Source: Labrenzia sp. PHM005
GTDB lineage: Bacteria > Pseudomonadota > Alphaproteobacteria > Rhizobiales > Stappiaceae
Length of the DNA: 64,000 nucleotides
Assembly (NCBI RefSeq): GCF_006517275.1
Contig: NZ_CP041191.1
Coordinates: 2,289,001-2,353,000, forward strand
Direction: 5' to 3'
Numbering within the stretch: the stretch's first letter is position 1; every line of letters begins with the position of its first letter. The position numbers and the translations under genes were made by a program. Under the pieces are notes generated by a model. The model had not been told where the DNA came from. It did no database searches and saw only the letters and a list, made by a program, of their open reading frames with translations. Below are positions 1 to 64,000 of the stretch, piece after piece.

Positions 1-317
1 CGTGCCCGAAAGGTTTGCAAAATGTAGGTGAGATCTATCGGGATCCGCATGGTCAATCGTCTCTGCAATAGTCGTCCGCAAATTTTTGAGATGCCCGCTC
101 TTTAACTACCTCAGAGAGTGATTTGCAAAGAGCGAACGTTCGTTCAGTATATAAGCAGGAGAAATCCGATCCGCAATAGCTGGTGCGAGATGAAAAAGCC
201 GAAAAGCCTGTTAGTTCGCTTATCCGGCTTTTGAGTGGGCGGAGTTAATTGGAGTGTCTGGTCGCCTCTGCAGTGCGATTCACGCAGAACGAATGTTGAG
301 ATCTGCGCGCTTGCGCA
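1..317. other. Window edge and spacer downstream of the RpiR gene
   Basis: No complete gene is visible. On the minus strand an ATG at 48-50 opens a frame that runs off the window edge (MRIPIDLTYILQTF...); it could be the N-terminus of a gene whose body lies outside, but 16 codons are too few to name it and no strong ribosome-binding site precedes it. A near-perfect inverted repeat centred on CGAACGTTCG (133-142) lies upstream of that start, as an operator for a divergent regulator would. A terminator-like hairpin for the RpiR transcript follows at 194-232. Confidence 0.3.
194..232 (-). terminator. Candidate intrinsic terminator of the RpiR gene
   Basis: Read on the minus strand, downstream of the RpiR stop codon, AAAAGCCG pairs with CGGCTTTT across a loop of about 23 nt and ends in a run of T. 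A competing shorter pairing AAAAGCC/GGCTTTT exists inside it. The long loop makes this weaker than a textbook terminator. Confidence 0.4.
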
Positions 318-1280
318 TCAATCTCCAAGCGGTTGAGGTCCGGTGCGGCCGTGATAGGCTGTAAGAGATGCTCGAATGCGCCTGAGGTTTTCCTTTGTTG
401 TCTCAGCCGCTTCCTGCGCCACAGAAGTTGCCAGCGCATCTACGATCACCAAATGCACATAGCGCGAGGCCGTTGGTTTGAAGATGGCCCGGTCTTCTGG
501 AACGTCGATCAGGATCGGGATCTTTGCGGCATTTGCCAACCGGGTATTCGGCTTGGTAATGCAAATTGTTGTCGCCCCATATCCATTGGCGATTTCTGCC
601 GCACCGACGATCGCGTCAGCTTCGCCGCTTGCAGAGACCAAAAACAGGGTGTCTCCCGGGCCAAGCGTCGCCGCGCGCATTTGTAAAAGATAACTGTCGC
701 TAACGTGAAACGATGGGATCCCGAGGCGAAAAAAACGGTTGGCCGCTTCTTGAGTGATCATCGAAGAGCCGCCGCCGATGCCCGCAAAAAGGATTTGCTT
801 GGTTTCCAGAATTACATCTTTCGCAACATCGAGTGCGCTCGTTTGCATTTGTTTGCGGAGCGTGCCGACAGACGCGTACAGAGCGCCAATAACCTGATCA
901 ATTGCTGTGTCTGTATCCGGCAGCTCCGGAATGGCGCTGGCGCTCATGTATTGCGCGCTCACAGCCAAGTTCTGCACCAGTCGCAGTTTGAAATCCTTGA
1001 AACCTGAACATCCTAAGCTACGGCAGAACCGGATGACGGTCGGTTTGCTGACCTCGCAATGATGTGCCAAGTCACCAATCGTCATTCCGCTGATCGCATC
1101 CAGGTGGTTCTTGACGTAGGTTGCGACCCGTTGCTCCTGTGCAGCAAATTTCCCATCCAGATTATTCAGCGCTGAAATCACGTCAAACACGCCTGGGCCG
1201 CCTTTTTGAGGCGGCTGCATTGGGTTGTTGGTCGCGTCTTGTGTTTGAGTTTCGAGCGTCGAGTCAGGTTCATAAGTCAT
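318..1280 (-). CDS. RpiR/MurR-family transcriptional regulator (HTH plus SIS domain)
   Basis: Predicted 320-residue repressor. An N-terminal helix-turn-helix of the RpiR type occupies about residues 32-110 (MTIGDLAHHCEVSKPTVIRF region) and a SIS phosphosugar-binding fold about 135-275 (FAGIGGGSSMITQEAANRF and LFLVSASGEADAIV). The gene is divergent from a TRAP transporter operon, so it very probably senses the imported substrate or a breakdown product and controls dctQMP and the enzymes behind it. The spacer carries three copies of a 15-bp operator-like sequence, one overlapping this gene's own start, which suggests autoregulation. The start at 1280 lacks a clear ribosome-binding site; Met21 is an alternative. 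Family assignment is firm; the ligand is not known. Confidence 0.9.
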   Translation of the reverse strand: MTYEPDSTLETQTQDATNNPMQPPQKGGPGVFDVISALNNLDGKFAAQEQRVATYVKNHLDAISGMTIGDLAHHCEVSKPTVIRFCRSLGCSGFKDFKLRLVQNLAVSAQYMSASAIPELPDTDTAIDQVIGALYASVGTLRKQMQTSALDVAKDVILETKQILFAGIGGGSSMITQEAANRFFRLGIPSFHVSDSYLLQMRAATLGPGDTLFLVSASGEADAIVGAAEIANGYGATTICITKPNTRLANAAKIPILIDVPEDRAIFKPTASRYVHLVIVDALATSVAQEAAETTKENLRRIRASLTAYHGRTGPQPLGD

Positions 1281-1418
1281 GAAACTAAGTTACATATCTA
1301 TGTCAAAATAATCAAGAATTTCTCCGTAGTTAGATATTATCTAATAAAAAATGTAACTAAATTTCATTTTTGCGTTGCTTAAGATGAGATATACGGGCAT
1401 ATATGTAACCGAGTTACG
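1280..1418. promoter_or_regulatory. Three RpiR operator-like repeats in the divergent promoter region
   Basis: Three related 15-mers are visible: TGAAACTAAGTTACA (1280-1294), TGTAACTAAATTTCA (1352-1366) and TGTAACCGAGTTACG (1404-1418). All fit a dyad close to TGTAAC-N3-GTTACA. The first covers the start codon of the RpiR gene and the last lies about 20 bp upstream of the TRAP start codon. The spacing and divergent setting fit binding sites for the adjacent RpiR regulator; this is inference from pattern and position. Confidence 0.55.
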
Positions 1419-1439
1419 GATCGCGTTTCTGGGGGGAAG

Positions 1440-1967
1440 GTGTTGGTTCAAGATTGGGCAGCTACTGCAAGTGAGCGTGTCAACAAGGCCGTGGAGTTCG
1501 TGGTTGCGGGCTTGATGCTCGCGCTCGTTCTGGACGTCTGGCTAGGTGTCGTGGACCGTTACTACTTCCGTTGGCAGCTGCCCTGGCCGGAAACACTGGC
1601 CCGCTATCTGATGATCTGGGCGGCCATGCTGGCTGTCTCCTCCGGCATTGCGCGGCGGGATCACATTGGTCTGACTGCTTTTGTTATGGTCTTTCCCTTA
1701 TCTGTTCGCCGACTTGTTCTGATCGCGGTTGATGTGTTGTCGCTGGCGCTTTTTCTCTATGTCGCCTGGTACGGGATTGCTTTTGCTCAAAGTGGTGCGC
1801 CGCGTCACGCCATGATCTTTGGTATGAGTTTGGCGCCGTTTTATGCGGCTATCCCTGTGTCGGCAGCCTTGTGTTCGGTGCAGCTCGTTCTAGTTCTCCT
1901 GCGCGATCTTGGTGGTCATCTGGATAAGCCGGTCTTCTCCGAACCAGTCACGGAGGAGGGCCCGTGA
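1440..1967 (+). CDS. dctQ: TRAP transporter small permease (DctQ)
   Basis: A 175-residue integral membrane protein with four predicted hydrophobic segments, the normal size and topology of the DctQ subunit of tripartite ATP-independent periplasmic transporters. It pairs with the large permease encoded next. The start is GTG at 1440, preceded by a G-rich ribosome-binding site (GGGGGGAAGG). Its stop codon overlaps the GTG start of dctM (GTGA), so the two are translationally coupled. Substrate is unknown; the operon's enzymes suggest a peptide or amino-acid-derived acid. Confidence 0.9.
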   Translation: MLVQDWAATASERVNKAVEFVVAGLMLALVLDVWLGVVDRYYFRWQLPWPETLARYLMIWAAMLAVSSGIARRDHIGLTAFVMVFPLSVRRLVLIAVDVLSLALFLYVAWYGIAFAQSGAPRHAMIFGMSLAPFYAAIPVSAALCSVQLVLVLLRDLGGHLDKPVFSEPVTEEGP

Positions 1968-3247
1968 TCGTCGCAATAGCTTTTGTCATCCTGATCCTCT
2001 ATGGCATGCCCATCGGGTTTGCCATCGGTCTCGCCGGTGTCGTTGGTCTGATCGATATGGGCGGCGGGTCTTTCCTCGCGATCGGGCCCAGCAAGATCTT
2101 TAACGGGCTCAACATCTTCCCGTTCCTTGCCATGCCGTTCTTCATTCTGGCCGGGGAAATCATGAATGGAACGGGCATCACCACCCGGTTGGTAAGCCTC
2201 GCTCAAGTGCTGGTGGGCCGGTTCCGTGGCGGGCTTGCCCACACCAACATGCTGGCGTCTGTCTTCTTTGCAGGTCTAACCGGATCTGCCACGGCCGATG
2301 CGGCCGCCTTTGGCCGCACCCTCGTGCCGGCCATGGTGAAAGAAGGCTACAAGCGCGACTATGCCTGTGCTGTTACAGCGGCTGGGTCGATCATTGGGCC
2401 AACCATCCCGCCGTCCGGTTTGATGGTGGTTTATGGTTCGCTCATGGGGGTCTCGATCGCCGGCCTCTTTGCAGCTGGTATTCTTCCAGGGCTTGTCATT
2501 TGTGCAGTCTGCATGGGCGTCATCGTCATTGGCGGCAAACGGGAGAAACTGCCCAAAGCCGTTCGCGGGGCAAGCCTCAAGGAAGTTTGGCAAACGTTTG
2601 TGTCCTCGCTGACAGCGCTTGCCATGCCAGTGATCATTCTGGGCGGAATCCTTGGCGGCATCGTTACACCAACAGAAGCCGCCTCCATCGCCGTTGCCTA
2701 TGCGCTCTTCATTGGCGCGGTGGTCTATCGCACGCTGACCTTCAAGAGCTTCTATTCCATGCTGGTGCGCACAGCACGGATCACCGGAGTGATCTTCGTC
2801 ATCATTGCCTTTGCCGGAGTGCTTGGGTGGTGGATGAGTTTTGAACGCATTCCGCAGCTGATGGCCGAGACTGTCTTGGCTCTCTCTGACAACCGCTATG
2901 CTGTCATCGCGATCATCATCGGCCTTTTGCTGGTGGTCGGCATGGTCATGGACATCACCGCGATCCTGATCATTCTTGCGCCGGTCCTCGTGCCCTTGAC
3001 CGAACAAGTTGGCCTTGAGCCGATCCATGCCGGCATCATTTTTGTGCTGGCGCTCAACATCTCGCTGATGACGCCGCCAGTGGGCGCTTGCCTCTTCGTG
3101 CTCTCGTCGGTGACCGGCGAGCGGCTGGAACGCATTTCCTTGAAGCTTATGCCGTTCCTTCTCGCCGAAGTCGCCATTCTCTTCATCTTCGCTTTCTGGG
3201 AGGACGCAGCGTTGCTCCTTCCCAGGCTCCTTGGCTTTGCCAGCTAA
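1964..3247 (+). CDS. dctM: TRAP transporter large permease (DctM)
   Basis: A 427-residue polytopic membrane protein of the DctM family, which forms the ion-coupled translocation pathway of TRAP carriers. Typical DctM features are visible: the N-terminal MPIGFAIG stretch, LTGSATADAAAFG, GPTIPPSG and the C-terminal ALNISLMTPPVGACLF motif. It starts at GTG inside the dctQ stop codon. About 30 bp separate it from the binding protein gene dctP, which has a strong ribosome-binding site of its own. The order Q-M-P is one of the common TRAP arrangements. Confidence 0.93.
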   Translation: MIVAIAFVILILYGMPIGFAIGLAGVVGLIDMGGGSFLAIGPSKIFNGLNIFPFLAMPFFILAGEIMNGTGITTRLVSLAQVLVGRFRGGLAHTNMLASVFFAGLTGSATADAAAFGRTLVPAMVKEGYKRDYACAVTAAGSIIGPTIPPSGLMVVYGSLMGVSIAGLFAAGILPGLVICAVCMGVIVIGGKREKLPKAVRGASLKEVWQTFVSSLTALAMPVIILGGILGGIVTPTEAASIAVAYALFIGAVVYRTLTFKSFYSMLVRTARITGVIFVIIAFAGVLGWWMSFERIPQLMAETVLALSDNRYAVIAIIIGLLLVVGMVMDITAILIILAPVLVPLTEQVGLEPIHAGIIFVLALNISLMTPPVGACLFVLSSVTGERLERISLKLMPFLLAEVAILFIFAFWEDAALLLPRLLGFAS

Positions 3248-3277
3248 CCAAAAATAAATACCAGAGAGGGAAATGAC

Positions 3278-4318
3278 ATGAAACGGACTGCTTTGATCGC
3301 GGCGCTTGCCGCAACTCTAACCGCGAGCACAGCTTTTGCGGACGGCGGTGTGATCCGCTTTGGTCACGACAACAAGACCGACCCGTTTGAAAATCCGGCC
3401 CATGCGTGTACCGCTGTGTTCGATAATCTCGTCACGTCCGGCACGAACGGCAGTGTATCGGTAGAGGTCTTCGGCTCGAACCAGCTCGGTTCTGCGGCAG
3501 AACATGTCCAGCAGGTACGTGATGGTCTGCTTCAAGCAACTCTGACGTCAACTGGGGCGCTCGCCAGCTATTATCCGCGCATCGACGTTTTGAACCTGCC
3601 GTTTGCTTTTAATGGCAACGCGGCCACCTATGAAGTTTTCGACGGTGAATTCGGCAAGGCGTTGGCTGCTGATATCGAAGCTGAACTCGGCGATGTTGTT
3701 GTGCTCGGGTTTCCGGATACTGGCGGGTTCTTTGCCGTGACAAACTCGCAGCGCGAAATCGCAAATCTTGCCGATTTTGACGGCATCCGCATTCGCACCA
3801 TGACTTTGCCGTCCCACCAGACCATCGTGAAGGCGCTCGGCGCAGAGGCTTATCCACTGTCTTGGGGTGAAGTTTACTCCGGTCTGCAAACCGGCGTGAT
3901 TGATGGCCAGATGAACCCGGTGCCGATCATTTCCTTCGCTAATTTCGCGGAAGTACAGGAATACCTGACACTCACCAATCACCTGTTCTCGCCTTACACG
4001 TTCCTCATGAACCGTGCGTTCTACGAGGGCTTGTCCGATAGCGAAAAGGCGAATGTCCGGACGGCGGCTGAAAACTGCGTAGCCGCCAGCCGTGGCCTGT
4101 CCCGCATCATTGAAGCCTCTGACCGCGGTCTCGCCGGTCTTGCCGATGCCATCAAGGTCACAGCCTTGAGCGACGAGCAACGTGCAGAAATGGCCGCAGC
4201 TACCCAGCCGGCGTTTGAAACACACGTGGCAGAGAACCTCGACCCGAAAGCCAATGAGCTTCTGGCGAAGTTCCGTGATGCGGTCGGCAAAGCGAATGCG
4301 GCCTCATATCTGAACTGA
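3278..4318 (+). CDS. dctP: TRAP transporter periplasmic solute-binding protein (DctP)
   Basis: A 346-residue secreted binding protein. Residues 1-21 are a Sec signal peptide ending in TAFA before DGGV. The mature part is a DctP-type binding protein, with the conserved Arg region IRTMTLPSHQ (the Arg usually binds the substrate carboxylate) and SWGEVYSGLQTGVIDGQMNP. The start follows a GAGAGGGA ribosome-binding site. A hairpin lies just after the stop codon. The ligand is probably a carboxylate, as for most DctP proteins; the neighbouring peptidase and D-amino-acid-type enzyme hint at an amino-acid derivative. Confidence 0.92.
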   Translation: MKRTALIAALAATLTASTAFADGGVIRFGHDNKTDPFENPAHACTAVFDNLVTSGTNGSVSVEVFGSNQLGSAAEHVQQVRDGLLQATLTSTGALASYYPRIDVLNLPFAFNGNAATYEVFDGEFGKALAADIEAELGDVVVLGFPDTGGFFAVTNSQREIANLADFDGIRIRTMTLPSHQTIVKALGAEAYPLSWGEVYSGLQTGVIDGQMNPVPIISFANFAEVQEYLTLTNHLFSPYTFLMNRAFYEGLSDSEKANVRTAAENCVAASRGLSRIIEASDRGLAGLADAIKVTALSDEQRAEMAAATQPAFETHVAENLDPKANELLAKFRDAVGKANAASYLN

Positions 4319-4350
4319 TCCGCACGGCCGGATGGCTGTCTCAAGATCCG

Positions 4351-4376
4351 CCGGAGGCCATTTGCTTGGCCTTCGG
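4351..4376 (+). terminator. Intercistronic hairpin after dctP
   Basis: CCGGAGGCC (4351-4359) pairs with GGCCTTCGG (4368-4376), nine pairs with one G-U, around an 8-nt loop. It lies between the binding-protein gene and the M81 peptidase gene on the same strand and is not followed by a strong T-run. It probably limits read-through or protects the dctP message. Confidence 0.5.
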
Positions 4377-4407
4377 CTCATAACAATAACCCGGACAGGA
4401 CCCTTCA

Positions 4408-5874
4408 ATGCGGATCTTCTGTGCATCGCTCGCCACAGAGACGAATACCTTTTCGCCCTTGCGGACAGATTTTGCTGACTTCAAGCAGAGTTTTTACGCG
4501 CCTCCTGGCGCACATCCAGAGACACCGACCTTGTGTAGCGGCGTGTTTCCCGCTCTCCGCCGAGCGTCCCAGGATCAGGATTTCGACTTGATTGAAGGCA
4601 CGGCTACATGGGCGGAACCGGGCGGACTGTTGAATGCTGAAACCTGGACATACTTGCGTGATGAAATCCTCGACCAAGTGCGAGCTGCCCTACCGCTGGA
4701 TGCTGTGGTCCTCGGACTTCACGGCGCGATGATTGCAGATGGCTGCTCGGATTGCGAAGGTGTTCTTCTGGAAGCTGTTCGGGATATTGTCGGTTCAGAA
4801 ACGATTGTCGGTGTCACCTTTGATCCGCATAGCCACCTCAGCCAAAAACGGGTCGATAACGCCGATATCATCACTGTTTTCAAGGAATTTCCTCATACGG
4901 ATTTTGCCGAAACAGGAGAGGCCTGTGTTGATCTGGTTTTGCGCGCTTTGCGAGGCGAGATCATACCCGTTGTTAGTGCGTTCGATGTTCGAATGATGGA
5001 CATATTGCCGACAAGTCAGGCCCCGATGCGCGGTTTTGTTGACCGCATGAAAGCAATGGAAGAAGACGGCACGGTCCTTTCTGTGTCGGCTATCCATGGT
5101 TTTATGGCCGGCGACTCTCCGGATCTGGGTGCCAAAATCGTCGTGGTCACTGACAATGATAAAGAGAAGGGTATAGCGATCGCCAAACGCCTCGGTGAGG
5201 AGTTGTTTTCCTTTCGCGGACAAACCAAGCCAGTTTTTTTGAATGCCGCAGATGCCTTGAGGCGTGCAAACAGTGCGAGGAGCGGACCGGTTGTGGTTGC
5301 CGACGTATGGGACAACCCCGGCGGTGGTGTCGCAGGCGACTCTACTTTGCTGCTTCAAGAAGCCATCAAACAAAATCTGCAATCGGCTGCTTTTGGCACG
5401 ATCTGGGATCCGATGGCTGTTCGCCTATGTCATGCCGCAGGTGAGGGCGCAACACTCAACCTGCGTTTTGGCGGCAAGACCTCTGCGACAGCAGGCGATC
5501 CGATTGATGCACATGTGACTGTCTTGCGAAATCAACGCGATGCGGTGCAGAGCTTCGGCACATCGGTTGTTCCCCTAGGGAATTGTTCTGTCATCCGGCT
5601 GGGCGGCATTGAAGTGGTTCTAAATTCCAACCGGAGTCAGGCGTTTTCGCCGGATCTTTTCACCAACCTTGGGATCGGCATTTCGTCGAAGAAAGTTGTT
5701 GTGGTAAAATCCACGAACCACTTCTACGGGGCGTTTTCAAATATTGCTGCTGAAGTTCTTTATGCGTCGGTCGACGGCCCTTATCCGAACAACCCGAGAA
5801 CGACCCCTTACACCCGTCTAAAGCGGCCTGTTTGGCCGATTGTTGCCAACCCCTTTGAAGTTGCTGAGTCATGA
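4408..5874 (+). CDS. M81-family metallopeptidase (MlrC/microcystinase C-like)
   Basis: A 488-residue protein of the M81 family, named for microcystinase MlrC, which cleaves small linear peptides; most members are uncharacterised hydrolases of small amide substrates. Visible family marks are the N-terminal ATETNTFSP, LGLHGAMIADG (102-112), the metal-site segments FDPHSHL (138-144) and KEFPHTDFAETG (159-170), and VWDNPGGGVAGDST. Length matches the family. It lies in an apparent operon with a TRAP transporter, a DSD1-like PLP enzyme (ATGA overlap) and RidA, so it probably hydrolyses the imported compound. No signal peptide, hence cytoplasmic. Substrate unknown. Confidence 0.88.
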   Translation: MRIFCASLATETNTFSPLRTDFADFKQSFYAPPGAHPETPTLCSGVFPALRRASQDQDFDLIEGTATWAEPGGLLNAETWTYLRDEILDQVRAALPLDAVVLGLHGAMIADGCSDCEGVLLEAVRDIVGSETIVGVTFDPHSHLSQKRVDNADIITVFKEFPHTDFAETGEACVDLVLRALRGEIIPVVSAFDVRMMDILPTSQAPMRGFVDRMKAMEEDGTVLSVSAIHGFMAGDSPDLGAKIVVVTDNDKEKGIAIAKRLGEELFSFRGQTKPVFLNAADALRRANSARSGPVVVADVWDNPGGGVAGDSTLLLQEAIKQNLQSAAFGTIWDPMAVRLCHAAGEGATLNLRFGGKTSATAGDPIDAHVTVLRNQRDAVQSFGTSVVPLGNCSVIRLGGIEVVLNSNRSQAFSPDLFTNLGIGISSKKVVVVKSTNHFYGAFSNIAAEVLYASVDGPYPNNPRTTPYTRLKRPVWPIVANPFEVAES

Positions 5875-6926
5875 TGTTTCCAGACGTCCAAACGCCTGCT
5901 GTCCTCGTTGATCTTAATATCGCCGAGGCCAACATCGATAGCTATCAGGCATATTGTTCTGAACATGGCTTTGCGCTCAGACCGCACATCAAGACCCACA
6001 AGCTGCCCTTTCTCGCCAAACGCCAGATTGAAGCGGGTGCAATCGGCATCACGTGCCAGAAAGTCAGTGAAGCGGAGGCCATGATCGCCGAAGGCGGCAT
6101 TGAAGATGTGTTGATCACGTTCAACATCTTGGGCGCCGAAAAACTCGGCCGATTGCGGGCTCTTGCGGAAAAGGTCCGCTTGAGCGTCGTCGCCGACAAC
6201 ACTCAAACCGTCGACGGGCTTTCAGAGGCGTTTCAGGATGCGGTGGAGCCACTCAATGTCCTCGTTGAGTGCGATACAGGTGCACGTCGCTGCGGTGTGA
6301 TGCGTCCAGAAGATGCTGCCATGCTCGCACTCTACATCTCAAACAAATCTAGTTTGAGCTTTGGTGGTTTGATGACCTATCCGCCTGTTGGGAAGGAGGC
6401 AGACGTTCAGGACTGGCTCTCTAGCGCGAAAGATTTGATCGAAACTGCCGGACTTTCCGTTCCTGTGATTTCCAACGGTGGGTCGCCCGGTATGTGGCAG
6501 GCGCAAAAAGTGCCGGTGGCGACCGAATACCGGATCGGTACCTATGTTTACAATGACCGCTCCCTGCAGGATCGTGGCATTTGTGACTGGGACGATTGCG
6601 CGTTGACGGTTCTGGCGACCGTGGTTTCAGTACCAGCATCGGACCGGGCTGTGATTGACGCAGGTACCAAAGTCCTGACCTCCGATTTGCTGGGCTTGAA
6701 AGGGCATGGTCATGTTCTCGGCCGTCCTGACATAACAGTTGACGCCCTATCTGAAGAACACGGTGTTTTGAGAGCCGATGCGATCGATCTTGAAGTCGGT
6801 GACAAGATCCGGATCGTTCCCAATCATGTCTGTGTCGTCAGCAACATGGTCGATGAAGTTCAACTCATTCGCGGGGATAAAGTTCTGGGGACATCTCCCG
6901 TTTCTGCCCGCGGTAAGGTGCTGTGA
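5871..6926 (+). CDS. DSD1/D-threonine aldolase-family PLP enzyme (alanine racemase fold)
   Basis: A 351-residue pyridoxal-phosphate enzyme of fold type III. RPHIKTHK at 37-44 contains the PLP lysine (K41), and PNHVCVVSN near the C-terminus holds the His319/Cys321 pair that binds a divalent metal in D-serine dehydratase and D-threonine aldolase relatives. These enzymes deaminate or cleave D-beta-hydroxy amino acids, including D-threo-3-hydroxyaspartate. The start ATG overlaps the M81 stop (ATGA), and the following RidA would hydrolyse the enamine/imine a dehydratase releases, so a dehydratase role fits better than an aldolase. Which substrate it uses cannot be read from sequence. Confidence 0.88.
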   Translation: MMFPDVQTPAVLVDLNIAEANIDSYQAYCSEHGFALRPHIKTHKLPFLAKRQIEAGAIGITCQKVSEAEAMIAEGGIEDVLITFNILGAEKLGRLRALAEKVRLSVVADNTQTVDGLSEAFQDAVEPLNVLVECDTGARRCGVMRPEDAAMLALYISNKSSLSFGGLMTYPPVGKEADVQDWLSSAKDLIETAGLSVPVISNGGSPGMWQAQKVPVATEYRIGTYVYNDRSLQDRGICDWDDCALTVLATVVSVPASDRAVIDAGTKVLTSDLLGLKGHGHVLGRPDITVDALSEEHGVLRADAIDLEVGDKIRIVPNHVCVVSNMVDEVQLIRGDKVLGTSPVSARGKVL

Positions 6927-6973
6927 TCCAACAGACTGACTACAAAAGTCTTCCAAAACAAAGGACGCTTGAT

Positions 6974-7372
6974 ATGAGCCAAGCAACAATTGAACGTTTC
7001 GGCGGTGGCAAAACCGGCGCGGGAGGGCAGCCACTCCCATTTGCAACGGCCGTCCGGGCCGGCGATTTTGTCTTTATTTCTGGGCAAGTCGCCATGAAGG
7101 AAAACGGTGAAATCGAGCCGGGCGGTGTGGAGAGCCAGACGAAACGAACCATGGAAAACGTCATCGCCGCACTGGCACTTGCGGATTGCACTTTGGACGA
7201 TGTTGTGAAGATTGGTGTGTGGTTGGACGATACGCGTGATTTTTGGACCTTCAACAAAGTCTATGCGGGTTATTTTCCAAATGGCGGCCCAGCCCGGTCT
7301 ACGGTTCGTTCCCAATTGATGGTCGACGCCAAGGTTGAAATCGACGCGGTCGCCTACAAGCCAGTTACATAA
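6974..7372 (+). CDS. RidA/YjgF-family enamine/imine deaminase
   Basis: A 132-residue RidA-type protein that hydrolyses reactive enamine/imine intermediates from PLP dehydratases. The conserved Arg segment GPARSTVRSQL and the FISGQVAM region are present. The reading frame stays open back to a GTG at 6923 that overlaps the previous stop, but ATG at 6974 has a correctly placed AAAGGA ribosome-binding site and gives a start that matches the RidA fold, so I prefer it. As the last gene after a DSD1-type enzyme it most likely clears 2-aminoacrylate-like products. Confidence 0.88.
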   Translation: MSQATIERFGGGKTGAGGQPLPFATAVRAGDFVFISGQVAMKENGEIEPGGVESQTKRTMENVIAALALADCTLDDVVKIGVWLDDTRDFWTFNKVYAGYFPNGGPARSTVRSQLMVDAKVEIDAVAYKPVT

Positions 7373-7418
7373 GCTCGAAGATGCCCTCACAAAAGCTGGC
7401 GTTTTTATGGAAAATTCT

Positions 7419-9257
7419 CTAGTTCCGGCTTGTGACCCTGAGAGTTGTTCCTGAGGCAGGGCTTGATATGACATCAAGATGTGCACCGACCAGCTCGGTG
7501 CGCTGTCGCATAGATTTCAGCCCGAGCCCATCACTCTGCACAGTTGAATCAAACCCGATGCCATTGTCCTTTATTTCAAGGCAGTATTTTTTCTTCTCTT
7601 GAGCGAGGCGGATGTCAATTGCGGTCGCCTTGCCATGCCTGACGGCGTTTTGCAGTGCCTCTTGAAAGATGCGGTAAAGGTGTCCCTGGACAGTTGGGGC
7701 AAAAGTGATGCTGTCATCGACATCAACAGATACTGTCAGCCTGGATCGATGACGTATGATATCCGCATGACTGCGGATCGCAGCTGCAAGTCCTTTCTTT
7801 TCGATCATCGCTGGTGAAAGGTCATGAGCGATCCTGCGGGTATCTGAAATGGCGGCATCAACATGCCCGACCACTTCGGAAAAGCCGCTTTCGGCGGATG
7901 TTCCGCGGTGTTGTCCCTGCAGCATTTGCAAGTTCAGTTTGATCGTTGAAAGCCATTGACCAACACCATCATGAATGTCGTAAGCCACACGACGCCGTTC
8001 ATGTTCCTGCGCGCGCAGAACCTCACTCTGGGCTTCAGCCAGTCGCGCTTTGGCCTCAAACAGAGGTTGGATACCTGCCCAGGTGAGGGAAAGCAGAAAT
8101 ATTGGAACGGTCACCGCACCAAAACCGGAACCGGTGGTCCGCAGCGCCCAGTCTTCTAACCCGAGCAAGGACATCGTGGTTGAGATCCAGATGACGGCAG
8201 CGCCGACTATGACCGGATAAGCTCTGCTGTCTCTGTGCAGGGCCCCGCGGATTGCCCAGATACTGATCTGTAAAAACGTCAAGGCAGAAAGCATAGACCA
8301 GATCAACGTGTCGGCACGGGAGATCGGGAATAGAAAGTCAGCTGTTCCGTCTGGGATGAACGGAAGCGCCAATATGGAGACTTGCAGCATGCGTGTGTAC
8401 CAACGGATACGAACTCTCAAATGTATTGCAGAGAATTCGATGACCGGAACGAGTACATAAGAGGACAGGTTTAAAACGAAGAACGGGAATAGGGCCGGCG
8501 GGAATTTCCACTCCAAGTACGCGGCAGCCGATGAGTTCAAGAGACACACCGGTAGTAGAACTACGAAAGCAATCAGTAGCCAATGAATCCCTGTGTCTTT
8601 GCGGGCAACCAACCAAATACCGAAAGTGATAAAAAACGCGAGCACAAGCACGAAGACCGACAGGCTGTTGTAGAGAATGAAAAACGCCGTTCGGGCATTG
8701 GACTTCTTGAGTGCGTCTACCTCTTCGATGATTTCAATTGGCCCGGATAGGAAAGTGTTTTCCAGCCCGTTGCGGGTGGATCGAATGGCAAGAACATTCT
8801 CTCCCTGCAGGTTCAGCAAGTTTGGCGGAAAGGCAAACGTGCGCGGCAACGGCATATTGTTGTCGCTGACCAACCCGGCATATGGCGGGTCGAGCATAGC
8901 CACCCGGGCGAACTCCACGCCGTTAAGATAAAAAATGTTGCCTGCCTGCAGAACACCAATATGAAGTGCAGGACTGGAAATATCTGCCAAAGCCGATCCG
9001 TCGAAAGTGACCCTTTGCCAGAAATTGCGATCATCAAGCCCGGCCCCACGTTCTGCCCATCCTCCGGACAAGAGGATCGGATATTCAGCCCACCCGCTGT
9101 CGTCGTAAGTTGGACCTGCATAGTCTTTGCTATCGCCAATTGTGAAACGAAACGGGATCTCGGCCAGGTTCAAACCTTTGGCTTGCACTCCAAGTGGCCA
9201 AATGAACAGCAGAAGAAGAATGCCCAATAGGAGAATGCGTCCGTGATGCGGTGTCAT
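7419..9257 (-). CDS. Membrane sensor histidine kinase (HisKA_3/DesK-NarX type) with periplasmic sandwich and 7-TM region
   Basis: A 612-residue sensor kinase. From ATG 9257: signal peptide (about 1-26, ending GVQA), an extracytoplasmic beta-sandwich domain (about 30-185) like carbohydrate-binding or 7TMR-DISM sensors, about seven membrane segments (about 190-400), a short coiled coil, the dimerisation helix HERRRVAYDIHDGVGQ with phospho-acceptor His429, and a HATPase with NAVRHGKA, DNGIGFD and GLGLKSM boxes. The frame remains open to 9341, but that would overlap the response regulator; ATG 9257 sits 8 bp after the regulator's stop and begins a proper signal peptide. It forms a pair with the upstream LuxR-type regulator. 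The stimulus is unknown. Confidence 0.88.
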   Translation of the reverse strand: MTPHHGRILLLGILLLLFIWPLGVQAKGLNLAEIPFRFTIGDSKDYAGPTYDDSGWAEYPILLSGGWAERGAGLDDRNFWQRVTFDGSALADISSPALHIGVLQAGNIFYLNGVEFARVAMLDPPYAGLVSDNNMPLPRTFAFPPNLLNLQGENVLAIRSTRNGLENTFLSGPIEIIEEVDALKKSNARTAFFILYNSLSVFVLVLAFFITFGIWLVARKDTGIHWLLIAFVVLLPVCLLNSSAAAYLEWKFPPALFPFFVLNLSSYVLVPVIEFSAIHLRVRIRWYTRMLQVSILALPFIPDGTADFLFPISRADTLIWSMLSALTFLQISIWAIRGALHRDSRAYPVIVGAAVIWISTTMSLLGLEDWALRTTGSGFGAVTVPIFLLSLTWAGIQPLFEAKARLAEAQSEVLRAQEHERRRVAYDIHDGVGQWLSTIKLNLQMLQGQHRGTSAESGFSEVVGHVDAAISDTRRIAHDLSPAMIEKKGLAAAIRSHADIIRHRSRLTVSVDVDDSITFAPTVQGHLYRIFQEALQNAVRHGKATAIDIRLAQEKKKYCLEIKDNGIGFDSTVQSDGLGLKSMRQRTELVGAHLDVISSPASGTTLRVTSRN

Positions 9258-9265
9258 GGACCGGC

Positions 9266-9898
9266 TCACGTCGACAAAAGGCGCAATTTGAAAGCCGCAG
9301 CAACAGCTTCCGTCACGCGTTGGACACCCATCTTCCGGCAAGCATTCGCAAAGTGAAACCGGACCGTCCGTTCGGTGATGTCCAGATCAATGGCGATCAT
9401 CTTCGCCGTTTGGCCACGGGCTGCGCCTGCGAGGCATTCCCGCTCCCGATCTGTCAGGGGTGTCTCCTCAGACATGGCCTCGACCAGAGTTCGGCACAGA
9501 TATTGGTCCCCCCGCGCGACTGTCAGGATTGCTTCTATCAGTTCATCAAAAGCAGCTTCCTTAACCACATAGCCGTTCATGCCAAGAGCCAGCAACTCGC
9601 GAGCGAAAGACGGCTCAAGATGCATGGTCAATGCGAGAGTTTTCGTGTCTTGAGCCAGTCGATCGATCTGTTCCAGGATCCCGGCAGGTCCGGGGCCGGG
9701 CATAGATATATCTATGATGGCGACATCCGGCTTTTTGTCTGAGACCAGCCGGATCAGGCTATTGCCATCAGCGCATGTGCCATCCACGAATAACCGGTCG
9801 TTTCCCGACAGCAGGCGTGAAAGACCATCCAGAAACATTTGATGGTCATCCGCCATGACGACACGAATTTTGTCTTGCGCCAGGTTCACTGCCCCCAT
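9266..9898 (-). CDS. NarL/FixJ-family response regulator
   Basis: A 210-residue two-domain regulator: receiver domain (about 10-125) with acidic DD17-18, phospho-acceptor Asp63 (IIDISMPG), Thr91 and Lys113, then a LuxR-type HTH (about 148-205; LTDREREC, TAKMIAIDLDITERTVRFH). It is co-transcribed with, and precedes, the histidine kinase gene by 8 bp, so the pair is a standard two-component system. The promoter must lie in the 380-bp divergent spacer, which contains a 12-bp palindrome about 60 bp from this start. Targets are unknown; the adjacent LuxR and RTX genes are candidates by proximity only. Confidence 0.92.
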   Translation of the reverse strand: MGAVNLAQDKIRVVMADDHQMFLDGLSRLLSGNDRLFVDGTCADGNSLIRLVSDKKPDVAIIDISMPGPGPAGILEQIDRLAQDTKTLALTMHLEPSFARELLALGMNGYVVKEAAFDELIEAILTVARGDQYLCRTLVEAMSEETPLTDRERECLAGAARGQTAKMIAIDLDITERTVRFHFANACRKMGVQRVTEAVAAAFKLRLLST

Positions 9899-10279
9899 CT
9901 TTCAGCAATCCGTTCATTCTTGGACTGATACTAGCGATTTGTTTTAGGAATTGAACCTGTCTAGACAGACAGCTTTCTCTTCAAAGGGCCAATAGAATGT
10001 TCATGTCGCGTACAGCGGGTTGCGACGTTAGGAGCTGGTTTCAGCTGCTAAACCTAGGTCGAAAGAACGGTGGAACCGGCAATCGTCGACTTAGTATTTC
10101 GCGAGTTTGTTGAGGATGATTATTAGGGTGATAAGTGAATATCCATAGCTTCGGATTTCTTTTCCTAGATTTCAGGATGTTTCCCTTGCGGTGATTTTGT
10201 TTTTTTGTAAATTTATTTCGTAATCTGCCGTGTTGCATTGCAAATAATGAGTGCCTGATTTTCTTGTTGAGATTTATTG
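9899..10279. promoter_or_regulatory. Divergent promoter region between response regulator and LuxR genes
   Basis: This 381-bp spacer is AT-rich towards the LuxR gene and holds no credible gene. It contains a perfect 12-bp palindrome CTGTCTAGACAG at 9957-9968 and an inverted repeat at 10028-10051 (TTAGgAGCTG, loop GTTT, CAGCTgCTAA). Both lie between the two divergent starts and may be regulator sites; no known box could be assigned. Confidence 0.4.
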
Positions 10280-11035
10280 ATGGATGCAAGTTTTATTCAA
10301 TCTGCCGTTTCGCAATTTGAGAGTTGCCGGACCGCTGATGTTTTGATTGATCTCTTTGTCGATCAGATAAAGGTCTTTGGAACGATCGGGTTTGTTGCGG
10401 CGGATTATTCGATTGATGACCGTTCTGACCTCCTTCTTTATACCTCTATGCCAGATGTATTTTCGCCTCTGGATGAAGAGACACCTTGGTGGTCGGATGA
10501 CCCGGTCGTCGCGCGCTTGGCATCTGGTGAAATCCGGCCATTTGACGTGGAAGACGCGTGGTCCAACCCTTTGCCGTCGGCCGCACCACGTTGGGAGATC
10601 TTGAGGGAAATGAGATTGAACCGGGGATGGGTGTTTCCGACCTCAAAGCCGGGATTTATTGGCGGCGTTCATGTCATTGCCGATCCGGATGATTATCATC
10701 GCCTTCCGGACAACAAGGAAATCGTCCATCAGCTGGCGCTCCATTTCCACGCTTACCTGACAGAGATGGACCCAAGTCCGGACACTAGAGGAGTTGTCCG
10801 CAATACGCTGAAACATCGGGCAAATTCTGACCGGAGGTCAAAGCTTTCGCCGCGGGAAGTCGATTGCCTGCGATGGTGTGCATTTGGAAAAACAGCCAAT
10901 GAAATTGCCACAATAGAAGGCATCAGTGTCCACACGGTCCGGCAATATCTCAAATCTGGAACCAACAAGCTGAACGCGCGTTCGCAAGCACAAGCTGTTG
11001 CGCGCGCGTTGAAATATGGCCTTTTCCGTATCTAA
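10280..11035 (+). CDS. LuxR-family regulator with autoinducer-binding-like domain (LuxR solo)
   Basis: A 251-residue protein: an N-terminal autoinducer-binding-like domain (about 1-165) and a C-terminal LuxR HTH (about 183-245; LSPREVDCLRW, TANEIATIEGISVHTVRQYL, AVARALKYGLF). Residues resembling the acyl-homoserine-lactone pocket are partly kept (DDPVV, RPFDVEDAW, the GFIGGVH glycine), but the TraR-type Trp/Tyr pair is not clear, so the ligand may differ. No luxI synthase is in the window, making it a solo. It lies 350 bp upstream of the giant RTX gene in the same direction and is a plausible regulator of it. ATG 10280 is preferred to the TTG one codon earlier. Confidence 0.85.
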   Translation: MDASFIQSAVSQFESCRTADVLIDLFVDQIKVFGTIGFVAADYSIDDRSDLLLYTSMPDVFSPLDEETPWWSDDPVVARLASGEIRPFDVEDAWSNPLPSAAPRWEILREMRLNRGWVFPTSKPGFIGGVHVIADPDDYHRLPDNKEIVHQLALHFHAYLTEMDPSPDTRGVVRNTLKHRANSDRRSKLSPREVDCLRWCAFGKTANEIATIEGISVHTVRQYLKSGTNKLNARSQAQAVARALKYGLFRI

Positions 11036-11387
11036 TTGCTGCGGGTGACTCCCTAATTTTAGGGTAATTAATTTTCGTTAACCGAATTTGTGGGAATTGC
11101 GTTCAATCCCGAGTTTTGGCCTTTTTAAGAAAAACAATAATGTCATGTAAGTAAATCAGGTCGGCATTGTTATGGTTTTTCTTGAGATGGTGGCTTGTTG
11201 CTGCAGGCCACTTTATGCAGTTTTTTTGTTTTTTTTATTAAAGCTGCCGAATGTCCGGTTGTTTCTGAATTCATTAAAGCCAGCCAATCCAACAATCGGC
11301 TGTGTGTACCTGTCGATACGAACAGCTATTCCGAAAAACGACATGTCCATAGGGTTGCCCCGGGATGTCCGAGCGGGGATTTCATAG
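11036..11387. promoter_or_regulatory. Spacer between LuxR gene and RTX gene
   Basis: No credible gene in these 352 bp; the short frames at 11172-11437 have no coding features. Two inverted repeats follow the LuxR stop: CCCTAATTTTAGGG (11051-11064) and GGGAATTGC/GTTCAATCCC (11092-11110). The second is followed by T-rich sequence and could be the luxR terminator; the first has too short a loop for a terminator and looks more like a protein-binding dyad ahead of the RTX gene. The RTX promoter should lie in the remaining 250 bp. Confidence 0.35.
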
Positions 11388-14300
11388 ATGGCACTTACTC
11401 AAAATATTTTCTTTTCATCCCAATCGACTGCGCTTGAAGATCTGCCGAATGTTGCGCCGGTAGATATCAGTGCGATCAATGACATCTTCACCTTGTCGTT
11501 CCAGGAAAGTGGCAGCTTTGAAAGCTTTCTTGCCTCTGCCAATTACGATTTTACATTCTCCACAGGCCTTCAGCTCAATCTGCACGACAGCTCATTGGGT
11601 AATCTCCAAATCGATTATCCGATGCTGCTCGATATTGATCTGCCGGACCGGATCACGGAAGGCGAAAGCTTCGAGATTTCGTTTCGTCAGGACCAGCTAC
11701 AGGTTATTGACGAGGATACAGCCGCGCAGACAGGACACTCGCCAGCAACAATTACTGCGGAGTCTCTCAATTTCGATGGTTTCAGTATCGACCTGTTTTT
11801 CCGTTCGGAGCGGTCCGGACTTTCGGATATTTCTCTGCTGAACACGTCTTTCGGCTCTGCCTTCACTTTGGACAACAACCTCGTCTTTGACCCGCTCAAT
11901 ATCGAGGTGCCAATTCTTGAGCTGCCGGCAGGTGATACCTCGATCAGCCCTATAGACGGTGTCGATTTCAATTTCGCAACGCCCTCGGGCGTTGAAGCCG
12001 ATGCGACGCTCGAAATTGCAGCTGCCAACACCTTTGAACCGCTTGAGCTTCAGCTCATCGAGACCTTGGCCGACGTCACGATCAACCCACTCGAGCTTCT
12101 AAGCCTGATCCCAAGTTTGAGCCCGTTGGGGGCGCTCAGCGAGACGTTTGAGTTTCCGGAAGTTGATATCCTTGGCCATCAGGTTGAGGCCGCCCTTGAA
12201 GCTGTGGTGTTCGCGCCGTTCATTTCTGGCGGCTTTGGCGTTGTACAGAATGTTTCCTTCACGCCAAATAGCCTGGTCGATGTTGAGGTGTTTTTTGAAG
12301 GGCAGCAGGTCGACAGCGGGTTTTTGTCAACGGACTTTAACTTGACCGCTCCCTTGCTCGCAGGTGACGCGAACCTGATTGATGGCACGCTGGATGGTGA
12401 GCTGCGCTTTGATCTTGGAGGCGAAGTCGCGCTCGATTTCCAGATCGCTCCAGTCGGGACAATCGGCTTTGAGGCGCTTGCTGCGGCCGGCTCCATTACC
12501 GTGGATGGCGAAGAAAGTTCTGCTTCGGTAGGTCCGGTTTTCGAGAACTCTGTCACGGGTGCTTCAGGCACAGGTTCTTTCAATATCTTTGCGCCAATCA
12601 CCGTTGATCTGCCCGACGACTTTTTCCCGGAAGTCGTTGTTCCTTTTTCAATTGCTCTTGATGGTGAAATCCCGGTCAATGCACAACCGCGCTTGTTGGA
12701 CGGTGCAGGAAACGACCTGACTTTTTCCGATCCGCTTGCAGTGTTTGAAGGCGCCTTCAACCCGTTAGCCCTTGGGCAAATCCAGGTCGTTGACGATGAT
12801 ACTGTGGGCGAGCTTCTGGTTCGGTTCTCTGTAGATAACGGCACATTGTCTGCTGATCCGACAGCCAATGTTGCTGTGACAGGCAGTGGCAGTAATCAGC
12901 TCACGCTGCGGGGAACTGCAGAGAACCTGTCTGCGTTTCTGGCAACCTCTACAAGGGTGTTTTTTGCGCCGGACATTCAGGGCAATGCCGCGGAGCTTCA
13001 GATCCTCACCGACGACCTTTCCGGAAACACGACCTACGTAACAGCACGGCTGCAAATCGAGCCTGAAGATGGCGGAAACCTCGCCGGCCAAAATCCGATT
13101 GTTGGCGGTCCCGGGGGTGAAGTCCTCGAAGGGACGACTGTTGAGCAAAACGACGGCAGCCGGGTGGATCAACCGGACAGCATTCATGGCGGCGGCGGTA
13201 ATGATACAATCCGCGGCGACATCGCAAATGGCGGGGAGGCGGACACCCTGTTCGGTGGTTCCGGAGATGATACCATCTACGGAAATGGCGGCAGTGATTT
13301 CATTGACGGTGGATCCGGTAATGACCGGTTGGACGGTGACGACGCCACGCTCATCGGTGGAACAGGCGACGATGTCATTACAGGCGACAATGCAACACAG
13401 CGGGGCGGCGCGGGAAATGACACTCTAACCGGCAGTGGCCTTCTCGACGGTGGTGACGGTAATGATACGCTCCGGGGCACGGGGCGTTTGGTCGGTGGTT
13501 CAGGCGATGACAATCTAACCGCCACAGGTGCATCAATCTCGCTTGAGGGCGGTGACGGCGACGACAAGCTCGACGGATCAGCGGACGCGGAAATCTTGGA
13601 TGGTGGCGATGGGGCTGACACCATTACGAGCGGTGGTGGTGCGGATACGATTACAGCGGGGCAGGGTGATGATACCGTCACGATGTCGCTGGTGGAGGGT
13701 ATCTCTGCAGATGGCGGTGCCGGCACGAATCATCTCATCCTGAATGCGCTAAATTCGGTGCCTGGCGCGCCTGTAACCTATCTGATTGATCTCGCAAGCG
13801 GTGCCCTGAGTGACAGCAGTGGAGCGTCAGCTCAGGCACTGAACTTCGAGAATCTGGACTTCAATACCGACGGTTCGGCCGATATCTCCGGTAATGCTGA
13901 AGACAATGAAATCTCCGTGGATCAGGTGGGAAGCGCTGTCAGTACCGTGTCAGTTGCCGGTGGCGAAGGTAACGACACGATCTCGGTAACGAATGTCTTT
14001 GCAACAACGACCCTGGACGGCGAAGCTGGCGATGATGTTCTGGAAGGGGGGCGCAGCGCCGACATTCTGATTGGTGGTGCTGGTGCGGACACCCTCATCG
14101 GCAACTTGGGTGACGATGAAATATTCGCAGATCTTGACGATCTGTTCCTCGACGGCGGCAGTGGTGTAGCAGACGTATTGAATATGAGCGGAGCCGAGAA
14201 TACCGGTGTCCTGTTCATTGATTTGGTAAGCGCGCACCAGGTTCTGACCTTCGGGACCAATGCCATCACTATTGTCAATTTTGAAAACGTCGTTGGCCGT

Positions 14301-17285
14301 GATGGTGGGAACGATGTTCTCGTCACAGCACAACGGGCGGAAGGTCTCGGCGGCGATGATATCATCGCGCAAGCAGAAACCGCGACCGGTGGCGCTGGTT
14401 TAGACACTTACATTTTTGAGCCAACATCTCGAAATCTGGTCGTCGATCTCTCCAACGGTAGCAATCAGCTCGTTAGTGGTGTGTCGGTTCAGTTGACCGG
14501 ATTTGAACGGGTCATCACCTCCAGCGGCAATGACCGGATTACGGCGTCTGATGCTGCCAACATCCTCATTGGAGGGGCTGGCAATGACACATTTCTGGCT
14601 CTCGAAAGCAACGATAATGTTCAGGGTGGCGACGGCACAGATACCGCCGACTATTCTGGATCGGCTTTTGGTGTCACGCTTGACCTGACAACAGGCAGAG
14701 CCGTTTTTGAAAATGGCGACGAAGTCACCGCATCTGGCCTGGAAAGAGTGATTGGGTCAGATGGTCGGCGCGATGTTCTTGTGTCTGGCGATGGTGATCA
14801 GAAGCTGGAAGGGCTTGGCGGAGACGATCAGATTACATCTGGCGGCGGCAATGATGATGTTGAAGCCGGTGAGGGTGATGATCGTGTCGATTTGGGTTCT
14901 GGCGATGACACCGCGGACCTTGGCGCCGGAAACGACTATGCCGAAACCGGCGATGGCCGCGATAACGTTGATGGCGGCGATGGCAACGATGTCATCATTG
15001 CTGCAGGCAATTTGGCTGACCCGAATACTGTGCTCGATGATTTCCTTAGCGGCGGCGATGGGGATGACTACATCAGCGGCGGTGATGGGGACGACATACT
15101 GCGCGGCGAGGCCGGCAACGATATTCTTCTGGCTGGTGCCGGGTTTGATGAGGTTGTAGGTGGAGTAGGGCAGGACACCTTTGTCATTTCCTCGAGCGGC
15201 GGAAACGACTTCACCGATTTCAATGCGCTTGAGGACTGGATCTACATCGAAGGTTTCTCATATTCCGACGTTGCAATCGTAGAGGATTTTCAAGGCTTTG
15301 CAGAGATCAGGCTGCCAAATGGAAAGCGGGTCTTTACCCAGTCCCAAGTCGCGGATGTAACCATCGACCGGTTTCTCCTCGAAAAGCCGCCTGTTCCAGC
15401 TCAGCCTACTGGAAATGCGGCGCCGACGTCTATTTCAATATCAACAAACTCCATCGACGAGAATTCTCCGGTTGCGACTGTTGTTGGTCAGATCACGGTC
15501 ACCGACCCGGACGGCGGAGATACTCATATTGTGAGCCTCGTCGATGATGCAGGTGGGCTTTTCGCCCTGGAAAATCGCAATCTGGTCGTCAGCGGGCCGC
15601 TCGACTATGAGACGGCGACTAGCCGTCAGATCACATTGCGCGCTGTTGATGCCGGGGGGCTGAGCGTCGATCAAACTCTGACAATTTCGGTGAACGATCT
15701 TCCTGACACCAATGGTGGTCAGACCGGTGGCGGGAACGGCGGGCAAACCGGCGGAGGAAATGGGGGCTCAGCACCTGGTGGTTCAGGGCCATCTGTCCCG
15801 CCTTCCGCCCCTCTCCCTATCGCAGATCAACCGCCGGGATCCGGTCCCATACAGACACCCTCCGGAGTGCCTATTTCGGAGCGAAACTTCAGCAATCAGG
15901 GAACCGAAACTGCAAGTGTCTTCTTGTTAGGAGACAATGAACAAGATGGTCTTGTCGCGATTCTGCCAGGTGGTGTTGGCGTTCAAAGCCGGGGGCCAGA
16001 TACGCCAGAGATGAATACGCAAGCGTTGGAATATCTGCTTGGCATACTGGGCGGAACTCCGGAACAGAATGCGGCGGCAGAGACGGCTGCAAACACCTGG
16101 ATCAACAGTCTGCCTGAGGATACCGAATATCAAGTGCGGTCTCTGGAGTTGACGGCAGACCAAGCCGCGTCCGGGCCAATTGTGATTGACGGTGGCGACA
16201 CGAGTACCACTCGCGAAGCCTTTGTTATCGATGTCAGCGGGTTGCCATCAGGCACAGAGCTGCAAATCAATGATGTTGAATTCATTCAGATCATTGGCGA
16301 TGTGAGAATGACGGGTGGTGCCGGTAGCAATATCGCCGTCGGTGATGAGGGCGCGCAATACATTGTCCTGGGCGCAGACGACGATGAACTGCATGGCGGT
16401 GGCGGCGATGACACCATTGGATCTGAAGGCGGGGACGACAAGCTCTTCGGCGATGCCGGCAATGACTTTGTCTTTGGCGGGGAAGGTAATGACTTCGTCT
16501 CTGGCGGATCAGGGGATGACCGCCTGTCTGGCGACGCCGGCAATGATCAGATTGTGGGCGGAACGGGCCGTGACATCGCCAAGCTGGAGGGCGCGAGTTT
16601 TGTTGGCATAGAAATTTCTGGTCCGCGTTCAAGCACCGTGGTTGTCACCGGCGCCGATACTGATCACCTGAGCGGTGTCGAACTTCTGATGATCGGAAAT
16701 GAAATCAGGCTGTTGCAGGAAAACGCACCAACTGATTTTGATGAAGCAGTCTATTTGGCTCTCAACAGCGATGTCGCGGAAGCCGTACAGTCAGGGAGCA
16801 TTGCCAGCGGGCTCGAACATTATCAAAACCACGGCGCCCAAGAAGGGCGCCTGTTTGGAAATGATATCGATGAGGCGTGGTACTTAGAAGAAAATGCTGA
16901 TGTTGCTGCCGCCGTTGCAGCCGGTTTGGTGTCATCGGGGTCAATCCATTTTGCCGCCCATGGCCGATCGGAAGGCCGGGATCCAAATCCGTTATTCGAT
17001 GCTGCTTACTACCTGGCTCAAAATGCGGATGTGATGGTCGCCCTCGATTCTGGCGGGTTTGCTTCTGCCTACGATCATTTCAGTCTTTACGGGGCTGCTG
17101 AAGGCCGGTCCGCGAGCCAGTATTTTGGTGCAGCGGATTATCTGGCTGCCAACACGGATGTCGCTGCTGCTGTCCAGTCCGGTGACTTCAGCTCAGCGTA
17201 TGAGCACTTCATCCTCTTGGGTGCTCTGGAAGGCCGGAGCGGTTACGCCGTTGACGGCGTGAGTGCTGAGACCTTGTTCTTGTGA
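11388..17285 (+). CDS. Giant RTX calcium-binding/cadherin-domain protein, probable type I secreted
   Basis: A 1965-residue protein with no N-terminal signal peptide. Residues 1 to about 570 are beta-rich and unrecognised, ending in a cadherin/CalX-like segment. Many GGxGxDxLxG-type nonapeptides bind calcium from about 600 to 1310, interrupted by spacer domains. A cadherin domain follows (about 1345-1440; DENSPVATVVGQITVTDPDGG), then a Gly/Asn/Pro linker, an unrecognised domain, and a second RTX block (about 1645-1730). Four tandem 43-residue repeats occupy 1783-1953. The chain ends AETLFL, an acidic residue followed by hydrophobics as in type I secretion signals. No secretion genes are adjacent. 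Likely role: surface adhesion or extracellular matrix; no catalytic motif was seen. Confidence 0.88.
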   Translation: MALTQNIFFSSQSTALEDLPNVAPVDISAINDIFTLSFQESGSFESFLASANYDFTFSTGLQLNLHDSSLGNLQIDYPMLLDIDLPDRITEGESFEISFRQDQLQVIDEDTAAQTGHSPATITAESLNFDGFSIDLFFRSERSGLSDISLLNTSFGSAFTLDNNLVFDPLNIEVPILELPAGDTSISPIDGVDFNFATPSGVEADATLEIAAANTFEPLELQLIETLADVTINPLELLSLIPSLSPLGALSETFEFPEVDILGHQVEAALEAVVFAPFISGGFGVVQNVSFTPNSLVDVEVFFEGQQVDSGFLSTDFNLTAPLLAGDANLIDGTLDGELRFDLGGEVALDFQIAPVGTIGFEALAAAGSITVDGEESSASVGPVFENSVTGASGTGSFNIFAPITVDLPDDFFPEVVVPFSIALDGEIPVNAQPRLLDGAGNDLTFSDPLAVFEGAFNPLALGQIQVVDDDTVGELLVRFSVDNGTLSADPTANVAVTGSGSNQLTLRGTAENLSAFLATSTRVFFAPDIQGNAAELQILTDDLSGNTTYVTARLQIEPEDGGNLAGQNPIVGGPGGEVLEGTTVEQNDGSRVDQPDSIHGGGGNDTIRGDIANGGEADTLFGGSGDDTIYGNGGSDFIDGGSGNDRLDGDDATLIGGTGDDVITGDNATQRGGAGNDTLTGSGLLDGGDGNDTLRGTGRLVGGSGDDNLTATGASISLEGGDGDDKLDGSADAEILDGGDGADTITSGGGADTITAGQGDDTVTMSLVEGISADGGAGTNHLILNALNSVPGAPVTYLIDLASGALSDSSGASAQALNFENLDFNTDGSADISGNAEDNEISVDQVGSAVSTVSVAGGEGNDTISVTNVFATTTLDGEAGDDVLEGGRSADILIGGAGADTLIGNLGDDEIFADLDDLFLDGGSGVADVLNMSGAENTGVLFIDLVSAHQVLTFGTNAITIVNFENVVGRDGGNDVLVTAQRAEGLGGDDIIAQAETATGGAGLDTYIFEPTSRNLVVDLSNGSNQLVSGVSVQLTGFERVITSSGNDRITASDAANILIGGAGNDTFLALESNDNVQGGDGTDTADYSGSAFGVTLDLTTGRAVFENGDEVTASGLERVIGSDGRRDVLVSGDGDQKLEGLGGDDQITSGGGNDDVEAGEGDDRVDLGSGDDTADLGAGNDYAETGDGRDNVDGGDGNDVIIAAGNLADPNTVLDDFLSGGDGDDYISGGDGDDILRGEAGNDILLAGAGFDEVVGGVGQDTFVISSSGGNDFTDFNALEDWIYIEGFSYSDVAIVEDFQGFAEIRLPNGKRVFTQSQVADVTIDRFLLEKPPVPAQPTGNAAPTSISISTNSIDENSPVATVVGQITVTDPDGGDTHIVSLVDDAGGLFALENRNLVVSGPLDYETATSRQITLRAVDAGGLSVDQTLTISVNDLPDTNGGQTGGGNGGQTGGGNGGSAPGGSGPSVPPSAPLPIADQPPGSGPIQTPSGVPISERNFSNQGTETASVFLLGDNEQDGLVAILPGGVGVQSRGPDTPEMNTQALEYLLGILGGTPEQNAAAETAANTWINSLPEDTEYQVRSLELTADQAASGPIVIDGGDTSTTREAFVIDVSGLPSGTELQINDVEFIQIIGDVRMTGGAGSNIAVGDEGAQYIVLGADDDELHGGGGDDTIGSEGGDDKLFGDAGNDFVFGGEGNDFVSGGSGDDRLSGDAGNDQIVGGTGRDIAKLEGASFVGIEISGPRSSTVVVTGADTDHLSGVELLMIGNEIRLLQENAPTDFDEAVYLALNSDVAEAVQSGSIASGLEHYQNHGAQEGRLFGNDIDEAWYLEENADVAAAVAAGLVSSGSIHFAAHGRSEGRDPNPLFDAAYYLAQNADVMVALDSGGFASAYDHFSLYGAAEGRSASQYFGAADYLAANTDVAAAVQSGDFSSAYEHFILLGALEGRSGYAVDGVSAETLFL
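16734..17249 (+). repeat. Four tandem 129-bp (43-residue) repeats in the RTX C-terminus
   Basis: Successive units begin at 16734, 16863, 16992 and 17121, an exact 129-bp period. Each encodes a pattern close to F-D-x-A-x-Y-L-x-x-N-x-D-V-x-x-A-V-x-S-G-x-x-S-x-x-x-H-(Y/F)-x-x-x-G-x-x-E-G-R. The DNA copies are diverged, so this is an old protein repeat and not a recent duplication. Similar units occur at the ends of other alphaproteobacterial RTX proteins. Confidence 0.85.
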
Positions 17286-17402
17286 ACATGAAAAGCAGGA
17301 GAAGTTATCGGTGGTGATTTACCGTCACTGCAGGCCACATGCATCGGTCATTGGTTCGAAAAACTTGCAGAGCAATGTTTTGAAGGTAACAAGAAGCTTT
17401 GG

Positions 17403-18818
17403 TCAGCACTCTGGCAGATTAACAGCTAGTCCGCCCAGTGAGGTTTCCTTGTATTTCTCCCGCATGTCCTGGCCAGTTTGGCGCATGGTCTCAATGCAAT
17501 TGTCCAGGGGCATGAAGTGTGAACCGTCACCGTGAAGGGCAAGCGAAGCTGCAGAAACTGCTTTGATAGCGCCCATGCCGTTCCGCTCAATACAGGGCAC
17601 CTGCACAAGACCTTTGACCGGGTCGCAGGTCATTCCCAAGTGATGCTCCAGGGCAATTTCGGCGGCATTTTCGATCTGCGCGTTGCTGCCGCCGAGCGCG
17701 GCGCATAGGCCGGCCGCAGCCATGGCGGACGCTGAACCCACTTCCGCCTGGCAACCACATTCGGCGCCGGAAATTGAAGCGTTGTGCTTGATCAGGCCGC
17801 CGATGGCTGCAGCAGTCAGCAGGAATGTATCGATGCCCTCGCGCGTGACATCGACGCAGTGATCTCGATAATAGCGGATTACCGCTGGAACAACACCCGC
17901 CGCACCATTGGTGGGCGATGTCACAACCTGACCGCCGGCGGCGTTTTCTTCGTTGACTGCCATTGCATAAACAGACAGCCAATCGTTGATGGTATGTGGC
18001 TGTTTGGAGTTGGCACCGCTTTGATCCAAGAGGCGTTGATGGATCGCTCTTGCGCGGCGTTTAACACTCAGGCCGCCGGGCAACGTTCCTTCCTGCTCGA
18101 GACCGCGATCGATACACGCGTTCATGACGGTCCAAATAGCGTCCAGCCGGTTGGTCAAAGTGTCTGGGCCAAGGGCGGTTTCTTCGTTGATCCGTTTCAT
18201 CTCGGCGATGGACAGGTTCGAAGCTTCCCCCATTTCAAGCATTTCGGAAGCAGAGCCGAATGGATAGGGATAACCTACGGCTTCTTGTTCTTGATGCAGG
18301 TCTGCATCCGGTGCTTTCTCGGAGGCGATGAGTTCTGCTTCGGTCATCACGAACCCGCCACCGATTGAGTAATACGTCTCGGTCAGCAGAACTTCGCCAG
18401 ACGCATCCAGCGCTGTAAGTCTCATGCCATTGGCATGATACGGCAGGGCCGGGCCGTAATCGAAAGTAAGATCTGCTTCAGGACTGAAGGCAACGTCACC
18501 ACATTCTGGCAACGTGAGTTTTTCGGAGTTCTGCAGATCACCTAATTGTTGTTCTGCCAGGTCAGCATTGACTGCATCTGGACGGAAGCCCAGTAGACCG
18601 AGCATGACTGCGCGATCCGTAGCGTGGCCTTTGCCGGTGAAAGCCAGCGATCCGTGCAGCGACGCTCTTATCCGGGCAACCGACCGTGGATCGAAGCGCC
18701 CGCCTTCTCCCTTCTTTAGCTTGTCGAGAAAATCAACAGCTGCGGTCATCGGCCCCATCGTATGTGAGGATGAAGGGCCGATCCCGATTTTGAAGATGTC
18801 GAAGACACTTAGGAACAT
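17403..18818 (-). CDS. sdaA: L-serine ammonia-lyase (iron-sulfur dependent, single chain)
   Basis: A 471-residue L-serine dehydratase that converts L-serine to pyruvate and ammonia with a 4Fe-4S cluster. The N-terminal beta-domain starts with [20 protein letters not shown], and the alpha-domain carries the conserved [12 protein letters not shown] and [16 protein letters not shown] cysteine segments. It is the last gene of the glycine/serine block, so serine made from glycine by GlyA can be fed into central metabolism. A strong hairpin separates it from gcvP, and no clear ribosome-binding site precedes the ATG at 18818, so it may be expressed at a different level from the upstream genes. Confidence 0.95.
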
Positions 18819-18836
18819 TGTTCTTGATCCGATGTG

Positions 18837-18868
18837 GAGCGCGGCGCCAAATGAAAGGTGCCGCGCTC
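18837..18868 (-). terminator. Intercistronic hairpin between gcvP and sdaA
   Basis: GAGCGCGGCGCC (18837-18848) pairs with GGTGCCGCGCTC (18857-18868), twelve pairs with one G-U, around an 8-nt loop. It begins 10 nt after the gcvP stop on the minus strand. It lacks a T-run on that strand, so it is more likely an attenuating or message-stabilising structure than a full terminator. Confidence 0.6.
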
Positions 18869-18877
18869 AGATGCTGA

Positions 18878-21733
18878 TTATTCAGCTGCTTCCGCGTAGT
18901 CCGACATTGGCGGGCAGGTGCAGACCAAGTTCCGGTCGCCGTATGCGTTGTCGACGCGATTGACTGGTGACCAGTACTTGTCGACATCAAACGATCCTGC
19001 AGGATAACACGCCTGTTTTCGGCTATAGGGGCGATCCCATTCACCAACGAGGTCTGCCACCGTGTGTGGCGCCCGCTTCAGAGGATTGTTTTCCGGATCG
19101 ATCTTGCCATCGATGATGTCCTGAGCTTCGGCACGGATGGACAGCATTGCCTCACAGAAGCGGTCGAGTTCGGCCTTTGGTTCTGACTCTGTCGGCTCGA
19201 CCATCAAAGTTCCGGCAACCGGCCATGACATGGTCGGGGCATGGAAACCGCTGTCCATCAAGCGTTTAGCAATGTCTTCAACCGTGACACCGGCGCTGTC
19301 CGCAAGAGGTCTGGTATCAAGGATACATTCATGCGCCACACGTCCTGTTTCGGACTTGTAGAGAATATCGTAGCCCTGCTCCAGACGTGCCGCGATGTAG
19401 TTGGCGTTCAGAATTGCCACCTTTGTTGCCTGAGTCAGACCCTCGCCACCCATCAGTAAGATGTAGGCCCAGCTGACCGGCAGAATTGATGGTGACCCGA
19501 AAGGCGCCGCGGAGACGGGCCCCACCGAGCTGCCATATTCCGGGTGGCCGGGGAGATAGGCTTCCAGATGGGATTTGACACCGATCGGCCCCATGCCAGG
19601 ACCGCCACCGCCATGCGGAATGCAGAACGTTTTGTGCAGGTTCAAGTGGCTGACATCGCCGCCGATGTCGCCAGGCTTCACCAGGCCGACCATGGCGTTC
19701 ATGTTGGCGCCGTCAATATAGACCTGACCACCATGATCATGGGTAATCTGGCAGACTTCCTGAACGGTTTCCTCAAACACGCCGTGTGTCGAAGGATAGG
19801 TGATCATGCAGCCAGCAAGATCCGCAGAGTGTTTCTCTGCCTTTTCCCGGAAGTCAGCCAGATCAATGTTGCCGTCTTCGTCAGCCTTGACCGGCACGAC
19901 CTTGTAACCAACCATTTGAGCAGAGGCCGGGTTGGTTCCGTGTGCTGACGTCGGAATCAGGCAGATGTTCCGGTGTGCTTCGCCGCGTGCATCATGGTAG
20001 TTGCGAATGGTCAGGAGACCCGCGTATTCCCCTTGTGCGCCTGAGTTTGGCTGTTGGCTGATGGCGTCATAGCCAGTGATGTCACATAGCTTTTCGTTCA
20101 GGTCTGCGATCATCTCATGATAGCCGGCAGCCTGATCAGCTGGGACGAACGGATGCATGTCCGAGAATTCGGGCCATGTGACTGGGATCATTTCGATCGT
20201 CGCGTTGAGTTTCATCGTGCAGGAGCCGAGCGGGATCATTGCACGGTCAAGTGCCAGATCACGGTCTGCAAGGCGGCGCATGTAGCGGGTGATTTCCGCT
20301 TCTGCCCGGTTCAAGTGGAAAATCGGGTGCGTGAGGTATTCACTTTCGCGCAGAGCATGTTGCGGCAGCCGGTATTCCCGGTTTGCCTCACTGTCGTCCT
20401 GCATGGTGCCGCCGAACGCACGCCAAACGGCTTCGATGGTTTCCGGGCGGGTCTGCTCGTCGAGTGAAATGCCGACTTTGTTGTCGCCAACTTTACGCAA
20501 GTTGATGCCGTTGTCGACGGCAGCGTTGAGAATCACACCTTGCAATGCGCCGACTTCAACGGTGATTGTGTCGAAGAAGACATCCGGTTTGACTTCGAAA
20601 CCGAGAGCTTCAAGGCCTTTTGCCAGGCGGGAGGTCTTGCGGTGAACGGACTGAGCGATCGCCTTGATGCCGTCCGGGCCATGATAAACCGCGTACATGG
20701 ACGCGATGACTGCCAGAAGCGCCTGCGCTGTACAGACGTTGGAATTGGCTTTCTCTCGGCGGATATGTTGCTCGCGGGTCTGCAGGGAAAGGCGGTAGGC
20801 CTTCTTGCCGCGACTGTCGATAGAGACACCAATGATACGGCCTGGCATGCTGCGTTTGAACGCATCCTTGCAAGACATGTAAGCAGCGTGAGGACCACCA
20901 AAGCCCATTGGAACGCCAAAGCGCTGTGTGGACCCAACAGCGATGTCGGCACCCATTTCACCCGGTGATTTCAACAGCGCCAAAGCAAGCGGGTCGGCTG
21001 CGACAATGGCAAGTGCCTTGTTTTCGTGCAGTTGCGCGATGATCTCAGTGAAATCACGAACATGACCGTAAGTTCCAGGATACTGGAAGATGGCTCCGAA
21101 AACGGTTGCTGGATCTAGCTCATCGGGGTTGCCAACCTGGATTTCGATGCCTAAAGGCTCTGCGCGGGTTTTAATGACCGCAATGTTCTGCGGATGACAG
21201 TTTTCATCAATGAAAAACGTGTTGGACTTCGACTTTGCAGAGCGTTTGGCCATTGTCATGGCTTCCGCGGCCGCTGTTGATTCATCCAGCAGAGATGCGT
21301 TGGCAATGTCGAGACCGGTAAGGTCAGACACCATGGTCTGGAAGTTCAAAAGAGCTTCGAGGCGGCCTTGGGAGATTTCCGGCTGATAAGGCGTGTAGGC
21401 TGTGTACCACGCCGGATTTTCCAGAATGTTGCGCAAAATCGGGGCAGGTGTCGTTGTGCCGTAATAGCCTTGACCGATGAGTGACGTCAGCACCTTGTTC
21501 TTGCCAGCAACTTCTTTCATGTGGAAGAGGGCATCACGTTCCGAAAGGCCAGGTCCCCCCCAATCCAGCGGCTGTTTCTGGCGTATGGACGGTGGCACTG
21601 TCGCATCGATAAGATCGTCGAGAGAGGCAAAGCCGACAACCTTCAGCATTTCCTCCATTTCGGCGGGAGAAGGGCCGATGTGCCTGCGGTTGGCAAAGTC
21701 GTAAGCTTGATACGTGGTGAGTTCAAAAGGCAT
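18878..21733 (-). CDS. gcvP: Glycine dehydrogenase (decarboxylating), P-protein
   Basis: A 951-residue P-protein of the glycine cleavage system, the fused (alpha plus beta) form. It decarboxylates glycine and passes the aminomethyl group to the lipoyl arm of GcvH. The PLP lysine is K701 in [18 protein letters not shown]; the glycine-rich loop follows directly. Start at 21733 has an AAAGGA ribosome-binding site and lies 12 bp from the gcvH stop. Length and motifs are normal. It acts with GcvT, GcvH and Lpd encoded in the same block. Confidence 0.97.
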
Positions 21734-21745
21734 CCCTGCAATCCT

Positions 21746-22111
21746 TTAACCTATGAAGGCCTTGTAAGCGTCGAGATCCATAAGATCATTGAGTTGAGAG
21801 GTGTCCGACAGCTTTATCTTGTACAGCCAGCCGTCTCCTTCAGGACTTTCATTTAGTGTCGCCGGAGATTCTGCAAGAGCTTCGTTTGCCTCGACGATCT
21901 CTCCATCGACTGGTGCATAGATTTCAGAAGCCGCTTTGACGGATTCAACTACACCGATTTCATCGCTCTTGGCGAATGTGTCGCCAGCTTCTTTTTGTTC
22001 GACATAGACAATTTCGCCGAGCTGTTCGGCAGCATGGGCCGTGATGCCCAAGGTGGCGGTGTCGCCCTCAACGGTCATCCACTCGTGTTCTTCTGAGTAA
22101 TAGGTGGTCAC
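21746..22111 (-). CDS. gcvH: Glycine cleavage system H protein
   Basis: A 121-residue lipoyl carrier that shuttles the aminomethyl group between GcvP, GcvT and Lpd. The lipoylated lysine is K59 in VVESVKAASEIYAPVDGE. The reading frame is open to 22168, but GTG at 22111 with a GGGAGA ribosome-binding site 8 nt upstream gives the family's normal N-terminus (TTYYSEEHEW), so it is taken as the start. The gene is tightly packed between gcvT (16 bp) and gcvP (12 bp). Confidence 0.95.
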   Translation of the reverse strand: MTTYYSEEHEWMTVEGDTATLGITAHAAEQLGEIVYVEQKEAGDTFAKSDEIGVVESVKAASEIYAPVDGEIVEANEALAESPATLNESPEGDGWLYKIKLSDTSQLNDLMDLDAYKAFIG

Positions 22112-22127
22112 GCTGATTTCTCCCGAT

Positions 22128-23225
22128 TTAACGTTTGTAGTTTTGCTGCACGAAGGGCAGCGAGACAATCTCGGCAGGTTGCGCTTTCCCGCGGATCATC
22201 AAATTGATCTCTGTTCCCGGTTCACTGCAAGCTGTTGCAACGTAACCCATGGCGACCGGACTGCCTGCAGTCGGTCCAAAGCCACCTGAAGTGATGACGC
22301 CGATATTGTTGCCATCCACGCTTTGAATTTCAACGCCATGCCGAGCGGGCGCACGGCCTTTGGGCTTGATGCCAACCAGTTTTCTAGAAGTGCCTTCGGC
22401 AATTTCTTTCTGAATGCGCTCAGCGCCCGGAAATCCGCCTTCTTCACGCCGGCGCTTCTGAATTGCCCAGACCAATGATGCTTCGATTGGTGATGTGTCA
22501 TTGTCGATGTCGTTTCCGTAAAGACAAAGACCAGCCTCCAGCCGCAGGGAATCGCGAGCGCCCAATCCAGCAGGTTCACAGTTTTCATCGGCCAGGAAAG
22601 CGCGTGAAACCTCGACTGCCTTATCTTCGGGAATTGAGATTTCGTAACCGTCTTCCCCGGTATAGCCAAGGCGTGAAATCCGGCACTCAACACCTGAAAT
22701 CTCACCAACCATTGTTTCCATGAACTTCAGGTCGCGCGCAGCTGGGCACAGAGAACCGACAACATCCTCCGCTTTGGGGCCCTGAACGGCAACAAGTGCG
22801 CGATCGAATATTTCCTCAACTTCAACACCGTCGAGGTGTTTCGCCATATGCGGAATGTCCTGATGACGCATGGAGGCATTGACGACAACAAAGAAATGAT
22901 CGCCCGCATTCGAGACGATCAGATCGTCCATGATGCCGCCATCTTCGTTAGTGAAGAAGCCGTATCGGGCCTTGCCCTCTTTGAGAGTGGAATAGGCTTG
23001 CGGGCAGATCTTTTCCAGTTTTTCGCCGATGTTTTCGCCTCTGAGGATTACCTGACCCATATGGCTGACATCGAACAAGGCCGCTTTTTCACGGCACTGC
23101 TTGTGTTCTCCCATGATGCCCATGGGATATTGAACCGGCATCTCCCAACCAGCAAAATCAACCATCTTGCCGCCAAGTTCGACGTGAAGGTCATAGAGCG
23201 GAGTGCGTTTCGGTGTGTCAGCCAT
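22128..23225 (-). CDS. gcvT: Aminomethyltransferase, T-protein of glycine cleavage
   Basis: A 365-residue T-protein that transfers the methylene group from the H-protein aminomethyl-lipoyl arm to tetrahydrofolate, releasing ammonia. The N-terminal TPLYDLHVELGGKMVDFAGWEMPVQY, the ALFDVSHMGQ segment and the folate-binding C-terminal region with YTGEDGYEISIP are all typical. Start at 23225 has AAAGGG as ribosome-binding site. First of the three tightly linked gcvTHP genes. Confidence 0.97.
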   Translation of the reverse strand: MADTPKRTPLYDLHVELGGKMVDFAGWEMPVQYPMGIMGEHKQCREKAALFDVSHMGQVILRGENIGEKLEKICPQAYSTLKEGKARYGFFTNEDGGIMDDLIVSNAGDHFFVVVNASMRHQDIPHMAKHLDGVEVEEIFDRALVAVQGPKAEDVVGSLCPAARDLKFMETMVGEISGVECRISRLGYTGEDGYEISIPEDKAVEVSRAFLADENCEPAGLGARDSLRLEAGLCLYGNDIDNDTSPIEASLVWAIQKRRREEGGFPGAERIQKEIAEGTSRKLVGIKPKGRAPARHGVEIQSVDGNNIGVITSGGFGPTAGSPVAMGYVATACSEPGTEINLMIRGKAQPAEIVSLPFVQQNYKR

Positions 23226-23254
23226 CTGCAGGCCCTTTCTTGTTCTAAAGACTA

Positions 23255-23668
23255 TCAGTCACGCACGACGGAGACAGTGCAATGCGCATTGCGTACTATT
23301 CGGGCCAGGTTCGGTCCTATCTCGTAGTTCGGGAAGTCGCCCTTTGCTGAAGCCATGATAATGTGGTCGTAGCCATCTTTATGGGCGAGTTTGAGAATTT
23401 CACGATATACGCTGCCTTCTTCAATATGGATCGGAATGTCCTCTGCGCCGTTAGCCGCAAGAATTTCACTCACTTTGCCACGAACGAAGTCTTTTGCGCC
23501 GGATCCATAGTTGGCGGGCAAGTTGGGTAGTTGGATGATTTCGGGAATGACCGAAACCGCATGCAATTCAGCTCCGTAAAACCGAGCCTGTTCCAACGCA
23601 AACGGAATGGCCTTTTTCCAGGACCGGTCGTCGGTATGGTCAATCGGTAATAGAATTTTAGTGGTCAT
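23255..23668 (-). CDS. Universal stress protein (UspA family)
   Basis: A 137-residue single-domain Usp (KILLPIDHTDD at the N-terminus, YDHIIMASAKGDFP and HCTVSVVRD at the end). The usual ATP-loop G-x2-G-x9-G(S/T) is replaced by SAKGDFPNYEIGPN, so nucleotide binding is uncertain. ATG 23668 is chosen because an ATG five codons upstream lies within its GGAGA ribosome-binding site. It is sandwiched between the amino-acid symporter and gcvT, so it is probably co-expressed with glycine catabolism; a direct role there is not known. Confidence 0.88.
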   Translation of the reverse strand: MTTKILLPIDHTDDRSWKKAIPFALEQARFYGAELHAVSVIPEIIQLPNLPANYGSGAKDFVRGKVSEILAANGAEDIPIHIEEGSVYREILKLAHKDGYDHIIMASAKGDFPNYEIGPNLARIVRNAHCTVSVVRD

Positions 23669-23732
23669 GTCTTGTCTCCACAAATCGGCTTAAGGTGTGG
23701 GGAGAGCCAAGTTGCGGCCCTCCCCAAGTCTC

Positions 23733-25106
23733 TTATTCCGCCGGCTTTGAACTGGTTTCCTCACTTGCGCCATCGGAAGCGAAGAACTCTTTCGTCAGCT
23801 TGAAAACAATCGGGCTGAGCAAGGCAAGAGCAATTAGGTTCGGGATCGCCATCATCGCATTCAGCGTATCAGCTAGCAGCCAGATGAAGCCGAGATCCGC
23901 AGTCGCGCCGAAGTAGATCATTGCGATCCACAGGACACGGTATGGCATCAATGCGCGGTGTCCAAAGAAGAATCCGACACATTTTTCGCCGTAGAAAGAC
24001 CAGCCCAGGATTGTGGTGAAGGCAAAGATCGACAGAGAGATCGCGATCAAAGAGCCACCAATTCCGGGAAGGGACGTCTCGAAGGCGAGCGAGGTGAGAG
24101 CTGCACCTGATTCACCGCTGGTCCAGGCGCCGGAGGCGATGATCGCAAGGCCAGTGATGGAACATACAATGATCGTGTCTATGAATGTGCCGAGCATGGC
24201 GACGAGACCCTGGTTGACCGGACCTTTGGTCGATGCTGCAGCGTGAGCGATAGGTGCGGACCCGAGACCAGCTTCGTTGGAGAACACGCCCCGTGCAACA
24301 CCAAAGCGGATGGCTGCCCAAACAGCAGCTCCGGCAAACCCGCCTTGCGCAGCGGACGGTGTGAAAGCATGCGTGAAGACAAGACCAATCGTGTCACCGA
24401 TCGCGCCGATGTTGATGAGAAGAACCAGGAAACCTGCGACAATGTAAGCGACCGCCATAAACGGAACCAGCTTACCGGCAACGGCACCAATCCGAGAGAT
24501 GCCGCCCAAAATGACTGCAGCGGTCAAAACCATCAAAATCACCCCAGTGACCGACGTGTTGACACCAAAATTGGCTTCGAGAACGTCAGCAACACCATTG
24601 GCCTGAACGCCGTTGCCAATACCGAAGGCTGCGATTGCACCAAACAGGGCGAATGCCCATGCGAGCCAGTGCCAGTGTGATGCCAGGCCGTTTTTGATGT
24701 AGTACATCGGGCCACCAACATAGTTGCCAAGCTCATCAACCTCACGGTATTTCACCGCGCAAACAGCTTCAGCATATTTGGTGGCCATACCCACCAGCGC
24801 AGTCATCCACATCCAGAATAAGGCGCCTGGTCCTCCCAAGAAAATCGCGGTCGCAACACCTGCGATATTACCGGTGCCGATGGTAGCCGAAAGGGAAGTC
24901 ATCAAAGCATTAAACGGGCTTATCTGGCCTTCGCCCTGGCTTGAACGCCCTTGAAACAAAAGGCTGAAGCCTTTGCCCAAGCGAAGGATTGGCATGAACT
25001 TCAAGCCAACCTGCAGGAAAAACCCGACACCGAGAATAAGAACCAGCATCACCGGTCCCCATACAATGCCATTGATGGCTCCTACGATATTATTCAACGC
25101 TTCCAT
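23733..25106 (-). CDS. Sodium:alanine/glycine symporter (AGCS family)
   Basis: A 457-residue membrane protein of the alanine or glycine:cation symporter family, with about eleven hydrophobic segments. Family marks include SATIGTGNIAGVATAIFLGG, FWMWMTALVGMATKYAE and the RGVFSNEAGLGSAPIAHAAA motif. It starts at ATG 25106 behind GGGAGGAA. Its position between lpd and the gcv genes makes glycine the likely main substrate. The 233-nt region upstream of it is structured and may control it. Confidence 0.95.
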   Translation of the reverse strand: MEALNNIVGAINGIVWGPVMLVLILGVGFFLQVGLKFMPILRLGKGFSLLFQGRSSQGEGQISPFNALMTSLSATIGTGNIAGVATAIFLGGPGALFWMWMTALVGMATKYAEAVCAVKYREVDELGNYVGGPMYYIKNGLASHWHWLAWAFALFGAIAAFGIGNGVQANGVADVLEANFGVNTSVTGVILMVLTAAVILGGISRIGAVAGKLVPFMAVAYIVAGFLVLLINIGAIGDTIGLVFTHAFTPSAAQGGFAGAAVWAAIRFGVARGVFSNEAGLGSAPIAHAAASTKGPVNQGLVAMLGTFIDTIIVCSITGLAIIASGAWTSGESGAALTSLAFETSLPGIGGSLIAISLSIFAFTTILGWSFYGEKCVGFFFGHRALMPYRVLWIAMIYFGATADLGFIWLLADTLNAMMAIPNLIALALLSPIVFKLTKEFFASDGASEETSSKPAE

Positions 25107-25339
25107 GGATTTCCTCCCAATGCGTTTCGGCTCGGGCTTTGCTGCTCAGTTGCAAGGCGCATTTGTGCAGAGCCCGGTTTCAAAAAACGTGGTGCGATGG
25201 GTGTGCCAGTAAGGCTCGAGTGATCTCTTCTGGAGCGCACAAGGCGCATTCTTTTTCGAATGCATTGTTTTTGCAGCGGCTCGTAAGCCTCTGTTTCAGA
25301 GCGAGTGTGGGGGATACCAAATGGCATCTGTAGCACTCC
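25107..25339 (-). promoter_or_regulatory. Structured leader upstream of the glycine/alanine symporter
   Basis: On the minus strand this 233-nt gap between lpd and the symporter contains several hairpins: CTCTG-AAA-CAGAG, GCATTC-N6-GAATGC (25246-25263 on the plus strand), and CGGGCT...AGCCCG enclosing a CTGC/GCAG stem near the symporter start. ATGCGCCTTG occurs twice and CGAGCC three times. I could not match it to the glycine riboswitch core. It may be a cis-acting leader or a promoter with operators; no protein frame in it is convincing. Confidence 0.35.
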
Positions 25340-26734
25340 TTAAGCGTGTATTGCGCGGCCAAGCACGTCAAGGCAGGCTTCCTTAACTGCTTCGCCGAGG
25401 GCTGGATGGGCATGGCAGGTTCGACTGATGTCTTCGACACTCGCGCCCTTGGTCAGCGCCAGAACCAGTTCTGCAATCAGGTCTCCACCATGGGCACCGC
25501 ATATGTGAGCGCCGAGTAGCTTTCCCTCTGGTGTCGCCAGAATTTTAACCGCGCCGTCGGTTTCACCACTGGAACGGGCGCGGCTGTTTGCCATGAAACT
25601 GAACTTGCCACTGATGTACTCTGTGCCGGCAGTTTTCAGGTCGTCTTCGGTCGCTCCGACTGAAGCGACTTCTGGGTCGGTGTAAACCACGGCAGGAACG
25701 GCGTTGTAGTCAATGTGGCTAGGTTGACCCGCCAGCATCTCAACACATGCCACGCCATCTTCTTCGGCCTTATGGGCAAGCATTGGACCGGGAACGCAAT
25801 CGCCGATGGCGTAGATGCCTGGAACGGAAGTCATGAACCGGTCATCGACAGAGATGAAGCCGCGGTCGTTTCGTTTGATGCCGAGCGCTTCCGCGCCAAG
25901 GCCTCGTGTCACTGGCCGACGCCCGACGGCTATGAGCACTTTGTCAGCTTCAAGGACTTCGGTTGTGTCCTTGCCGATCCGTTCAAGGTTCAGGACAAGA
26001 CCAGTTGGTGTTTGTTCAATTCCGGTCAACTTGCGGCCAAGCTGAAATTTGAGACCTCTTTTAGTCAGTGCCCGTTGCGCCAATTTGGCAATGTCGCTGT
26101 CCATTCCGGGAAGAATGCGGTCGAGGTATTCCACAACGGTCACCTTCGCCCCAAGCCGGGACCAGACTTGCCCGAGTTCGAGGCCGATCACGCCAGCCCC
26201 AATGACAACAAGATGATCCGGCACTTCAGAAAGCGTGAGCGCACCGGTGCTGCTCAAAATGTTAGTCTCGTCAAAGTCGATGCCTGGAAGCGGTGTCGGC
26301 TCAGATCCGGTCGCGATGAGGATGTTCTTTGCGGTTAGTACTGTTTCGCCGGCACCGTTTTTCACCAAAACCTGACCCGGTGCAGGAATGGAGGCCCAGC
26401 CCTCAATCGATTCCACGCCGTTTTTCTTAAAAAGAAAGGATATGCCTTTGGTCAGGTCTCCAACGATTTTATCCTTGCGGCCCATCATTGCGGCGATGTC
26501 CAGGCTTGCTTCGCCTGTGCTGATCCCATGGACCGCAAGATGTTTCAGCTCCGCAAATTTGGCAGAAGAGGTCAGCAGCGCTTTGGAGGGAATGCAGCCA
26601 ACGTTCAGGCAGGTTCCGCCAAGTGAACCACGGCCTTCCACGCAAGCGACCTTCAGTCCAAGCTGAGCTGCCCGAATTGCGGCCACGTATCCTCCGGGGC
26701 CGCCGCCGATAACAACGAGATCAAAGTTGCTCAT
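25340..26734 (-). CDS. lpdA: Dihydrolipoyl dehydrogenase (glycine cleavage L-protein)
   Basis: A 464-residue flavoprotein disulfide reductase that reoxidises the dihydrolipoyl arm of GcvH with NAD+. FAD-binding GGGPGGY is at 10-16, the redox pair is C42/C47 in GGTCLNVGCIPSK, the NAD-binding GAGVIGLELG is mid-chain, and the catalytic His-Glu pair is in HAHPALGEAVKEA near the C-terminus. It follows glyA by 9 bp. Being inside the glycine block, it is probably the L-protein dedicated to glycine cleavage; general pyruvate/2-oxoglutarate dehydrogenase copies would be elsewhere. Confidence 0.96.
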   Translation of the reverse strand: MSNFDLVVIGGGPGGYVAAIRAAQLGLKVACVEGRGSLGGTCLNVGCIPSKALLTSSAKFAELKHLAVHGISTGEASLDIAAMMGRKDKIVGDLTKGISFLFKKNGVESIEGWASIPAPGQVLVKNGAGETVLTAKNILIATGSEPTPLPGIDFDETNILSSTGALTLSEVPDHLVVIGAGVIGLELGQVWSRLGAKVTVVEYLDRILPGMDSDIAKLAQRALTKRGLKFQLGRKLTGIEQTPTGLVLNLERIGKDTTEVLEADKVLIAVGRRPVTRGLGAEALGIKRNDRGFISVDDRFMTSVPGIYAIGDCVPGPMLAHKAEEDGVACVEMLAGQPSHIDYNAVPAVVYTDPEVASVGATEDDLKTAGTEYISGKFSFMANSRARSSGETDGAVKILATPEGKLLGAHICGAHGGDLIAELVLALTKGASVEDISRTCHAHPALGEAVKEACLDVLGRAIHA

Positions 26735-26743
26735 CTTCTCGCC

Positions 26744-28003
26744 TTAAAGATCGTAGATCGGGAATTGTTTGCAGATTTCTGCCACCTGTTTGCGGGTCTC
26801 GGCTTCGATATGAGCATCGCCATCCGGGTTGGCGGCAAGCGCATCCAGAACGTCGCTGATGAGATGGCCGATCTTGCGGAACTCTTCCGGGCCAAACCCA
26901 CGGGAGCAACCGGCGGACGTGCCGAGTCGGATACCGCTGGTAACAGTTGGTTTTTCCGGATCGTTTGGAACGCCGTTCTTGTTGCAGGTGAAACCGGCGC
27001 GTTCCAAGGCCGCTTCAGCCGCATTCCCTTTGACACCTTTTGGTCGAAGGTCGACCAGCATCAGGTGATTGTCCGTGCCGCCGGATACTATAGCGCATCC
27101 ACGGGCGATCATGACCTCTGACAGAGCCCGCGCACTGTCGATGACGCGTGTGGTGTAGTCTTTAAATTCCGGTTTCAAAGCTTCGCCGAATGCGACAGCC
27201 TTGGCCGCAATAACATGCATGAGCGGTCCGCCTTGAAGACCCGGAAACACGGCGGAGTTGATCTTCTTTGCGATCGCCTCATCATTAGTCAGGATGATGC
27301 CGCCGCGTGGCCCGCGAAGGGTTTTATGAGTGGTGGATGTCACAACATGGGCATGCGGCATCGGGGAAGGGTGGAGGCCTGTGGCCACCAGGCCGGCGAT
27401 GTGTGCCATGTCTACCAGCAGCCAAGCTCCGACCTCATCCGCGATTTCCCGAAACTTCTTGAAATCGATCACCCGCGAATAGGCTGAGGCGCCGGCGATG
27501 ATCATCTGCGGCTTTTCAGCATTTGCGAGTTCGGCAACGTGTTCGTAGTCGATCAGGCCTTCCGGTGTCAGGCCATATTGGACGGGCCGGAACCATTTAC
27601 CCGATTGTGCAGGTTTGGCGCCGTGGGTGAGATGACCACCGGCATCGAGTGACATGCCCAAAATGGTGTCGCCTGGTTTCAGCAAAGCCAACTTGACCGC
27701 GCCATTCGCCTGGGCGCCAGAATGTGGTTGAACGTTTGCAAAGCCGGCGCCGAAAAGTGTTTTCAGCCGGGCAATGGCTTCAGCTTCAACTTCGTCGACA
27801 AACTCACAGCCGCCGTAGTACCGGCGGCCAGGGTAACCCTCGGCATATTTGTTGGTCAGGACGGAGCCCTGTGCTTGCAGCACGGCCTTGGAGACGATGT
27901 TTTCAGACGCAATCAATTCGATCTGATCGGCCTGACGGGTGGCTTCCCGGTCAATCGACTTGGCAATAACCGGATCTGCGACGTCTAGGTTTGTCTGAAA
28001 CAT
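26744..28003 (-). CDS. glyA: Serine hydroxymethyltransferase
   Basis: A 419-residue PLP enzyme interconverting glycine plus methylene-THF and serine plus THF. The PLP lysine is K227 in [29 protein letters not shown] and [10 protein letters not shown] are also conserved. ATG 28003 has GGAGGA as ribosome-binding site. It is the first gene of the minus-strand glycine block and faces an XRE-cupin regulator, with repeated GGGA/TCCC dyads in the spacer. With gcvTHP and sdaA it completes a glycine-to-serine-to-pyruvate route; a second biosynthetic glyA may exist elsewhere in the genome. Confidence 0.97.
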
Positions 28004-28020
28004 GTCTGTCCTCCAACGTG

Positions 28021-28076
28021 TTTCCCAAAAAAGGGATGAGTTCCCTTTTGTCTCCTGAAGTTTCCAATAAGGGAAA
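28021..28076. promoter_or_regulatory. Dyad-repeat operator region between glyA and the XRE-cupin gene
   Basis: Three overlapping or adjacent dyads are visible: TTTCCC-N6-GGGA (28021-28036), GGGA-N5-TCCC (28033-28045) and TTTCC-N6-GGAAA (28061-28076). All share the half-site TTCC(C)/GGGAA. They lie 18-73 bp upstream of the glyA start and 94-149 bp upstream of the regulator's start, as expected for binding sites of the divergent XRE-cupin protein. The assignment is inference. Confidence 0.5.
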
Positions 28077-28169
28077 TATCCTCAAAATGCAACAAAAGTT
28101 TAGTCTGGCGGAAATTTGACGGTGTTTCGGGAGTGTGCGAAATACGCTGGAGGACCTAAGAGGCGGAAG

Positions 28170-28772
28170 ATGGAACCGGTTTCGCAAAGCAAGGATGACG
28201 AGGTCATCGACGCACAAGATCACGATCATCTGGGCAAGATGATCCGGGAAGCGCGCGCCCAAAAAGGGTGGACACTCGAAGAGGCGGGCAAGGCGGCGGG
28301 CATTGGCCGGTCAACTCTGTCCAAGATCGAAAACAACCAGACGCGGCCGAGTTTTGATATTGTGCGCCGGCTGACCAAAGCGCTGGATCTCAAAACGCCG
28401 CAATTGTTTGTCCAAAGCGGACCGAACGATATCTCGGGCCGACGTGACGTGACCTTGGCGGGGCAGGGTGAAAAGCAGGAAACGCCGACCTATAGTCACG
28501 AATTGCTCTGCACAGAGCTGACCAGCAAGCGCATGCTTCCTTACATCGCCACGGTCAAGGCCCGGGATGTCTCAGAGTATGAGGCTTGGGTCCGGCACCG
28601 GGGCGAAGAGTTTATGTATGTGATCAGCGGAGAACTCACGTTCTTCACCGAACATTACCGTCCACTCGAGCTGAAAGCCGGTGACTCAGTCTATTACGAC
28701 AGTGGTATGGGGCATGGCTGTGTTTCCACAAGTAAAGAAGATGCAAAGATCCTTTGGGTCTCGCTGGAATAG
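28170..28772 (+). CDS. XRE-family regulator with C-terminal cupin sensor
   Basis: A 200-residue regulator with an N-terminal XRE helix-turn-helix (about 20-75; MIREARAQKGWTLEEAGKAAG, STLSKIENNQTRPS) and a C-terminal cupin barrel (about 115-195; RHRGEEFMYVISGELTFF, GDSVYYDSGMGHGC) that probably binds a small ligand. ATG 28170 behind GAGGCGGAAG is preferred to an upstream TTG. It is divergent from glyA, so control of the glycine block in response to an amino acid is the simplest reading. Ligand and sign of regulation are unknown. Confidence 0.88.
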   Translation: MEPVSQSKDDEVIDAQDHDHLGKMIREARAQKGWTLEEAGKAAGIGRSTLSKIENNQTRPSFDIVRRLTKALDLKTPQLFVQSGPNDISGRRDVTLAGQGEKQETPTYSHELLCTELTSKRMLPYIATVKARDVSEYEAWVRHRGEEFMYVISGELTFFTEHYRPLELKAGDSVYYDSGMGHGCVSTSKEDAKILWVSLE

Positions 28773-28881
28773 AGGCAATGCGCAGAACATTGAAAGCAGG
28801 ATGTGATTTACAACCATTTTGGAAATTTTTGGCTTTAATGCCGGTAGATAGCCGCAGCTTCCTTTAATTCAAACAGTCGCG

Positions 28882-28926
28882 GAGCGTCAGAGGCTTTTGA
28901 GTGCCGTCGGCTCAGAGCAGACGCTC
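28882..28926. terminator. Possible bidirectional terminator between convergent genes
   Basis: GAGCGTC (28882-28888) pairs with GACGCTC (28920-28926) with a GCC/GGC stem inside the 31-nt loop. It lies between the convergent XRE-cupin and SIS genes. The stem is short for so large a loop, so this is tentative. Confidence 0.25.
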
Positions 28927-28933
28927 GCTCTTT

Positions 28934-29965
28934 CTAGACGGTTTCCGTTACCTTGAGCAGACCTTCAGGAGCATCCGGGTTTTCGCCGAGGAGACAGGAA
29001 AGGGTTTCGACAAAACTATAAAAAGCCACTGCCTGGAGTATTGGCAATACCGGCTCTGTCACGCCGCCGGGTAGATTCAGCGGTAGAATCCCATGACGAC
29101 CATTGACCGAGAATACACGCGCGCCATTGTTGACCAATCTGGTTTCTGCAGCATGGACTGAGGCCGAAGCCGCCAGGCCGCTGTCAAAAGACAATACAGC
29201 AAGTTTTCTGTCTGCAATAACGATTGGTCCATGCAGGAGTTCCGCCGCCGAATAGGCCTCGGCATGGATCCTACAGGTTTCCTTCAACTTGAGCGCAGCT
29301 TCAGCCGCAACGGCCAAGCTTGTGCCGCGACCCAAACAATAGATGGAACTGGCGCGAGCGACCGGTGTTATCGCATGAGACCAGTTGCTCTCCAGCACCA
29401 ATCGGGTCAGGTCCGGAAGGGAACCCAAGCTCATTTTTAGATCAACATCGTTTGTGTAGCCGGCAACCAGACTGAGCGAAGCAACCAGCATTCCAACAAA
29501 AGACTTGGTTGCGGCAACCGCTTTTTCTGGCCCGGCCAAGACCGGGAGGACTGTTCCAGAAGCAGTGCCAAGCGGGCTTTGTGTTTCGTTGAGAATGGCG
29601 ACGGTATCGGCGCCGCCCTTTGCCGTTGCCTTTTGCAATGCGACCAGATCAGGACTTCCGCCCGATTGAGAAAAAGCGAGGGAGACAAATCCATCTAACT
29701 TGAGTTTCGTATCGTGGATTGACGCAACAGACGGGCCGATCGAGGCGACAGGGCGACCGGTTGCAGTTTCCATCATGTACTTAAAAAACGTAGCGGCGTG
29801 ATCCGACGTTCCGCGTGCACATGTGACGAACCCATGGGGGTTATCGGTTCGCCAGCGGGCACCGGTTTGCCAGTACTGTTCCAGTCCTTCCGTCAGCTGG
29901 CGCTCGATCATTGCGGGAATTTCAGCGATTTCTGTCGCCATCTGAGTTGATTGATCGCTGGGCAT
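28934..29965 (-). CDS. SIS-domain sugar isomerase/deaminase (NagB-II/GlmS isomerase-like)
   Basis: A 343-residue protein with two SIS domains, equivalent to the isomerase half of glucosamine-6-phosphate synthase without the glutaminase. ARGTSDHAATF and SQSGGSPDL lie in the first domain, LGRGTSLAVAAEAALKLKE and HAEAYSAAELLHGP in the second. Stand-alone proteins like this include NagB-II, which deaminates glucosamine-6-phosphate to fructose-6-phosphate. It is the last gene of a sugar-importer operon that also encodes glucokinase, so an amino sugar is a reasonable substrate. AgaS-type activity on galactosamine-6-phosphate cannot be excluded. Confidence 0.85.
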   Translation of the reverse strand: MPSDQSTQMATEIAEIPAMIERQLTEGLEQYWQTGARWRTDNPHGFVTCARGTSDHAATFFKYMMETATGRPVASIGPSVASIHDTKLKLDGFVSLAFSQSGGSPDLVALQKATAKGGADTVAILNETQSPLGTASGTVLPVLAGPEKAVAATKSFVGMLVASLSLVAGYTNDVDLKMSLGSLPDLTRLVLESNWSHAITPVARASSIYCLGRGTSLAVAAEAALKLKETCRIHAEAYSAAELLHGPIVIADRKLAVLSFDSGLAASASVHAAETRLVNNGARVFSVNGRHGILPLNLPGGVTEPVLPILQAVAFYSFVETLSCLLGENPDAPEGLLKVTETV

Positions 29966-30055
29966 GAGCGGTGGTCCAATCTAAGAAATTGAAGCAGATG
30001 AAAGTCTGGAGAGTGTCAAAGCCAGATCACTGGGACGAAGTGACTGTTACAGCGG

Positions 30056-31012
30056 CTAACGCATCTGCGCAGCACACCCGCTCAAAGCGGCGAAGTCATC
30101 GTCGAGCAGGTGAACCGGAATTTCCGAAACGAGCTTCGACTGACGCCCCTTGGCACAAAAAGCGGTCCTAAAATCCGGGCTGTCCAGAAATTGAGATAGC
30201 GCGCGGGTGACACCACCTGTGAGAAAAATTCCACCCCGGGCGAGAAAGATGAGAGCAAGGTCTCCAACAACCCGTCCAAGAAGGGTCACCCACTGGCGTG
30301 CAGTGGCTACACAATTCGGATCGGTTTCTTCTCTTGCGCGCTGGGCGATCTCGGCAGAAGTATATGGTGCAGCGGCCGTTCCAGAACGCAAGCACTGCCA
30401 TTCATAAATCTCCCGCAGTCCGTTGCCAGATAGGGCACGTTCCACTGACGCCCGGCCCCGGCCTCTGGCCAGGTAGGACCAGAGATCAAGCTCAGTTGAA
30501 GACGTCGCCGGCAGAGTGCTGTGACCGCATTCCCCTGCGCCAACGATGAGGCCGTTCGCTTTGAAATAGAGGGGGGCTGCGTTGAAGCCGGTTCCAGCAC
30601 CAACCACAAGTCTTGAGGCCTTGTCTGGCGCCGTAGCCTCAGGGGACAGGACCGGTTTGATCCGTTCCGGTTCGATTTTGCCAAGTGAATGGGCTAGGGC
30701 TTCAAAGTCATTGATAAAGCGGATTTCAGCACTGCCGAGAACACGCCCAATGCTGCTGGAATTCAGTGTCCAGGGGTGGTTTGTCATTTCAACGGAAGGC
30801 CCCTCGATGGGCGCGGCAACAGCAATAACCGCCTGAGAGCAGCCTTTCTGACCGATTTCACGGAGATAGGATGCGATCGCAGCTTCGGGTGTTGGGAACT
30901 CAGAATTGGCGTACCGGACAATGCTATCCCTGCGCACCTCATTGTTTTCCACCAAAGCCAAACGCGCGTTTGTGCCGCCGATATCCGCCGCAAGGCCGAT
31001 AGAGTTCATCAT
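30056..31012 (-). CDS. glk: Glucokinase (Glk family)
   Basis: A 318-residue sugar kinase of the bacterial glucokinase family. ADIGGTNARLAL (ATP/phosphate-binding) is at the N-terminus, FINDFEALAHSL contains the catalytic Asp, GAGTGFNAAPL and AGECGHSTLP follow, and ARGGIFLTGGV is near the end. It lacks the CxCGxxGCxE zinc motif of ROK kinases. The start overlaps the ABC ATPase stop (ATGA), so it is part of the importer operon and most likely phosphorylates the imported sugar. Confidence 0.92.
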   Translation of the reverse strand: MMNSIGLAADIGGTNARLALVENNEVRRDSIVRYANSEFPTPEAAIASYLREIGQKGCSQAVIAVAAPIEGPSVEMTNHPWTLNSSSIGRVLGSAEIRFINDFEALAHSLGKIEPERIKPVLSPEATAPDKASRLVVGAGTGFNAAPLYFKANGLIVGAGECGHSTLPATSSTELDLWSYLARGRGRASVERALSGNGLREIYEWQCLRSGTAAAPYTSAEIAQRAREETDPNCVATARQWVTLLGRVVGDLALIFLARGGIFLTGGVTRALSQFLDSPDFRTAFCAKGRQSKLVSEIPVHLLDDDFAALSGCAAQMR

Positions 31013-32124
31013 AGTCTGTTTCCGGAGGATGGATCGAAATATGAGATTTTAGAGAGGTCGAACGTAATCGGAGCCAAATCTCCGGGTTTTGGCCGTGCAT
31101 CGGCAGACAGCCGGGCAATAGCTTCAGTGCCGCCAAGATTGGTCACGGCATAGGTGTCAGCCCCCGCTGGTTCAACAACTTCGAGCAGGCAGTCCGCGGT
31201 TTGAAGGTTTGGCCGTTCATTCGGCGATTTATCGGATATGGCTTCCGGGCGGAGACCGACAATTAGATCGCTTGTTTCAGACGATAAGAGGTCGGGAGGG
31301 GTCTCCTTGTCGATCAGAACGATTTCACGGCCTTGTTCCGCCTTTATTTCCAGACGGATGTGATCACTTAATCGGTGAGCCGTTCCACGCATGAGGTTCA
31401 TTGCCGGCGACCCCATAAAATCTGCTACGAATGTGTTGACCGGCTGGTTATAGATTTCGTGCGGGGTTCCAATCTGCTGAACAATCCCATCCTTAAGTAC
31501 GACAATGCGGGTTGCCAGTGTCATCGCTTCGATCTGATCGTGAGTGACGTAGACTATCGACGCGTTTGTCTGCTGATGAATTCTTTTGATTTCTGTGCGC
31601 ATAGTCACGCGCAACTTTGCGTCCAAATTGGATAAGGGTTCATCGAATAAAAACAGTTTTGGATCACGGACTAGAGCGCGGCCCATGGCCACACGTTGCC
31701 GCTGGCCACCTGATAACTCAGCAGGCCGGCGTTGCAGTAAATGTCCGATCTTCAGGAGCTCGGAGACTTCTGTAACTTTCTGCTTCTTAATCGCGTCAGG
31801 GACTTTTCGAACTTCCAAACCGAAGCCGATATTCCGCTCAACACTCATGTTGGGGAAGAGCGCATAGGATTGGAAAACCAAGGCGATATCCCGTTTTGAT
31901 GGCTCGACATAAGTACAGTCGGTACCAGCAATGTGAATTGCCCCAGACGACGTCTCGGTCAAACCGGAAATGCAACTCAGCAATGTCGACTTTCCGCATC
32001 CCGATGGTCCGACAAGGACGAGAAATTCTCCTTGTTTCATCGAAATATTGATGTCTTTCAGCACATCAACGTCGCCGTACTTCTTCGCGAGCTTGTCGAT
32101 CTTTAAGATCTGATCCAAAGCCAT
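31009..32124 (-). CDS. ABC transporter ATP-binding protein (MalK/UgpC family)
   Basis: A 371-residue ATPase energising a sugar importer. Walker A GPSGCGKST, signature LSGGQRQRVAMGRAL, Walker B LFLFDEPLSNLDAKL and the H-loop YVTHDQIEA are present, with a C-terminal TOBE/OB regulatory region typical of MalK-type subunits. The frame is open to a TTG at 32145; ATG 32124 matches the family N-terminus better and is used here, though its ribosome-binding site is not ideal. Genes for two permeases and a binding protein precede it. Confidence 0.92.
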   Translation of the reverse strand: MALDQILKIDKLAKKYGDVDVLKDINISMKQGEFLVLVGPSGCGKSTLLSCISGLTETSSGAIHIAGTDCTYVEPSKRDIALVFQSYALFPNMSVERNIGFGLEVRKVPDAIKKQKVTEVSELLKIGHLLQRRPAELSGGQRQRVAMGRALVRDPKLFLFDEPLSNLDAKLRVTMRTEIKRIHQQTNASIVYVTHDQIEAMTLATRIVVLKDGIVQQIGTPHEIYNQPVNTFVADFMGSPAMNLMRGTAHRLSDHIRLEIKAEQGREIVLIDKETPPDLLSSETSDLIVGLRPEAISDKSPNERPNLQTADCLLEVVEPAGADTYAVTNLGGTEAIARLSADARPKPGDLAPITFDLSKISYFDPSSGNRL

Positions 32125-32162
32125 GTTCTGAATTGCGTCCTTCAACGCTGTCTTGTCAGGCG

Positions 32163-33002
32163 TCAGCCCTTTACGGATCCGGCGACGAGACCGGAGACGA
32201 TAAATTTCTGGAAGCAGATCGCGAGTATCGCCGGAGGAAGTGTCGCCAAGACCCCTACCGATGCGATCACGCCGTAATCTGTGACCCGGCCGGCGGAGAA
32301 ATCTGCGATAGCAACGGGAAGCGTCTTGGCGCTTTGATCGTTTGTAAAAATGAGCGCATAGAAAAACTCATCCCAGGCGACCAGGAACGACAACATCGCT
32401 GTTGCGGCTATGGCTGGTAGTGCTAGAGGCAAAACAACGTGCCGGACGGTATAGGCCGTACTTGCGCCTTCCATAAACGCGGCCAATTCGACTTCAACCG
32501 GCAGCACGTCAATGTTTGCCTTCATCAGCCAGGTTGCGAATGGCAACAACATGGCTGTGTAAACGATGACGAGCGTAGCGGTATGGTTCAACATTCCGAA
32601 TTTGCTGAAGGTCGAATAGAGCGGCAAAATGTAAGTGATTGGCGGCATCATGATTGTTGCCAGGAACGCAAACAGAAGCACCATCGATGCGTTTCGCCGC
32701 GAAAAAGCATAAGCCGCGGGAATAGAAAGGATCACTGCGGCAAACGTGGCTCCGCCTGCGGTCAACAATGAATTCCGGAGTGCGTAGAGAAACCGTTCGC
32801 CGCTGCCGCCGTCGATATCCAGCAATGCCGCGTACCGGCTAATGTCAAATTCTGAGGGGATCCAGCGCAAGGGAACTTCAGTCAAGTCGGTTGGAGCGCT
32901 AACGCTCATGACCACAAGCCATAAAAGCGGTGCAACTGTGAAGCAGGCGAGCATGACTGCAGAGACGTAAATCGCAGCTGTCTGGGGAGCAGTACGTTTC
33001 AT
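32163..33002 (-). CDS. Sugar ABC transporter permease (MalG type)
   Basis: A 279-residue inner-membrane permease with six predicted helices. The EAA loop EGASTAYTVRHVVLPLALPA, which docks the ATPase, is typical of the MalG branch. It overlaps the preceding permease by 4 bp (start 33002, upstream stop 32999), showing translational coupling. Confidence 0.92.
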   Translation of the reverse strand: MKRTAPQTAAIYVSAVMLACFTVAPLLWLVVMSVSAPTDLTEVPLRWIPSEFDISRYAALLDIDGGSGERFLYALRNSLLTAGGATFAAVILSIPAAYAFSRRNASMVLLFAFLATIMMPPITYILPLYSTFSKFGMLNHTATLVIVYTAMLLPFATWLMKANIDVLPVEVELAAFMEGASTAYTVRHVVLPLALPAIAATAMLSFLVAWDEFFYALIFTNDQSAKTLPVAIADFSAGRVTDYGVIASVGVLATLPPAILAICFQKFIVSGLVAGSVKG

Positions 33003-33892
33003 CCTGCAGCCCCTTGTCCTTGGCGCTTTGCCTGTGTGTAGTAAAAGAGAATGAGAACGGCGCTTAAGCCTGCTAGCAACACGGCATAAGACGCACCGCT
33101 GCCGCTTCTGAGGTAATTGAAGTACTCTTGGTAGATGTAAAAACTTGCGGTTTTAGTTGAATCTGCCGGACCGCCGCCGGTCATCACATAAACAATGTCG
33201 AAGACGCGGAATGCCTCAATGGTTCGTAAAACCATTACGACCAGTAACGGGCCTGATATCCAGGGCAGTGTGATCGTCCAAAACCGTTTCCATGGGTTGG
33301 CGCCTTCAACCGCGGCAGCTTTTTCAAGGTCGCCTGGTACAGTCTGCAAGGCTGCCAACGCGACATAGGCAACAAGTGGGAAGTTCTTCCAAACATCGGC
33401 CAAGATTACCATGTTAAGCGCGGTCGCTGGATTGCCGATCCAGCTTTGGTAATCACTGATGAGCCCCAGTTGAAAGAGCAAGGAGTTCAGGGCGCCATAG
33501 TCCGGATGATATATCAGCCGCCAGGCGACCGCGTTGACTATTGTCGGTACCGCCCAAGGGAGGATAATTAGGGCTCGTAAAAGGAGTTGTCCGCGGAATT
33601 TCTGATTAAGCAACACTGCGGCTGCGACACCGAGCACACCCTCCAGTCCCACCGACACAATTGTGAAGTAGAGGGTACGCAGCAATGCGTCCTGAAAATC
33701 AGGGTCTGTGAGTGCGAAGATATAATTCTCGAGCCCGATGAAGTGCACCGGTGTTGGTAGAGCCGAAATCCGCGTGTCTGTGAAACTCAGCCAAACCGTG
33801 TTTGCGAGAGGCAAAAGGGTAATTGTTCCAAGAACCGCTACGGCCGGCGCCAGAAGGATCCATTTTTCTCGTTTCTGGCGTCGGCCGTGCAT
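32999..33892 (-). CDS. Sugar ABC transporter permease (MalF type)
   Basis: A 297-residue inner-membrane permease with six predicted helices and the EAA loop EGANPWKRFWTITLPWISGP. ATG 33892 (MHGRRQK) has AAGGAGA at the right spacing; a TTG 21 bp further upstream overlaps that ribosome-binding site and is not used. It pairs with the MalG-type permease immediately downstream. Confidence 0.92.
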   Translation of the reverse strand: MHGRRQKREKWILLAPAVAVLGTITLLPLANTVWLSFTDTRISALPTPVHFIGLENYIFALTDPDFQDALLRTLYFTIVSVGLEGVLGVAAAVLLNQKFRGQLLLRALIILPWAVPTIVNAVAWRLIYHPDYGALNSLLFQLGLISDYQSWIGNPATALNMVILADVWKNFPLVAYVALAALQTVPGDLEKAAAVEGANPWKRFWTITLPWISGPLLVVMVLRTIEAFRVFDIVYVMTGGGPADSTKTASFYIYQEYFNYLRSGSGASYAVLLAGLSAVLILFYYTQAKRQGQGAAG

Positions 33893-33922
33893 AGCGTGTC
33901 TCCTTGAAAGCAACGGTCAGAA

Positions 33923-35167
33923 TTAGCGGATGCGCTTCACGCGATCTGCCGCCGCTTTCAGAGCATCATCAACACTGGCTTGATCCAGCAGGACCTGATG
34001 AATGTTCTTTTGAAGGATGTCGGAGACTTCGGTGTAGGAGGGAACAAGCGGGCGCGGATACATGACAGCAATGCTTTGTTCTGCAGCAGCAATCAGGTCT
34101 TCTTGACCTTCCAGCACCTTGGGTTCGCTGTAGGACGCTTTCCAGATCGGCAGGCTTAACTTTGCATAGTCATCCTGGATGTCTTTCTGGGTCAGGAAGG
34201 AAATGAATGCCCAAGCCTCTTCAACATGCGGGCTGTTGGACGGGATGCCGAGGCCCATCGATCCGTTTACGCTGGACGCAGAGGACTTTCCGTCGACGCC
34301 GGGGGCTGGAGCGACTTTGACCTTGCCGGCAACCTTACTTTCGGCCGGATCATTCGCCATGGCGTTCATGTATGTCCAGTTCAAGGCGAACGCTGCTTCT
34401 CCGTTTGAGAATACCCGACGGACGTCTTCTTCAAAGTATTCACGTGAGGCCGGGTTGGTCAGACCTTCATCCAAGGTCATCTTCATGAATTCAACCGCGT
34501 CCCGCGCTCCACCTGCAGTGAAGGCAGGCTCGCCCTCGGAGAAAAACGCTCCGTCATTTGCCGCGGTTAAGGTTGTGAAGTCGCAAATCATGGCCTCTGA
34601 TTGGGACCAGCTCCAGACGAGCGGATACTCAACCACGCCTTTGGCCTTGAGGGTTTTTGCCTGGTTTGCCAGTTCCGACCACGTCTTAGGCGGTGCGGAG
34701 ATTCCGGCTTTTTCAAGCATCTCTGAATTGTAAAACAGGTATTTCGTGTCGAGGATCCATGGCATGCCATAGCGTTTTCCGCCGTACTCAACGGTGGTCC
34801 AGGCGCCGTCGAAAATCTGCCCGGTCAAATCAGCCGGAATCCGGTCTGTGACATCTGTTAGGAAACCGCGGGACGCGAATTCCGCAGGCCAAATCACATC
34901 GTAAAGCACGACATCATAGCCGTTGTCTCCAGCGCCGGCCGCGGCGACAATCTTGTCGTGGAGCGCTTCATAAGGCACAAATTCCAAGTCGACTTTGATG
35001 CCCGGATTTGTTGTTTCAAATTTCTCGGTCATCGATTTGATGTCCGCCTCGCTGTAGGCGGCCTGGCTCATGAACAAAGCGTTCAGAGTTGTATCGGCGA
35101 AAGCCGACGATGACAGTGAGAAGGCTGTCAGAACACTCCCGACAAACAGTTTTCCAATCGTCTTCAT
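33923..35167 (-). CDS. Sugar ABC transporter periplasmic binding protein
   Basis: A 414-residue extracellular solute-binding protein of family 1 (MalE/UgpB-like). A Sec signal peptide covers about residues 1-24 (ending SSAFA before DTT). Typical segments are YDVVLYDVIWPAEFASRG and YGMPWILDTKYLFYN. It is the first gene of the operon binding protein-permease-permease-ATPase-glucokinase-SIS. The sugar is not determined by sequence; the downstream enzymes favour a hexose or amino sugar, possibly as an oligomer. Confidence 0.92.
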   Translation of the reverse strand: MKTIGKLFVGSVLTAFSLSSSAFADTTLNALFMSQAAYSEADIKSMTEKFETTNPGIKVDLEFVPYEALHDKIVAAAGAGDNGYDVVLYDVIWPAEFASRGFLTDVTDRIPADLTGQIFDGAWTTVEYGGKRYGMPWILDTKYLFYNSEMLEKAGISAPPKTWSELANQAKTLKAKGVVEYPLVWSWSQSEAMICDFTTLTAANDGAFFSEGEPAFTAGGARDAVEFMKMTLDEGLTNPASREYFEEDVRRVFSNGEAAFALNWTYMNAMANDPAESKVAGKVKVAPAPGVDGKSSASSVNGSMGLGIPSNSPHVEEAWAFISFLTQKDIQDDYAKLSLPIWKASYSEPKVLEGQEDLIAAAEQSIAVMYPRPLVPSYTEVSDILQKNIHQVLLDQASVDDALKAAADRVKRIR

Positions 35168-35212
35168 TTTGCCCTCCGGTTTTTATCTGGCGAGCGGCAT
35201 CCTATGTGGATT

Positions 35213-35245
35213 TTTTATTTTGTCAAATTGATATAAAAAATAAAA
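35213..35245. promoter_or_regulatory. Candidate ROK-regulator operator
   Basis: TTTTATTTT (35213-35221) and AAAATAAAA (35237-35245) form a perfect 9-bp inverted repeat with a 15-bp centre in the spacer between the binding-protein gene and the divergent ROK regulator. The AT-rich arms resemble NagC/Mlc-type sites in general layout. It lies 46 bp from the binding-protein start and would let the ROK protein control both directions. Confidence 0.4.
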
Positions 35246-35262
35246 TGTGGTTTGCGAGAAGG

Positions 35263-36489
35263 ATGAACGATACATCTTTTTCGTCGGTGGCCTTTCGGAC
35301 CAGCGGTACAAACCTCAAGCGCGCAAAGCTGCACAACCATCGGGTCGTCCTTGAAATCATCCGGACACGCGGCCCTGTTAGCCGCACCGAAATCTCTGAA
35401 ATTACATCGCTTTCCCGCCAGACCGTACAAAACATTGTGGCGGATATGGAAAGCCGTGGTGTAGTGACAATGCAGGCGAGCAAAGCTGTCGGCCGGGGGC
35501 ATCCGGGTATGAAGGTGCAGCTGAAAGCGGATCATGCGTTCAGCCTTGGGTTCCACGTCAACCGGCTCTCTGTTGTTGCTATCGCTTGTGATCTTTTCGG
35601 GCAAATTGTCTGGCAGCAGTCTGCTGTCCTGCCATCAGGACCCGCATCAGCAACGGCTGCCAACAACCTCGTGGTGCAGCTGACAAATCAGCTCCGGAAG
35701 GACAAACCAGATCTTTGTGAAAAAGTATTTGGGGTCGGATTGGCGGCTCCTGGCCCATTCCTTTCTGAGGAGGAAATTTCAGAGGGATTTGATGCCACGG
35801 TTTTTTCCGAGTTCGGAGCTCCAGATAATCTCGCCAAATTGCAGACCACATTGGGGCTCCCGGTTGTCATTCAAAATGATGCCTCTGCTGCAGCTCTCGG
35901 AGAACACGTTTATGGCCTCGGGCAAAGTTTCAGCAGTTTCGCCTTTGTGCAGTTCGGTATGGGGCTTGGCTCAGGGTTGATTCTCAACGGCGCCTTGTAT
36001 TCAGGCGCAACCAAGAATGCAGGCGAGGTTGGGCATATCTGCGTCGATCCAGCCGGTCCGAATTGCACCTGCGGCCGTCGAGGGTGTCTGGAAAAATACC
36101 TCTCGATAAATGCCTTATGCGAACGGTTGAGGCTTGAACCGACAGATCATACGTCTGTTGCTAAGATCGAGGCGCTTTTTGAACAACGGGATCCAGCTAT
36201 TCTCGATTGGATGTCAGAGGTTGCTCCGCATCTTTGGAAATTGATCGATGTGATTGATATGATGTTGGATCCGGAAGCAATCATCATTGGGGGGATAATC
36301 GCCCCCGCATTCCTCCGGGAATTGCTATCCAAAGCCTCACCGCTGCCAGAGCGTCCCTTCGGCACGGGACAAAAGGTTGAACGGATCATGATCGGCGAGG
36401 CCGGGGTAACAGCAGTCGCACTGGGGGCAACCGCGACTGCGGTGGACGCGCTCTACGCACCACAGATTTCTCATTTGTTTCTCGCCTAG
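35263..36489 (+). CDS. ROK-family transcriptional repressor (NagC/Mlc/XylR type)
   Basis: A 408-residue protein: N-terminal MarR-like winged helix (about 20-75; RTRGPVSRTEISEITSLSRQTV), then a ROK sugar-kinase-like domain (about 95-400). The zinc motif is complete: GEVGHICVDPAG followed by CTCGRRGCLEKY. The frame is open further upstream across the binding-protein start, but the HTH begins only after about residue 75 of that frame, so the start is ATG 35263 or ATG 35245; neither has a well-spaced ribosome-binding site. It is divergent from the sugar operon and most likely represses it until the sugar or its phosphate is present. Confidence 0.88.
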   Translation: MNDTSFSSVAFRTSGTNLKRAKLHNHRVVLEIIRTRGPVSRTEISEITSLSRQTVQNIVADMESRGVVTMQASKAVGRGHPGMKVQLKADHAFSLGFHVNRLSVVAIACDLFGQIVWQQSAVLPSGPASATAANNLVVQLTNQLRKDKPDLCEKVFGVGLAAPGPFLSEEEISEGFDATVFSEFGAPDNLAKLQTTLGLPVVIQNDASAAALGEHVYGLGQSFSSFAFVQFGMGLGSGLILNGALYSGATKNAGEVGHICVDPAGPNCTCGRRGCLEKYLSINALCERLRLEPTDHTSVAKIEALFEQRDPAILDWMSEVAPHLWKLIDVIDMMLDPEAIIIGGIIAPAFLRELLSKASPLPERPFGTGQKVERIMIGEAGVTAVALGATATAVDALYAPQISHLFLA

Positions 36490-36599
36490 TCTTCGGACTG
36501 AGTTGGCAGCGCCCAATTTGGGTACTTTAGGATCTTAGCTCCGCGGGTGCATGGTTTTGGTTTTCTCTGGAGTCCGCTTAGCCTTGATCAAACGGATAG

Positions 36600-36628
36600 T
36601 TAACATTAGTAATTAACATTGTTAATTA
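36600..36628. promoter_or_regulatory. Perfect 19-bp palindrome upstream of marR (operator candidate)
   Basis: TAATTAACA-T-TGTTAATTA at 36610-36628 is a perfect dyad, and TTAACATT is repeated at 36600-36607 and 36613-36620. It ends 48 bp upstream of the MarR start. MarR proteins usually bind AT-rich 16-20-bp palindromes over their own promoter, so autoregulation of the marR-dehalogenase unit is expected. Confidence 0.6.
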
Positions 36629-36676
36629 TATAGCTCGCGGCACATCTCTCTGGTTCGAGCTAAGGAAGAGGCAGGC

Positions 36677-37126
36677 ATGTCCGGCGAATACACACTGCAC
36701 AAACGTATCGGCTTCAAAGTCACCCGTTTGGCGCGGATCATGGAAACCCGTCTGGAATCGCAATTGACCGAACACGGAGTGACGCGGTTGATGTGGTGCG
36801 CTCTTCGGGGGATCGGAATGGAAAACGTTACCACTCCCTCCCAATTGGCGGACTACATCTGCATTACCCGGCCGGCCATCTCACGGCTGCTCAATACCAT
36901 GGAAGAACGTGGATTGGTTCGGCGCACCGGGATCGACGATGACAAGCGTTTCACTGAAGTGGATTTAACCGAATTGGGGACGGAGAAAATGAAGCTCTGC
37001 CACGTTCTGGTGCGTGAGTTGAACGATCACTTCTCGAGCAAAGTGGGTCAGGACAGCTACGAGCTGTTCATGACAGTGATCGACCAAATGACTGAGGGCG
37101 AGAACATCCAGCTGATGCGGCTTTGA
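36677..37126 (+). CDS. MarR-family transcriptional regulator
   Basis: A 149-residue winged-helix regulator. The recognition region TPSQLADYICITRPAISRLL and the wing MEERGLVRRTGIDDDKRFTEVDLTE are clear. A strong AAGGAAGAGG ribosome-binding site precedes ATG 36677. The reductive dehalogenase unit begins 27 bp downstream on the same strand, so the two are very probably one operon. MarR members often respond to aromatic acids or phenols, which fits a halogenated aromatic inducer; that ligand is inference. Confidence 0.93.
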   Translation: MSGEYTLHKRIGFKVTRLARIMETRLESQLTEHGVTRLMWCALRGIGMENVTTPSQLADYICITRPAISRLLNTMEERGLVRRTGIDDDKRFTEVDLTELGTEKMKLCHVLVRELNDHFSSKVGQDSYELFMTVIDQMTEGENIQLMRL

Positions 37127-37153
37127 AAGCGATATCTTGGGGAGGAAACAGAT

Positions 37154-37219
37154 TTGACAAACGACGTCGTAAAACCAGGTTGCAGACAGCATCTTAAGTG
37201 CGCGTGGCAGCGCGGATGA
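37154..37219 (+). CDS. 21-codon leader reading frame coupled to the dehalogenase gene
   Basis: TTG at 37154 is preceded at 8 nt by GGGGAGGA (37138-37145), the only strong ribosome-binding site in the marR-rdh gap. It opens a frame of 21 codons whose TGA (37217-37219) overlaps the dehalogenase ATG at 37216 (ATGA). No ribosome-binding site stands before that ATG or before the in-frame GTG at 37198. This looks like a leader peptide with translational coupling. Alternatives are an N-terminal frameshift, or an extended N-terminus in another frame in the native gene. Confidence 0.45.
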   Translation: MTNDVVKPGCRQHLKCAWQRG

Positions 37220-40200
37220 AGTTGTTTTCCGATCGAAACCGGGCGCCTCATCTGGGGTCGTTCCCACTGGAGCGTTTGGCGAGAATTTCAGAACTTGCTG
37301 ACCTATCTGCATTGCCGGTTTTCAAGGGAATGAGCTTCCGGGAGAAGGCACGGCCGGAAAGCATCGTCAACGCAATGAGTGAAGCACAAGCAATGCTCGA
37401 CGCTCTGCGAGACGGTGTCATCAATGAGGCCCAGGCGGAGGTGCCCGGTGATTTGTTGGAGCGCCAGAACCATCTGAAGGCCTTTGGGTATTTCGCCGAT
37501 GCCTCGATGATGGCAACCTGCGCTCTCCGGCCGGAGATGTTGCTTGAGCACCCGTTTCGGAATTCGGACATCGGTGTTCTGGCTCACAAGTTGAAAACGA
37601 CACAGACCAAGTCTCTTGCGTCCGGGATCGATATGATCATGGCGGACTTGCGAGATGCGATGGAAGCCCCAGCGCCGGATGTTAGCAATCACAGTCATGC
37701 ATTGATAATCGCGGTACAAACGCCTCGTGAGGTCCGTTCAGGTGAACCCGGCGAAACCTGGTTGAAAGGAGCGGGCAAACACAGATCTGCCTTGCGGGCT
37801 GCGGAAGTTGCGGTAGTGCTGGCGCAGTATTTGCGCCTTCTCGGCTTCTCGGCTTGTGCACACAGTCACTCCACCAGCGATGTTGATCTGAACCGGCTGG
37901 CCGTTGCTTCGGGTCTCGCAGTTTTTAAACAGGGAGCTGTGATCGCGCCCTACATTGGGACTGAGTTTTCTCTTGCCGCTGTCACGACCGACTTTCAGAT
38001 TGCAGAAGATGCACCTCTGGCCGACCTGGACCGGCAATCTTCTTTGCGCACGCACGGTCCGGCCTGGCATTTTGGCTATCGCACAGCGAAGAGCGGGCGG
38101 ACACTCGATCCCTTCCAAAAGCGCCGGTATGTCGATGGGGCCTATCCGTTCGAAAAACTCAAAAGGGTCGATACGCCAACAACCTTCATTGACGAAGCAC
38201 GAGTTCCGCGAGTTCCCAAACGGGCAGATATGTTTGCCAGGGCTCTGTTCGGCGACATGGGCAAGAAGAACCAAGAGGGCGCGACCGGCGGTCAGTATGT
38301 CCGCAAGTCAGCCCCGTCGATGGCCCAAAGACGGGCGCTCGGTGCCTTCGTCCTTCTCCAGGACGGCGAGCATAACTCCGCGCTTGCGGATCAACACACA
38401 AATGCGCAGGAGAATGCTGAAAACCTGAAGGCTATGTCGTATTTCCTGGGTGTGGATGCAGTTGGATTGTCCCGTTGCCCGGACTGGGCCTGGTACTCCC
38501 ATGACGCGGCTGGTGCACAGATTAATCCACCTCATGACCAGGCCGTATCCATGGTGATCGATCAGGGGTTTGACACGATGGAAGGTGCGACCGGGGATGA
38601 TTGGATTGCTGTATCCCAGTCCATGCGGGCCTATTTGAGATTTTCCGTTCTTGGCAGCATCGTCGCCAAGCAGATCCGGAACCTTGGGTATCCGGCGCGC
38701 GCCCATACGGTCATGGACGGTGAAGTTCTACAGCCGCCGCTCTTGCTGCTGTCCGGTCTTGGCGAAGTCAGCCGAATTGGTGAGGTTATTCTCAATCCCT
38801 ACCTGGGACCGCGTTTGAAGTCTGGTGCCGTTACCACCACGATGCCACTTGCGCACGACAAGCCGATTTCGTTCGGATTGCAGAACTTTTGCGAGAATTG
38901 CAACAAGTGTGCCCGTGAATGCCCGTCCGGCGCGATTACCGCGGGGCCGAAGCTGATGTTCAACGGCTATGAAATCTGGAAGTCAGACAGCCAAAAGTGC
39001 ACAACCTTCCGGGTTACCAACCAGGGTGGCGCCATGTGCGGACGCTGTATGAAAACATGTCCGTGGAACCTTGAAGGCATTTTTTCGGAGGCGCCATTTC
39101 GTTGGGTCGCCATGAATGTACCGCAGGCGGCACCATATCTGGCGAAGCTGGACGACATTGCTGGAAACGGAGAACAAAACTTCGTCAAGAAATGGTGGTG
39201 GGACTTGGAGCATGCGCCTGATGGCGCTTATCGCGCGGCGAAAAAAGTCAACGTTCGGCAACTGCAAAAGGACCTGGACCTCAGATACGAGGATCAAACA
39301 CTTGCGGTTTATCCGGCTAACTTGGCACCACACCCCTGGCCATTTCCGTTTCCTATGGAGCGGGAGAAGGGGATCGAAGCTTATCAAGCACTGATAACTG
39401 CAGAACAATACAGGGCTCGATTGGAGCGAAACGAGACACAGGGCCTTGCACACGAGTACAGGATTTCGGGCGATGCGCCGGTCATTTGTGTCGAGGTGAC
39501 GGGCGTTGAAGTCATGACCGATGGCGTGACCAAATATGAGTTCTCATCGCTTGATGGCACTCCCTTGCCAAGGTGGGATGCCGGTGCCCATATCGATATC
39601 GTTGTGGCACCTGAATTTCTCCGCCAGTATTCATTGTGTGGCGATCCCGCCGATCTGAGTAAATATCAAATCGGTGTTTTGAAAGAAGAGGCCGGGCGCG
39701 GCGGATCCAGGTTGCTGCATCGGATCTTCACCAAGGGACGGAAGATTTTCATCTCTCGTCCAATCAACCATTTTCCTTTGCAGGAGACAGCGAAAAAATC
39801 CTATCTCATGGGGGGCGGGATCGGCATTACGCCAATGATCGCGATGGCAAACCGGCTCCATTCGATCGGCGGGGAGTTTGAAGTTCATTACTGCTGCAGC
39901 CGTAGGGCAGATGCGGGTTTTTTAAACGATCTTGCAACGGTTCCGTGGGCTGAGCGCGTGCAATTGCATTTCAGCGATGAAGGCACCCGCGCCGATCTGG
40001 CGGAAATCCTGAACGCTTATGCTCCTGGCGATCATGTATATTCCTGCGGCCCGGCACGCTTCATGTCGTCCGTAATGGAGGCTGCGGAGCATGCGGGTTT
40101 TCAGGAAACGGAACGCCATGTTGAATACTTCAATGTCCCAGACACGCCGGAATATGAAAACCATGCCTTCACGTTGAAACTGGCGCGAAGCGGCCGGGAA

Positions 40201-40428
40201 ATAAAAGTGCCTGCAGATCGAACAGCGGCGGAGGTGCTGGGAGAAAGCGGCATTCAAATCGACGTTAAGTGCTCTGACGGGATTTGCGGTATTTGCAAAT
40301 GCGGCCTGGTGTCTGGCGACGTTGAGCATCGTGACTTTGTGCTGTCAAAGAGCCAGCGTGAAAATACAGTCATCTTGTGCCAATCCCGCGCAGCCAAACC
40401 GGGTGATGTAATCGTGGTGGATCTTTAG
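37216..40428 (+). CDS. Self-sufficient reductive dehalogenase fused to PDR-type reductase (BhbA-like)
   Basis: A 1070-residue fusion. Residues 1 to about 690 are a cobalamin-dependent reductive dehalogenase domain with two 4Fe-4S motifs: C559-x2-C562-x2-C565-x3-C569-P and C595-x12-C608-x2-C611-x3-C615-P. Tyr427 in DWAWYSHD is a candidate catalytic proton donor. About 750-975 is a phthalate-dioxygenase-reductase-like FMN/NAD(P)H module (RQYSLCGD, GGGIGITPM, YSCGPARFM), and the C-terminus is a plant-type 2Fe-2S ferredoxin (C1019, C1024, C1027, C1055). There is no Tat signal and no rdhB anchor, so it is cytoplasmic and catabolic rather than respiratory, like BhbA of Comamonas. Expected reaction: NAD(P)H-driven removal of halide from a halogenated phenol or similar. 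The frame is open to GTG 37198. Confidence 0.93.
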   Translation: MKLFSDRNRAPHLGSFPLERLARISELADLSALPVFKGMSFREKARPESIVNAMSEAQAMLDALRDGVINEAQAEVPGDLLERQNHLKAFGYFADASMMATCALRPEMLLEHPFRNSDIGVLAHKLKTTQTKSLASGIDMIMADLRDAMEAPAPDVSNHSHALIIAVQTPREVRSGEPGETWLKGAGKHRSALRAAEVAVVLAQYLRLLGFSACAHSHSTSDVDLNRLAVASGLAVFKQGAVIAPYIGTEFSLAAVTTDFQIAEDAPLADLDRQSSLRTHGPAWHFGYRTAKSGRTLDPFQKRRYVDGAYPFEKLKRVDTPTTFIDEARVPRVPKRADMFARALFGDMGKKNQEGATGGQYVRKSAPSMAQRRALGAFVLLQDGEHNSALADQHTNAQENAENLKAMSYFLGVDAVGLSRCPDWAWYSHDAAGAQINPPHDQAVSMVIDQGFDTMEGATGDDWIAVSQSMRAYLRFSVLGSIVAKQIRNLGYPARAHTVMDGEVLQPPLLLLSGLGEVSRIGEVILNPYLGPRLKSGAVTTTMPLAHDKPISFGLQNFCENCNKCARECPSGAITAGPKLMFNGYEIWKSDSQKCTTFRVTNQGGAMCGRCMKTCPWNLEGIFSEAPFRWVAMNVPQAAPYLAKLDDIAGNGEQNFVKKWWWDLEHAPDGAYRAAKKVNVRQLQKDLDLRYEDQTLAVYPANLAPHPWPFPFPMEREKGIEAYQALITAEQYRARLERNETQGLAHEYRISGDAPVICVEVTGVEVMTDGVTKYEFSSLDGTPLPRWDAGAHIDIVVAPEFLRQYSLCGDPADLSKYQIGVLKEEAGRGGSRLLHRIFTKGRKIFISRPINHFPLQETAKKSYLMGGGIGITPMIAMANRLHSIGGEFEVHYCCSRRADAGFLNDLATVPWAERVQLHFSDEGTRADLAEILNAYAPGDHVYSCGPARFMSSVMEAAEHAGFQETERHVEYFNVPDTPEYENHAFTLKLARSGREIKVPADRTAAEVLGESGIQIDVKCSDGICGICKCGLVSGDVEHRDFVLSKSQRENTVILCQSRAAKPGDVIVVDL

Positions 40429-40466
40429 CCTCTCCGATCTGTTGGCACGAGGCGCCTTTATAAACG

Positions 40467-40495
40467 CCCCGCCGGAGCGGACAGTTCCGGCGGGG
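40467..40495. terminator. Strong terminator between convergent dehalogenase and dctM genes
   Basis: CCCCGCCGGA (40467-40476) pairs perfectly with TCCGGCGGGG (40486-40495) around a 9-nt loop, followed by TTT on the plus strand and by a weak T-rich stretch on the minus strand. It serves the dehalogenase transcript and perhaps the opposing TRAP transcript. Confidence 0.75.
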
Positions 40496-40517
40496 TTTGC
40501 TTGCCATCAACAGATCC

Positions 40518-41822
40518 CTATTGAATGCCCATAAGCATTTTCGGGAGGAAAAGGGACAGTTCCGGCAAGAAAGTTACCAGCATCACCATCGGCAGGTGGC
40601 CGAGACAAAGAAATTTGAGGGTGATGCCGATATATTTGTCGAGCGTGATCTTGCTAACACCGGCCGCCATATAAAGCATCGGCGCGCAAGGCGGAGAGAC
40701 GTTGCCGAGGCCTAGATTGGTGCCGACGATGGCTGCAAAATGGATTGGGTGGATACCAAGCTCATTGGCAACAGGCAACAAAACAACCGCGGCAAGTACG
40801 CTGCCTGAGATGTCGTCGACGATCATGCCCATCAGCAATAGAACCAGATTGATCAGCAAGAGCAGCAATATGCGGTTTTCTGATAGATCAAGCAGCAGAT
40901 CAGCAATCTGGCCGGGCACCTGTTGCAGCACCATGGACCGGCTCATCATGAACAGAAAAAACAGCACAGTGATGATCGAGCCGGTTGTGATTGCGGCCCA
41001 TTTGGTCGCCTTCCAGAAGTCCTTGAAGGACAGGCTGCGGTAAATCAGGAAACCAACCACCGTGGCATAGACCAGCGCAATGGCAGCTGCTTCTGTCGGT
41101 GTTGCTATGCCGCCGTAGATGGTGCCCAAGATGATCAGTGGCATCAAAAGTGCCCAGAACGCCTTTTTTCCGGATCGGCCAACACCGGATATGGCTTGGC
41201 CGAAGGGAAGTTTTTCCTCCACCTGAATGTCGTTGTTGTTGCGCAAGAAGAAAAAGTTAAGCGCTATATAAAGGAGCGCCAGCATGATCCCCGGGATGAT
41301 TGTCGACAGGAAGGCTGCTCCGACTGACAGGCCGCCGGTTACGGCAAAAACGATCATTGGGATTGATGGCGGGATCATCAGTGCCAGTACCGATGAGCAG
41401 GCAACCAAGGCGGTTGCATGGCCGACCGGATAACCTTCCCGAACCATCCGTGGGATCATGATCTGGCCGATGGCTGCAATCGCCGCTGACGACGATCCGG
41501 AGATCGCGCCAAACAGGGCGCAGGTGACGATGGTCACCGCGCCGAGACCTCCCTTGATCCTGCCGACAATGGAATTGACGAAATCCAGCAGCCTGTTCGA
41601 TATGCCACTTTCCGCCATAATTGTGCCTGCGAGCACAAACAGGGGAAGTGCTAGAAGGGCGAAGCTGGTGGTGGTCTGATAAGCGTAGGGGATGAGGAAC
41701 GAGATATTGCTGCCGGTGCCAATACCGAAAACCAAGGCGCCAATACCAAAAGCAAAAGCTATGGGCATTTCAGCCAAAAGCAGAACAACAATAATCAGAA
41801 GTGCAATGGCAAAGATCAGCAT
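40518..41822 (-). CDS. dctM: TRAP transporter large permease (DctM)
   Basis: A 434-residue polytopic membrane protein of the DctM family: N-terminal AEMPIAFAFGIGALVF, FGAISGSSSAAIAAIG, MIPPSIPMIVFAV and the C-terminal GLGNVSPPCAPMLYMAAG segment. The frame is open to 41933, but ATG 41822, inside the last codons of dctQ and behind GGGGAGA, gives the family N-terminus. It works with the DctQ and DctP genes upstream on the same strand and is convergent with the dehalogenase gene. Confidence 0.93.
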   Translation of the reverse strand: MLIFAIALLIIVVLLLAEMPIAFAFGIGALVFGIGTGSNISFLIPYAYQTTTSFALLALPLFVLAGTIMAESGISNRLLDFVNSIVGRIKGGLGAVTIVTCALFGAISGSSSAAIAAIGQIMIPRMVREGYPVGHATALVACSSVLALMIPPSIPMIVFAVTGGLSVGAAFLSTIIPGIMLALLYIALNFFFLRNNNDIQVEEKLPFGQAISGVGRSGKKAFWALLMPLIILGTIYGGIATPTEAAAIALVYATVVGFLIYRSLSFKDFWKATKWAAITTGSIITVLFFLFMMSRSMVLQQVPGQIADLLLDLSENRILLLLLINLVLLLMGMIVDDISGSVLAAVVLLPVANELGIHPIHFAAIVGTNLGLGNVSPPCAPMLYMAAGVSKITLDKYIGITLKFLCLGHLPMVMLVTFLPELSLFLPKMLMGIQ

Positions 41823-42466
41823 TGGACCGTCTCCCCTTCTTTCATCATTTGAAGAGCGACGTACTGGTTCACCCCCTGCATGACCAAAGCAAGTATTGTC
41901 CCGGCAAAGCCAATCACCAGAGAGAATGACCAAAGCCCCTTGGGCCAGCGCAAGTAGGAGCTGAGGCGGCCCTTCTCAATCTCGAAAAACGCATATTTTA
42001 TAGCGAAGTATCCAAACACCACGCAGGCAATGATGCTGAAGACTGTCATGATCAGTCTGACACTCTGGATGATGGCTGGATTTGTCACGACCAATGTCAG
42101 GATACCGCCGTGAATATGCTCGCCCTGCCGTGTGACATAAGCCATGGCTGGAAAATAGACCCAGGCACCGAACAACAATGCCATCTCCTCAATGCCGACA
42201 AAGGGGGAGTTGAAGCCGTAACGCAGGATCACCTGGGCAAACATCAAAACGGCCAGGGCAATCGAGAAAGCGGCCAAACCGTTTGATAGGATTGAGGCGT
42301 AGACCTTTTCGAAATTCAAAAAAGCGGCGTAGCGCTCCGAAACAGGCCCATCCGGGATTGCGGTAACATGCTCAGGTGGTTCGGGGGTTGTAAGTTCTGG
42401 GTCATATATAAAAGATGCGCCCGGTTCGACCGGATCACGCGGGTGCTGTTTTGACGTTCTATCCAT
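41816..42466 (-). CDS. dctQ: TRAP transporter small permease (DctQ)
   Basis: A 216-residue membrane protein with four predicted helices after an unusually long, hydrophilic N-terminal extension of about 45 residues. DctQ features include the GIEEMALLFGAWVYFPAMAY stretch. Start at 42466 follows GGGAGGA. The gene overlaps dctM by 7 bp and follows dctP after a terminator-like hairpin. Confidence 0.9.
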   Translation of the reverse strand: MDRTSKQHPRDPVEPGASFIYDPELTTPEPPEHVTAIPDGPVSERYAAFLNFEKVYASILSNGLAAFSIALAVLMFAQVILRYGFNSPFVGIEEMALLFGAWVYFPAMAYVTRQGEHIHGGILTLVVTNPAIIQSVRLIMTVFSIIACVVFGYFAIKYAFFEIEKGRLSSYLRWPKGLWSFSLVIGFAGTILALVMQGVNQYVALQMMKEGETVQC

Positions 42467-42488
42467 TTCGTCCTCCCTGAAATGAAAA

Positions 42489-42510
42489 GGGCCCGCACAA
42501 TCGCGGGCCC
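42489..42510 (-). terminator. Attenuating terminator between dctP and dctQ
   Basis: Read on the minus strand, GGGCCCGC pairs with GCGGGCCC around a 6-nt loop and is followed directly by TTTT. It sits 10 nt after the dctP stop and 22 nt before the dctQ start. Partial termination here would give more binding protein than permease. Confidence 0.75.
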
Positions 42511-42520
42511 ATGGCTTTTG

Positions 42521-43543
42521 TTATTCCAGACCGGCGGCCTTTTTTAGTTTGGCCATGATTTCCGGGCCGACGACTTCCTCCATCGCAGGCCATTCGGTTT
42601 CATGGACAACAGAAGCTGCAGCTGCGATTTGCGCGTCACTCAATTCAATGACTTCGATGCCGGCATCGCGGGCTTTTTGCAGAAATTCATTGCTCTTGCT
42701 TTCCGCTTCATCCCAGGACCACAGAACGGTGTCGTCGGCTGCTTTTTGCAGAGCAGTACGGTCTTCCTCGGCAAGTCCGTCCCACCAATCCTTGTTCACC
42801 AGCCAGAAGGCGGTTTCAAAGTAATCATTGGTCAGGATGTTTGTTTCCAGCACATCACGCAGATTGTAAGTCTCGACCGCAGTCGAAAAGGCGCGGGCAT
42901 CAACAGTGCCCAATTGCAGCGCGGTGTAGACTTCGGCAAGCGGGATTGGCACCGCCCCAAAACCGAGATTGTTGAAACGGTCAACAGCAATGGAGACCGG
43001 TGGTACGCGGATTTTCAGGTTTCCGCCGTCTCCCGGCAAATCCAACGGCTTGGCTCCAACGCCCTTTCTGATCACGACCGATCCGAAATCGGTGGGAATG
43101 ATGCCAATGGCATGCACATCCATGTCGTGCAGAATGTCGTTGTAGATATCGAGCATCTCGCCGCCTGGTCCATAGACCTTGCGGGCGTCTTCCCAATTGG
43201 ACACCACGTAGCCAAGCCAGGACAGGTCGAGCCGCTGATCAAATTCAGATGCGCCCCAGGTAAGGGTCATCGGTACAACGCCTTGCATGGACTGTTCAAA
43301 AAGAGAGGTCCAGTCGCCCAGATCGCCGCCGGGGTGGTAAGCAATGCGGAAATTGGAATCCTTACCTAAGGTGTCCTGGAATTTTTCCGACATAGCATGG
43401 AAGATGTGATCGGTTGTCATGGCGTGAGCGAGAATGAACCGCTCTTTTGCATCTGCTGGGGTAGGCGCATAAACAGCGGCCGCTGCAATAAACGCTGCAC
43501 CACCCAATGCGCTAAAGGCACGTCTGCTGAGTTTGTCTATCAT
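42521..43543 (-). CDS. dctP: TRAP transporter solute-binding protein with Tat-type signal
   Basis: A 340-residue DctP-family binding protein. The N-terminus has a twin-arginine motif (SRRAF at about 6-10) and an Ala-rich hydrophobic core ending PADA before KERF, which suggests export by Tat in a folded state. Mature-region marks are NLKIRVPPVSIAVDRF and PIPLAEVYTALQLGTVDARAF. ATG 43543 behind GAGGAGGAA is the start; upstream codons of the open frame look non-coding. The ligand is probably a carboxylate; the nearby aminotransferase and dehalogenase are the contextual hints. Confidence 0.9.
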   Translation of the reverse strand: MIDKLSRRAFSALGGAAFIAAAAVYAPTPADAKERFILAHAMTTDHIFHAMSEKFQDTLGKDSNFRIAYHPGGDLGDWTSLFEQSMQGVVPMTLTWGASEFDQRLDLSWLGYVVSNWEDARKVYGPGGEMLDIYNDILHDMDVHAIGIIPTDFGSVVIRKGVGAKPLDLPGDGGNLKIRVPPVSIAVDRFNNLGFGAVPIPLAEVYTALQLGTVDARAFSTAVETYNLRDVLETNILTNDYFETAFWLVNKDWWDGLAEEDRTALQKAADDTVLWSWDEAESKSNEFLQKARDAGIEVIELSDAQIAAAASVVHETEWPAMEEVVGPEIMAKLKKAAGLE

Positions 43544-43921
43544 TTCGGGTTTCCTCCTCGGATTTTTGTCCCGCCGGCGCCCTGCCGCAGGACTTTGCTT
43601 CGCTGAAGCCAGCAAAGGTCGGGGGCCGCATGCACACGTGCACGCAGCTACATTTCTCTCGTTCACCCGCTTTAGAGTTGGGCGTTGGTTTGTCTGCTGA
43701 TGGGCTAAAAAATCTGGTTTGCGGGAGCCGCCCCGATGATCGCTAAGTGATCATTTGGCTATTGGCGCTTGTCCGCGAATTGAGCAAGGGATAGTCGGAT
43801 CTTGAAAAGAGAGCTTCGTTCTTGTTCTTTAGCTCTTGCCGTTTTGGCCAAACCGGCGCAATAGCGCCGGTTTCATGCAGGTTGCCGAAGTTAGCCCAAG
43901 GCGGGCAGTCGGCCTGTGAAC
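43544..43921. promoter_or_regulatory. Spacer holding the dctPQM promoter and the aminotransferase terminator
   Basis: No credible gene. ATGATC-N6-GATCAT (about 43736-43753) is an inverted repeat upstream of dctP that could be an operator. A strong terminator for the upstream aminotransferase lies at 43850-43873. The dctP promoter should lie between the two. Confidence 0.4.
43850..43873 (-). terminator. Terminator of the aminotransferase gene
   Basis: AAACCGGCGC (43850-43859) and GCGCCGGTTT (43864-43873) are perfectly complementary around a 4-nt AATA loop (TATT on the transcribed minus strand). It ends in TTT on the minus strand about 50 nt after the aminotransferase stop. Confidence 0.75.
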
Positions 43922-45238
43922 TCATTCCAAGTCCCCTAAGATGTCGGCAAGACCGTCAAACAGGGTGTCGATTTCAGTTTCGCTGATGATCAGTGGCGGT
44001 GAAAGAGCGATGATGTCGCCGGTAACACGGACCATAAAGCCAGCGTTCCAAGCCTTTTTCATAGCGTCCATACCCCGGGCACCCGGAGCGCCATCACGCG
44101 GAGCGAGTTCTACTGCGCCGACAAGGCCAAGATTGCGGATGTCAACAATGTTCGGCAGACCGGCCAAGTCATGGATCCGCTTCTCCCATTGAGGTGCAAG
44201 TTTGGCTGCCCGCGCAAACAGGTCGTTCTTCTCATATGATTCCAGTGCCGCCAGCGCAGCTGCACAAGCCATCGGGCTGGCGGAATAGGTGTAGCCGTGG
44301 AACAACTCGATCGGGCTGTCAGCGTTTTCCATGGCGCTTTCGTAGATGTGGTTCTGCACGATTACGGCGCCCATTGGGATGACCCCATTGGTCAGTCCCT
44401 TGGCAGTCGTAATGATGTCCGGCGTGACCTCGAAATATTCTGCTGCCGTCGCTGCGCCTAGCCGGCCGAAGGCGGTTATGACTTCATCGAATATCAGCAA
44501 AATACCGTGTTTGTCGCAGATTTCCCGCAGAGCCTTGAGGTAACCAACGGGGGGCAGCAAGACCCCGGTTGATCCGGCCATCGGCTCGACGATGACTGCC
44601 GCAATGGTCGAGGGGTCGTGCAGACCTACAATTCGCTCCAGATCAAAAGCAAACTCGGCTCCGTGTTGTGGGCAGCCTTTGGAAAAAGCATTACGCTTTA
44701 GATCGTGTGTATCACGCAGATGGTCCACTCCGGTCAGAAGTGTACCAAAGTGTCTGCGATTGGAAACAATGCCGCCGACTGAAATGCCCCCAAAACCGGT
44801 GCCATGATATCCGCGTTCACGGCCAATCAAACGGGTCCGCGAACCGTCGCCACGCATTCGGTGATAGTGCAGGGCGATCTTGAGTGCGGTGTCGACTGAT
44901 TCAGAACCGGAGTTTGTAAAGAACACATGGTCCATGCCTTCCGGCATGAGACTGGCGAGTTGTGAAGAAAGCTCAAAAGCTTTGGGGTGCGAAAACTGGA
45001 AACTCGGCGCATAGTCCAGTTCAAGCGCTTGTTCTTGAATGGCTTTGGTGACGAATGGATCCTTGTGACCGGCGTTAACACACCAAAGTCCAGCAGTTGC
45101 ATCCATCACCTTATGTCCTTCGGTGCTGGTGTAATACATGCCTTCTGCGGATTTGATCAGCCGTGGGTTATTTTGAAAATCACGGTTGGCCGTGAACGGC
45201 ATCCAGAACGATTCCATGGTGTTGGTTCTCTGCAGCAT
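43922..45238 (-). CDS. Class III omega-amino acid:pyruvate aminotransferase
   Basis: A 438-residue PLP aminotransferase of subgroup II/class III, most like beta-alanine:pyruvate or omega-amino-acid transaminases. The PLP lysine is K280 in TTAKGLTNGVIPMG; the phosphate-cup FFTNSGSESVDTALK and the Asp of LLIFDEVITAFGR are present. ATG 45238 is fixed by GGAGGAG 5 nt upstream. It is divergent from an XRE-cupin regulator and ends in a strong terminator before the TRAP operon, so it is a separate transcript. Likely role: deamination of an imported amine or omega-amino acid to an aldehyde or oxo-acid. Confidence 0.92.
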   Translation of the reverse strand: MLQRTNTMESFWMPFTANRDFQNNPRLIKSAEGMYYTSTEGHKVMDATAGLWCVNAGHKDPFVTKAIQEQALELDYAPSFQFSHPKAFELSSQLASLMPEGMDHVFFTNSGSESVDTALKIALHYHRMRGDGSRTRLIGRERGYHGTGFGGISVGGIVSNRRHFGTLLTGVDHLRDTHDLKRNAFSKGCPQHGAEFAFDLERIVGLHDPSTIAAVIVEPMAGSTGVLLPPVGYLKALREICDKHGILLIFDEVITAFGRLGAATAAEYFEVTPDIITTAKGLTNGVIPMGAVIVQNHIYESAMENADSPIELFHGYTYSASPMACAAALAALESYEKNDLFARAAKLAPQWEKRIHDLAGLPNIVDIRNLGLVGAVELAPRDGAPGARGMDAMKKAWNAGFMVRVTGDIIALSPPLIISETEIDTLFDGLADILGDLE

Positions 45239-45334
45239 CGTGGCTCCTCCGTCAAAATGTGCAGCTGTTCGATGCCCAATAGTTCCACACGCTTTGGTGG
45301 TTCGTCACTCCAGATTCTTGAGAAAGTTTAACGT

Positions 45335-45347
45335 ATTGAAAAACAAT
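45335..45347. promoter_or_regulatory. Small dyad in the aminotransferase/XRE-cupin spacer
   Basis: ATTG-A5-CAAT (45335-45347) is a 4-bp inverted repeat 26 bp before the regulator's start and about 97 bp before the aminotransferase start. It may be the operator of the XRE-cupin protein, but such short dyads occur by chance. Confidence 0.2.
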
Positions 45348-45373
45348 GCACCCTTGCTTAAAGTGCTTTCGAT

Positions 45374-45943
45374 ATGAAGCAGAAAAGCGAAAAATCTGAT
45401 TTCGAGACAGCCAAACGTTTGCGAGTGATCCGAACCGCAAAGGGGCTCAGTCAGCGCAAGCTAGCCAAACTGTCAGGTGTTGGAAGCGGCACTATCTCGT
45501 TGATCGAGTCGGGTGCAACACAGCCTTCTGTGGCTCTCCTGAAAAAGATCCTTGGGGGGATCGATGTTAATCTGGGATTTTTCTTCTCCTTCGAAATGCG
45601 GGATGAAGAAAAGGTCTTTTTTACAAAGAAAGATCACCGCAATCTTGGGACGGCTGGAGTTGCCTACCGACTGATTGCCAGTGAGCGCCAGAACCGTAAG
45701 ATCCAGATGCTGCTGGAGGAATACAAGCCGGGCACGGATTCTGGTCGGGCATCCCTTTCTCATGAAGGTGAAGAGTGCGGCGTTGTGATCTCAGGCCATT
45801 TGAAAGTTACAGTCGATGGCCGCTCGCAAATCCTTGGGCCTGGGGATGCGTACTACTTTGACAGTCGGCTGCCGCACCGTTTTCAGAATACCGAAGGCGA
45901 GCCATGCAAGGTGGTCAGTGCCTGCACACCGTCAACATTCTGA
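45374..45943 (+). CDS. XRE-family regulator with cupin domain (PuuR-like)
   Basis: A 189-residue regulator: XRE helix-turn-helix (about 12-66; RLRVIRTAKGLSQRKLAKLSG, TISLIESGATQPS) and a C-terminal cupin (about 110-185; HEGEECGVVISGHLKVTV, GDAYYFDSRLPHRF). The layout matches PuuR, which senses putrescine and controls amine catabolism. It faces a class III aminotransferase, so amine- or amino-acid-responsive control of that gene is likely. The ligand is not known. Confidence 0.88.
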   Translation: MKQKSEKSDFETAKRLRVIRTAKGLSQRKLAKLSGVGSGTISLIESGATQPSVALLKKILGGIDVNLGFFFSFEMRDEEKVFFTKKDHRNLGTAGVAYRLIASERQNRKIQMLLEEYKPGTDSGRASLSHEGEECGVVISGHLKVTVDGRSQILGPGDAYYFDSRLPHRFQNTEGEPCKVVSACTPSTF

Positions 45944-46258
45944 GGAGTTTGCGGAGGAGCCTCTGTGGAGGACACATTCCGCTTTAAACATCACATGCAG
46001 AGCAATTTTTGGCTTGTGGGGGCTATGAGGGCCGAAGAGGAGCGTAGTCGTAGGAAGTACTCTGCCAAAGAGGTCTTGCACTGAACCCGCGTTTGCAAGC
46101 ATCATTTGCCAATCACAAAGCGATAGGGAAGTGAACGGACAACTAGCTTGTGATCAATGCTGGCGCCCCGACTAGTGGAATATCACTCCGCGGGAAATGC
46201 ACGGAAGTGAGCGGTTTGTGATACCCCACTTTACCAATCAGGTTTATGCCACTGTTCC
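45944..46258. other. Convergent spacer after the XRE-cupin gene
   Basis: These 315 bp lie between the XRE-cupin stop and the peptide-transporter ATPase stop. I see no protein with coding features, no clear terminator and no repeat. Nothing can be assigned. Confidence 0.4.
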
Positions 46259-47254
46259 TTATGCGGTGCAGAGGTGGCAGGCGACACGTGCCTTTTCAGG
46301 GCCGAACTCCCTGACTGCAGGGCGTTCTTGCCGGCAACTGTCTTCCACCAACGAACATCTTGGGTGAAAGCTGCAACCGCTCGGCTTGTTAATCGGATCA
46401 GGGATTTCGCCTGAGACAATATCTGCGGTCCGGCCAAAAGCATCGATATGCGGTGCGGCATCCATGAGCATCCGTGTGTAGGGATGGCGCGGATTTTCGA
46501 ACAACGTATCCCGGTCCGCCACTTCGACCAGGCGGCCAAGATAAAGAACTCCAATTTCATCGGCCATGTACCGGATTACGGATAAATCATGACTGATGAA
46601 AAGGTAGGTGAGACCAAGTTCCCGTTGCAGGTTCTTCATCAGATTGAGGACCTGGCTTTGTACGGAAACGTCGAGCGCAGAAGTCGGTTCATCGCAAACG
46701 ATGAACTCAGGGTTCGACGCCAATGCTCGTGCGATCGCAATGCGCTGCCGCTGACCACCGGAGAATTCGTGCGGAAATTTCTCGCCGTCCGATTTCGCCA
46801 GTCCAACTTGGTCGAGTAATTCTTCAACCCGTTTGCTTATGTCGCCGGCAGGCATCAGCTCGAACGCCCGGATGGGCTCGCCAATAATATGTTTGACCCT
46901 CCAGCGCGGATTCAAAGACGCATAAGGGCTCTGGAAAATCATTTGGATGCGGCGGCGCATTGCCAATTTGTGCTTTTGATCCTTGATAGCGAAGAAATCT
47001 TCGCCGTCGATCAGAACCTGGCCGCTGGTTGGCTTCTGAAGCCCGACAATCATCCGCCCAATGGTCGATTTTCCAGACCCACTCTCGCCGACAAGCGCAA
47101 AGGTCTTGCCTTTGGGGATGTCGAAGTCCACGGAATCGACAGCCGTGAGAAGCCGCTTGGATTCCATTGCCAGCAACCGGTTGAGCCAGGGTTTGGACAC
47201 ATCAAATATTGCGCCCAGGCTTCGTGCGCTGATCAAAGGTGTCTCACCGGTCAT
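46259..47254 (-). CDS. dppF: Peptide ABC transporter ATP-binding protein (OppF/DppF)
   Basis: A 331-residue ATPase of the oligopeptide/dipeptide importer family: Walker A GESGSGKST, signature FSGGQRQRIAIARAL, Walker B EFIVCDEPTSALDVS, and the C-terminal oligo/HPY segment with CSFHPRCSLVEDSC. Its start overlaps the dppD stop by 4 bp (ATGA). It is the last gene of the operon dppABCDF. Confidence 0.93.
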   Translation of the reverse strand: MTGETPLISARSLGAIFDVSKPWLNRLLAMESKRLLTAVDSVDFDIPKGKTFALVGESGSGKSTIGRMIVGLQKPTSGQVLIDGEDFFAIKDQKHKLAMRRRIQMIFQSPYASLNPRWRVKHIIGEPIRAFELMPAGDISKRVEELLDQVGLAKSDGEKFPHEFSGGQRQRIAIARALASNPEFIVCDEPTSALDVSVQSQVLNLMKNLQRELGLTYLFISHDLSVIRYMADEIGVLYLGRLVEVADRDTLFENPRHPYTRMLMDAAPHIDAFGRTADIVSGEIPDPINKPSGCSFHPRCSLVEDSCRQERPAVREFGPEKARVACHLCTA

Positions 47255-48261
47255 TCGGACGCTCCGGATGTCTCTTTTTTGATTGTTTGATAGGCCGGAT
47301 CATAGAGCCAGCAAGCCACCTCGGTGCCATCGACAGGTTCAAGAATGGGTATGTCTTTAAAACAGGCAGAGATTGCTTTGTCACAGCGTGCATTGAAGGC
47401 ACATCCCTTCGGAATTGCCCGAAGGTTCGGCATGGCACCGGGAATTTGGCTCAGGGTGTGCATCGTGCCTGTTGTGGACGGCGTCGATGCCATCAATCCC
47501 ACAGTATAGGGATGCGACGGAGAGCTCAGCACATTGCGTGTCGGGCCAATCTCGGCAATCCGGCCGGCATAGAGCACGGCGACCCGATCGGTTGTTTCGG
47601 CAATCACGCCCATATCATGGGTAATCAGAATAACAGCAGTTCCCCGTTCCCGGCATAGGCGTTTCAAAAGCGCCATAATCTGAGCCTGGACTGAGACATC
47701 GAGGGCGGTTGTTGGTTCGTCCGCGATGATCAATTCTGGTTCTGCAGCAAGTGCTAAAGAGATCACCACGCGCTGACGCATACCACCGGAAAACTGATGC
47801 GGATAGGCATCGATCCGGGCTGCCGCAGCTGGAATACCAACCTCTTCAAGCAATGCTATCGCTTTTGCCCGGGCTTCATTTTGCGAGAGCGGAAGATGGG
47901 TGCGGATGGTCTGAATCAGTTGCTGGCCGACCGTCATCAACGGATTGAGGCTGGTCAGCGGATCCTGGAAGACCATGGCGATCTTCTTGCCGCGTATACG
48001 GCGCATCCGGTCTTCAGGCAGATTGTCGATGCGTTCGCCGTCCAAGTGGATGGTGCCACCGCTAATCCGGCCCGGCCGGTCTATGAGGCCGATAATAGCC
48101 GACCCGCACATGGATTTACCCGCGCCGCTTTCGCCTACTAGGCCGAGAATTTCGCCGGCGCGGACTTCGAAACCAACCCGGTCTACAGGCCGCAGCACAC
48201 CATTCCGGGTCGGGAACTCGACGATGAGATCGGAGACTTTGAGAAGTGGAGTATCTGACAC
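47251..48261 (-). CDS. dppD: Peptide ABC transporter ATP-binding protein (OppD/DppD)
   Basis: A 336-residue ATPase: Walker A GESGAGKSM, signature FSGGMRQRVVISLAL (the M is typical of OppD/DppD), Walker B ELIIADEPTTALDVS, and C-terminal CAFNARCDKAISAC, where related proteins may hold an iron-sulfur cluster. It starts 4 bp after the dppC stop. Confidence 0.93.
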   Translation of the reverse strand: MSDTPLLKVSDLIVEFPTRNGVLRPVDRVGFEVRAGEILGLVGESGAGKSMCGSAIIGLIDRPGRISGGTIHLDGERIDNLPEDRMRRIRGKKIAMVFQDPLTSLNPLMTVGQQLIQTIRTHLPLSQNEARAKAIALLEEVGIPAAAARIDAYPHQFSGGMRQRVVISLALAAEPELIIADEPTTALDVSVQAQIMALLKRLCRERGTAVILITHDMGVIAETTDRVAVLYAGRIAEIGPTRNVLSSPSHPYTVGLMASTPSTTGTMHTLSQIPGAMPNLRAIPKGCAFNARCDKAISACFKDIPILEPVDGTEVACWLYDPAYQTIKKETSGASE

Positions 48262-48265
48262 GTGT

Positions 48266-49240
48266 CTATCGCAGTTTTGGGTTCAGAACGTCACGCAACC
48301 AGTCGCCGAAGAGGTTCACGGAGAGCGCAAGAGCAAGAAGGGTGAGGGACGGGAACAGCAGGATCCACCATTCACCGGACAGGATGTATTGTCGGCCGAC
48401 GTTGATCAGAGTTCCAAGAGACGGTTCTGTTTTTGGAGCCCCGACGCCTAGGAAACTCAGGGTCGCTTCGGCGATGATGGCGAGAGCCAGGCTGATGGTG
48501 GCAATCACAAGGATCGGACCTGTCACATTCGGCAGAATGTGGCGCAGCATGATGCTCCAACGCGTCAGGCCGATGAGGTGGCCAGCTTGCACATATTCCT
48601 TCTGCCGCTCCACCATAGTGGCGCCACGCACGGTGCGGGCGAATTGGACCCACTCTGACAGGCCAATTGAGATGATCAGGACCCAGATTGCCATCTCATC
48701 TCGCAGATCCGGCGGGATCAGGCCCTTGCCGATGCCATAGAGCAGCATGGCCACCATGATGGACGGGAAGGTCATTTGAATGTCCGCAATCCGCATGATG
48801 ACGCCATCAATCCAGCCGCCGACATAGCCGGATACAAGTCCGAGGACCACGCCGAGGGTCATTGCGAAAAGAACCGCGACCACACCAACAAACAGTGAAA
48901 TACGCAAACCAAATAGGATCGTGGAAAACACATCCCGTCCCTGGTCATCTGTCCCCAACAGGAAATAATCGCCGGTGAACTCGTTTGCCGCCATTGGCTT
49001 AGTGAAGCCGTTCATCAAGTTAAGGCTTGACGGATCGAAAGGGGTATAGGGCGACAGAATTGGAGAGAAAACCGCGCCGAGTACAAGTGTAAGAAACACT
49101 ATCGATGAGACGATGATGACGGGCGAAGACTTGTATGAATGCCAAATGTCGGAATCCATCCAGCGCTGCCATCTGGATACGGCAACGGCTTCGGTGAATT
49201 CCGGGCGGGCTGACGCGCCCTTTGGGGTCTGGATTTCCAT
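48266..49240 (-). CDS. dppC: Peptide ABC transporter permease (OppC/DppC)
   Basis: A 324-residue permease with a longer N-terminus than OppB, an extracytoplasmic loop containing LLGTDDQGRDVFSTILFG, the normal OppC/DppC signature, and EAA-loop sequence near IGLTRWSIMLRHILPNVTGP. Fourteen bp separate it from dppB. Confidence 0.93.
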   Translation of the reverse strand: MEIQTPKGASARPEFTEAVAVSRWQRWMDSDIWHSYKSSPVIIVSSIVFLTLVLGAVFSPILSPYTPFDPSSLNLMNGFTKPMAANEFTGDYFLLGTDDQGRDVFSTILFGLRISLFVGVVAVLFAMTLGVVLGLVSGYVGGWIDGVIMRIADIQMTFPSIMVAMLLYGIGKGLIPPDLRDEMAIWVLIISIGLSEWVQFARTVRGATMVERQKEYVQAGHLIGLTRWSIMLRHILPNVTGPILVIATISLALAIIAEATLSFLGVGAPKTEPSLGTLINVGRQYILSGEWWILLFPSLTLLALALSVNLFGDWLRDVLNPKLR

Positions 49241-49254
49241 GATGCCTCTTGACC

Positions 49255-50226
49255 TCAGTTGTTGCTTACACTGAGACGCGGGTCGATGGTGAAGTAGAGC
49301 AAGTCGACGATCAGATTAATTGTCACAAAAATCACGGCGACCAGCAGCAGGTAAGCCGACATGACCGGGATATCGACGAAACTGACTGCGTTGATGAAGA
49401 GCAGGCCAACGCCGGGCCACTGGAAGACGCTTTCGGTGATGATCGCAAACGCGACAATCGAACCGAATTGAAGGCCGGTGACGGTAATCACCGGGACGAG
49501 CGTATTTTTCATCGCGTGGCCGAAATTGACGGTTTTTTGGCTAAGGCCGCGGGCCCGGGCAAAACGGATGTAATCGGTCCTCAGCACTTCAAGCATTTCA
49601 GATCGTACAAGGCGCATGATCAGGGTCATCTGATAGAGACCAAGCGTCACCGCTGGCAGGATCATCGACTTAAAGCCATCAACAGTCAGAATTGCAAGTT
49701 CAACGCCAAACAAGCTGCGCGTGTCGCCGCGTCCAAAGGATGGAAGCCAGCCTAAGTTGACAGCAAAAAGCCAGATCAGGAAAACACCGATCAAAAAGGT
49801 TGGAAGCGAAACCCCGATCAGCGAGGCCGTCATGATGAAGTTAGCGACATACCCATCTCGTCGGATGGCCGTATAGACCCCTAGCATGAAGCCGAGTGAT
49901 ATCGCTATGACACCTGATAGAAAGGCTAATTCGAGCGTGGCGGGGAGACGCTCCAGGATCACCTCTCCGACTGGCAGGCCAACGCGGTAGGAAACACCGA
50001 AATCGCCAGACATGGCGCGTTGGAAGTAACGGACATATTGAACGATGATCGGATCATTCAGACCGAGCCGCTCCTCAAGTTCCGCGCGGTCGGCAGCTGT
50101 TGCTTCCTGACCGAGCATGTTCTCCACGGGGTCGCCCATGAATTTGAACATGGCAAATGAAACAAAACCGACGGCCATCAGGACTAGAAGTGCCTGGCCG
50201 AGGCGGCGAATGATGAATGCGAGCAT
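49255..50226 (-). CDS. dppB: Peptide ABC transporter permease (OppB/DppB)
   Basis: A 323-residue permease: N-terminal IIRRLGQALLVLMAVGFVSF, SMSGDFGVSYR-like loop (AMSGDFGVSYRVGLPV), and EAA loop ARARGLSQKTVNFGHAMKN. Six predicted helices. It follows dppA after a 219-bp gap with a strong hairpin. Confidence 0.93.
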   Translation of the reverse strand: MLAFIIRRLGQALLVLMAVGFVSFAMFKFMGDPVENMLGQEATAADRAELEERLGLNDPIIVQYVRYFQRAMSGDFGVSYRVGLPVGEVILERLPATLELAFLSGVIAISLGFMLGVYTAIRRDGYVANFIMTASLIGVSLPTFLIGVFLIWLFAVNLGWLPSFGRGDTRSLFGVELAILTVDGFKSMILPAVTLGLYQMTLIMRLVRSEMLEVLRTDYIRFARARGLSQKTVNFGHAMKNTLVPVITVTGLQFGSIVAFAIITESVFQWPGVGLLFINAVSFVDIPVMSAYLLLVAVIFVTINLIVDLLYFTIDPRLSVSNN

Positions 50227-50393
50227 TTTTCAAGCCAATCGAGAGACTGTGGCGTCCGCGACAGTCTGCTAAGTCTTCCGATAAGGACGTGCTTATACTT
50301 GCGCTATGCGCAGAGTCTACCGTTTTTCCAATGTTTCAACAGTGGTGCTGGCGGATAAAACCGTAAAACTCATCTGGCTGACAAGCTTAAACA

Positions 50394-50434
50394 TCGCCAC
50401 CGTACCAGATGAACTTCACCCGGTACGGTGGCGA
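50394..50434 (-). terminator. Intercistronic hairpin after dppA
   Basis: TCGCCACCGTACC (50394-50406) and GGTACGGTGGCGA (50422-50434) form a perfect 13-bp stem with a 15-nt loop, starting 11 nt after the dppA stop on the minus strand. A short T-rich stretch follows. It probably stops most transcripts after the binding-protein gene or protects its mRNA end. Confidence 0.75.
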
Positions 50435-50445
50435 CAACGTGAGAC

Positions 50446-52029
50446 TTAGTTAAAAGTCAGGAACTTAAAGTGCGGCTGATCTTCTGGCTGTACTGCGAAG
50501 TTGACCTTGTCAGCCATGCCCCAGTTCAGGACTTGGTTGTGGATCGGCAGGTACAGGTTTTCAGACTTCACCGTATCCCAGATTTCAGCAATCGTGGCGT
50601 TACGGACTTCCTGATCCGTTTCAGATGCGAGGCTTGCAATTTTCGCATCCAGTTCCGGGTTGGAATAGCCGGTTGCGTTCCAGGAACCGAGTTTGTCGGT
50701 CGTGGTGTGTGCCAGGAAGTTGAAGATGTACTCGGAATCGAAGGTCGGAACGCCCCAGCCGAGCATGTAGAAGTCGGTGGTCTTGTTCTGGATCAGCGGG
50801 AAATGCTGCGCCTTCGGCTTTGCGTCCAGGTTAACCTTGACACCGATCTGGCCGAGCATGCCGACAGCAGCCTGACAGATTCCTTCGTCGTTGACATAAC
50901 GATCGTTCGGGCAGTTCAGCGTGATACCGAATCCGTCACCATAACCGGCCTCTTCCATCAACGCCTTTGCTTTCGGAACGTCATACTCCGGATATGCGTC
51001 CAGCGCTTCGGTCCAGCCGTTGACGAACGGAGGCATGATCACACCGGTCGGCGCGGACTGATCGCGCATGACGATTTTCTGGATAGCCTGGCGGTTCAGC
51101 GCAATGTTCATCGCTTCGCGCACGCGGTTGTCGGCGAGCGGGTTTTTGCCGTCGACTGTGTCGCTTGTGAGATCATCCGCGCCCTGGTTCATGCCGAAGA
51201 AGATCGTCCGGTTCTGAGCTGCGGTGTTGAGCTTCAGACCATCGGTCTTTTCCACGATCGGCAAATCTTGAACCGGGACGTCCTGAATCAGATCGACTTC
51301 GCCGGACAGAAGCGCAGACACGCGTGTCGCGCCTTCCTGAATCGGGGTGTAGATGATTTCAGTGACTTCCAGCGGAAACTCGCCTTTGCCCCAGTAGTTC
51401 GGGTTCTGCTTCAGAACTGTCTTGGAATCCTGCTTGCGGCTTTCCAGAGTAAATGCACCGGTTCCGTTCACTGCGCGAACGCACGGGTTGTCGCCGCCAT
51501 TGGCGATGTCTTGCGGTGCTTCACAGCCGTTGTCGGTCGCCCAGCCAGAATCCATGATAAACAGGTTCGTCATGTTGTTCGGCAGCAGCGGGTTCGGGCC
51601 GTTTGTTTCGAAATGGACCGTGTGGTCGTCGACCTTGCGAACGTCCTTGATGGAGTTCAGCAGCTCTTTCATTGCCGAAGTCGGCATCATTGCCCGCTTG
51701 AAGGAGAAGACAACGTCATCAGCGGTGAAGTCTTCGCCGCCATGGAATTTCACGCCTTCACGGAGTTTGAATTCCCAAACTGTCGGGTCTTCAGTCGGCT
51801 CCCAGCTGGTTGCGAGCGCCGGAATGATCTTTGCTTCCATGTCACGCTGAAGAAGCGGCTCATACATCTGGTGGGCCAAAGCGTGGGTCGGGCCCTCGTT
51901 CTGCGCATGCGGGTCCAGCGTCAGCGAGTCGCCAGCGCGTGCCCAACGGAGCGTTTCAGCGTTTGCCGCGCTAAGACCGGCACAAATGGCCAGACTTGCA
52001 GCGGTTAGTTTAAGGACGGATTTTTTCAT
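50446..52029 (-). CDS. dppA: Peptide ABC transporter periplasmic binding protein (DppA/OppA family)
   Basis: A 527-residue family-5 extracellular solute-binding protein. Sec signal peptide about 1-24 (ending SAANA before ETLRWA). Typical segments are DSLTLDPHAQNEG, WEFKLREGVKFHGGEDFTADDVVFSF and NIALNRQAI. This family binds di- and oligopeptides, but members also carry nickel or other small ligands. It heads the dppABCDF operon; no peptidase gene is linked. Confidence 0.93.
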   Translation of the reverse strand: MKKSVLKLTAASLAICAGLSAANAETLRWARAGDSLTLDPHAQNEGPTHALAHQMYEPLLQRDMEAKIIPALATSWEPTEDPTVWEFKLREGVKFHGGEDFTADDVVFSFKRAMMPTSAMKELLNSIKDVRKVDDHTVHFETNGPNPLLPNNMTNLFIMDSGWATDNGCEAPQDIANGGDNPCVRAVNGTGAFTLESRKQDSKTVLKQNPNYWGKGEFPLEVTEIIYTPIQEGATRVSALLSGEVDLIQDVPVQDLPIVEKTDGLKLNTAAQNRTIFFGMNQGADDLTSDTVDGKNPLADNRVREAMNIALNRQAIQKIVMRDQSAPTGVIMPPFVNGWTEALDAYPEYDVPKAKALMEEAGYGDGFGITLNCPNDRYVNDEGICQAAVGMLGQIGVKVNLDAKPKAQHFPLIQNKTTDFYMLGWGVPTFDSEYIFNFLAHTTTDKLGSWNATGYSNPELDAKIASLASETDQEVRNATIAEIWDTVKSENLYLPIHNQVLNWGMADKVNFAVQPEDQPHFKFLTFN

Positions 52030-52780
52030 ACTGTTCCCCTTCGGTTGTGACTGGGGCCGTTTGTCGGCGTGATCTTATCGTGATCCCCAGCTAGCCTTAT
52101 TGGACTTTTTCGCAGACTTGATTGCTGTTTGGATTCGGTCAGCAAACTGCCATGCGGCATCCTGACCGGTAAAAGAGCGTTATGGCTGTTTGGAGTCAAG
52201 GGTATGTCGTTCTACGGATAGTGTTCGAATAAAATGTTCGCAAAAGCGCTATTCTTGAGAAAGATATTCCGCTTCAATGTGGCTTATTTGCTTGCTGACT
52301 TTCGCAAATGAAGGTCGCGGGTCACTAGGGTCGATTGCCGTAACCCATTTTGCGATAAGCCAATTTAATAATGACTAGCCGAAAGCTCTTCAGCAGGTCC
52401 GGAAATGCTCTGTTGATTTTCAGCAAAATAATTCCGGCACGGTCCTTGTTGTTCATGAGGACAGTTCAATAACGCCCATTGATTAGAAAGCCAGTCGACT
52501 TAAAGGATCTGACTTAGGGGCTCTTGTCCGGGGATCTTGCGCATTGAAGTTTGTGGCGACGAGCCAGTAGCCCTTTGGATACGTAAAGGGGGCCATGTCC
52601 GATGGCACCCGAGTCCAGGTCGATATTGTCTGGGCTGTCTTTTATGTGGCCCTTTGTCATCGGCCCGCTTTTCGACCCGGAAGGGAGCAGGATGAAACGC
52701 TATGAAATAGGCGAAAAAGCTGCCTAACTCATCGGGTCATAATCTACATGCCCCAAACCCTGCCCCTTTGGCTGTCAAAA
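52030..52780. other. Long spacer between dppA promoter and aldehyde dehydrogenase end
   Basis: A 751-bp gap without a convincing gene. It must contain the dppA promoter; TGTTCG occurs twice (near 52212 and 52225). A minus-strand frame of 37 codons at 52483-52596 (MAPFTYPKGYWLV...) and a plus-strand 11-codon frame beginning MKRYEIGEKAA near 52692, the latter behind a good ribosome-binding site, could be remnants of decayed genes or a transposase start, but neither is identifiable. Confidence 0.35.
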
Positions 52781-54280
52781 CTACGCCAGATCCATCGGCA
52801 ACAACGCATCTGGCATGTTCTGATAGCAGACCGGGCGCAGGAAACGCCGGATCGACAAGGTGCCCACAGATGTAGCGCCAAAGTTTGTCGAGGCTGGATA
52901 GGGGCCTCCATGAACCATCGTATCAGCAACTTCAACGCCCGTCGGGAAGCCGTTGACCAGAAGGCGTCCAGCCTTGCGCTCTAGAACAGGCACGAGCGAT
53001 TGCGCAGCATCGGTGTCTTCCGCATCAAGAACAAGCGTACAGGTTAACTGCCCCTCAAGTGATTTGGCGATGGCAAGACGCTCAGCCTCGTTCTGCACGG
53101 TCACAATCAAACCTAGTGGTCCAAAGACTTCGTGCATTAGCGCCTTGTTGGCGAGAAGTCCGCTTGCCGTTGTGCGCAACAGTACGGGTCCGGCGTTGCG
53201 GCCTTTACAATTGGCGCAGAACACGCTGGTTGCGACTTCGCTCATGGTAGCGGTTCCATTGTGAAACGCACTTGCAATACCGTCCGTCAGCATGGCTTGC
53301 GGTCCAATTTTGGCAAGGTTCTCAGCAGCCGTTGCTACAAAAGATTCCGCGTCCGGTCCTTCCTTAAGGATCAAGATGCCGGGGTTGGTGCAGAACTGGC
53401 CGGCACCCATCGTGAGCGACCCTGCCCAACCGGCCGCAATCTCGGTCCCTCGGTTTTGCAATGCATGATCCAGCAAAAAGACCGGATTAACGGATCCCAG
53501 TTCACCAAAGAACGGAATGGGTTCCGGCCTGCTGGCGCACAGATCAAAAAGAGTGCGGCCTCCACCGAGCGAGCCAGTAAAGCCGACAGCCTTGATCAGG
53601 GGATGCTGGACAAGGGCCGTGCCGACCGCCCGGTTGCCGCCCTGGACCTGACTGAATACGCCCGGGTGCACATCGCATTGCCGGATGGCTGCCAAGACGG
53701 CCTGAGCAACGATGTCACTGACACCGGGATGGGCCGAGTGACCTTTGACCACAACTGGACAGCCTGCGGCCAGAGCCGCTGCCGTATCTCCGCCCGCAGT
53801 CGAGAAGGCGAGCGGGAAATTCGACGCGCCAAAAACGGCGACCGGGCCGATTGGTCTTTGAACCATTTTCAGGTCGGGACGCGGTAATGGCAGGCGGTCT
53901 GGCAATGCGACATCATGGCGGCGGTCTAGGTATTCTCCAGCTTCAATGTGATTGGCAAACAAACGTAGCTGCCCGACAGTCCGGCCCCGTTCACCGATTA
54001 ACCGGGCTTCCGGCAGCCCGGTTTCCCTCGTGCCGATTGCCGTGATGTCGTTACCGCGAGCATCGATATGGTCGGCGATTGCGTTCAAGAGCTCTGCCCG
54101 GCTTTCGCGGGAACTGTAGCCAAAGCTCCAGAAGGCGTCTTCCGCAGCCTCCACCGCAGCGGCCACATGCTCGGGAGTGCCGACCGAAAACCGGTCAACG
54201 TTTCCTGATACCGGCGCGTTTTCAAATGTGTCGTCGCCTGCGACCCAATCACCTGCAACAAGGTGTTTTCCAATAAACAT
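52781..54280 (-). CDS. Aldehyde dehydrogenase, 2,5-dioxovalerate/alpha-ketoglutaric semialdehyde type
   Basis: A 499-residue NAD(P)+-dependent aldehyde dehydrogenase. VFGASNFPLAFSTAGGDTAA, PIPFFGELGSVNPVFLL (general-base Glu) and GAGQFCTNPG (catalytic Cys) match the alpha-ketoglutaric semialdehyde dehydrogenase branch, used in pentose, uronate and hydroxyproline breakdown. ATG 54280 is used rather than the preceding TTG. As the last gene of the TTT operon it probably oxidises the aldehyde released by the TPP enzyme. The exact aldehyde is not readable from sequence. Confidence 0.9.
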   Translation of the reverse strand: MFIGKHLVAGDWVAGDDTFENAPVSGNVDRFSVGTPEHVAAAVEAAEDAFWSFGYSSRESRAELLNAIADHIDARGNDITAIGTRETGLPEARLIGERGRTVGQLRLFANHIEAGEYLDRRHDVALPDRLPLPRPDLKMVQRPIGPVAVFGASNFPLAFSTAGGDTAAALAAGCPVVVKGHSAHPGVSDIVAQAVLAAIRQCDVHPGVFSQVQGGNRAVGTALVQHPLIKAVGFTGSLGGGRTLFDLCASRPEPIPFFGELGSVNPVFLLDHALQNRGTEIAAGWAGSLTMGAGQFCTNPGILILKEGPDAESFVATAAENLAKIGPQAMLTDGIASAFHNGTATMSEVATSVFCANCKGRNAGPVLLRTTASGLLANKALMHEVFGPLGLIVTVQNEAERLAIAKSLEGQLTCTLVLDAEDTDAAQSLVPVLERKAGRLLVNGFPTGVEVADTMVHGGPYPASTNFGATSVGTLSIRRFLRPVCYQNMPDALLPMDLA

Positions 54281-54313
54281 CAAACTGACTCTGTCCTGTT
54301 TGGGCTTTCGCCG

Positions 54314-54943
54314 TTAACCTGCAGGGATCTCGCCCATGACTTTCGGCACGTGGTAGCCCTTTTGGACCGCAGGGCGTTCAAGAACGCGTTTGTACCAGGC
54401 TTGGACATTCGGGAATTCAGCTAGGTTGATCTGCTGCCACTCATAGCGGGAAATCCACGGCCAACAGGCCATATCGGCGATAGAGTAGTCGTCGACAATG
54501 TAGTCGCGGCCTTCCAGGCGCTTGTCCAAAACTCCGTAAAGTCGCCGGACTTCCGTGCGAAAGCGGTCTTCGGCGTATTCGGCTTTACCGGGATTGAAAT
54601 GAAGGTAGTGATGCGCCTGGCCCAGCATTGGCCCAAGACCGCCCATTTGCCACATCAGCCACTCGATGGTGCGTGTCCGTTGTTCGCCATCGGCTGCGAG
54701 AAACTTGCCATATTTGTCTGCCAGGTAAATCATGATGGCCCCGGATTCCATAAGCTGTAGACCGTTGTCCTGGTCAACAATCGCTGGGATCTTGTTGTTC
54801 GGACTGATTTCCAGAAACTCCGGTGTTTTCTGGTCACCCTGACCGATGTTGATCGGATGAGCGTTGTAGTCGATACCCAGTTCCTCAAGAAGAATGGAGA
54901 CTTTCCGGCCGTTCGGTGTGGTCCAGGTGTAGAGATCGATCAC
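54314..54943 (-). CDS. Nu-class glutathione S-transferase (YfcG/YghU-like)
   Basis: A 209-residue GST with an N-terminal thioredoxin fold (IDLYTWTTPNGRKVSILLEE, NNKIPAI, MESGAIMIYLA) and helical C-terminal domain (MGGLGPMLGQAHHY, YSIADMACWPWI). These motifs match E. coli YfcG, which has disulfide reductase activity and binds two glutathiones. GTG 54943 with GGAG 8 nt upstream is the start; the frame is open further but the extra part is non-coding in character. Its role in this operon may be a glutathione-dependent isomerisation, cleavage or detoxification step. Confidence 0.9.
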   Translation of the reverse strand: MIDLYTWTTPNGRKVSILLEELGIDYNAHPINIGQGDQKTPEFLEISPNNKIPAIVDQDNGLQLMESGAIMIYLADKYGKFLAADGEQRTRTIEWLMWQMGGLGPMLGQAHHYLHFNPGKAEYAEDRFRTEVRRLYGVLDKRLEGRDYIVDDYSIADMACWPWISRYEWQQINLAEFPNVQAWYKRVLERPAVQKGYHVPKVMGEIPAG

Positions 54944-54981
54944 GAGTATACTCCGCGTGTCTGATTTGAGTGTTGTTCGGG

Positions 54982-55335
54982 TCAGCCGTTGTTTGCAGCC
55001 ATGTCCAGTGCCGGATTGTCCTGAGCCCACGGACTGAAAGGGGCCGGGATCAGGATCTTGTTTTCCTGACTGATCTGAAATTTCCGGGTCTTGATCGCAT
55101 ATTCTTTCCAGCGGGGATCGGCCGTCAATTTTGCGCGGCGTTCCGACCGCTCCGCCAGATCCTTGTAAGCCCACATGTGAATGATCTGGTGCAGCTGGCC
55201 GATATCGGTTGAGAAATAACCTACCATGCGCCCCAGGACCGGTCGCTGAATGGCAAGGCCTTCTTCTTCGTAGAGCTTGAGGTAATCAGGTACAGCACCG
55301 ATGTTGAGCGTGTAGGTGCGTTGTTCGACAATCAT
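54982..55335 (-). CDS. NIPSNAP-family protein
   Basis: A 117-residue protein of the NIPSNAP family, a dimeric alpha/beta-barrel ferredoxin-like fold (MIVEQRTYTLNIGAVPDYLKLYEEEG at the start, HQIIHMWAYKDLAERSERRAKL in the middle). Bacterial members commonly sit in catabolic operons and have no settled biochemical role. Start 55335 has AAGGATG upstream. It lies between the TPP enzyme and GST genes. Confidence 0.88.
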   Translation of the reverse strand: MIVEQRTYTLNIGAVPDYLKLYEEEGLAIQRPVLGRMVGYFSTDIGQLHQIIHMWAYKDLAERSERRAKLTADPRWKEYAIKTRKFQISQENKILIPAPFSPWAQDNPALDMAANNG

Positions 55336-55371
55336 TTGGTTTTCATCCTTCTTCCCGAAACTGCAGGGCGG

Positions 55372-57096
55372 TTAATGAGCCAGCGCAGCTTCGCCTTGTC
55401 TGCGGGCATCGCTCAAAGACTGGCTTGGTGTCAGTGCTTCCGGATCGACGACGATTTCGATCAGGTACCCGCCTTTGGATGTTCGCGCCCGGGCCAAGGC
55501 TGCCGGGAAGGCCTCCGTGTCCGTAATCCGTTCCCCTTCAATTCCGAATGCTCTTGCGTAGGTGACGAAGTCCGGGTTGACCAACTCGGTCGCAATTACA
55601 TGACCGGGGTGGTTGCGTTCCTGGTGCATCCGAATGGTGCCGAACATGCCATTGTTGACAACGATGTAGATGACGTCGGCGCCATATTGTTTGGCGGTGG
55701 CCAATTCCTGGCCTGCCATCATGAAACATCCGTCACCGGCGAAACTTATGACTTCCCGCGCGGGGGCGATCAGCTTGGCCGCAATCGCTGAAGGTTGGCT
55801 ATAGCCCATGGATCCACTGGTCGGGGCCAGTTGGGTGCGGTAATCGGCGTGCTGGTGGAACCGGTGGACCCAGACAGTGTAGTTTCCCGCACCATTGGCA
55901 ACGATTGTATCCGGCGGCATAGTCTCGGTCACGTGCCGGATAACATCGGCCATGTTGACTTTGCCTGGAACCGTGGTGGGCTCGATAAAACTGCGATAGT
56001 CGGCGTTTTGGTCTTTACGCCAATCCGCCCAGCGGCTTGCACAATCCGCTGGCTCCAACTTGAGAGCGGCATCAAGAAATGCTTCCGCAGAAGAGACGAT
56101 CGACAGCTCCGGTGCATAGACCTGACCAAGTTCTTCCGCGCCCGGATGAATGTGAACCAGCTTCATTTGTGGAGTTGGGATATCAAGCAAGGTGTAGCCT
56201 TGCGTGGTCATCTCCCCAAATCGCGGTCCGATTGCGATCATGAGATCAGCTTCTTCCATGACCCGCTTGCGCAACTTGGGTGACGGGGCAATTCCGATAA
56301 CTCCAACATAGTTTTCGTGGCTATTGTCGAAATAGTCCTGACACCGGAAGGATGCCGCTACCGGAAGGCCAAACCTTTCAGACAAGGCAATGGCCTTGTC
56401 GCAACACGCCTTGTTCCAGCCAGGGCCGCCGACAACCAGCAACGGCTTTTTTGCGGCCTGGAGCATCTTCTCCAGATCGGCCATCGCAGACGGCTGAGGG
56501 GCTGCCACGGGAAGAGGCGTTGGTTTTAGGTCAACAGTTGCGACCTCCTCGGTTAGCATGTCTTCTGGCAAGGCGAGGACAACGGGCCCAGGCCGACCGG
56601 AAAGTGCCACCTTCCAAGCGCGGGACAGATACTCGGGAATGCGCCGTGCATCGTCGATCTGGGCAACCCACTTGGCCATCTCGCCAAACATGCGCCGGTA
56701 GTCCATTTCCTGGAAGGCTTCACGGTCCATCATCTCCCGTCCGACCTGCCCGACAAGAACAATCATCGGTGTAGAATCCTGATAAGCAGTGTGAACTCCG
56801 TTGGAGGCGTTTGTTGCGCCTGGACCGCGGGTTACAGCGACAATGCCGGGTTTGCCGGTCATCTTGCCATAGGCGTCCGCCATGTTTGCAGCACCAGACT
56901 CGTGCCGGCAGGTGATGACTTGCACGTCGTTCTGATGTGCGTACAAGCCTTCCAGCAGGCCCAGAAAACTCTCGCCTGGAACACAAAAGATCTTGTCCGC
57001 ACCCAACAAGGCGAGCTGGTCGGCAAGTATGCGTCCTCCGCTGCGCAGAGGCATCGCAGCATCGGCAAGCGTTTTGTTTTCCAGTGCTTTGGACAT
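55372..57096 (-). CDS. Thiamine-diphosphate-dependent enzyme (acetolactate synthase large-subunit-like)
   Basis: A 574-residue ThDP enzyme with the three-domain AHAS/decarboxylase fold. The catalytic Glu is in CRHESGAANMADAYGK; the ThDP/Mg motif GDGCFMMAGQELATAK...IVVNN is near the C-terminus. No ilvN-type regulatory subunit is adjacent, and the catabolic context argues against branched-chain synthesis. More likely it decarboxylates or cleaves an imported oxo-acid to an aldehyde for the aldehyde dehydrogenase. It lacks features that would let me call Xsc, oxalyl-CoA decarboxylase or Gcl. Start 57096 has GGGGGA upstream. Confidence 0.88.
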   Translation of the reverse strand: MSKALENKTLADAAMPLRSGGRILADQLALLGADKIFCVPGESFLGLLEGLYAHQNDVQVITCRHESGAANMADAYGKMTGKPGIVAVTRGPGATNASNGVHTAYQDSTPMIVLVGQVGREMMDREAFQEMDYRRMFGEMAKWVAQIDDARRIPEYLSRAWKVALSGRPGPVVLALPEDMLTEEVATVDLKPTPLPVAAPQPSAMADLEKMLQAAKKPLLVVGGPGWNKACCDKAIALSERFGLPVAASFRCQDYFDNSHENYVGVIGIAPSPKLRKRVMEEADLMIAIGPRFGEMTTQGYTLLDIPTPQMKLVHIHPGAEELGQVYAPELSIVSSAEAFLDAALKLEPADCASRWADWRKDQNADYRSFIEPTTVPGKVNMADVIRHVTETMPPDTIVANGAGNYTVWVHRFHQHADYRTQLAPTSGSMGYSQPSAIAAKLIAPAREVISFAGDGCFMMAGQELATAKQYGADVIYIVVNNGMFGTIRMHQERNHPGHVIATELVNPDFVTYARAFGIEGERITDTEAFPAALARARTSKGGYLIEIVVDPEALTPSQSLSDARRQGEAALAH

Positions 57097-57113
57097 GTCG
57101 TCCCCCAGTTCCG

Positions 57114-57899
57114 TTAGATGCTTTTGATCATGCCGCCGTCGACGCGGGTCATTTGTCCGGTCACATACCCGGCCGGGTCGCTCAATAAGAACGCTGCAAC
57201 GCTGGCAAACTCCTCCGGCCGGCCATAGCGTTTTGCCGGCAGGGAAGCTGCGATTTCGGTGCGAACTTGATCCAAGGTCTTGCCTTCACGATCGGCGCGT
57301 GCTGTGTCCAGCTGACCAACACGGTCGGTATCAATCTTGCCTGGAAGGATCATGTTGACTGTGATTCCGTCGCCAGCGACCTCAGCCGACAAGGTCTTGC
57401 AAAAACCGGCCATTGCACCTCGAATTGTGTTGGAGACGGCCAGATTGGGGATAGGCTGGATGACGCCGGACGAACCGATTGCAAGAATACGGCCCCACTT
57501 GCGTTCCTTCATCGAGGATACAGCTGCTTCGGTGATCTGAAACAGGCTGAACAGAAGCATTTGAGCAGACCGTTGCCAGATGTCACCGGACACTCCGAGA
57601 GATGGAGACGGCGGAGGTCCACCAGCATTGTTCAACAGGATATCAGGTTTGATTTCATTGCTGACCCTAGCGCAGAAACTGTTGACTGCATCAGAGTCCG
57701 AGAAGTCAACTGCGATGGGGGAAGCGGAAACGCCGTACTTTTCCGACAGCTCGGCAGCTAGGGCCTGCAACTTGTCTGCGCTGCGGGCCGTTAGTATGAC
57801 GTTGGCACCTTCTTCAGCCAGCTTCTCGGCAATGGCGCGGCCGAGCCCTTGGGAAGCCCCAAGAACCAGTGCGGTCTTGCCGCGGATACCCAAATCCAT
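57114..57899 (-). CDS. SDR-family protein lacking the canonical Tyr-x3-Lys
   Basis: A 261-residue short-chain dehydrogenase/reductase fold. GASQGLG (14-20) binds the cofactor and NNAGGPPP (90-97) follows. The catalytic Ser (S143/S144) is present, but the positions expected for Tyr and Lys are S156 and R160 (AVSNTIRGAMAG). This SN-x2-R variant occurs in a known FabG-like subgroup, so the change is not a sequencing error by itself, but the mechanism must differ from ordinary SDRs. Start 57899 has AGGAG upstream. It lies 17 bp before the TPP gene. Confidence 0.88.
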   Translation of the reverse strand: MDLGIRGKTALVLGASQGLGRAIAEKLAEEGANVILTARSADKLQALAAELSEKYGVSASPIAVDFSDSDAVNSFCARVSNEIKPDILLNNAGGPPPSPSLGVSGDIWQRSAQMLLFSLFQITEAAVSSMKERKWGRILAIGSSGVIQPIPNLAVSNTIRGAMAGFCKTLSAEVAGDGITVNMILPGKIDTDRVGQLDTARADREGKTLDQVRTEIAASLPAKRYGRPEEFASVAAFLLSDPAGYVTGQMTRVDGGMIKSI

Positions 57900-57921
57900 G
57901 AGGTTGTACTCCTGATAGAAT

Positions 57922-59601
57922 TTAACTTGTCTGATTGATCTGTTCGGCCTCAGGCGCCTTGCCGCCGTTTTTGAGCCGGTAGGCCACCATCACCGCCCCG
58001 GTCAGAGCCATCACGATGGCAACGGAGGGACGAACGATGCCAGGCATCATGAACACTGGGATGGATTGAACAATCAGCAGGGCAGGCACGAAGAACCGGG
58101 CCCATACCGCTGTTTTCATGTGCTTTTGGTAGTAAGGGAAAAGAAGAGAGAAACACCCGAGAAGCAGGAAGAACAGTGACCATGGCCGGCTGATGAACAC
58201 CATGATGTCATCTGACCGTGCAAACACTTGGCTCAGCCTTGCTTCTGCGATGCCACCCAGCACGACCCCCAGTACCATCGGCACAATCGGGAACCCAAGA
58301 GCGCGTATGACAAAGCCGATGATGCCAAAGATGAACAGCGTCCACATATCGTAGGTGATGTTGTTCAGGGCAAAGATGCCGACCGAGCAATAGAACAGGA
58401 TCACGGCGGTCAGCATGTACATCTTCACCTTGGTCACGAGCACAAAAGCTCTGAGCGTGAAGGACTGCATAAACAGCATCATGAAGTTGGCGACGAAGAA
58501 TGCCAGGAAGATCGAATAGGCAATCTGTGGCTCGTCAGTGATAAACGATGGGCTCGGGATCACATCGTGGATCAGTAGGGCGCCGAGCATGATTGCTGTC
58601 ATGATGTCGCCCGGCAACCCTAGCGCCATCATAACGATCAACGCTCCGCCGGCCGTTGCATTGTTCGCAGATTCCGGCGCAATGATCCCGTCGATTGCAC
58701 CCGAACCAAATTTGTCGGAATCTTTACTGGTCTTCTTGGCCTGATCATAAGCGAGGATATTGGAGATCGTGCTGCCCGCTGCGGGCAGGACGCCGACAAA
58801 TACGCCGATCAGGGAGGAGCGGACAATATTGCCCCAGCGTCTGATGACCTCGCGCGCAGATCCCAAGTAATCGATATGAACGGCATGAGCTTCGTTGCCG
58901 CCGAGGCGTTGATGCGCTTTTTCGGACGTCCGGACATCACCAAGCAGCCGGCTGAAGGCAAACAGGCCAACAAGCACCGGCAGGAAGGCAAATCCCTGAG
59001 CAGCTGGGTCCACCCCGAAGGTGAAGCGTGGCAAGCCAAAGACAACGTCATTGCCGACGGTTGAAATCAGCAACCCCAAGAGTGCCGCCATCAGCCCCTT
59101 GAGGATCTGGTCACCGGCCATACTGGCAGTCACGGTCAGGGCGAATAGGATCAGCGAGAAATAATCGACGGGTTGAAACTCAAGGCCGATGAGCGCCAGT
59201 TGCGGGGCAACGATCATCAAGACGATGGACGCAATGACACCACCGAAGAAAGATGCCCACACCCCGATACCCAGTGCCAGACCTGGTTTGCCGCCTCGCG
59301 CCATTGGATAACCGTCAAAGGTTGTTGCGACCGATGAGGGCGTTCCGGGAATTCCGGTCAATATACCGGACATCAGGCCACCCGACAGGCCGCCAACATA
59401 GACGGCGATCATGGTTGCCAAACCTTCGACCGGGGTCATGGAGAAGGTGAAGGGCAACACCAGCACGACTGCCATGGCGATGGTAAAGCCGGGTATGGCA
59501 CCGGCAACCAGTCCGGCCATCGTACCGACCATCATCAAGATCATTGTCTTTATGGTGAAGAGTTCGGGCGCTGCTGTCGCCAGATTTTCAAAGAGACCCA
59601 T
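57922..59601 (-). CDS. tctA: Tripartite tricarboxylate transporter large permease (TctA)
   Basis: A 559-residue membrane protein, longer than the usual ~500 because of a C-terminal extension of extra hydrophobic segments. TctA marks are GAIPGFTIAMAVVLVLPFTFSM-like N-terminal repeat residues (GAIPGFTIAMAVVLVL), GILTGIPGTPSSVATTFDGY and the second internal repeat GVLPAAGSTISNILAYDQAKK. It is the translocation subunit of a TTT uptake system with TctB and TctC, driven by an ion gradient. Confidence 0.93.
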   Translation of the reverse strand: MGLFENLATAAPELFTIKTMILMMVGTMAGLVAGAIPGFTIAMAVVLVLPFTFSMTPVEGLATMIAVYVGGLSGGLMSGILTGIPGTPSSVATTFDGYPMARGGKPGLALGIGVWASFFGGVIASIVLMIVAPQLALIGLEFQPVDYFSLILFALTVTASMAGDQILKGLMAALLGLLISTVGNDVVFGLPRFTFGVDPAAQGFAFLPVLVGLFAFSRLLGDVRTSEKAHQRLGGNEAHAVHIDYLGSAREVIRRWGNIVRSSLIGVFVGVLPAAGSTISNILAYDQAKKTSKDSDKFGSGAIDGIIAPESANNATAGGALIVMMALGLPGDIMTAIMLGALLIHDVIPSPSFITDEPQIAYSIFLAFFVANFMMLFMQSFTLRAFVLVTKVKMYMLTAVILFYCSVGIFALNNITYDMWTLFIFGIIGFVIRALGFPIVPMVLGVVLGGIAEARLSQVFARSDDIMVFISRPWSLFFLLLGCFSLLFPYYQKHMKTAVWARFFVPALLIVQSIPVFMMPGIVRPSVAIVMALTGAVMVAYRLKNGGKAPEAEQINQTS

Positions 59602-59605
59602 GGCG

Positions 59606-60091
59606 TCAGTAAACCCTCAGAATTTCGCCTTCCGGCAGCAATACGCCGAGCAATTGAGTGAAGATCGCCCACATGCCGACCACGAAAAACAGCGAGATGG
59701 CAGCGTGAAGAGCAAGTTGTTTGGGTTTCCAGCCGCCGAGCACATTCAAAGTGAGGAACACGTAGACCAGGCCGCCCAGCAACATGCCGGCAACCGGCAT
59801 TGAAACCAGGAATAAAGAGAAGAGTGAAAAGCAGATGATCGGATTACGATTATGATCCCACAAACCGCGCAGGCTTGATTTTTCCTCAGCTTTCGTGTCC
59901 ACCACGCCCCGTTGCGACTGGACCAGAAGCAAAGCTGAGAGCAGGGTCAGGGGCACCAGAATGATGCGGGGCCACAATGCTGGGGACATCTGCCCGAACA
60001 TAGCTTCCGGCAGATTCATGGATGCAATGAACATCACGGCGCAAAGCAGCAGAAAGAAGACCGCAACGAAGGTGTCTCGGTTGAGTGTCAT
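59606..60091 (-). CDS. tctB: Tripartite tricarboxylate transporter small permease (TctB)
   Basis: A 161-residue membrane protein with four predicted helices, the TctB subunit of the TTT system. It starts at 60091 with a weak ribosome-binding site and ends 4 bp before tctA. The gap to tctC is 115 bp and contains a hairpin. Confidence 0.88.
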   Translation of the reverse strand: MTLNRDTFVAVFFLLLCAVMFIASMNLPEAMFGQMSPALWPRIILVPLTLLSALLLVQSQRGVVDTKAEEKSSLRGLWDHNRNPIICFSLFSLFLVSMPVAGMLLGGLVYVFLTLNVLGGWKPKQLALHAAISLFFVVGMWAIFTQLLGVLLPEGEILRVY

Positions 60092-60127
60092 ACCGGGTAT
60101 CCAGGATGATTGGGACCAGGAGCCGAA

Positions 60128-60156
60128 GGACCACGACCTTGATATTGACGTGGCCC
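60128..60156 (-). terminator. Intercistronic hairpin between tctC and tctB
   Basis: GGACCACG (60128-60135) pairs with CGTGGCCC (60149-60156), eight pairs with one G-U, around a 13-nt loop, about 50 nt after the tctC stop on the minus strand. It fits the pattern of hairpins after binding-protein genes in this window. Confidence 0.45.
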
Positions 60157-60206
60157 ACCGACATTTCAGGAAAAGACTTGATAGTGTTGTTTCAAGTCCA
60201 ACCTAG

Positions 60207-61190
60207 CTACTGAAAACGGCCAACTTTGAGGGCTTTTGCTGCATCCAGGAACTCAGTTTCGGTTCCCTTCCACCAATTGGCGTATTCATCCGGACCGAGG
60301 TAGACTACAGATGTACCCTTGGCTGCCTGCGCGTCGACAAACTCCTTGTCTTCGGTCGGCTTCTTGAAAACATTGGCCCAGTACTCGACGATCTCCGGCG
60401 GTGTGCCCTTTGGCAGCATGACACCGCGTGTCAGCGAGTAGGTCATGTCGACTCCAAGCTCTTTTAAGGTCGGAACATCCGGGATCAGTTGATTGCGCTC
60501 ATCGGCTGCAATGGCAAATGCCTTCAGTTTCCCGTCACCGCGCTGGGTCCGGGCTGCGGCCATGTTGATGCCGCCAAGGTCAATGGACCCGTTGAGAAGG
60601 CCAGTAATTCGGCCGGCTGTTCCGCCCTGGAACGGCACATACTGAAAGTCAGTTCCTGTCTTGGCACCAAGCATGATCCAGAGGAAATGGCTTGTTGCAC
60701 CCATTGAGACGCCTGTTGGTATCTCACCTGGCTTTGCCTTGGCCGCAGCCAACATTCCCTCGAGATCTTCATATTCAACATGCCCGCCAGCGCCGATAAT
60801 TTCAGGCGTATCTGTCAACATGGCAACAGGCTCAAATCCATCCCAACTGAAGTCAGTTACTCCATTGATGTAATTCACGACCAGATGCTGGTGAATTGCA
60901 AATAGGGTACACCCGTCCGGTTTGGCGGCATGGGCTTCCTTGGCTCCCTTTGCTCCACCCTGTCCCGGAACAGTCACGACCTTCACCTTGACCGGTGCAT
61001 CAGATGCGTCGATGGCTTTTTCAAAAATCCCAAAGATTACACCTGTACCGCCACCGGCGCCCCATGGCACCACCAGCTTCGCTGTTGAGCAAGGCAGTTC
61101 AACAGCCTGCGCGGTACCAGATGTCCCGAGTACAACAGCCGCCATCATCGCGGCTCCACCCAAGAGTGTACGAACGAGCTTCCTATTCAT
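60207..61190 (-). CDS. tctC: Tripartite tricarboxylate transporter binding protein (TctC/Bug family)
   Basis: A 327-residue periplasmic binding protein of the Bug family. Signal peptide about 1-29 (ending GTAQA before VELP). Visible marks are KLVVPWGAGGGTGVIFG, VPGQGGAKGAKEAHAAKPDG and FQYVPFQGGTAGRITGLLNGSIDLGG (listed here as separate pieces FQYVPFQGGTA and LLNGSIDLGG). Bug proteins bind carboxylates through ordered water. First gene of an eight-gene operon, divergent from a LysR regulator. Confidence 0.93.
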   Translation of the reverse strand: MNRKLVRTLLGGAAMMAAVVLGTSGTAQAVELPCSTAKLVVPWGAGGGTGVIFGIFEKAIDASDAPVKVKVVTVPGQGGAKGAKEAHAAKPDGCTLFAIHQHLVVNYINGVTDFSWDGFEPVAMLTDTPEIIGAGGHVEYEDLEGMLAAAKAKPGEIPTGVSMGATSHFLWIMLGAKTGTDFQYVPFQGGTAGRITGLLNGSIDLGGINMAAARTQRGDGKLKAFAIAADERNQLIPDVPTLKELGVDMTYSLTRGVMLPKGTPPEIVEYWANVFKKPTEDKEFVDAQAAKGTSVVYLGPDEYANWWKGTETEFLDAAKALKVGRFQ

Positions 61191-61240
61191 TGACGTCCTC
61201 CCAAAAGTCGTCAGCCAACGCGCCTTAGATGGAAATCGAT

Positions 61241-61295
61241 ATTATCTATATTTTCTGATAATTTTCCATTTTATGGCCGATAGCTAATTTTTATC
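61241..61295. promoter_or_regulatory. LysR-type binding region between tctC and lysR
   Basis: ATTATC-N10-GATAAT (61241-61262) is a perfect interrupted dyad, and GATA-N9-TATC (61279-61295) is a second, related one. Both fit the T-N11-A style of LysR boxes, lie in the divergent spacer and are 51-105 bp from the tctC start. Confidence 0.5.
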
Positions 61296-61363
61296 AGTTT
61301 AATTGCGCTCGTCGGATAAACAATATAGAGATAGAGAACACTTTGTTGCGTGAGGGAAACAAT

Positions 61364-62317
61364 ATGGACCCGGAACTGCTGACCGATATGGCGGTCTTTG
61401 CGGCGGTCGTAGAGCAAAACGGCTTCACCACAGCTGCTGAAACGCTCAATATGTCGAAATCTAATGTCAGTCGCAGAATTTCAGCGCTCGAAGACCGGCT
61501 TAACCTCAAGCTGATCCATCGAACCACCCGGAAAATTGGTGTTACGGAAAGTGGCCGGCTCTACTACGAGTACTGTGCCCGGCTTGTAGCTGAAGGTCGT
61601 GCTGCCGATGCCGCAATGATGGCTATGACATCGTCACCAAGCGGACTGTTGAACATCAGCCTGCCAGAAACCCTGGGTCGCTCGTTTATTCTACCGCTGC
61701 TTCCCAAGTTTTTGGAAAATCACCCCAACATTCGACTCAATGTCACCTTCTGCAACAGAAAAGTCGACCTGATTGAAGAACGTTGCGACGTAGCTGTTCG
61801 AAAGGGCGCAATTGAAGACGATACCCTGTGTGCTGTCCCATTGGGCGCATCGAGTCAGTTTCTGTTTGCAGCTCCGGCCTACCTAAAAACCAGCGATGTT
61901 ATCCAAAATCCTTCTGATCTAGAAAAGCACGCCTTTATCGCTAGTCGGACAGGCTTCGGGCCTATGAAGGTAGATTTGCGTGAAACGAGTGAGGTGGTTT
62001 CAGTTACGCTGCTTCCGCGTATCGGAGTTCGCGACCATGAGGCGGTTTTGAGTCTTGCTCTTGCCGGCATGGGGGTTGCGCTCTTGCCAGCCTGGTTGGC
62101 ACGTGAACATGTTGTGTCTGGAGAGTTGGAGGAGGTTCTGCCGAAATGGCGAGGTCCTTCGGTCGACTTCAATGCGGTATTTCATCCTCATCGCGGAATG
62201 GCACCCAGCTTGCGGGTCTTCATTGATTTTCTAAAGGTTCAATTTAAAGCGCATAGGCCATTGGAAGATGGAGTAATGATCGCCTCGCGCCCACCGCGCT
62301 TAACAGTCGTAAACTAG
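61364..62317 (+). CDS. LysR-family transcriptional regulator
   Basis: A 317-residue regulator: winged HTH (about 1-60; DMAVFAAVVEQNGFTTAAETL, SKSNVSRRISALEDRL) and a LysR substrate-binding domain of the CrgA-like group (about 90-300; LNISLPETLGRSFILPLLPKF). ATG 61364 behind GAGGGA is preferred to a TTG 21 bp upstream. It is divergent from the TTT operon and most likely activates it with the substrate or an intermediate as co-inducer. Confidence 0.93.
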   Translation: MDPELLTDMAVFAAVVEQNGFTTAAETLNMSKSNVSRRISALEDRLNLKLIHRTTRKIGVTESGRLYYEYCARLVAEGRAADAAMMAMTSSPSGLLNISLPETLGRSFILPLLPKFLENHPNIRLNVTFCNRKVDLIEERCDVAVRKGAIEDDTLCAVPLGASSQFLFAAPAYLKTSDVIQNPSDLEKHAFIASRTGFGPMKVDLRETSEVVSVTLLPRIGVRDHEAVLSLALAGMGVALLPAWLAREHVVSGELEEVLPKWRGPSVDFNAVFHPHRGMAPSLRVFIDFLKVQFKAHRPLEDGVMIASRPPRLTVVN

Positions 62318-62809
62318 CTGGCATGCCTGTGTGACCAGGATATTTAGTCGGCTGGAATGAGAATGAACGCTGATAGAGAGAAAGAGGTCGGGGGCGATAC
62401 TGGGATTTGCCCGGAGTAATCTAAGGGCCCCAGGCTTTCATTTTCTGCTGCTGTTCGAATTGGGCGTGCAACAGCTTCCTGTTCCTCGCATGTTTGCACT
62501 TTGGATTGAAGAGCATCTCGACGAAGGCGAGCATCTCTCGTGGCGAAATTTTACTGCTCTCGAGGGTATTCTATCGCACCTTTTCCCGTTTGAAATCGTC
62601 ACTGATTTTGCTCGCGCCGACTATTGCTTCGTTACCAGAAAAACAAAAATGAAGACGTCTGCTTATGTCGTAGGTTCGCATATGGACAAATAATATGAAA
62701 AATCATATAACTTCACAATTCGCATCACAAGCAAAGTCAATCAAACAGAAAATAATGCGAGTGAACTGCCGGAAGGGGACCGGTACAGCGACCGACAACT
62801 GGAGGAATC
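62318..62809. promoter_or_regulatory. Spacer upstream of the third TRAP operon
   Basis: This 492-bp gap has no recognisable gene; a 77-codon TTG-initiated frame at 62460-62693 has no ribosome-binding site of note and no known relatives that I can recall. A perfect dyad ATATGA-A4-TCATAT lies at 62693-62708, about 100 bp upstream of dctP, and is a reasonable operator candidate in the promoter region. Confidence 0.35.
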
Positions 62810-63823
62810 ATGAACAAGTTTGCGAAATTGCTGACGACCGCTGCGTTATGCTTCGGCGCCACGGCCGGTGTGGCGATGGCTGAAACCAAGCTGACCATTT
62901 CAACTTGGCTGCCGCCAAAACATTCCATTAACACCGGAATGTTTGAAGGGTTGATCGACATGATGGAAGAGGCCACTGGAGGCGAAGTTACCGGTGAGCT
63001 GAAGCACGGTCTGGCGCCGCCGCCGGCTCAGATGGATTTGATCATGGATGGTGCTGCCGATATCGCCATCATCTTTCACGGCTATCAGCCAGGGCGTTTT
63101 GTTGGCACCAAACTGATCGAATTGCCTGGATATGAAGGGAACGCTGAAGCGGCTTCTGTTGCCTATTGGCGTGTGCACGAAGCGCATTTGGCTAAGCTGG
63201 GCGAGCACCGCGGCGTGAAAGTGATTTCGCTGAATACCCATGGGCCTGGCCAGATGCACTCAAATGCCGAAGTGACCGAGCTGGCGCAGCTGAACGGCAT
63301 GAAAATGCGCATTGGCGGCGGTGTTGCCGGCGATGTCGGAGCGGCTCTTGGTGTGAAAGGCATTCGCGTGCCGGGTCCGAAGGTTTACGAAACCCTGGCC
63401 TCCAATGCAGCCGATGGCGTGGCGATCTCGATCGAGAGCCGCGTTGGTTTCAAACTCACCGAAGTGGCCAAAAACGTCTATCAGATGCCCGGCGGTTTTT
63501 ATCGTGGATCCTTTGCAGTGATCATGAGCCAGGAAGCGTTTGACGCCCTGTCGGAAGACGCGCAGAAGGCGCTTGATGAAAAGGTCTTTGGAGAACCTGC
63601 AAGCCGGATGATGGGCAAGGTCTGGGATGACGCGGACGCAAAGGGTGTTGCGGCCACTCAGGCTGCCGAAGACAACGCAATCCATGTCGCCAATGAGGCC
63701 GATCAGGCGGCATTCGCCAAGATCGCCAAAGAAGTGACTGCAAAGGTTTTGGCCGAATTGGAAACTGCGGGCGTCGACGCTCAGGCAGCTCACGATATGG
63801 TCAAATCTGAGATGGCCAAGTAA
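62810..63823 (+). CDS. dctP: TRAP transporter solute-binding protein (DctP)
   Basis: A 337-residue DctP-family binding protein: signal peptide about 1-24 (ending GVAMA before ETKL), then MKMRIGGGVAGDVG as the Arg-containing binding segment and ISIESRVGFKLTEVAK. ATG 62810 has GGAGG 5 nt upstream. A hairpin follows the stop and a dctQ gene begins 69 bp downstream, so this starts a third TRAP operon, in the order P-Q-(M), that continues outside the window. Confidence 0.92.
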   Translation: MNKFAKLLTTAALCFGATAGVAMAETKLTISTWLPPKHSINTGMFEGLIDMMEEATGGEVTGELKHGLAPPPAQMDLIMDGAADIAIIFHGYQPGRFVGTKLIELPGYEGNAEAASVAYWRVHEAHLAKLGEHRGVKVISLNTHGPGQMHSNAEVTELAQLNGMKMRIGGGVAGDVGAALGVKGIRVPGPKVYETLASNAADGVAISIESRVGFKLTEVAKNVYQMPGGFYRGSFAVIMSQEAFDALSEDAQKALDEKVFGEPASRMMGKVWDDADAKGVAATQAAEDNAIHVANEADQAAFAKIAKEVTAKVLAELETAGVDAQAAHDMVKSEMAK

Positions 63824-63840
63824 GGCTGCTAAGTGTTCAT

Positions 63841-63870
63841 CGGGGCGGCCTTTTTCTAATTGCCGTCCCG
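63841..63870 (+). terminator. Intercistronic hairpin after the third dctP
   Basis: CGGGGCGGC (63841-63849) pairs with GCCGTCCCG (63862-63870), nine pairs with one G-U, around a T-rich 12-nt loop, 18 nt after the dctP stop and 22 nt before dctQ. Confidence 0.55.
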
Positions 63871-63891
63871 TTGCATCCTAAAGGCTCAACA

Positions 63892-64000
63892 ATGCTCAGT
63901 CTATCCAATCTCCTTAAGACGGTGGCAATGCTGCCGGTCTTCGTGGCTGCCTGTTCTCTATTTTTTCTGATGGTTTTGACCTTTTTCGACGTAATCTTAC
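63892..64000 (+). CDS. dctQ: TRAP transporter small permease (DctQ), 5' part only
   Basis: Thirty-six codons from ATG 63892 run to the window edge. The N-terminus (MLSLSNLLKTVAMLP, then a hydrophobic helix with VLTFFDVIL) fits the first membrane segment of a DctQ subunit, and the position right after dctP supports that. AAAGG precedes the start. The rest, and the expected dctM, lie outside the window. Confidence 0.75.
   Translation, partial: MLSLSNLLKTVAMLPVFVAACSLFFLMVLTFFDVIL

Follow-up and report, generated by a model that had tools for sequence, protein, structure and literature searches.

The 64,000-nucleotide stretch of DNA that we analysed (the window), from a relative of marine Roseibium, carries on its forward strand, at positions 37216 to 40428, a gene (rdhA) for a protein of 1070 amino acids that we assign to the self-sufficient, cytoplasmic reductive dehalogenases of the JtRdhA/BhbA type. 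This assignment is supported by the open reading frame, the profile TIGR02486, PDB matches, relatives and their alignment, and judged by its sequence the protein very probably uses NAD(P)H to remove bromine or iodine from molecules of the phenol type. We place at roughly 0.9 the probability that rdhA encodes a soluble, single-chain enzyme of the JtRdhA type that would dehalogenate bromo- and iodophenols at the ortho position under MarR control, the product being oxidised through the pca route. The enzyme system is already known, since a 2023 study purified and assayed JtRdhA and many full-length relatives of rdhA occur in Alphaproteobacteria; the window protein adds a new member to an enzyme type whose mechanism has been described. 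What is new here is the module that holds the gene in the genus Roseibium, made up of a divergent TRAP importer, an operator-like block, a MarR gene and the dehalogenase gene. The arrangement of regulator, operator and importer offers a concrete, testable case for marine bromine cycling under oxygen, and rdhA adds a well-conserved Roseibium branch to the small set of assayed self-sufficient dehalogenases.

The gene is a single open frame of 1070 codons that runs from an ATG at 37216 to a stop ending at 40428. The mechanically called frame starts 18 bases upstream of this ATG, at a GTG (37198), and a 97%-identical relative (P0001) uses the ATG that corresponds to 37216. All domains and residues that follow lie on the forward strand. 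A vestigial duplicate of the cobalamin domain (the term is that of PMC10463259) spans approximately residues 160 to 385 (37693 to 38370), as judged by alignment with the NpRdhA chains 4ras and 6zxu, which carry this N-terminal duplicate and align with residues 6 to 113 and 164 onward when the protein is numbered from the GTG. The catalytic core for the corrinoid and two 4Fe-4S clusters, placed by TIGR02486 and the NpRdhA alignment, extends over approximately residues 386 to 638 (38371 to 39129). Within it, motif reading locates the first 4Fe-4S motif, CENCNKCARECP, at residues 559 to 570 (C559xxC562xxC565xxxC569P; 38890 to 38925) and the second at residues 595 to 616 (C595-x12-C608xxC611xxxC615P; 38998 to 39063). 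A PDR-type flavin and NAD(P)H reductase domain at approximately residues 759 to 975 (39490 to 40140) has the motifs RQYSL at 803, GGIGITPM at 867 and CGP at 944, and is followed by a 2Fe-2S ferredoxin domain at approximately residues 988 to 1070 (40177 to 40425) with cysteines C1019, C1024, C1027 and C1055. The motifs named by the sequence-only reading (two 4Fe-4S, RQYSLC, GGIGITPM, CGP and 2Fe-2S) are thus all present.

Against TIGR02486 the protein scores 189.7 bits (E 1.1e-55), above the cut-off of 160.35. A Pfam search at E <= 0.001 listed no dehalogenase model; the call as a dehalogenase stands on TIGR02486 together with the PDB matches, where NpRdhA (6zxu) matches the first two thirds of the chain at E 4e-155. 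Both C-terminal domains are supported by sequence and by fold, with E 2.7e-55 for phthalate dioxygenase reductase (2pia) and E 3.1e-10 for Fer2 (PF00111). NpRdhA is also the top fold match of the predicted structure, but the catalytic core is weakly modelled, with a mean pLDDT of 64.4 and values below 50 for residues 550 to 638. The presence of a cobalamin fold, which the sequence-only reading had put forward as a check, is therefore favoured by the sequence alignment and by the ranking of the model, the model itself being weak in this region.

No RR pair occurs in the first 60 residues, no transmembrane-like stretch was found (the highest 19-residue Kyte-Doolittle mean is 1.4), and no rdhB-like anchor gene adjoins rdhA, whose neighbours are the MarR gene and a convergent TRAP transporter. 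Judged at the locus, the Tat signal and RdhB anchor of respiratory reductive dehalogenases are both lacking, and the chain does not end after the core with separate partners, as in the NpRdhA type, since PDR and Fer2 lie within it. The core, the two 4Fe-4S motifs, the Tyr-Lys-Arg set, the N-terminal duplicate and the in-chain PDR and 2Fe-2S domains are those of the JtRdhA/BhbA type. The proposal of a self-sufficient, cytoplasmic, catabolic enzyme of BhbA-type architecture, free of a Tat signal and an RdhB anchor and distinct from both the NpRdhA and respiratory types, is accordingly borne out.

To examine conservation we used 224 aligned rows (the window, 103 rows from rdhA loci and 120 database proteins), a redundant set in which all members were picked as close relatives. 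The eight 4Fe-4S and four 2Fe-2S cysteines are invariant in all 224, as are the catalytic Tyr, Lys and Arg and the adjacent Ser, Met and Phe. In NpRdhA of Nitratireductor pacificus, which has the catalytic core and N-terminal domain in common with the window protein but not the reductase and ferredoxin part, these six are Tyr426, Lys488, Arg552, Ser422, Met423 and Phe291; the other five pocket positions differ. Tyr426, described as proton donor in PMC7565698, corresponds to Tyr473 (38632 to 38634), Lys488 to Lys535 (38818 to 38820) and Arg552 to Arg599, which lies within the second 4Fe-4S motif. The expected tyrosine and its Lys/Arg partners do align with NpRdhA and BhbA, although the number first given to the tyrosine, 427, was wrong.

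BhbA, encoded on plasmid pBHB of Comamonas sp. 7D-2 (L087), with ligA and a gene for a class III extradiol dioxygenase nearby, shares the RdhA-PDR-ferredoxin architecture and the catalytic set, with 48.5% identity to the window protein and differences at 4 of 11 pocket positions. It is a reference of the right type, but the nearest characterised protein is JtRdhA of Jhaorihella thermophila, another genus, which we equated with database protein P0073 by organism and name. JtRdhA is 68% identical over its full length, has the same domain order, cluster residues and catalytic residues, and is identical at all 11 checked pocket positions, including Tyr-Lys-Arg. It is a published self-sufficient NADPH-dependent debrominase and deiodinase with measured FMN, cobalamin and iron (PMC10463259). 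Ros_A3X954 of Roseobacter sp. MED193, a marine alphaproteobacterial catabolic debrominase without a Tat signal (PMC13101508), was likened to the window protein from the description in that paper alone. For the window protein we observe the sequence, the order of domains, the identity of key residues, the gene neighbourhood and the pathway genes of the genome, and from these we infer activity, cofactor content, natural substrate, regulation and oxygen tolerance. Because Ros_A3X954 was reported to be highly oxygen-sensitive (PMC13101508), such tolerance need not hold here.

In the proposed mechanism, the PDR flavin would accept a hydride from NAD(P)H, and single electrons would then travel by way of the C-terminal 2Fe-2S domain and the pair of 4Fe-4S clusters to cobalamin in its base-off state. 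The substrate, a phenol whose bromine or iodine is ortho to the hydroxyl, would place the halogen on cobalt, its hydroxyl being held by Lys535, Arg599 and Ser469; Tyr473 would give the proton and halide would depart. The product, probably 4-hydroxybenzoate or a similar phenol, would be oxidised by way of PobA and protocatechuate 3,4-dioxygenase. Substrates would presumably resemble halogenated 4-hydroxybenzoates, debrominated or deiodinated at the ortho position in the cytoplasm.

The genome to which the window belongs carries pobA, pcaH, pcaG, pcaD and pcaQ above cut-off in one cluster, and pobA with pcaHG makes an oxidative route for 4-hydroxybenzoate. About 850 kb separate this cluster from rdhA, which makes the connection a metabolic and not a positional one. 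It is a distinctly less probable, though serious, reading that the main substrates are free bromophenols or iodophenols, the enzyme detoxifying natural marine halophenols instead of feeding pca. The separation of rdhA from pobA in its own genome favours this reading, as do the activity of Ros_A3X954 on 2,6-dibromophenol (PMC13101508) and the turnover by JtRdhA of 2-iodophenol (71.6% of the maximum), 2,4,6-triiodophenol (65.5%) and 2,6-dibromophenol. Yet this last compound was the slowest (6.8%) of the ten tabulated substrates of JtRdhA, and the three fastest were acids (PMC10463259). A cluster of pobA-type reading frames (the tested member, L048, is pobA) also lies no more than 6 kb downstream of rdhA at 7 of 81 loci (median 10 bases), being absent from the inspected flank at the other 74, and a pobA-type gene is found near rdhA on a Nitratireductor OM-1 plasmid; both argue for halogenated 4-hydroxybenzoates. 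A route from 3-bromo-4-hydroxyphenylacetate through homoprotocatechuate, judged by HpaD alone, is less likely because no HpaD in the genome exceeds the cut-off (best 35.2 bits, cut-off 321.4). With cobN also above cut-off, pobA and pcaHG support the aerobic life suggested earlier for the host, without proving it. An aldehyde dehydrogenase and a TPP enzyme in the window (52781 to 57096) were considered as counterparts of a pair on the BhbA plasmid and dropped; none matched at 35% identity and 60% coverage, and the best NCBIfam models of the two TPP enzymes differ.

Dechlorination of chlorinated phenols as the main task is very improbable. NpRdhA does reduce chlorinated compounds (PMC10463259), and a relative (P0015) is named 3-chloro-4-hydroxyphenylacetate reductive dehalogenase precursor in its source, which is a name and not a test. 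However, JtRdhA, with the same residues at the 11 checked pocket positions, converted none of the chlorinated compounds tested and was inhibited by them (PMC10463259). The alternative of an epoxyqueuosine reductase (QueG) joined to a reductase domain, conceivable given the kinship of the corrinoid enzymes QueG and RdhA, is effectively refuted by a TIGR00276 score of 26.1 bits, far below the cut-off of 200, beside a TIGR02486 score above its own cut-off, the NpRdhA match and the conserved RdhA substrate-binding residues.

Directly upstream of rdhA on the same strand lies the MarR-family gene (36677 to 37126), whose pairing with rdhA is conserved in the genus, preceded by a conserved block (36600 to 36625, forward strand) that is a candidate MarR operator over a promoter-like site of marR. 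By way of this block the regulator probably keeps both marR and rdhA repressed until a (halo)phenolic ligand binds. The full module was present in 11 of 11 relatives inspected, from 18 others in the genus with rdhA. We consider it possible, at somewhat short of even odds, that in Roseibium the dehalogenase and a divergent TRAP importer for halogenated aromatic acids are both switched by a halophenol-sensing MarR acting through one shared near-palindromic block, and that the window is a reduced version with another entry route. In the window MarR and the block are present and the divergent importer is missing, which counts against our model of rdhA in that uptake is left unexplained. The nearest homologue in its genome of the DctP of the module (30-31%) shares its stretch of the genome with the pca cluster, but was dropped as evidence because another site is nearly equal (28%; E 2.8e-37 versus 1.3e-37).

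Downstream of rdhA, folding predicts a stable hairpin (40466 to 40496) that may be a terminator; a terminator scan listed two sites, fewer than in shuffled sequences (mean 4.6), and this hairpin was not one of them. Beyond it are convergent genes for TRAP components DctM, DctQ and DctP (40518 to 43666, reverse strand), which were considered as the importer for rdhA and judged probably unrelated to its system. At E <= 1e-90 this DctP occurs in 1 of 45 genus genomes, that of the window, while 18 others have rdhA. At E <= 1e-110 it occurs in 3 of 385 class genomes, its own included (at most five candidates scored per genome), and the other two showed no rdhA at E <= 1e-40 in a search run without a positive control. 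Relatives of this DctP are found widely, with 256 proteins reaching E <= 1e-100, and the 120 matches listed include proteins from Ruegeria and Halomonas and one from Roseibium at 69%. In Ruegeria atlantica (L028) a set 5.2 kb downstream of rdhA is 91% (DctM), 86% (DctP) and 81% (DctQ) identical to that of the window, which at first suggested a link, but this set adjoins an alanine dehydrogenase gene.

The reductive dehalogenase gene rdhA is a real ORF on the forward strand, running from an ATG at 37216 to a stop at 40428 and encoding 1070 aa. An alternative listed start, GTG 37198, would add six residues; P0001, a database protein 97% identical to the product, uses the ATG. All motifs attributed to the product by the sequence-only reading are present. 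The product scores 189.7 bits against the reductive dehalogenase model TIGR02486 (cut-off 160.35) and only 26.1 bits against TIGR00276 (cut-off 200), which upholds the proposal of a reductive dehalogenase rather than an epoxyqueuosine reductase (QueG). In Pfam, Fer2 and two 4Fe-4S models exceed their cut-offs, and no dehalogenase model matches at E ≤ 0.001. For the first two thirds of the protein, the top PDB relatives are chains of the Nitratireductor pacificus enzyme NpRdhA (6zxu, E 4e-155; 4ras, E 5.5e-155). The last third, searched by sequence and also with a profile, matches two self-sufficient P450s in their reductase regions (6kbh and 6laa) and phthalate dioxygenase reductase (2pia, E 2.7e-55). 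The absence of a Tat signal and of an RdhB anchor, both claimed earlier, also held: residues 1-60 lack a twin-arginine pair, and the immediate neighbours of rdhA include no RdhB-like gene. No transmembrane-like stretch was found in the product. Approximately 6 kb beyond the window end, the genome (locus L002) also encodes a PDR-type reductase that stands alone and shares 34% identity with the reductase portion of the rdhA product.

A protein search with the rdhA product gave 3901 matches among 8000 candidates scored, and the best 120 of these show 66-97% identity and cover no less than 98% of the query. P0001, at the upper end, bears the name Roseibium sp. A protein from Jhaorihella thermophila (P0073) is 68% identical across 99% of the query and is taken, by organism and name, as the JtRdhA of PMC10463259, whose accession WP_104007082 was not matched to P0073. 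According to the accessible part of that paper, purified JtRdhA contains 0.4 cobalamin, 0.53 FMN and about 9.4 iron per protein, couples NADPH oxidation 1:1 with debromination, is active with and without air, and accepts brominated and iodinated ortho-phenols, chlorinated ones acting only as inhibitors. The accessible part of PMC13101508 records a second marine enzyme, Ros_A3X954, and a wide distribution of putative bhbA homologues in the Roseobacter clade. This kind of system is thus already known, and the rdhA system is ordinary in kind, real and well supported.

To compare substrate pockets, eleven NpRdhA positions described in the accessible parts of PMC7565698 and PMC10463259 were mapped by hand via the PDB-search alignment. 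Residues were read in a redundant 224-row MAFFT alignment that combines the window with 103 locus rows and 120 database proteins and leaves out the window duplicates L001 and L099 and loci lacking a 900-column match. Equivalents of Phe291, Ser422, Met423, Tyr426, Lys488 and Arg552 (NpRdhA numbering) are invariant in 224/224 rows. The other five positions all differ between NpRdhA and the window protein, which carries Met339, Tyr361, Val362, Val466 and Val499; Val466 replaces Ala419, a member of the second-bromine pocket of NpRdhA. P0073 has the same residue as the window protein at 11/11 positions, whereas BhbA (from plasmid pBHB of Comamonas sp. 7D-2) and the Nitratireductor OM-1 protein differ at four, with Phe, Ser, Ser and Ala at 339, 361, 466 and 499. 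From this pattern, the predicted substrate range is JtRdhA-like, not BhbA-like.

The genome encodes a pobA product above cut-off (690.9 bits) and a pcaH product above cut-off, both in a cluster with pcaG, pcaD, pcaQ and 3-oxoadipate:acetyl-CoA acetyltransferase, each above its cut-off, and a pcaB-like gene below its own (302.6; cut-off 355.75). HpaD was not found above cut-off in this genome. CobN, which belongs to the oxygen-compatible route of cobalamin synthesis and was the sole B12 gene tested, exceeds its cut-off, and so the cell can probably make its own cobalamin by this route. In 7/81 loci of relatives, rdhA is followed within 6 kb by a member of one ORF cluster, at a median distance of 10 bases; the member in locus L048 is pobA above cut-off, and the other six were placed by similarity only. 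The pobA-type cluster is missing from the examined rdhA flank in the remaining 74/81. This downstream gene weakly suggests halo-4-hydroxybenzoates as substrates, and the fast turnover of halo-4-hydroxybenzoate-type acids by JtRdhA points, again weakly, the same way.

A tree built from 92 of the 224 rows (quick method, midpoint root) pairs the window protein with P0001 at support 100. Both belong to a clade of 10 rows (support 100) whose proteins bear the names Roseibium or Maritalea. A separate branch holds BhbA and OM-1, with a long-branch warning for OM-1 and for Aminobacter. With one genome per species, matches at E ≤ 1e-100 occur in 19/45 genomes of the genus, the window's own included, a patchy presence, and in 26/397 of the order, a count that takes in the own genome, NpRdhA-type and partial matches. 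Among 346 candidate stretches from genome contigs, 288 code for an rdhA relative, and the best 80 of these were retained. Some match was present in 1124 plasmid records, and in 8 of these, including the plasmid of BhbA, it spans at least 80% of the query.

The modest new point is a conserved MarR-operator-TRAP-rdhA module, in which the operator is putative. Neighbourhoods were compared for the 11 best-scoring (L100-L110) of 18 other rdhA-bearing genomes of the genus, the remaining 7 having scored lower. In 11/11, rdhA is immediately preceded by a MarR gene 67-77% identical to that of the window, and the other neighbour of this MarR gene is a divergent gene for a TRAP substrate-binding protein. 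These TRAP genes are 78-100% identical to that of locus L007 over the matched part (263-304 of 338 residues). The same arrangement occurs in L111, which belongs to a different family of the order (59% identity for MarR, 77% for the TRAP substrate-binding protein). Among the best 80 rdhA loci, at least 5 have a MarR match (tblastn E ≤ 1e-20) and at least 11 a DctM relative, two of these just 38-40% identical; both counts are lower bounds because some contigs stop near rdhA. Contig coordinates show that L100, L101, L106 and L107 coincide with L007, L008, L009 and L010, so the genus and 80-locus counts must not be summed. An Aminobacter plasmid shows TRAP linkage together with MarR. Given 11/11 genus loci against few of the 80, the full module is Roseibium-centred; TRAP linkage alone recurs more widely. 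'Reductive dehalogenase' and 'Roseibium' were not found together in the literature searched, in which subscription journals are thinly covered; one paper, on Dehalococcoidia, contains the terms 'reductive dehalogenase', 'MarR' and 'TRAP transporter'.

The window retains the MarR gene (36677-37126, forward strand), 89 bases ahead of rdhA. Divergent TRAP genes are absent beside it, their place being occupied by a ROK regulator and a sugar ABC cluster, and no orthologue of the module DctP was found in the genome, as the closest DctP is only 31% identical. This genome retains just the regulator, the operator-like block and the enzyme.

Alignment of the regions upstream of MarR in the window, the 11 genus loci and L111 revealed one common block, TTAACNTNRNTAATTANCANTGTTAA; matches in these loci are by construction, since the pattern derives from them. 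Because the block is close to a palindrome, L111 has its exact match only on the opposite strand from its MarR gene. The 64-kb window holds a single match, at 36600-36625, and 100 shuffles gave none with up to one mismatch allowed. It is found once per locus in 18/124 fetched loci, all MarR-rdhA loci, including two that are the window itself and four duplicates, and is absent from the more distant MarR-bearing loci L077, L090 and L091. The window copy overlaps a promoter-like site (TTAACA-18-AATTAT) of a kind no commoner than in shuffles. Because it is present though the divergent importer genes are absent, the block fits a putative binding site serving marR-rdhA itself. The relatives L100-L111, which share the block, carry the divergent TRAP importer there.

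A different TRAP transporter lies at 40518-43666. Among 45 genus genomes, its DctP turns up only in the window's own (E ≤ 1e-90), although a Roseibium protein 69% identical is among the matches listed, and the transporter shares 81-91% identity with a set from Ruegeria atlantica that likewise lies near an rdhA; it was possibly acquired horizontally. Adjoining it at 43922-45943, an omega-aminotransferase gene (AptA, above its NCBIfam cut-off) diverges from a PuuR-like regulator (below cut-off), and the aminotransferase may be the functional partner of this transporter. The stretch 52781-61190 is a possible separate catabolic cluster, in which a TctA-type tripartite transporter is accompanied by genes for an SDR, a TPP enzyme, a glutathione transferase and an aldehyde dehydrogenase. 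A long ORF of 1965 codons occupies 11388-17285.
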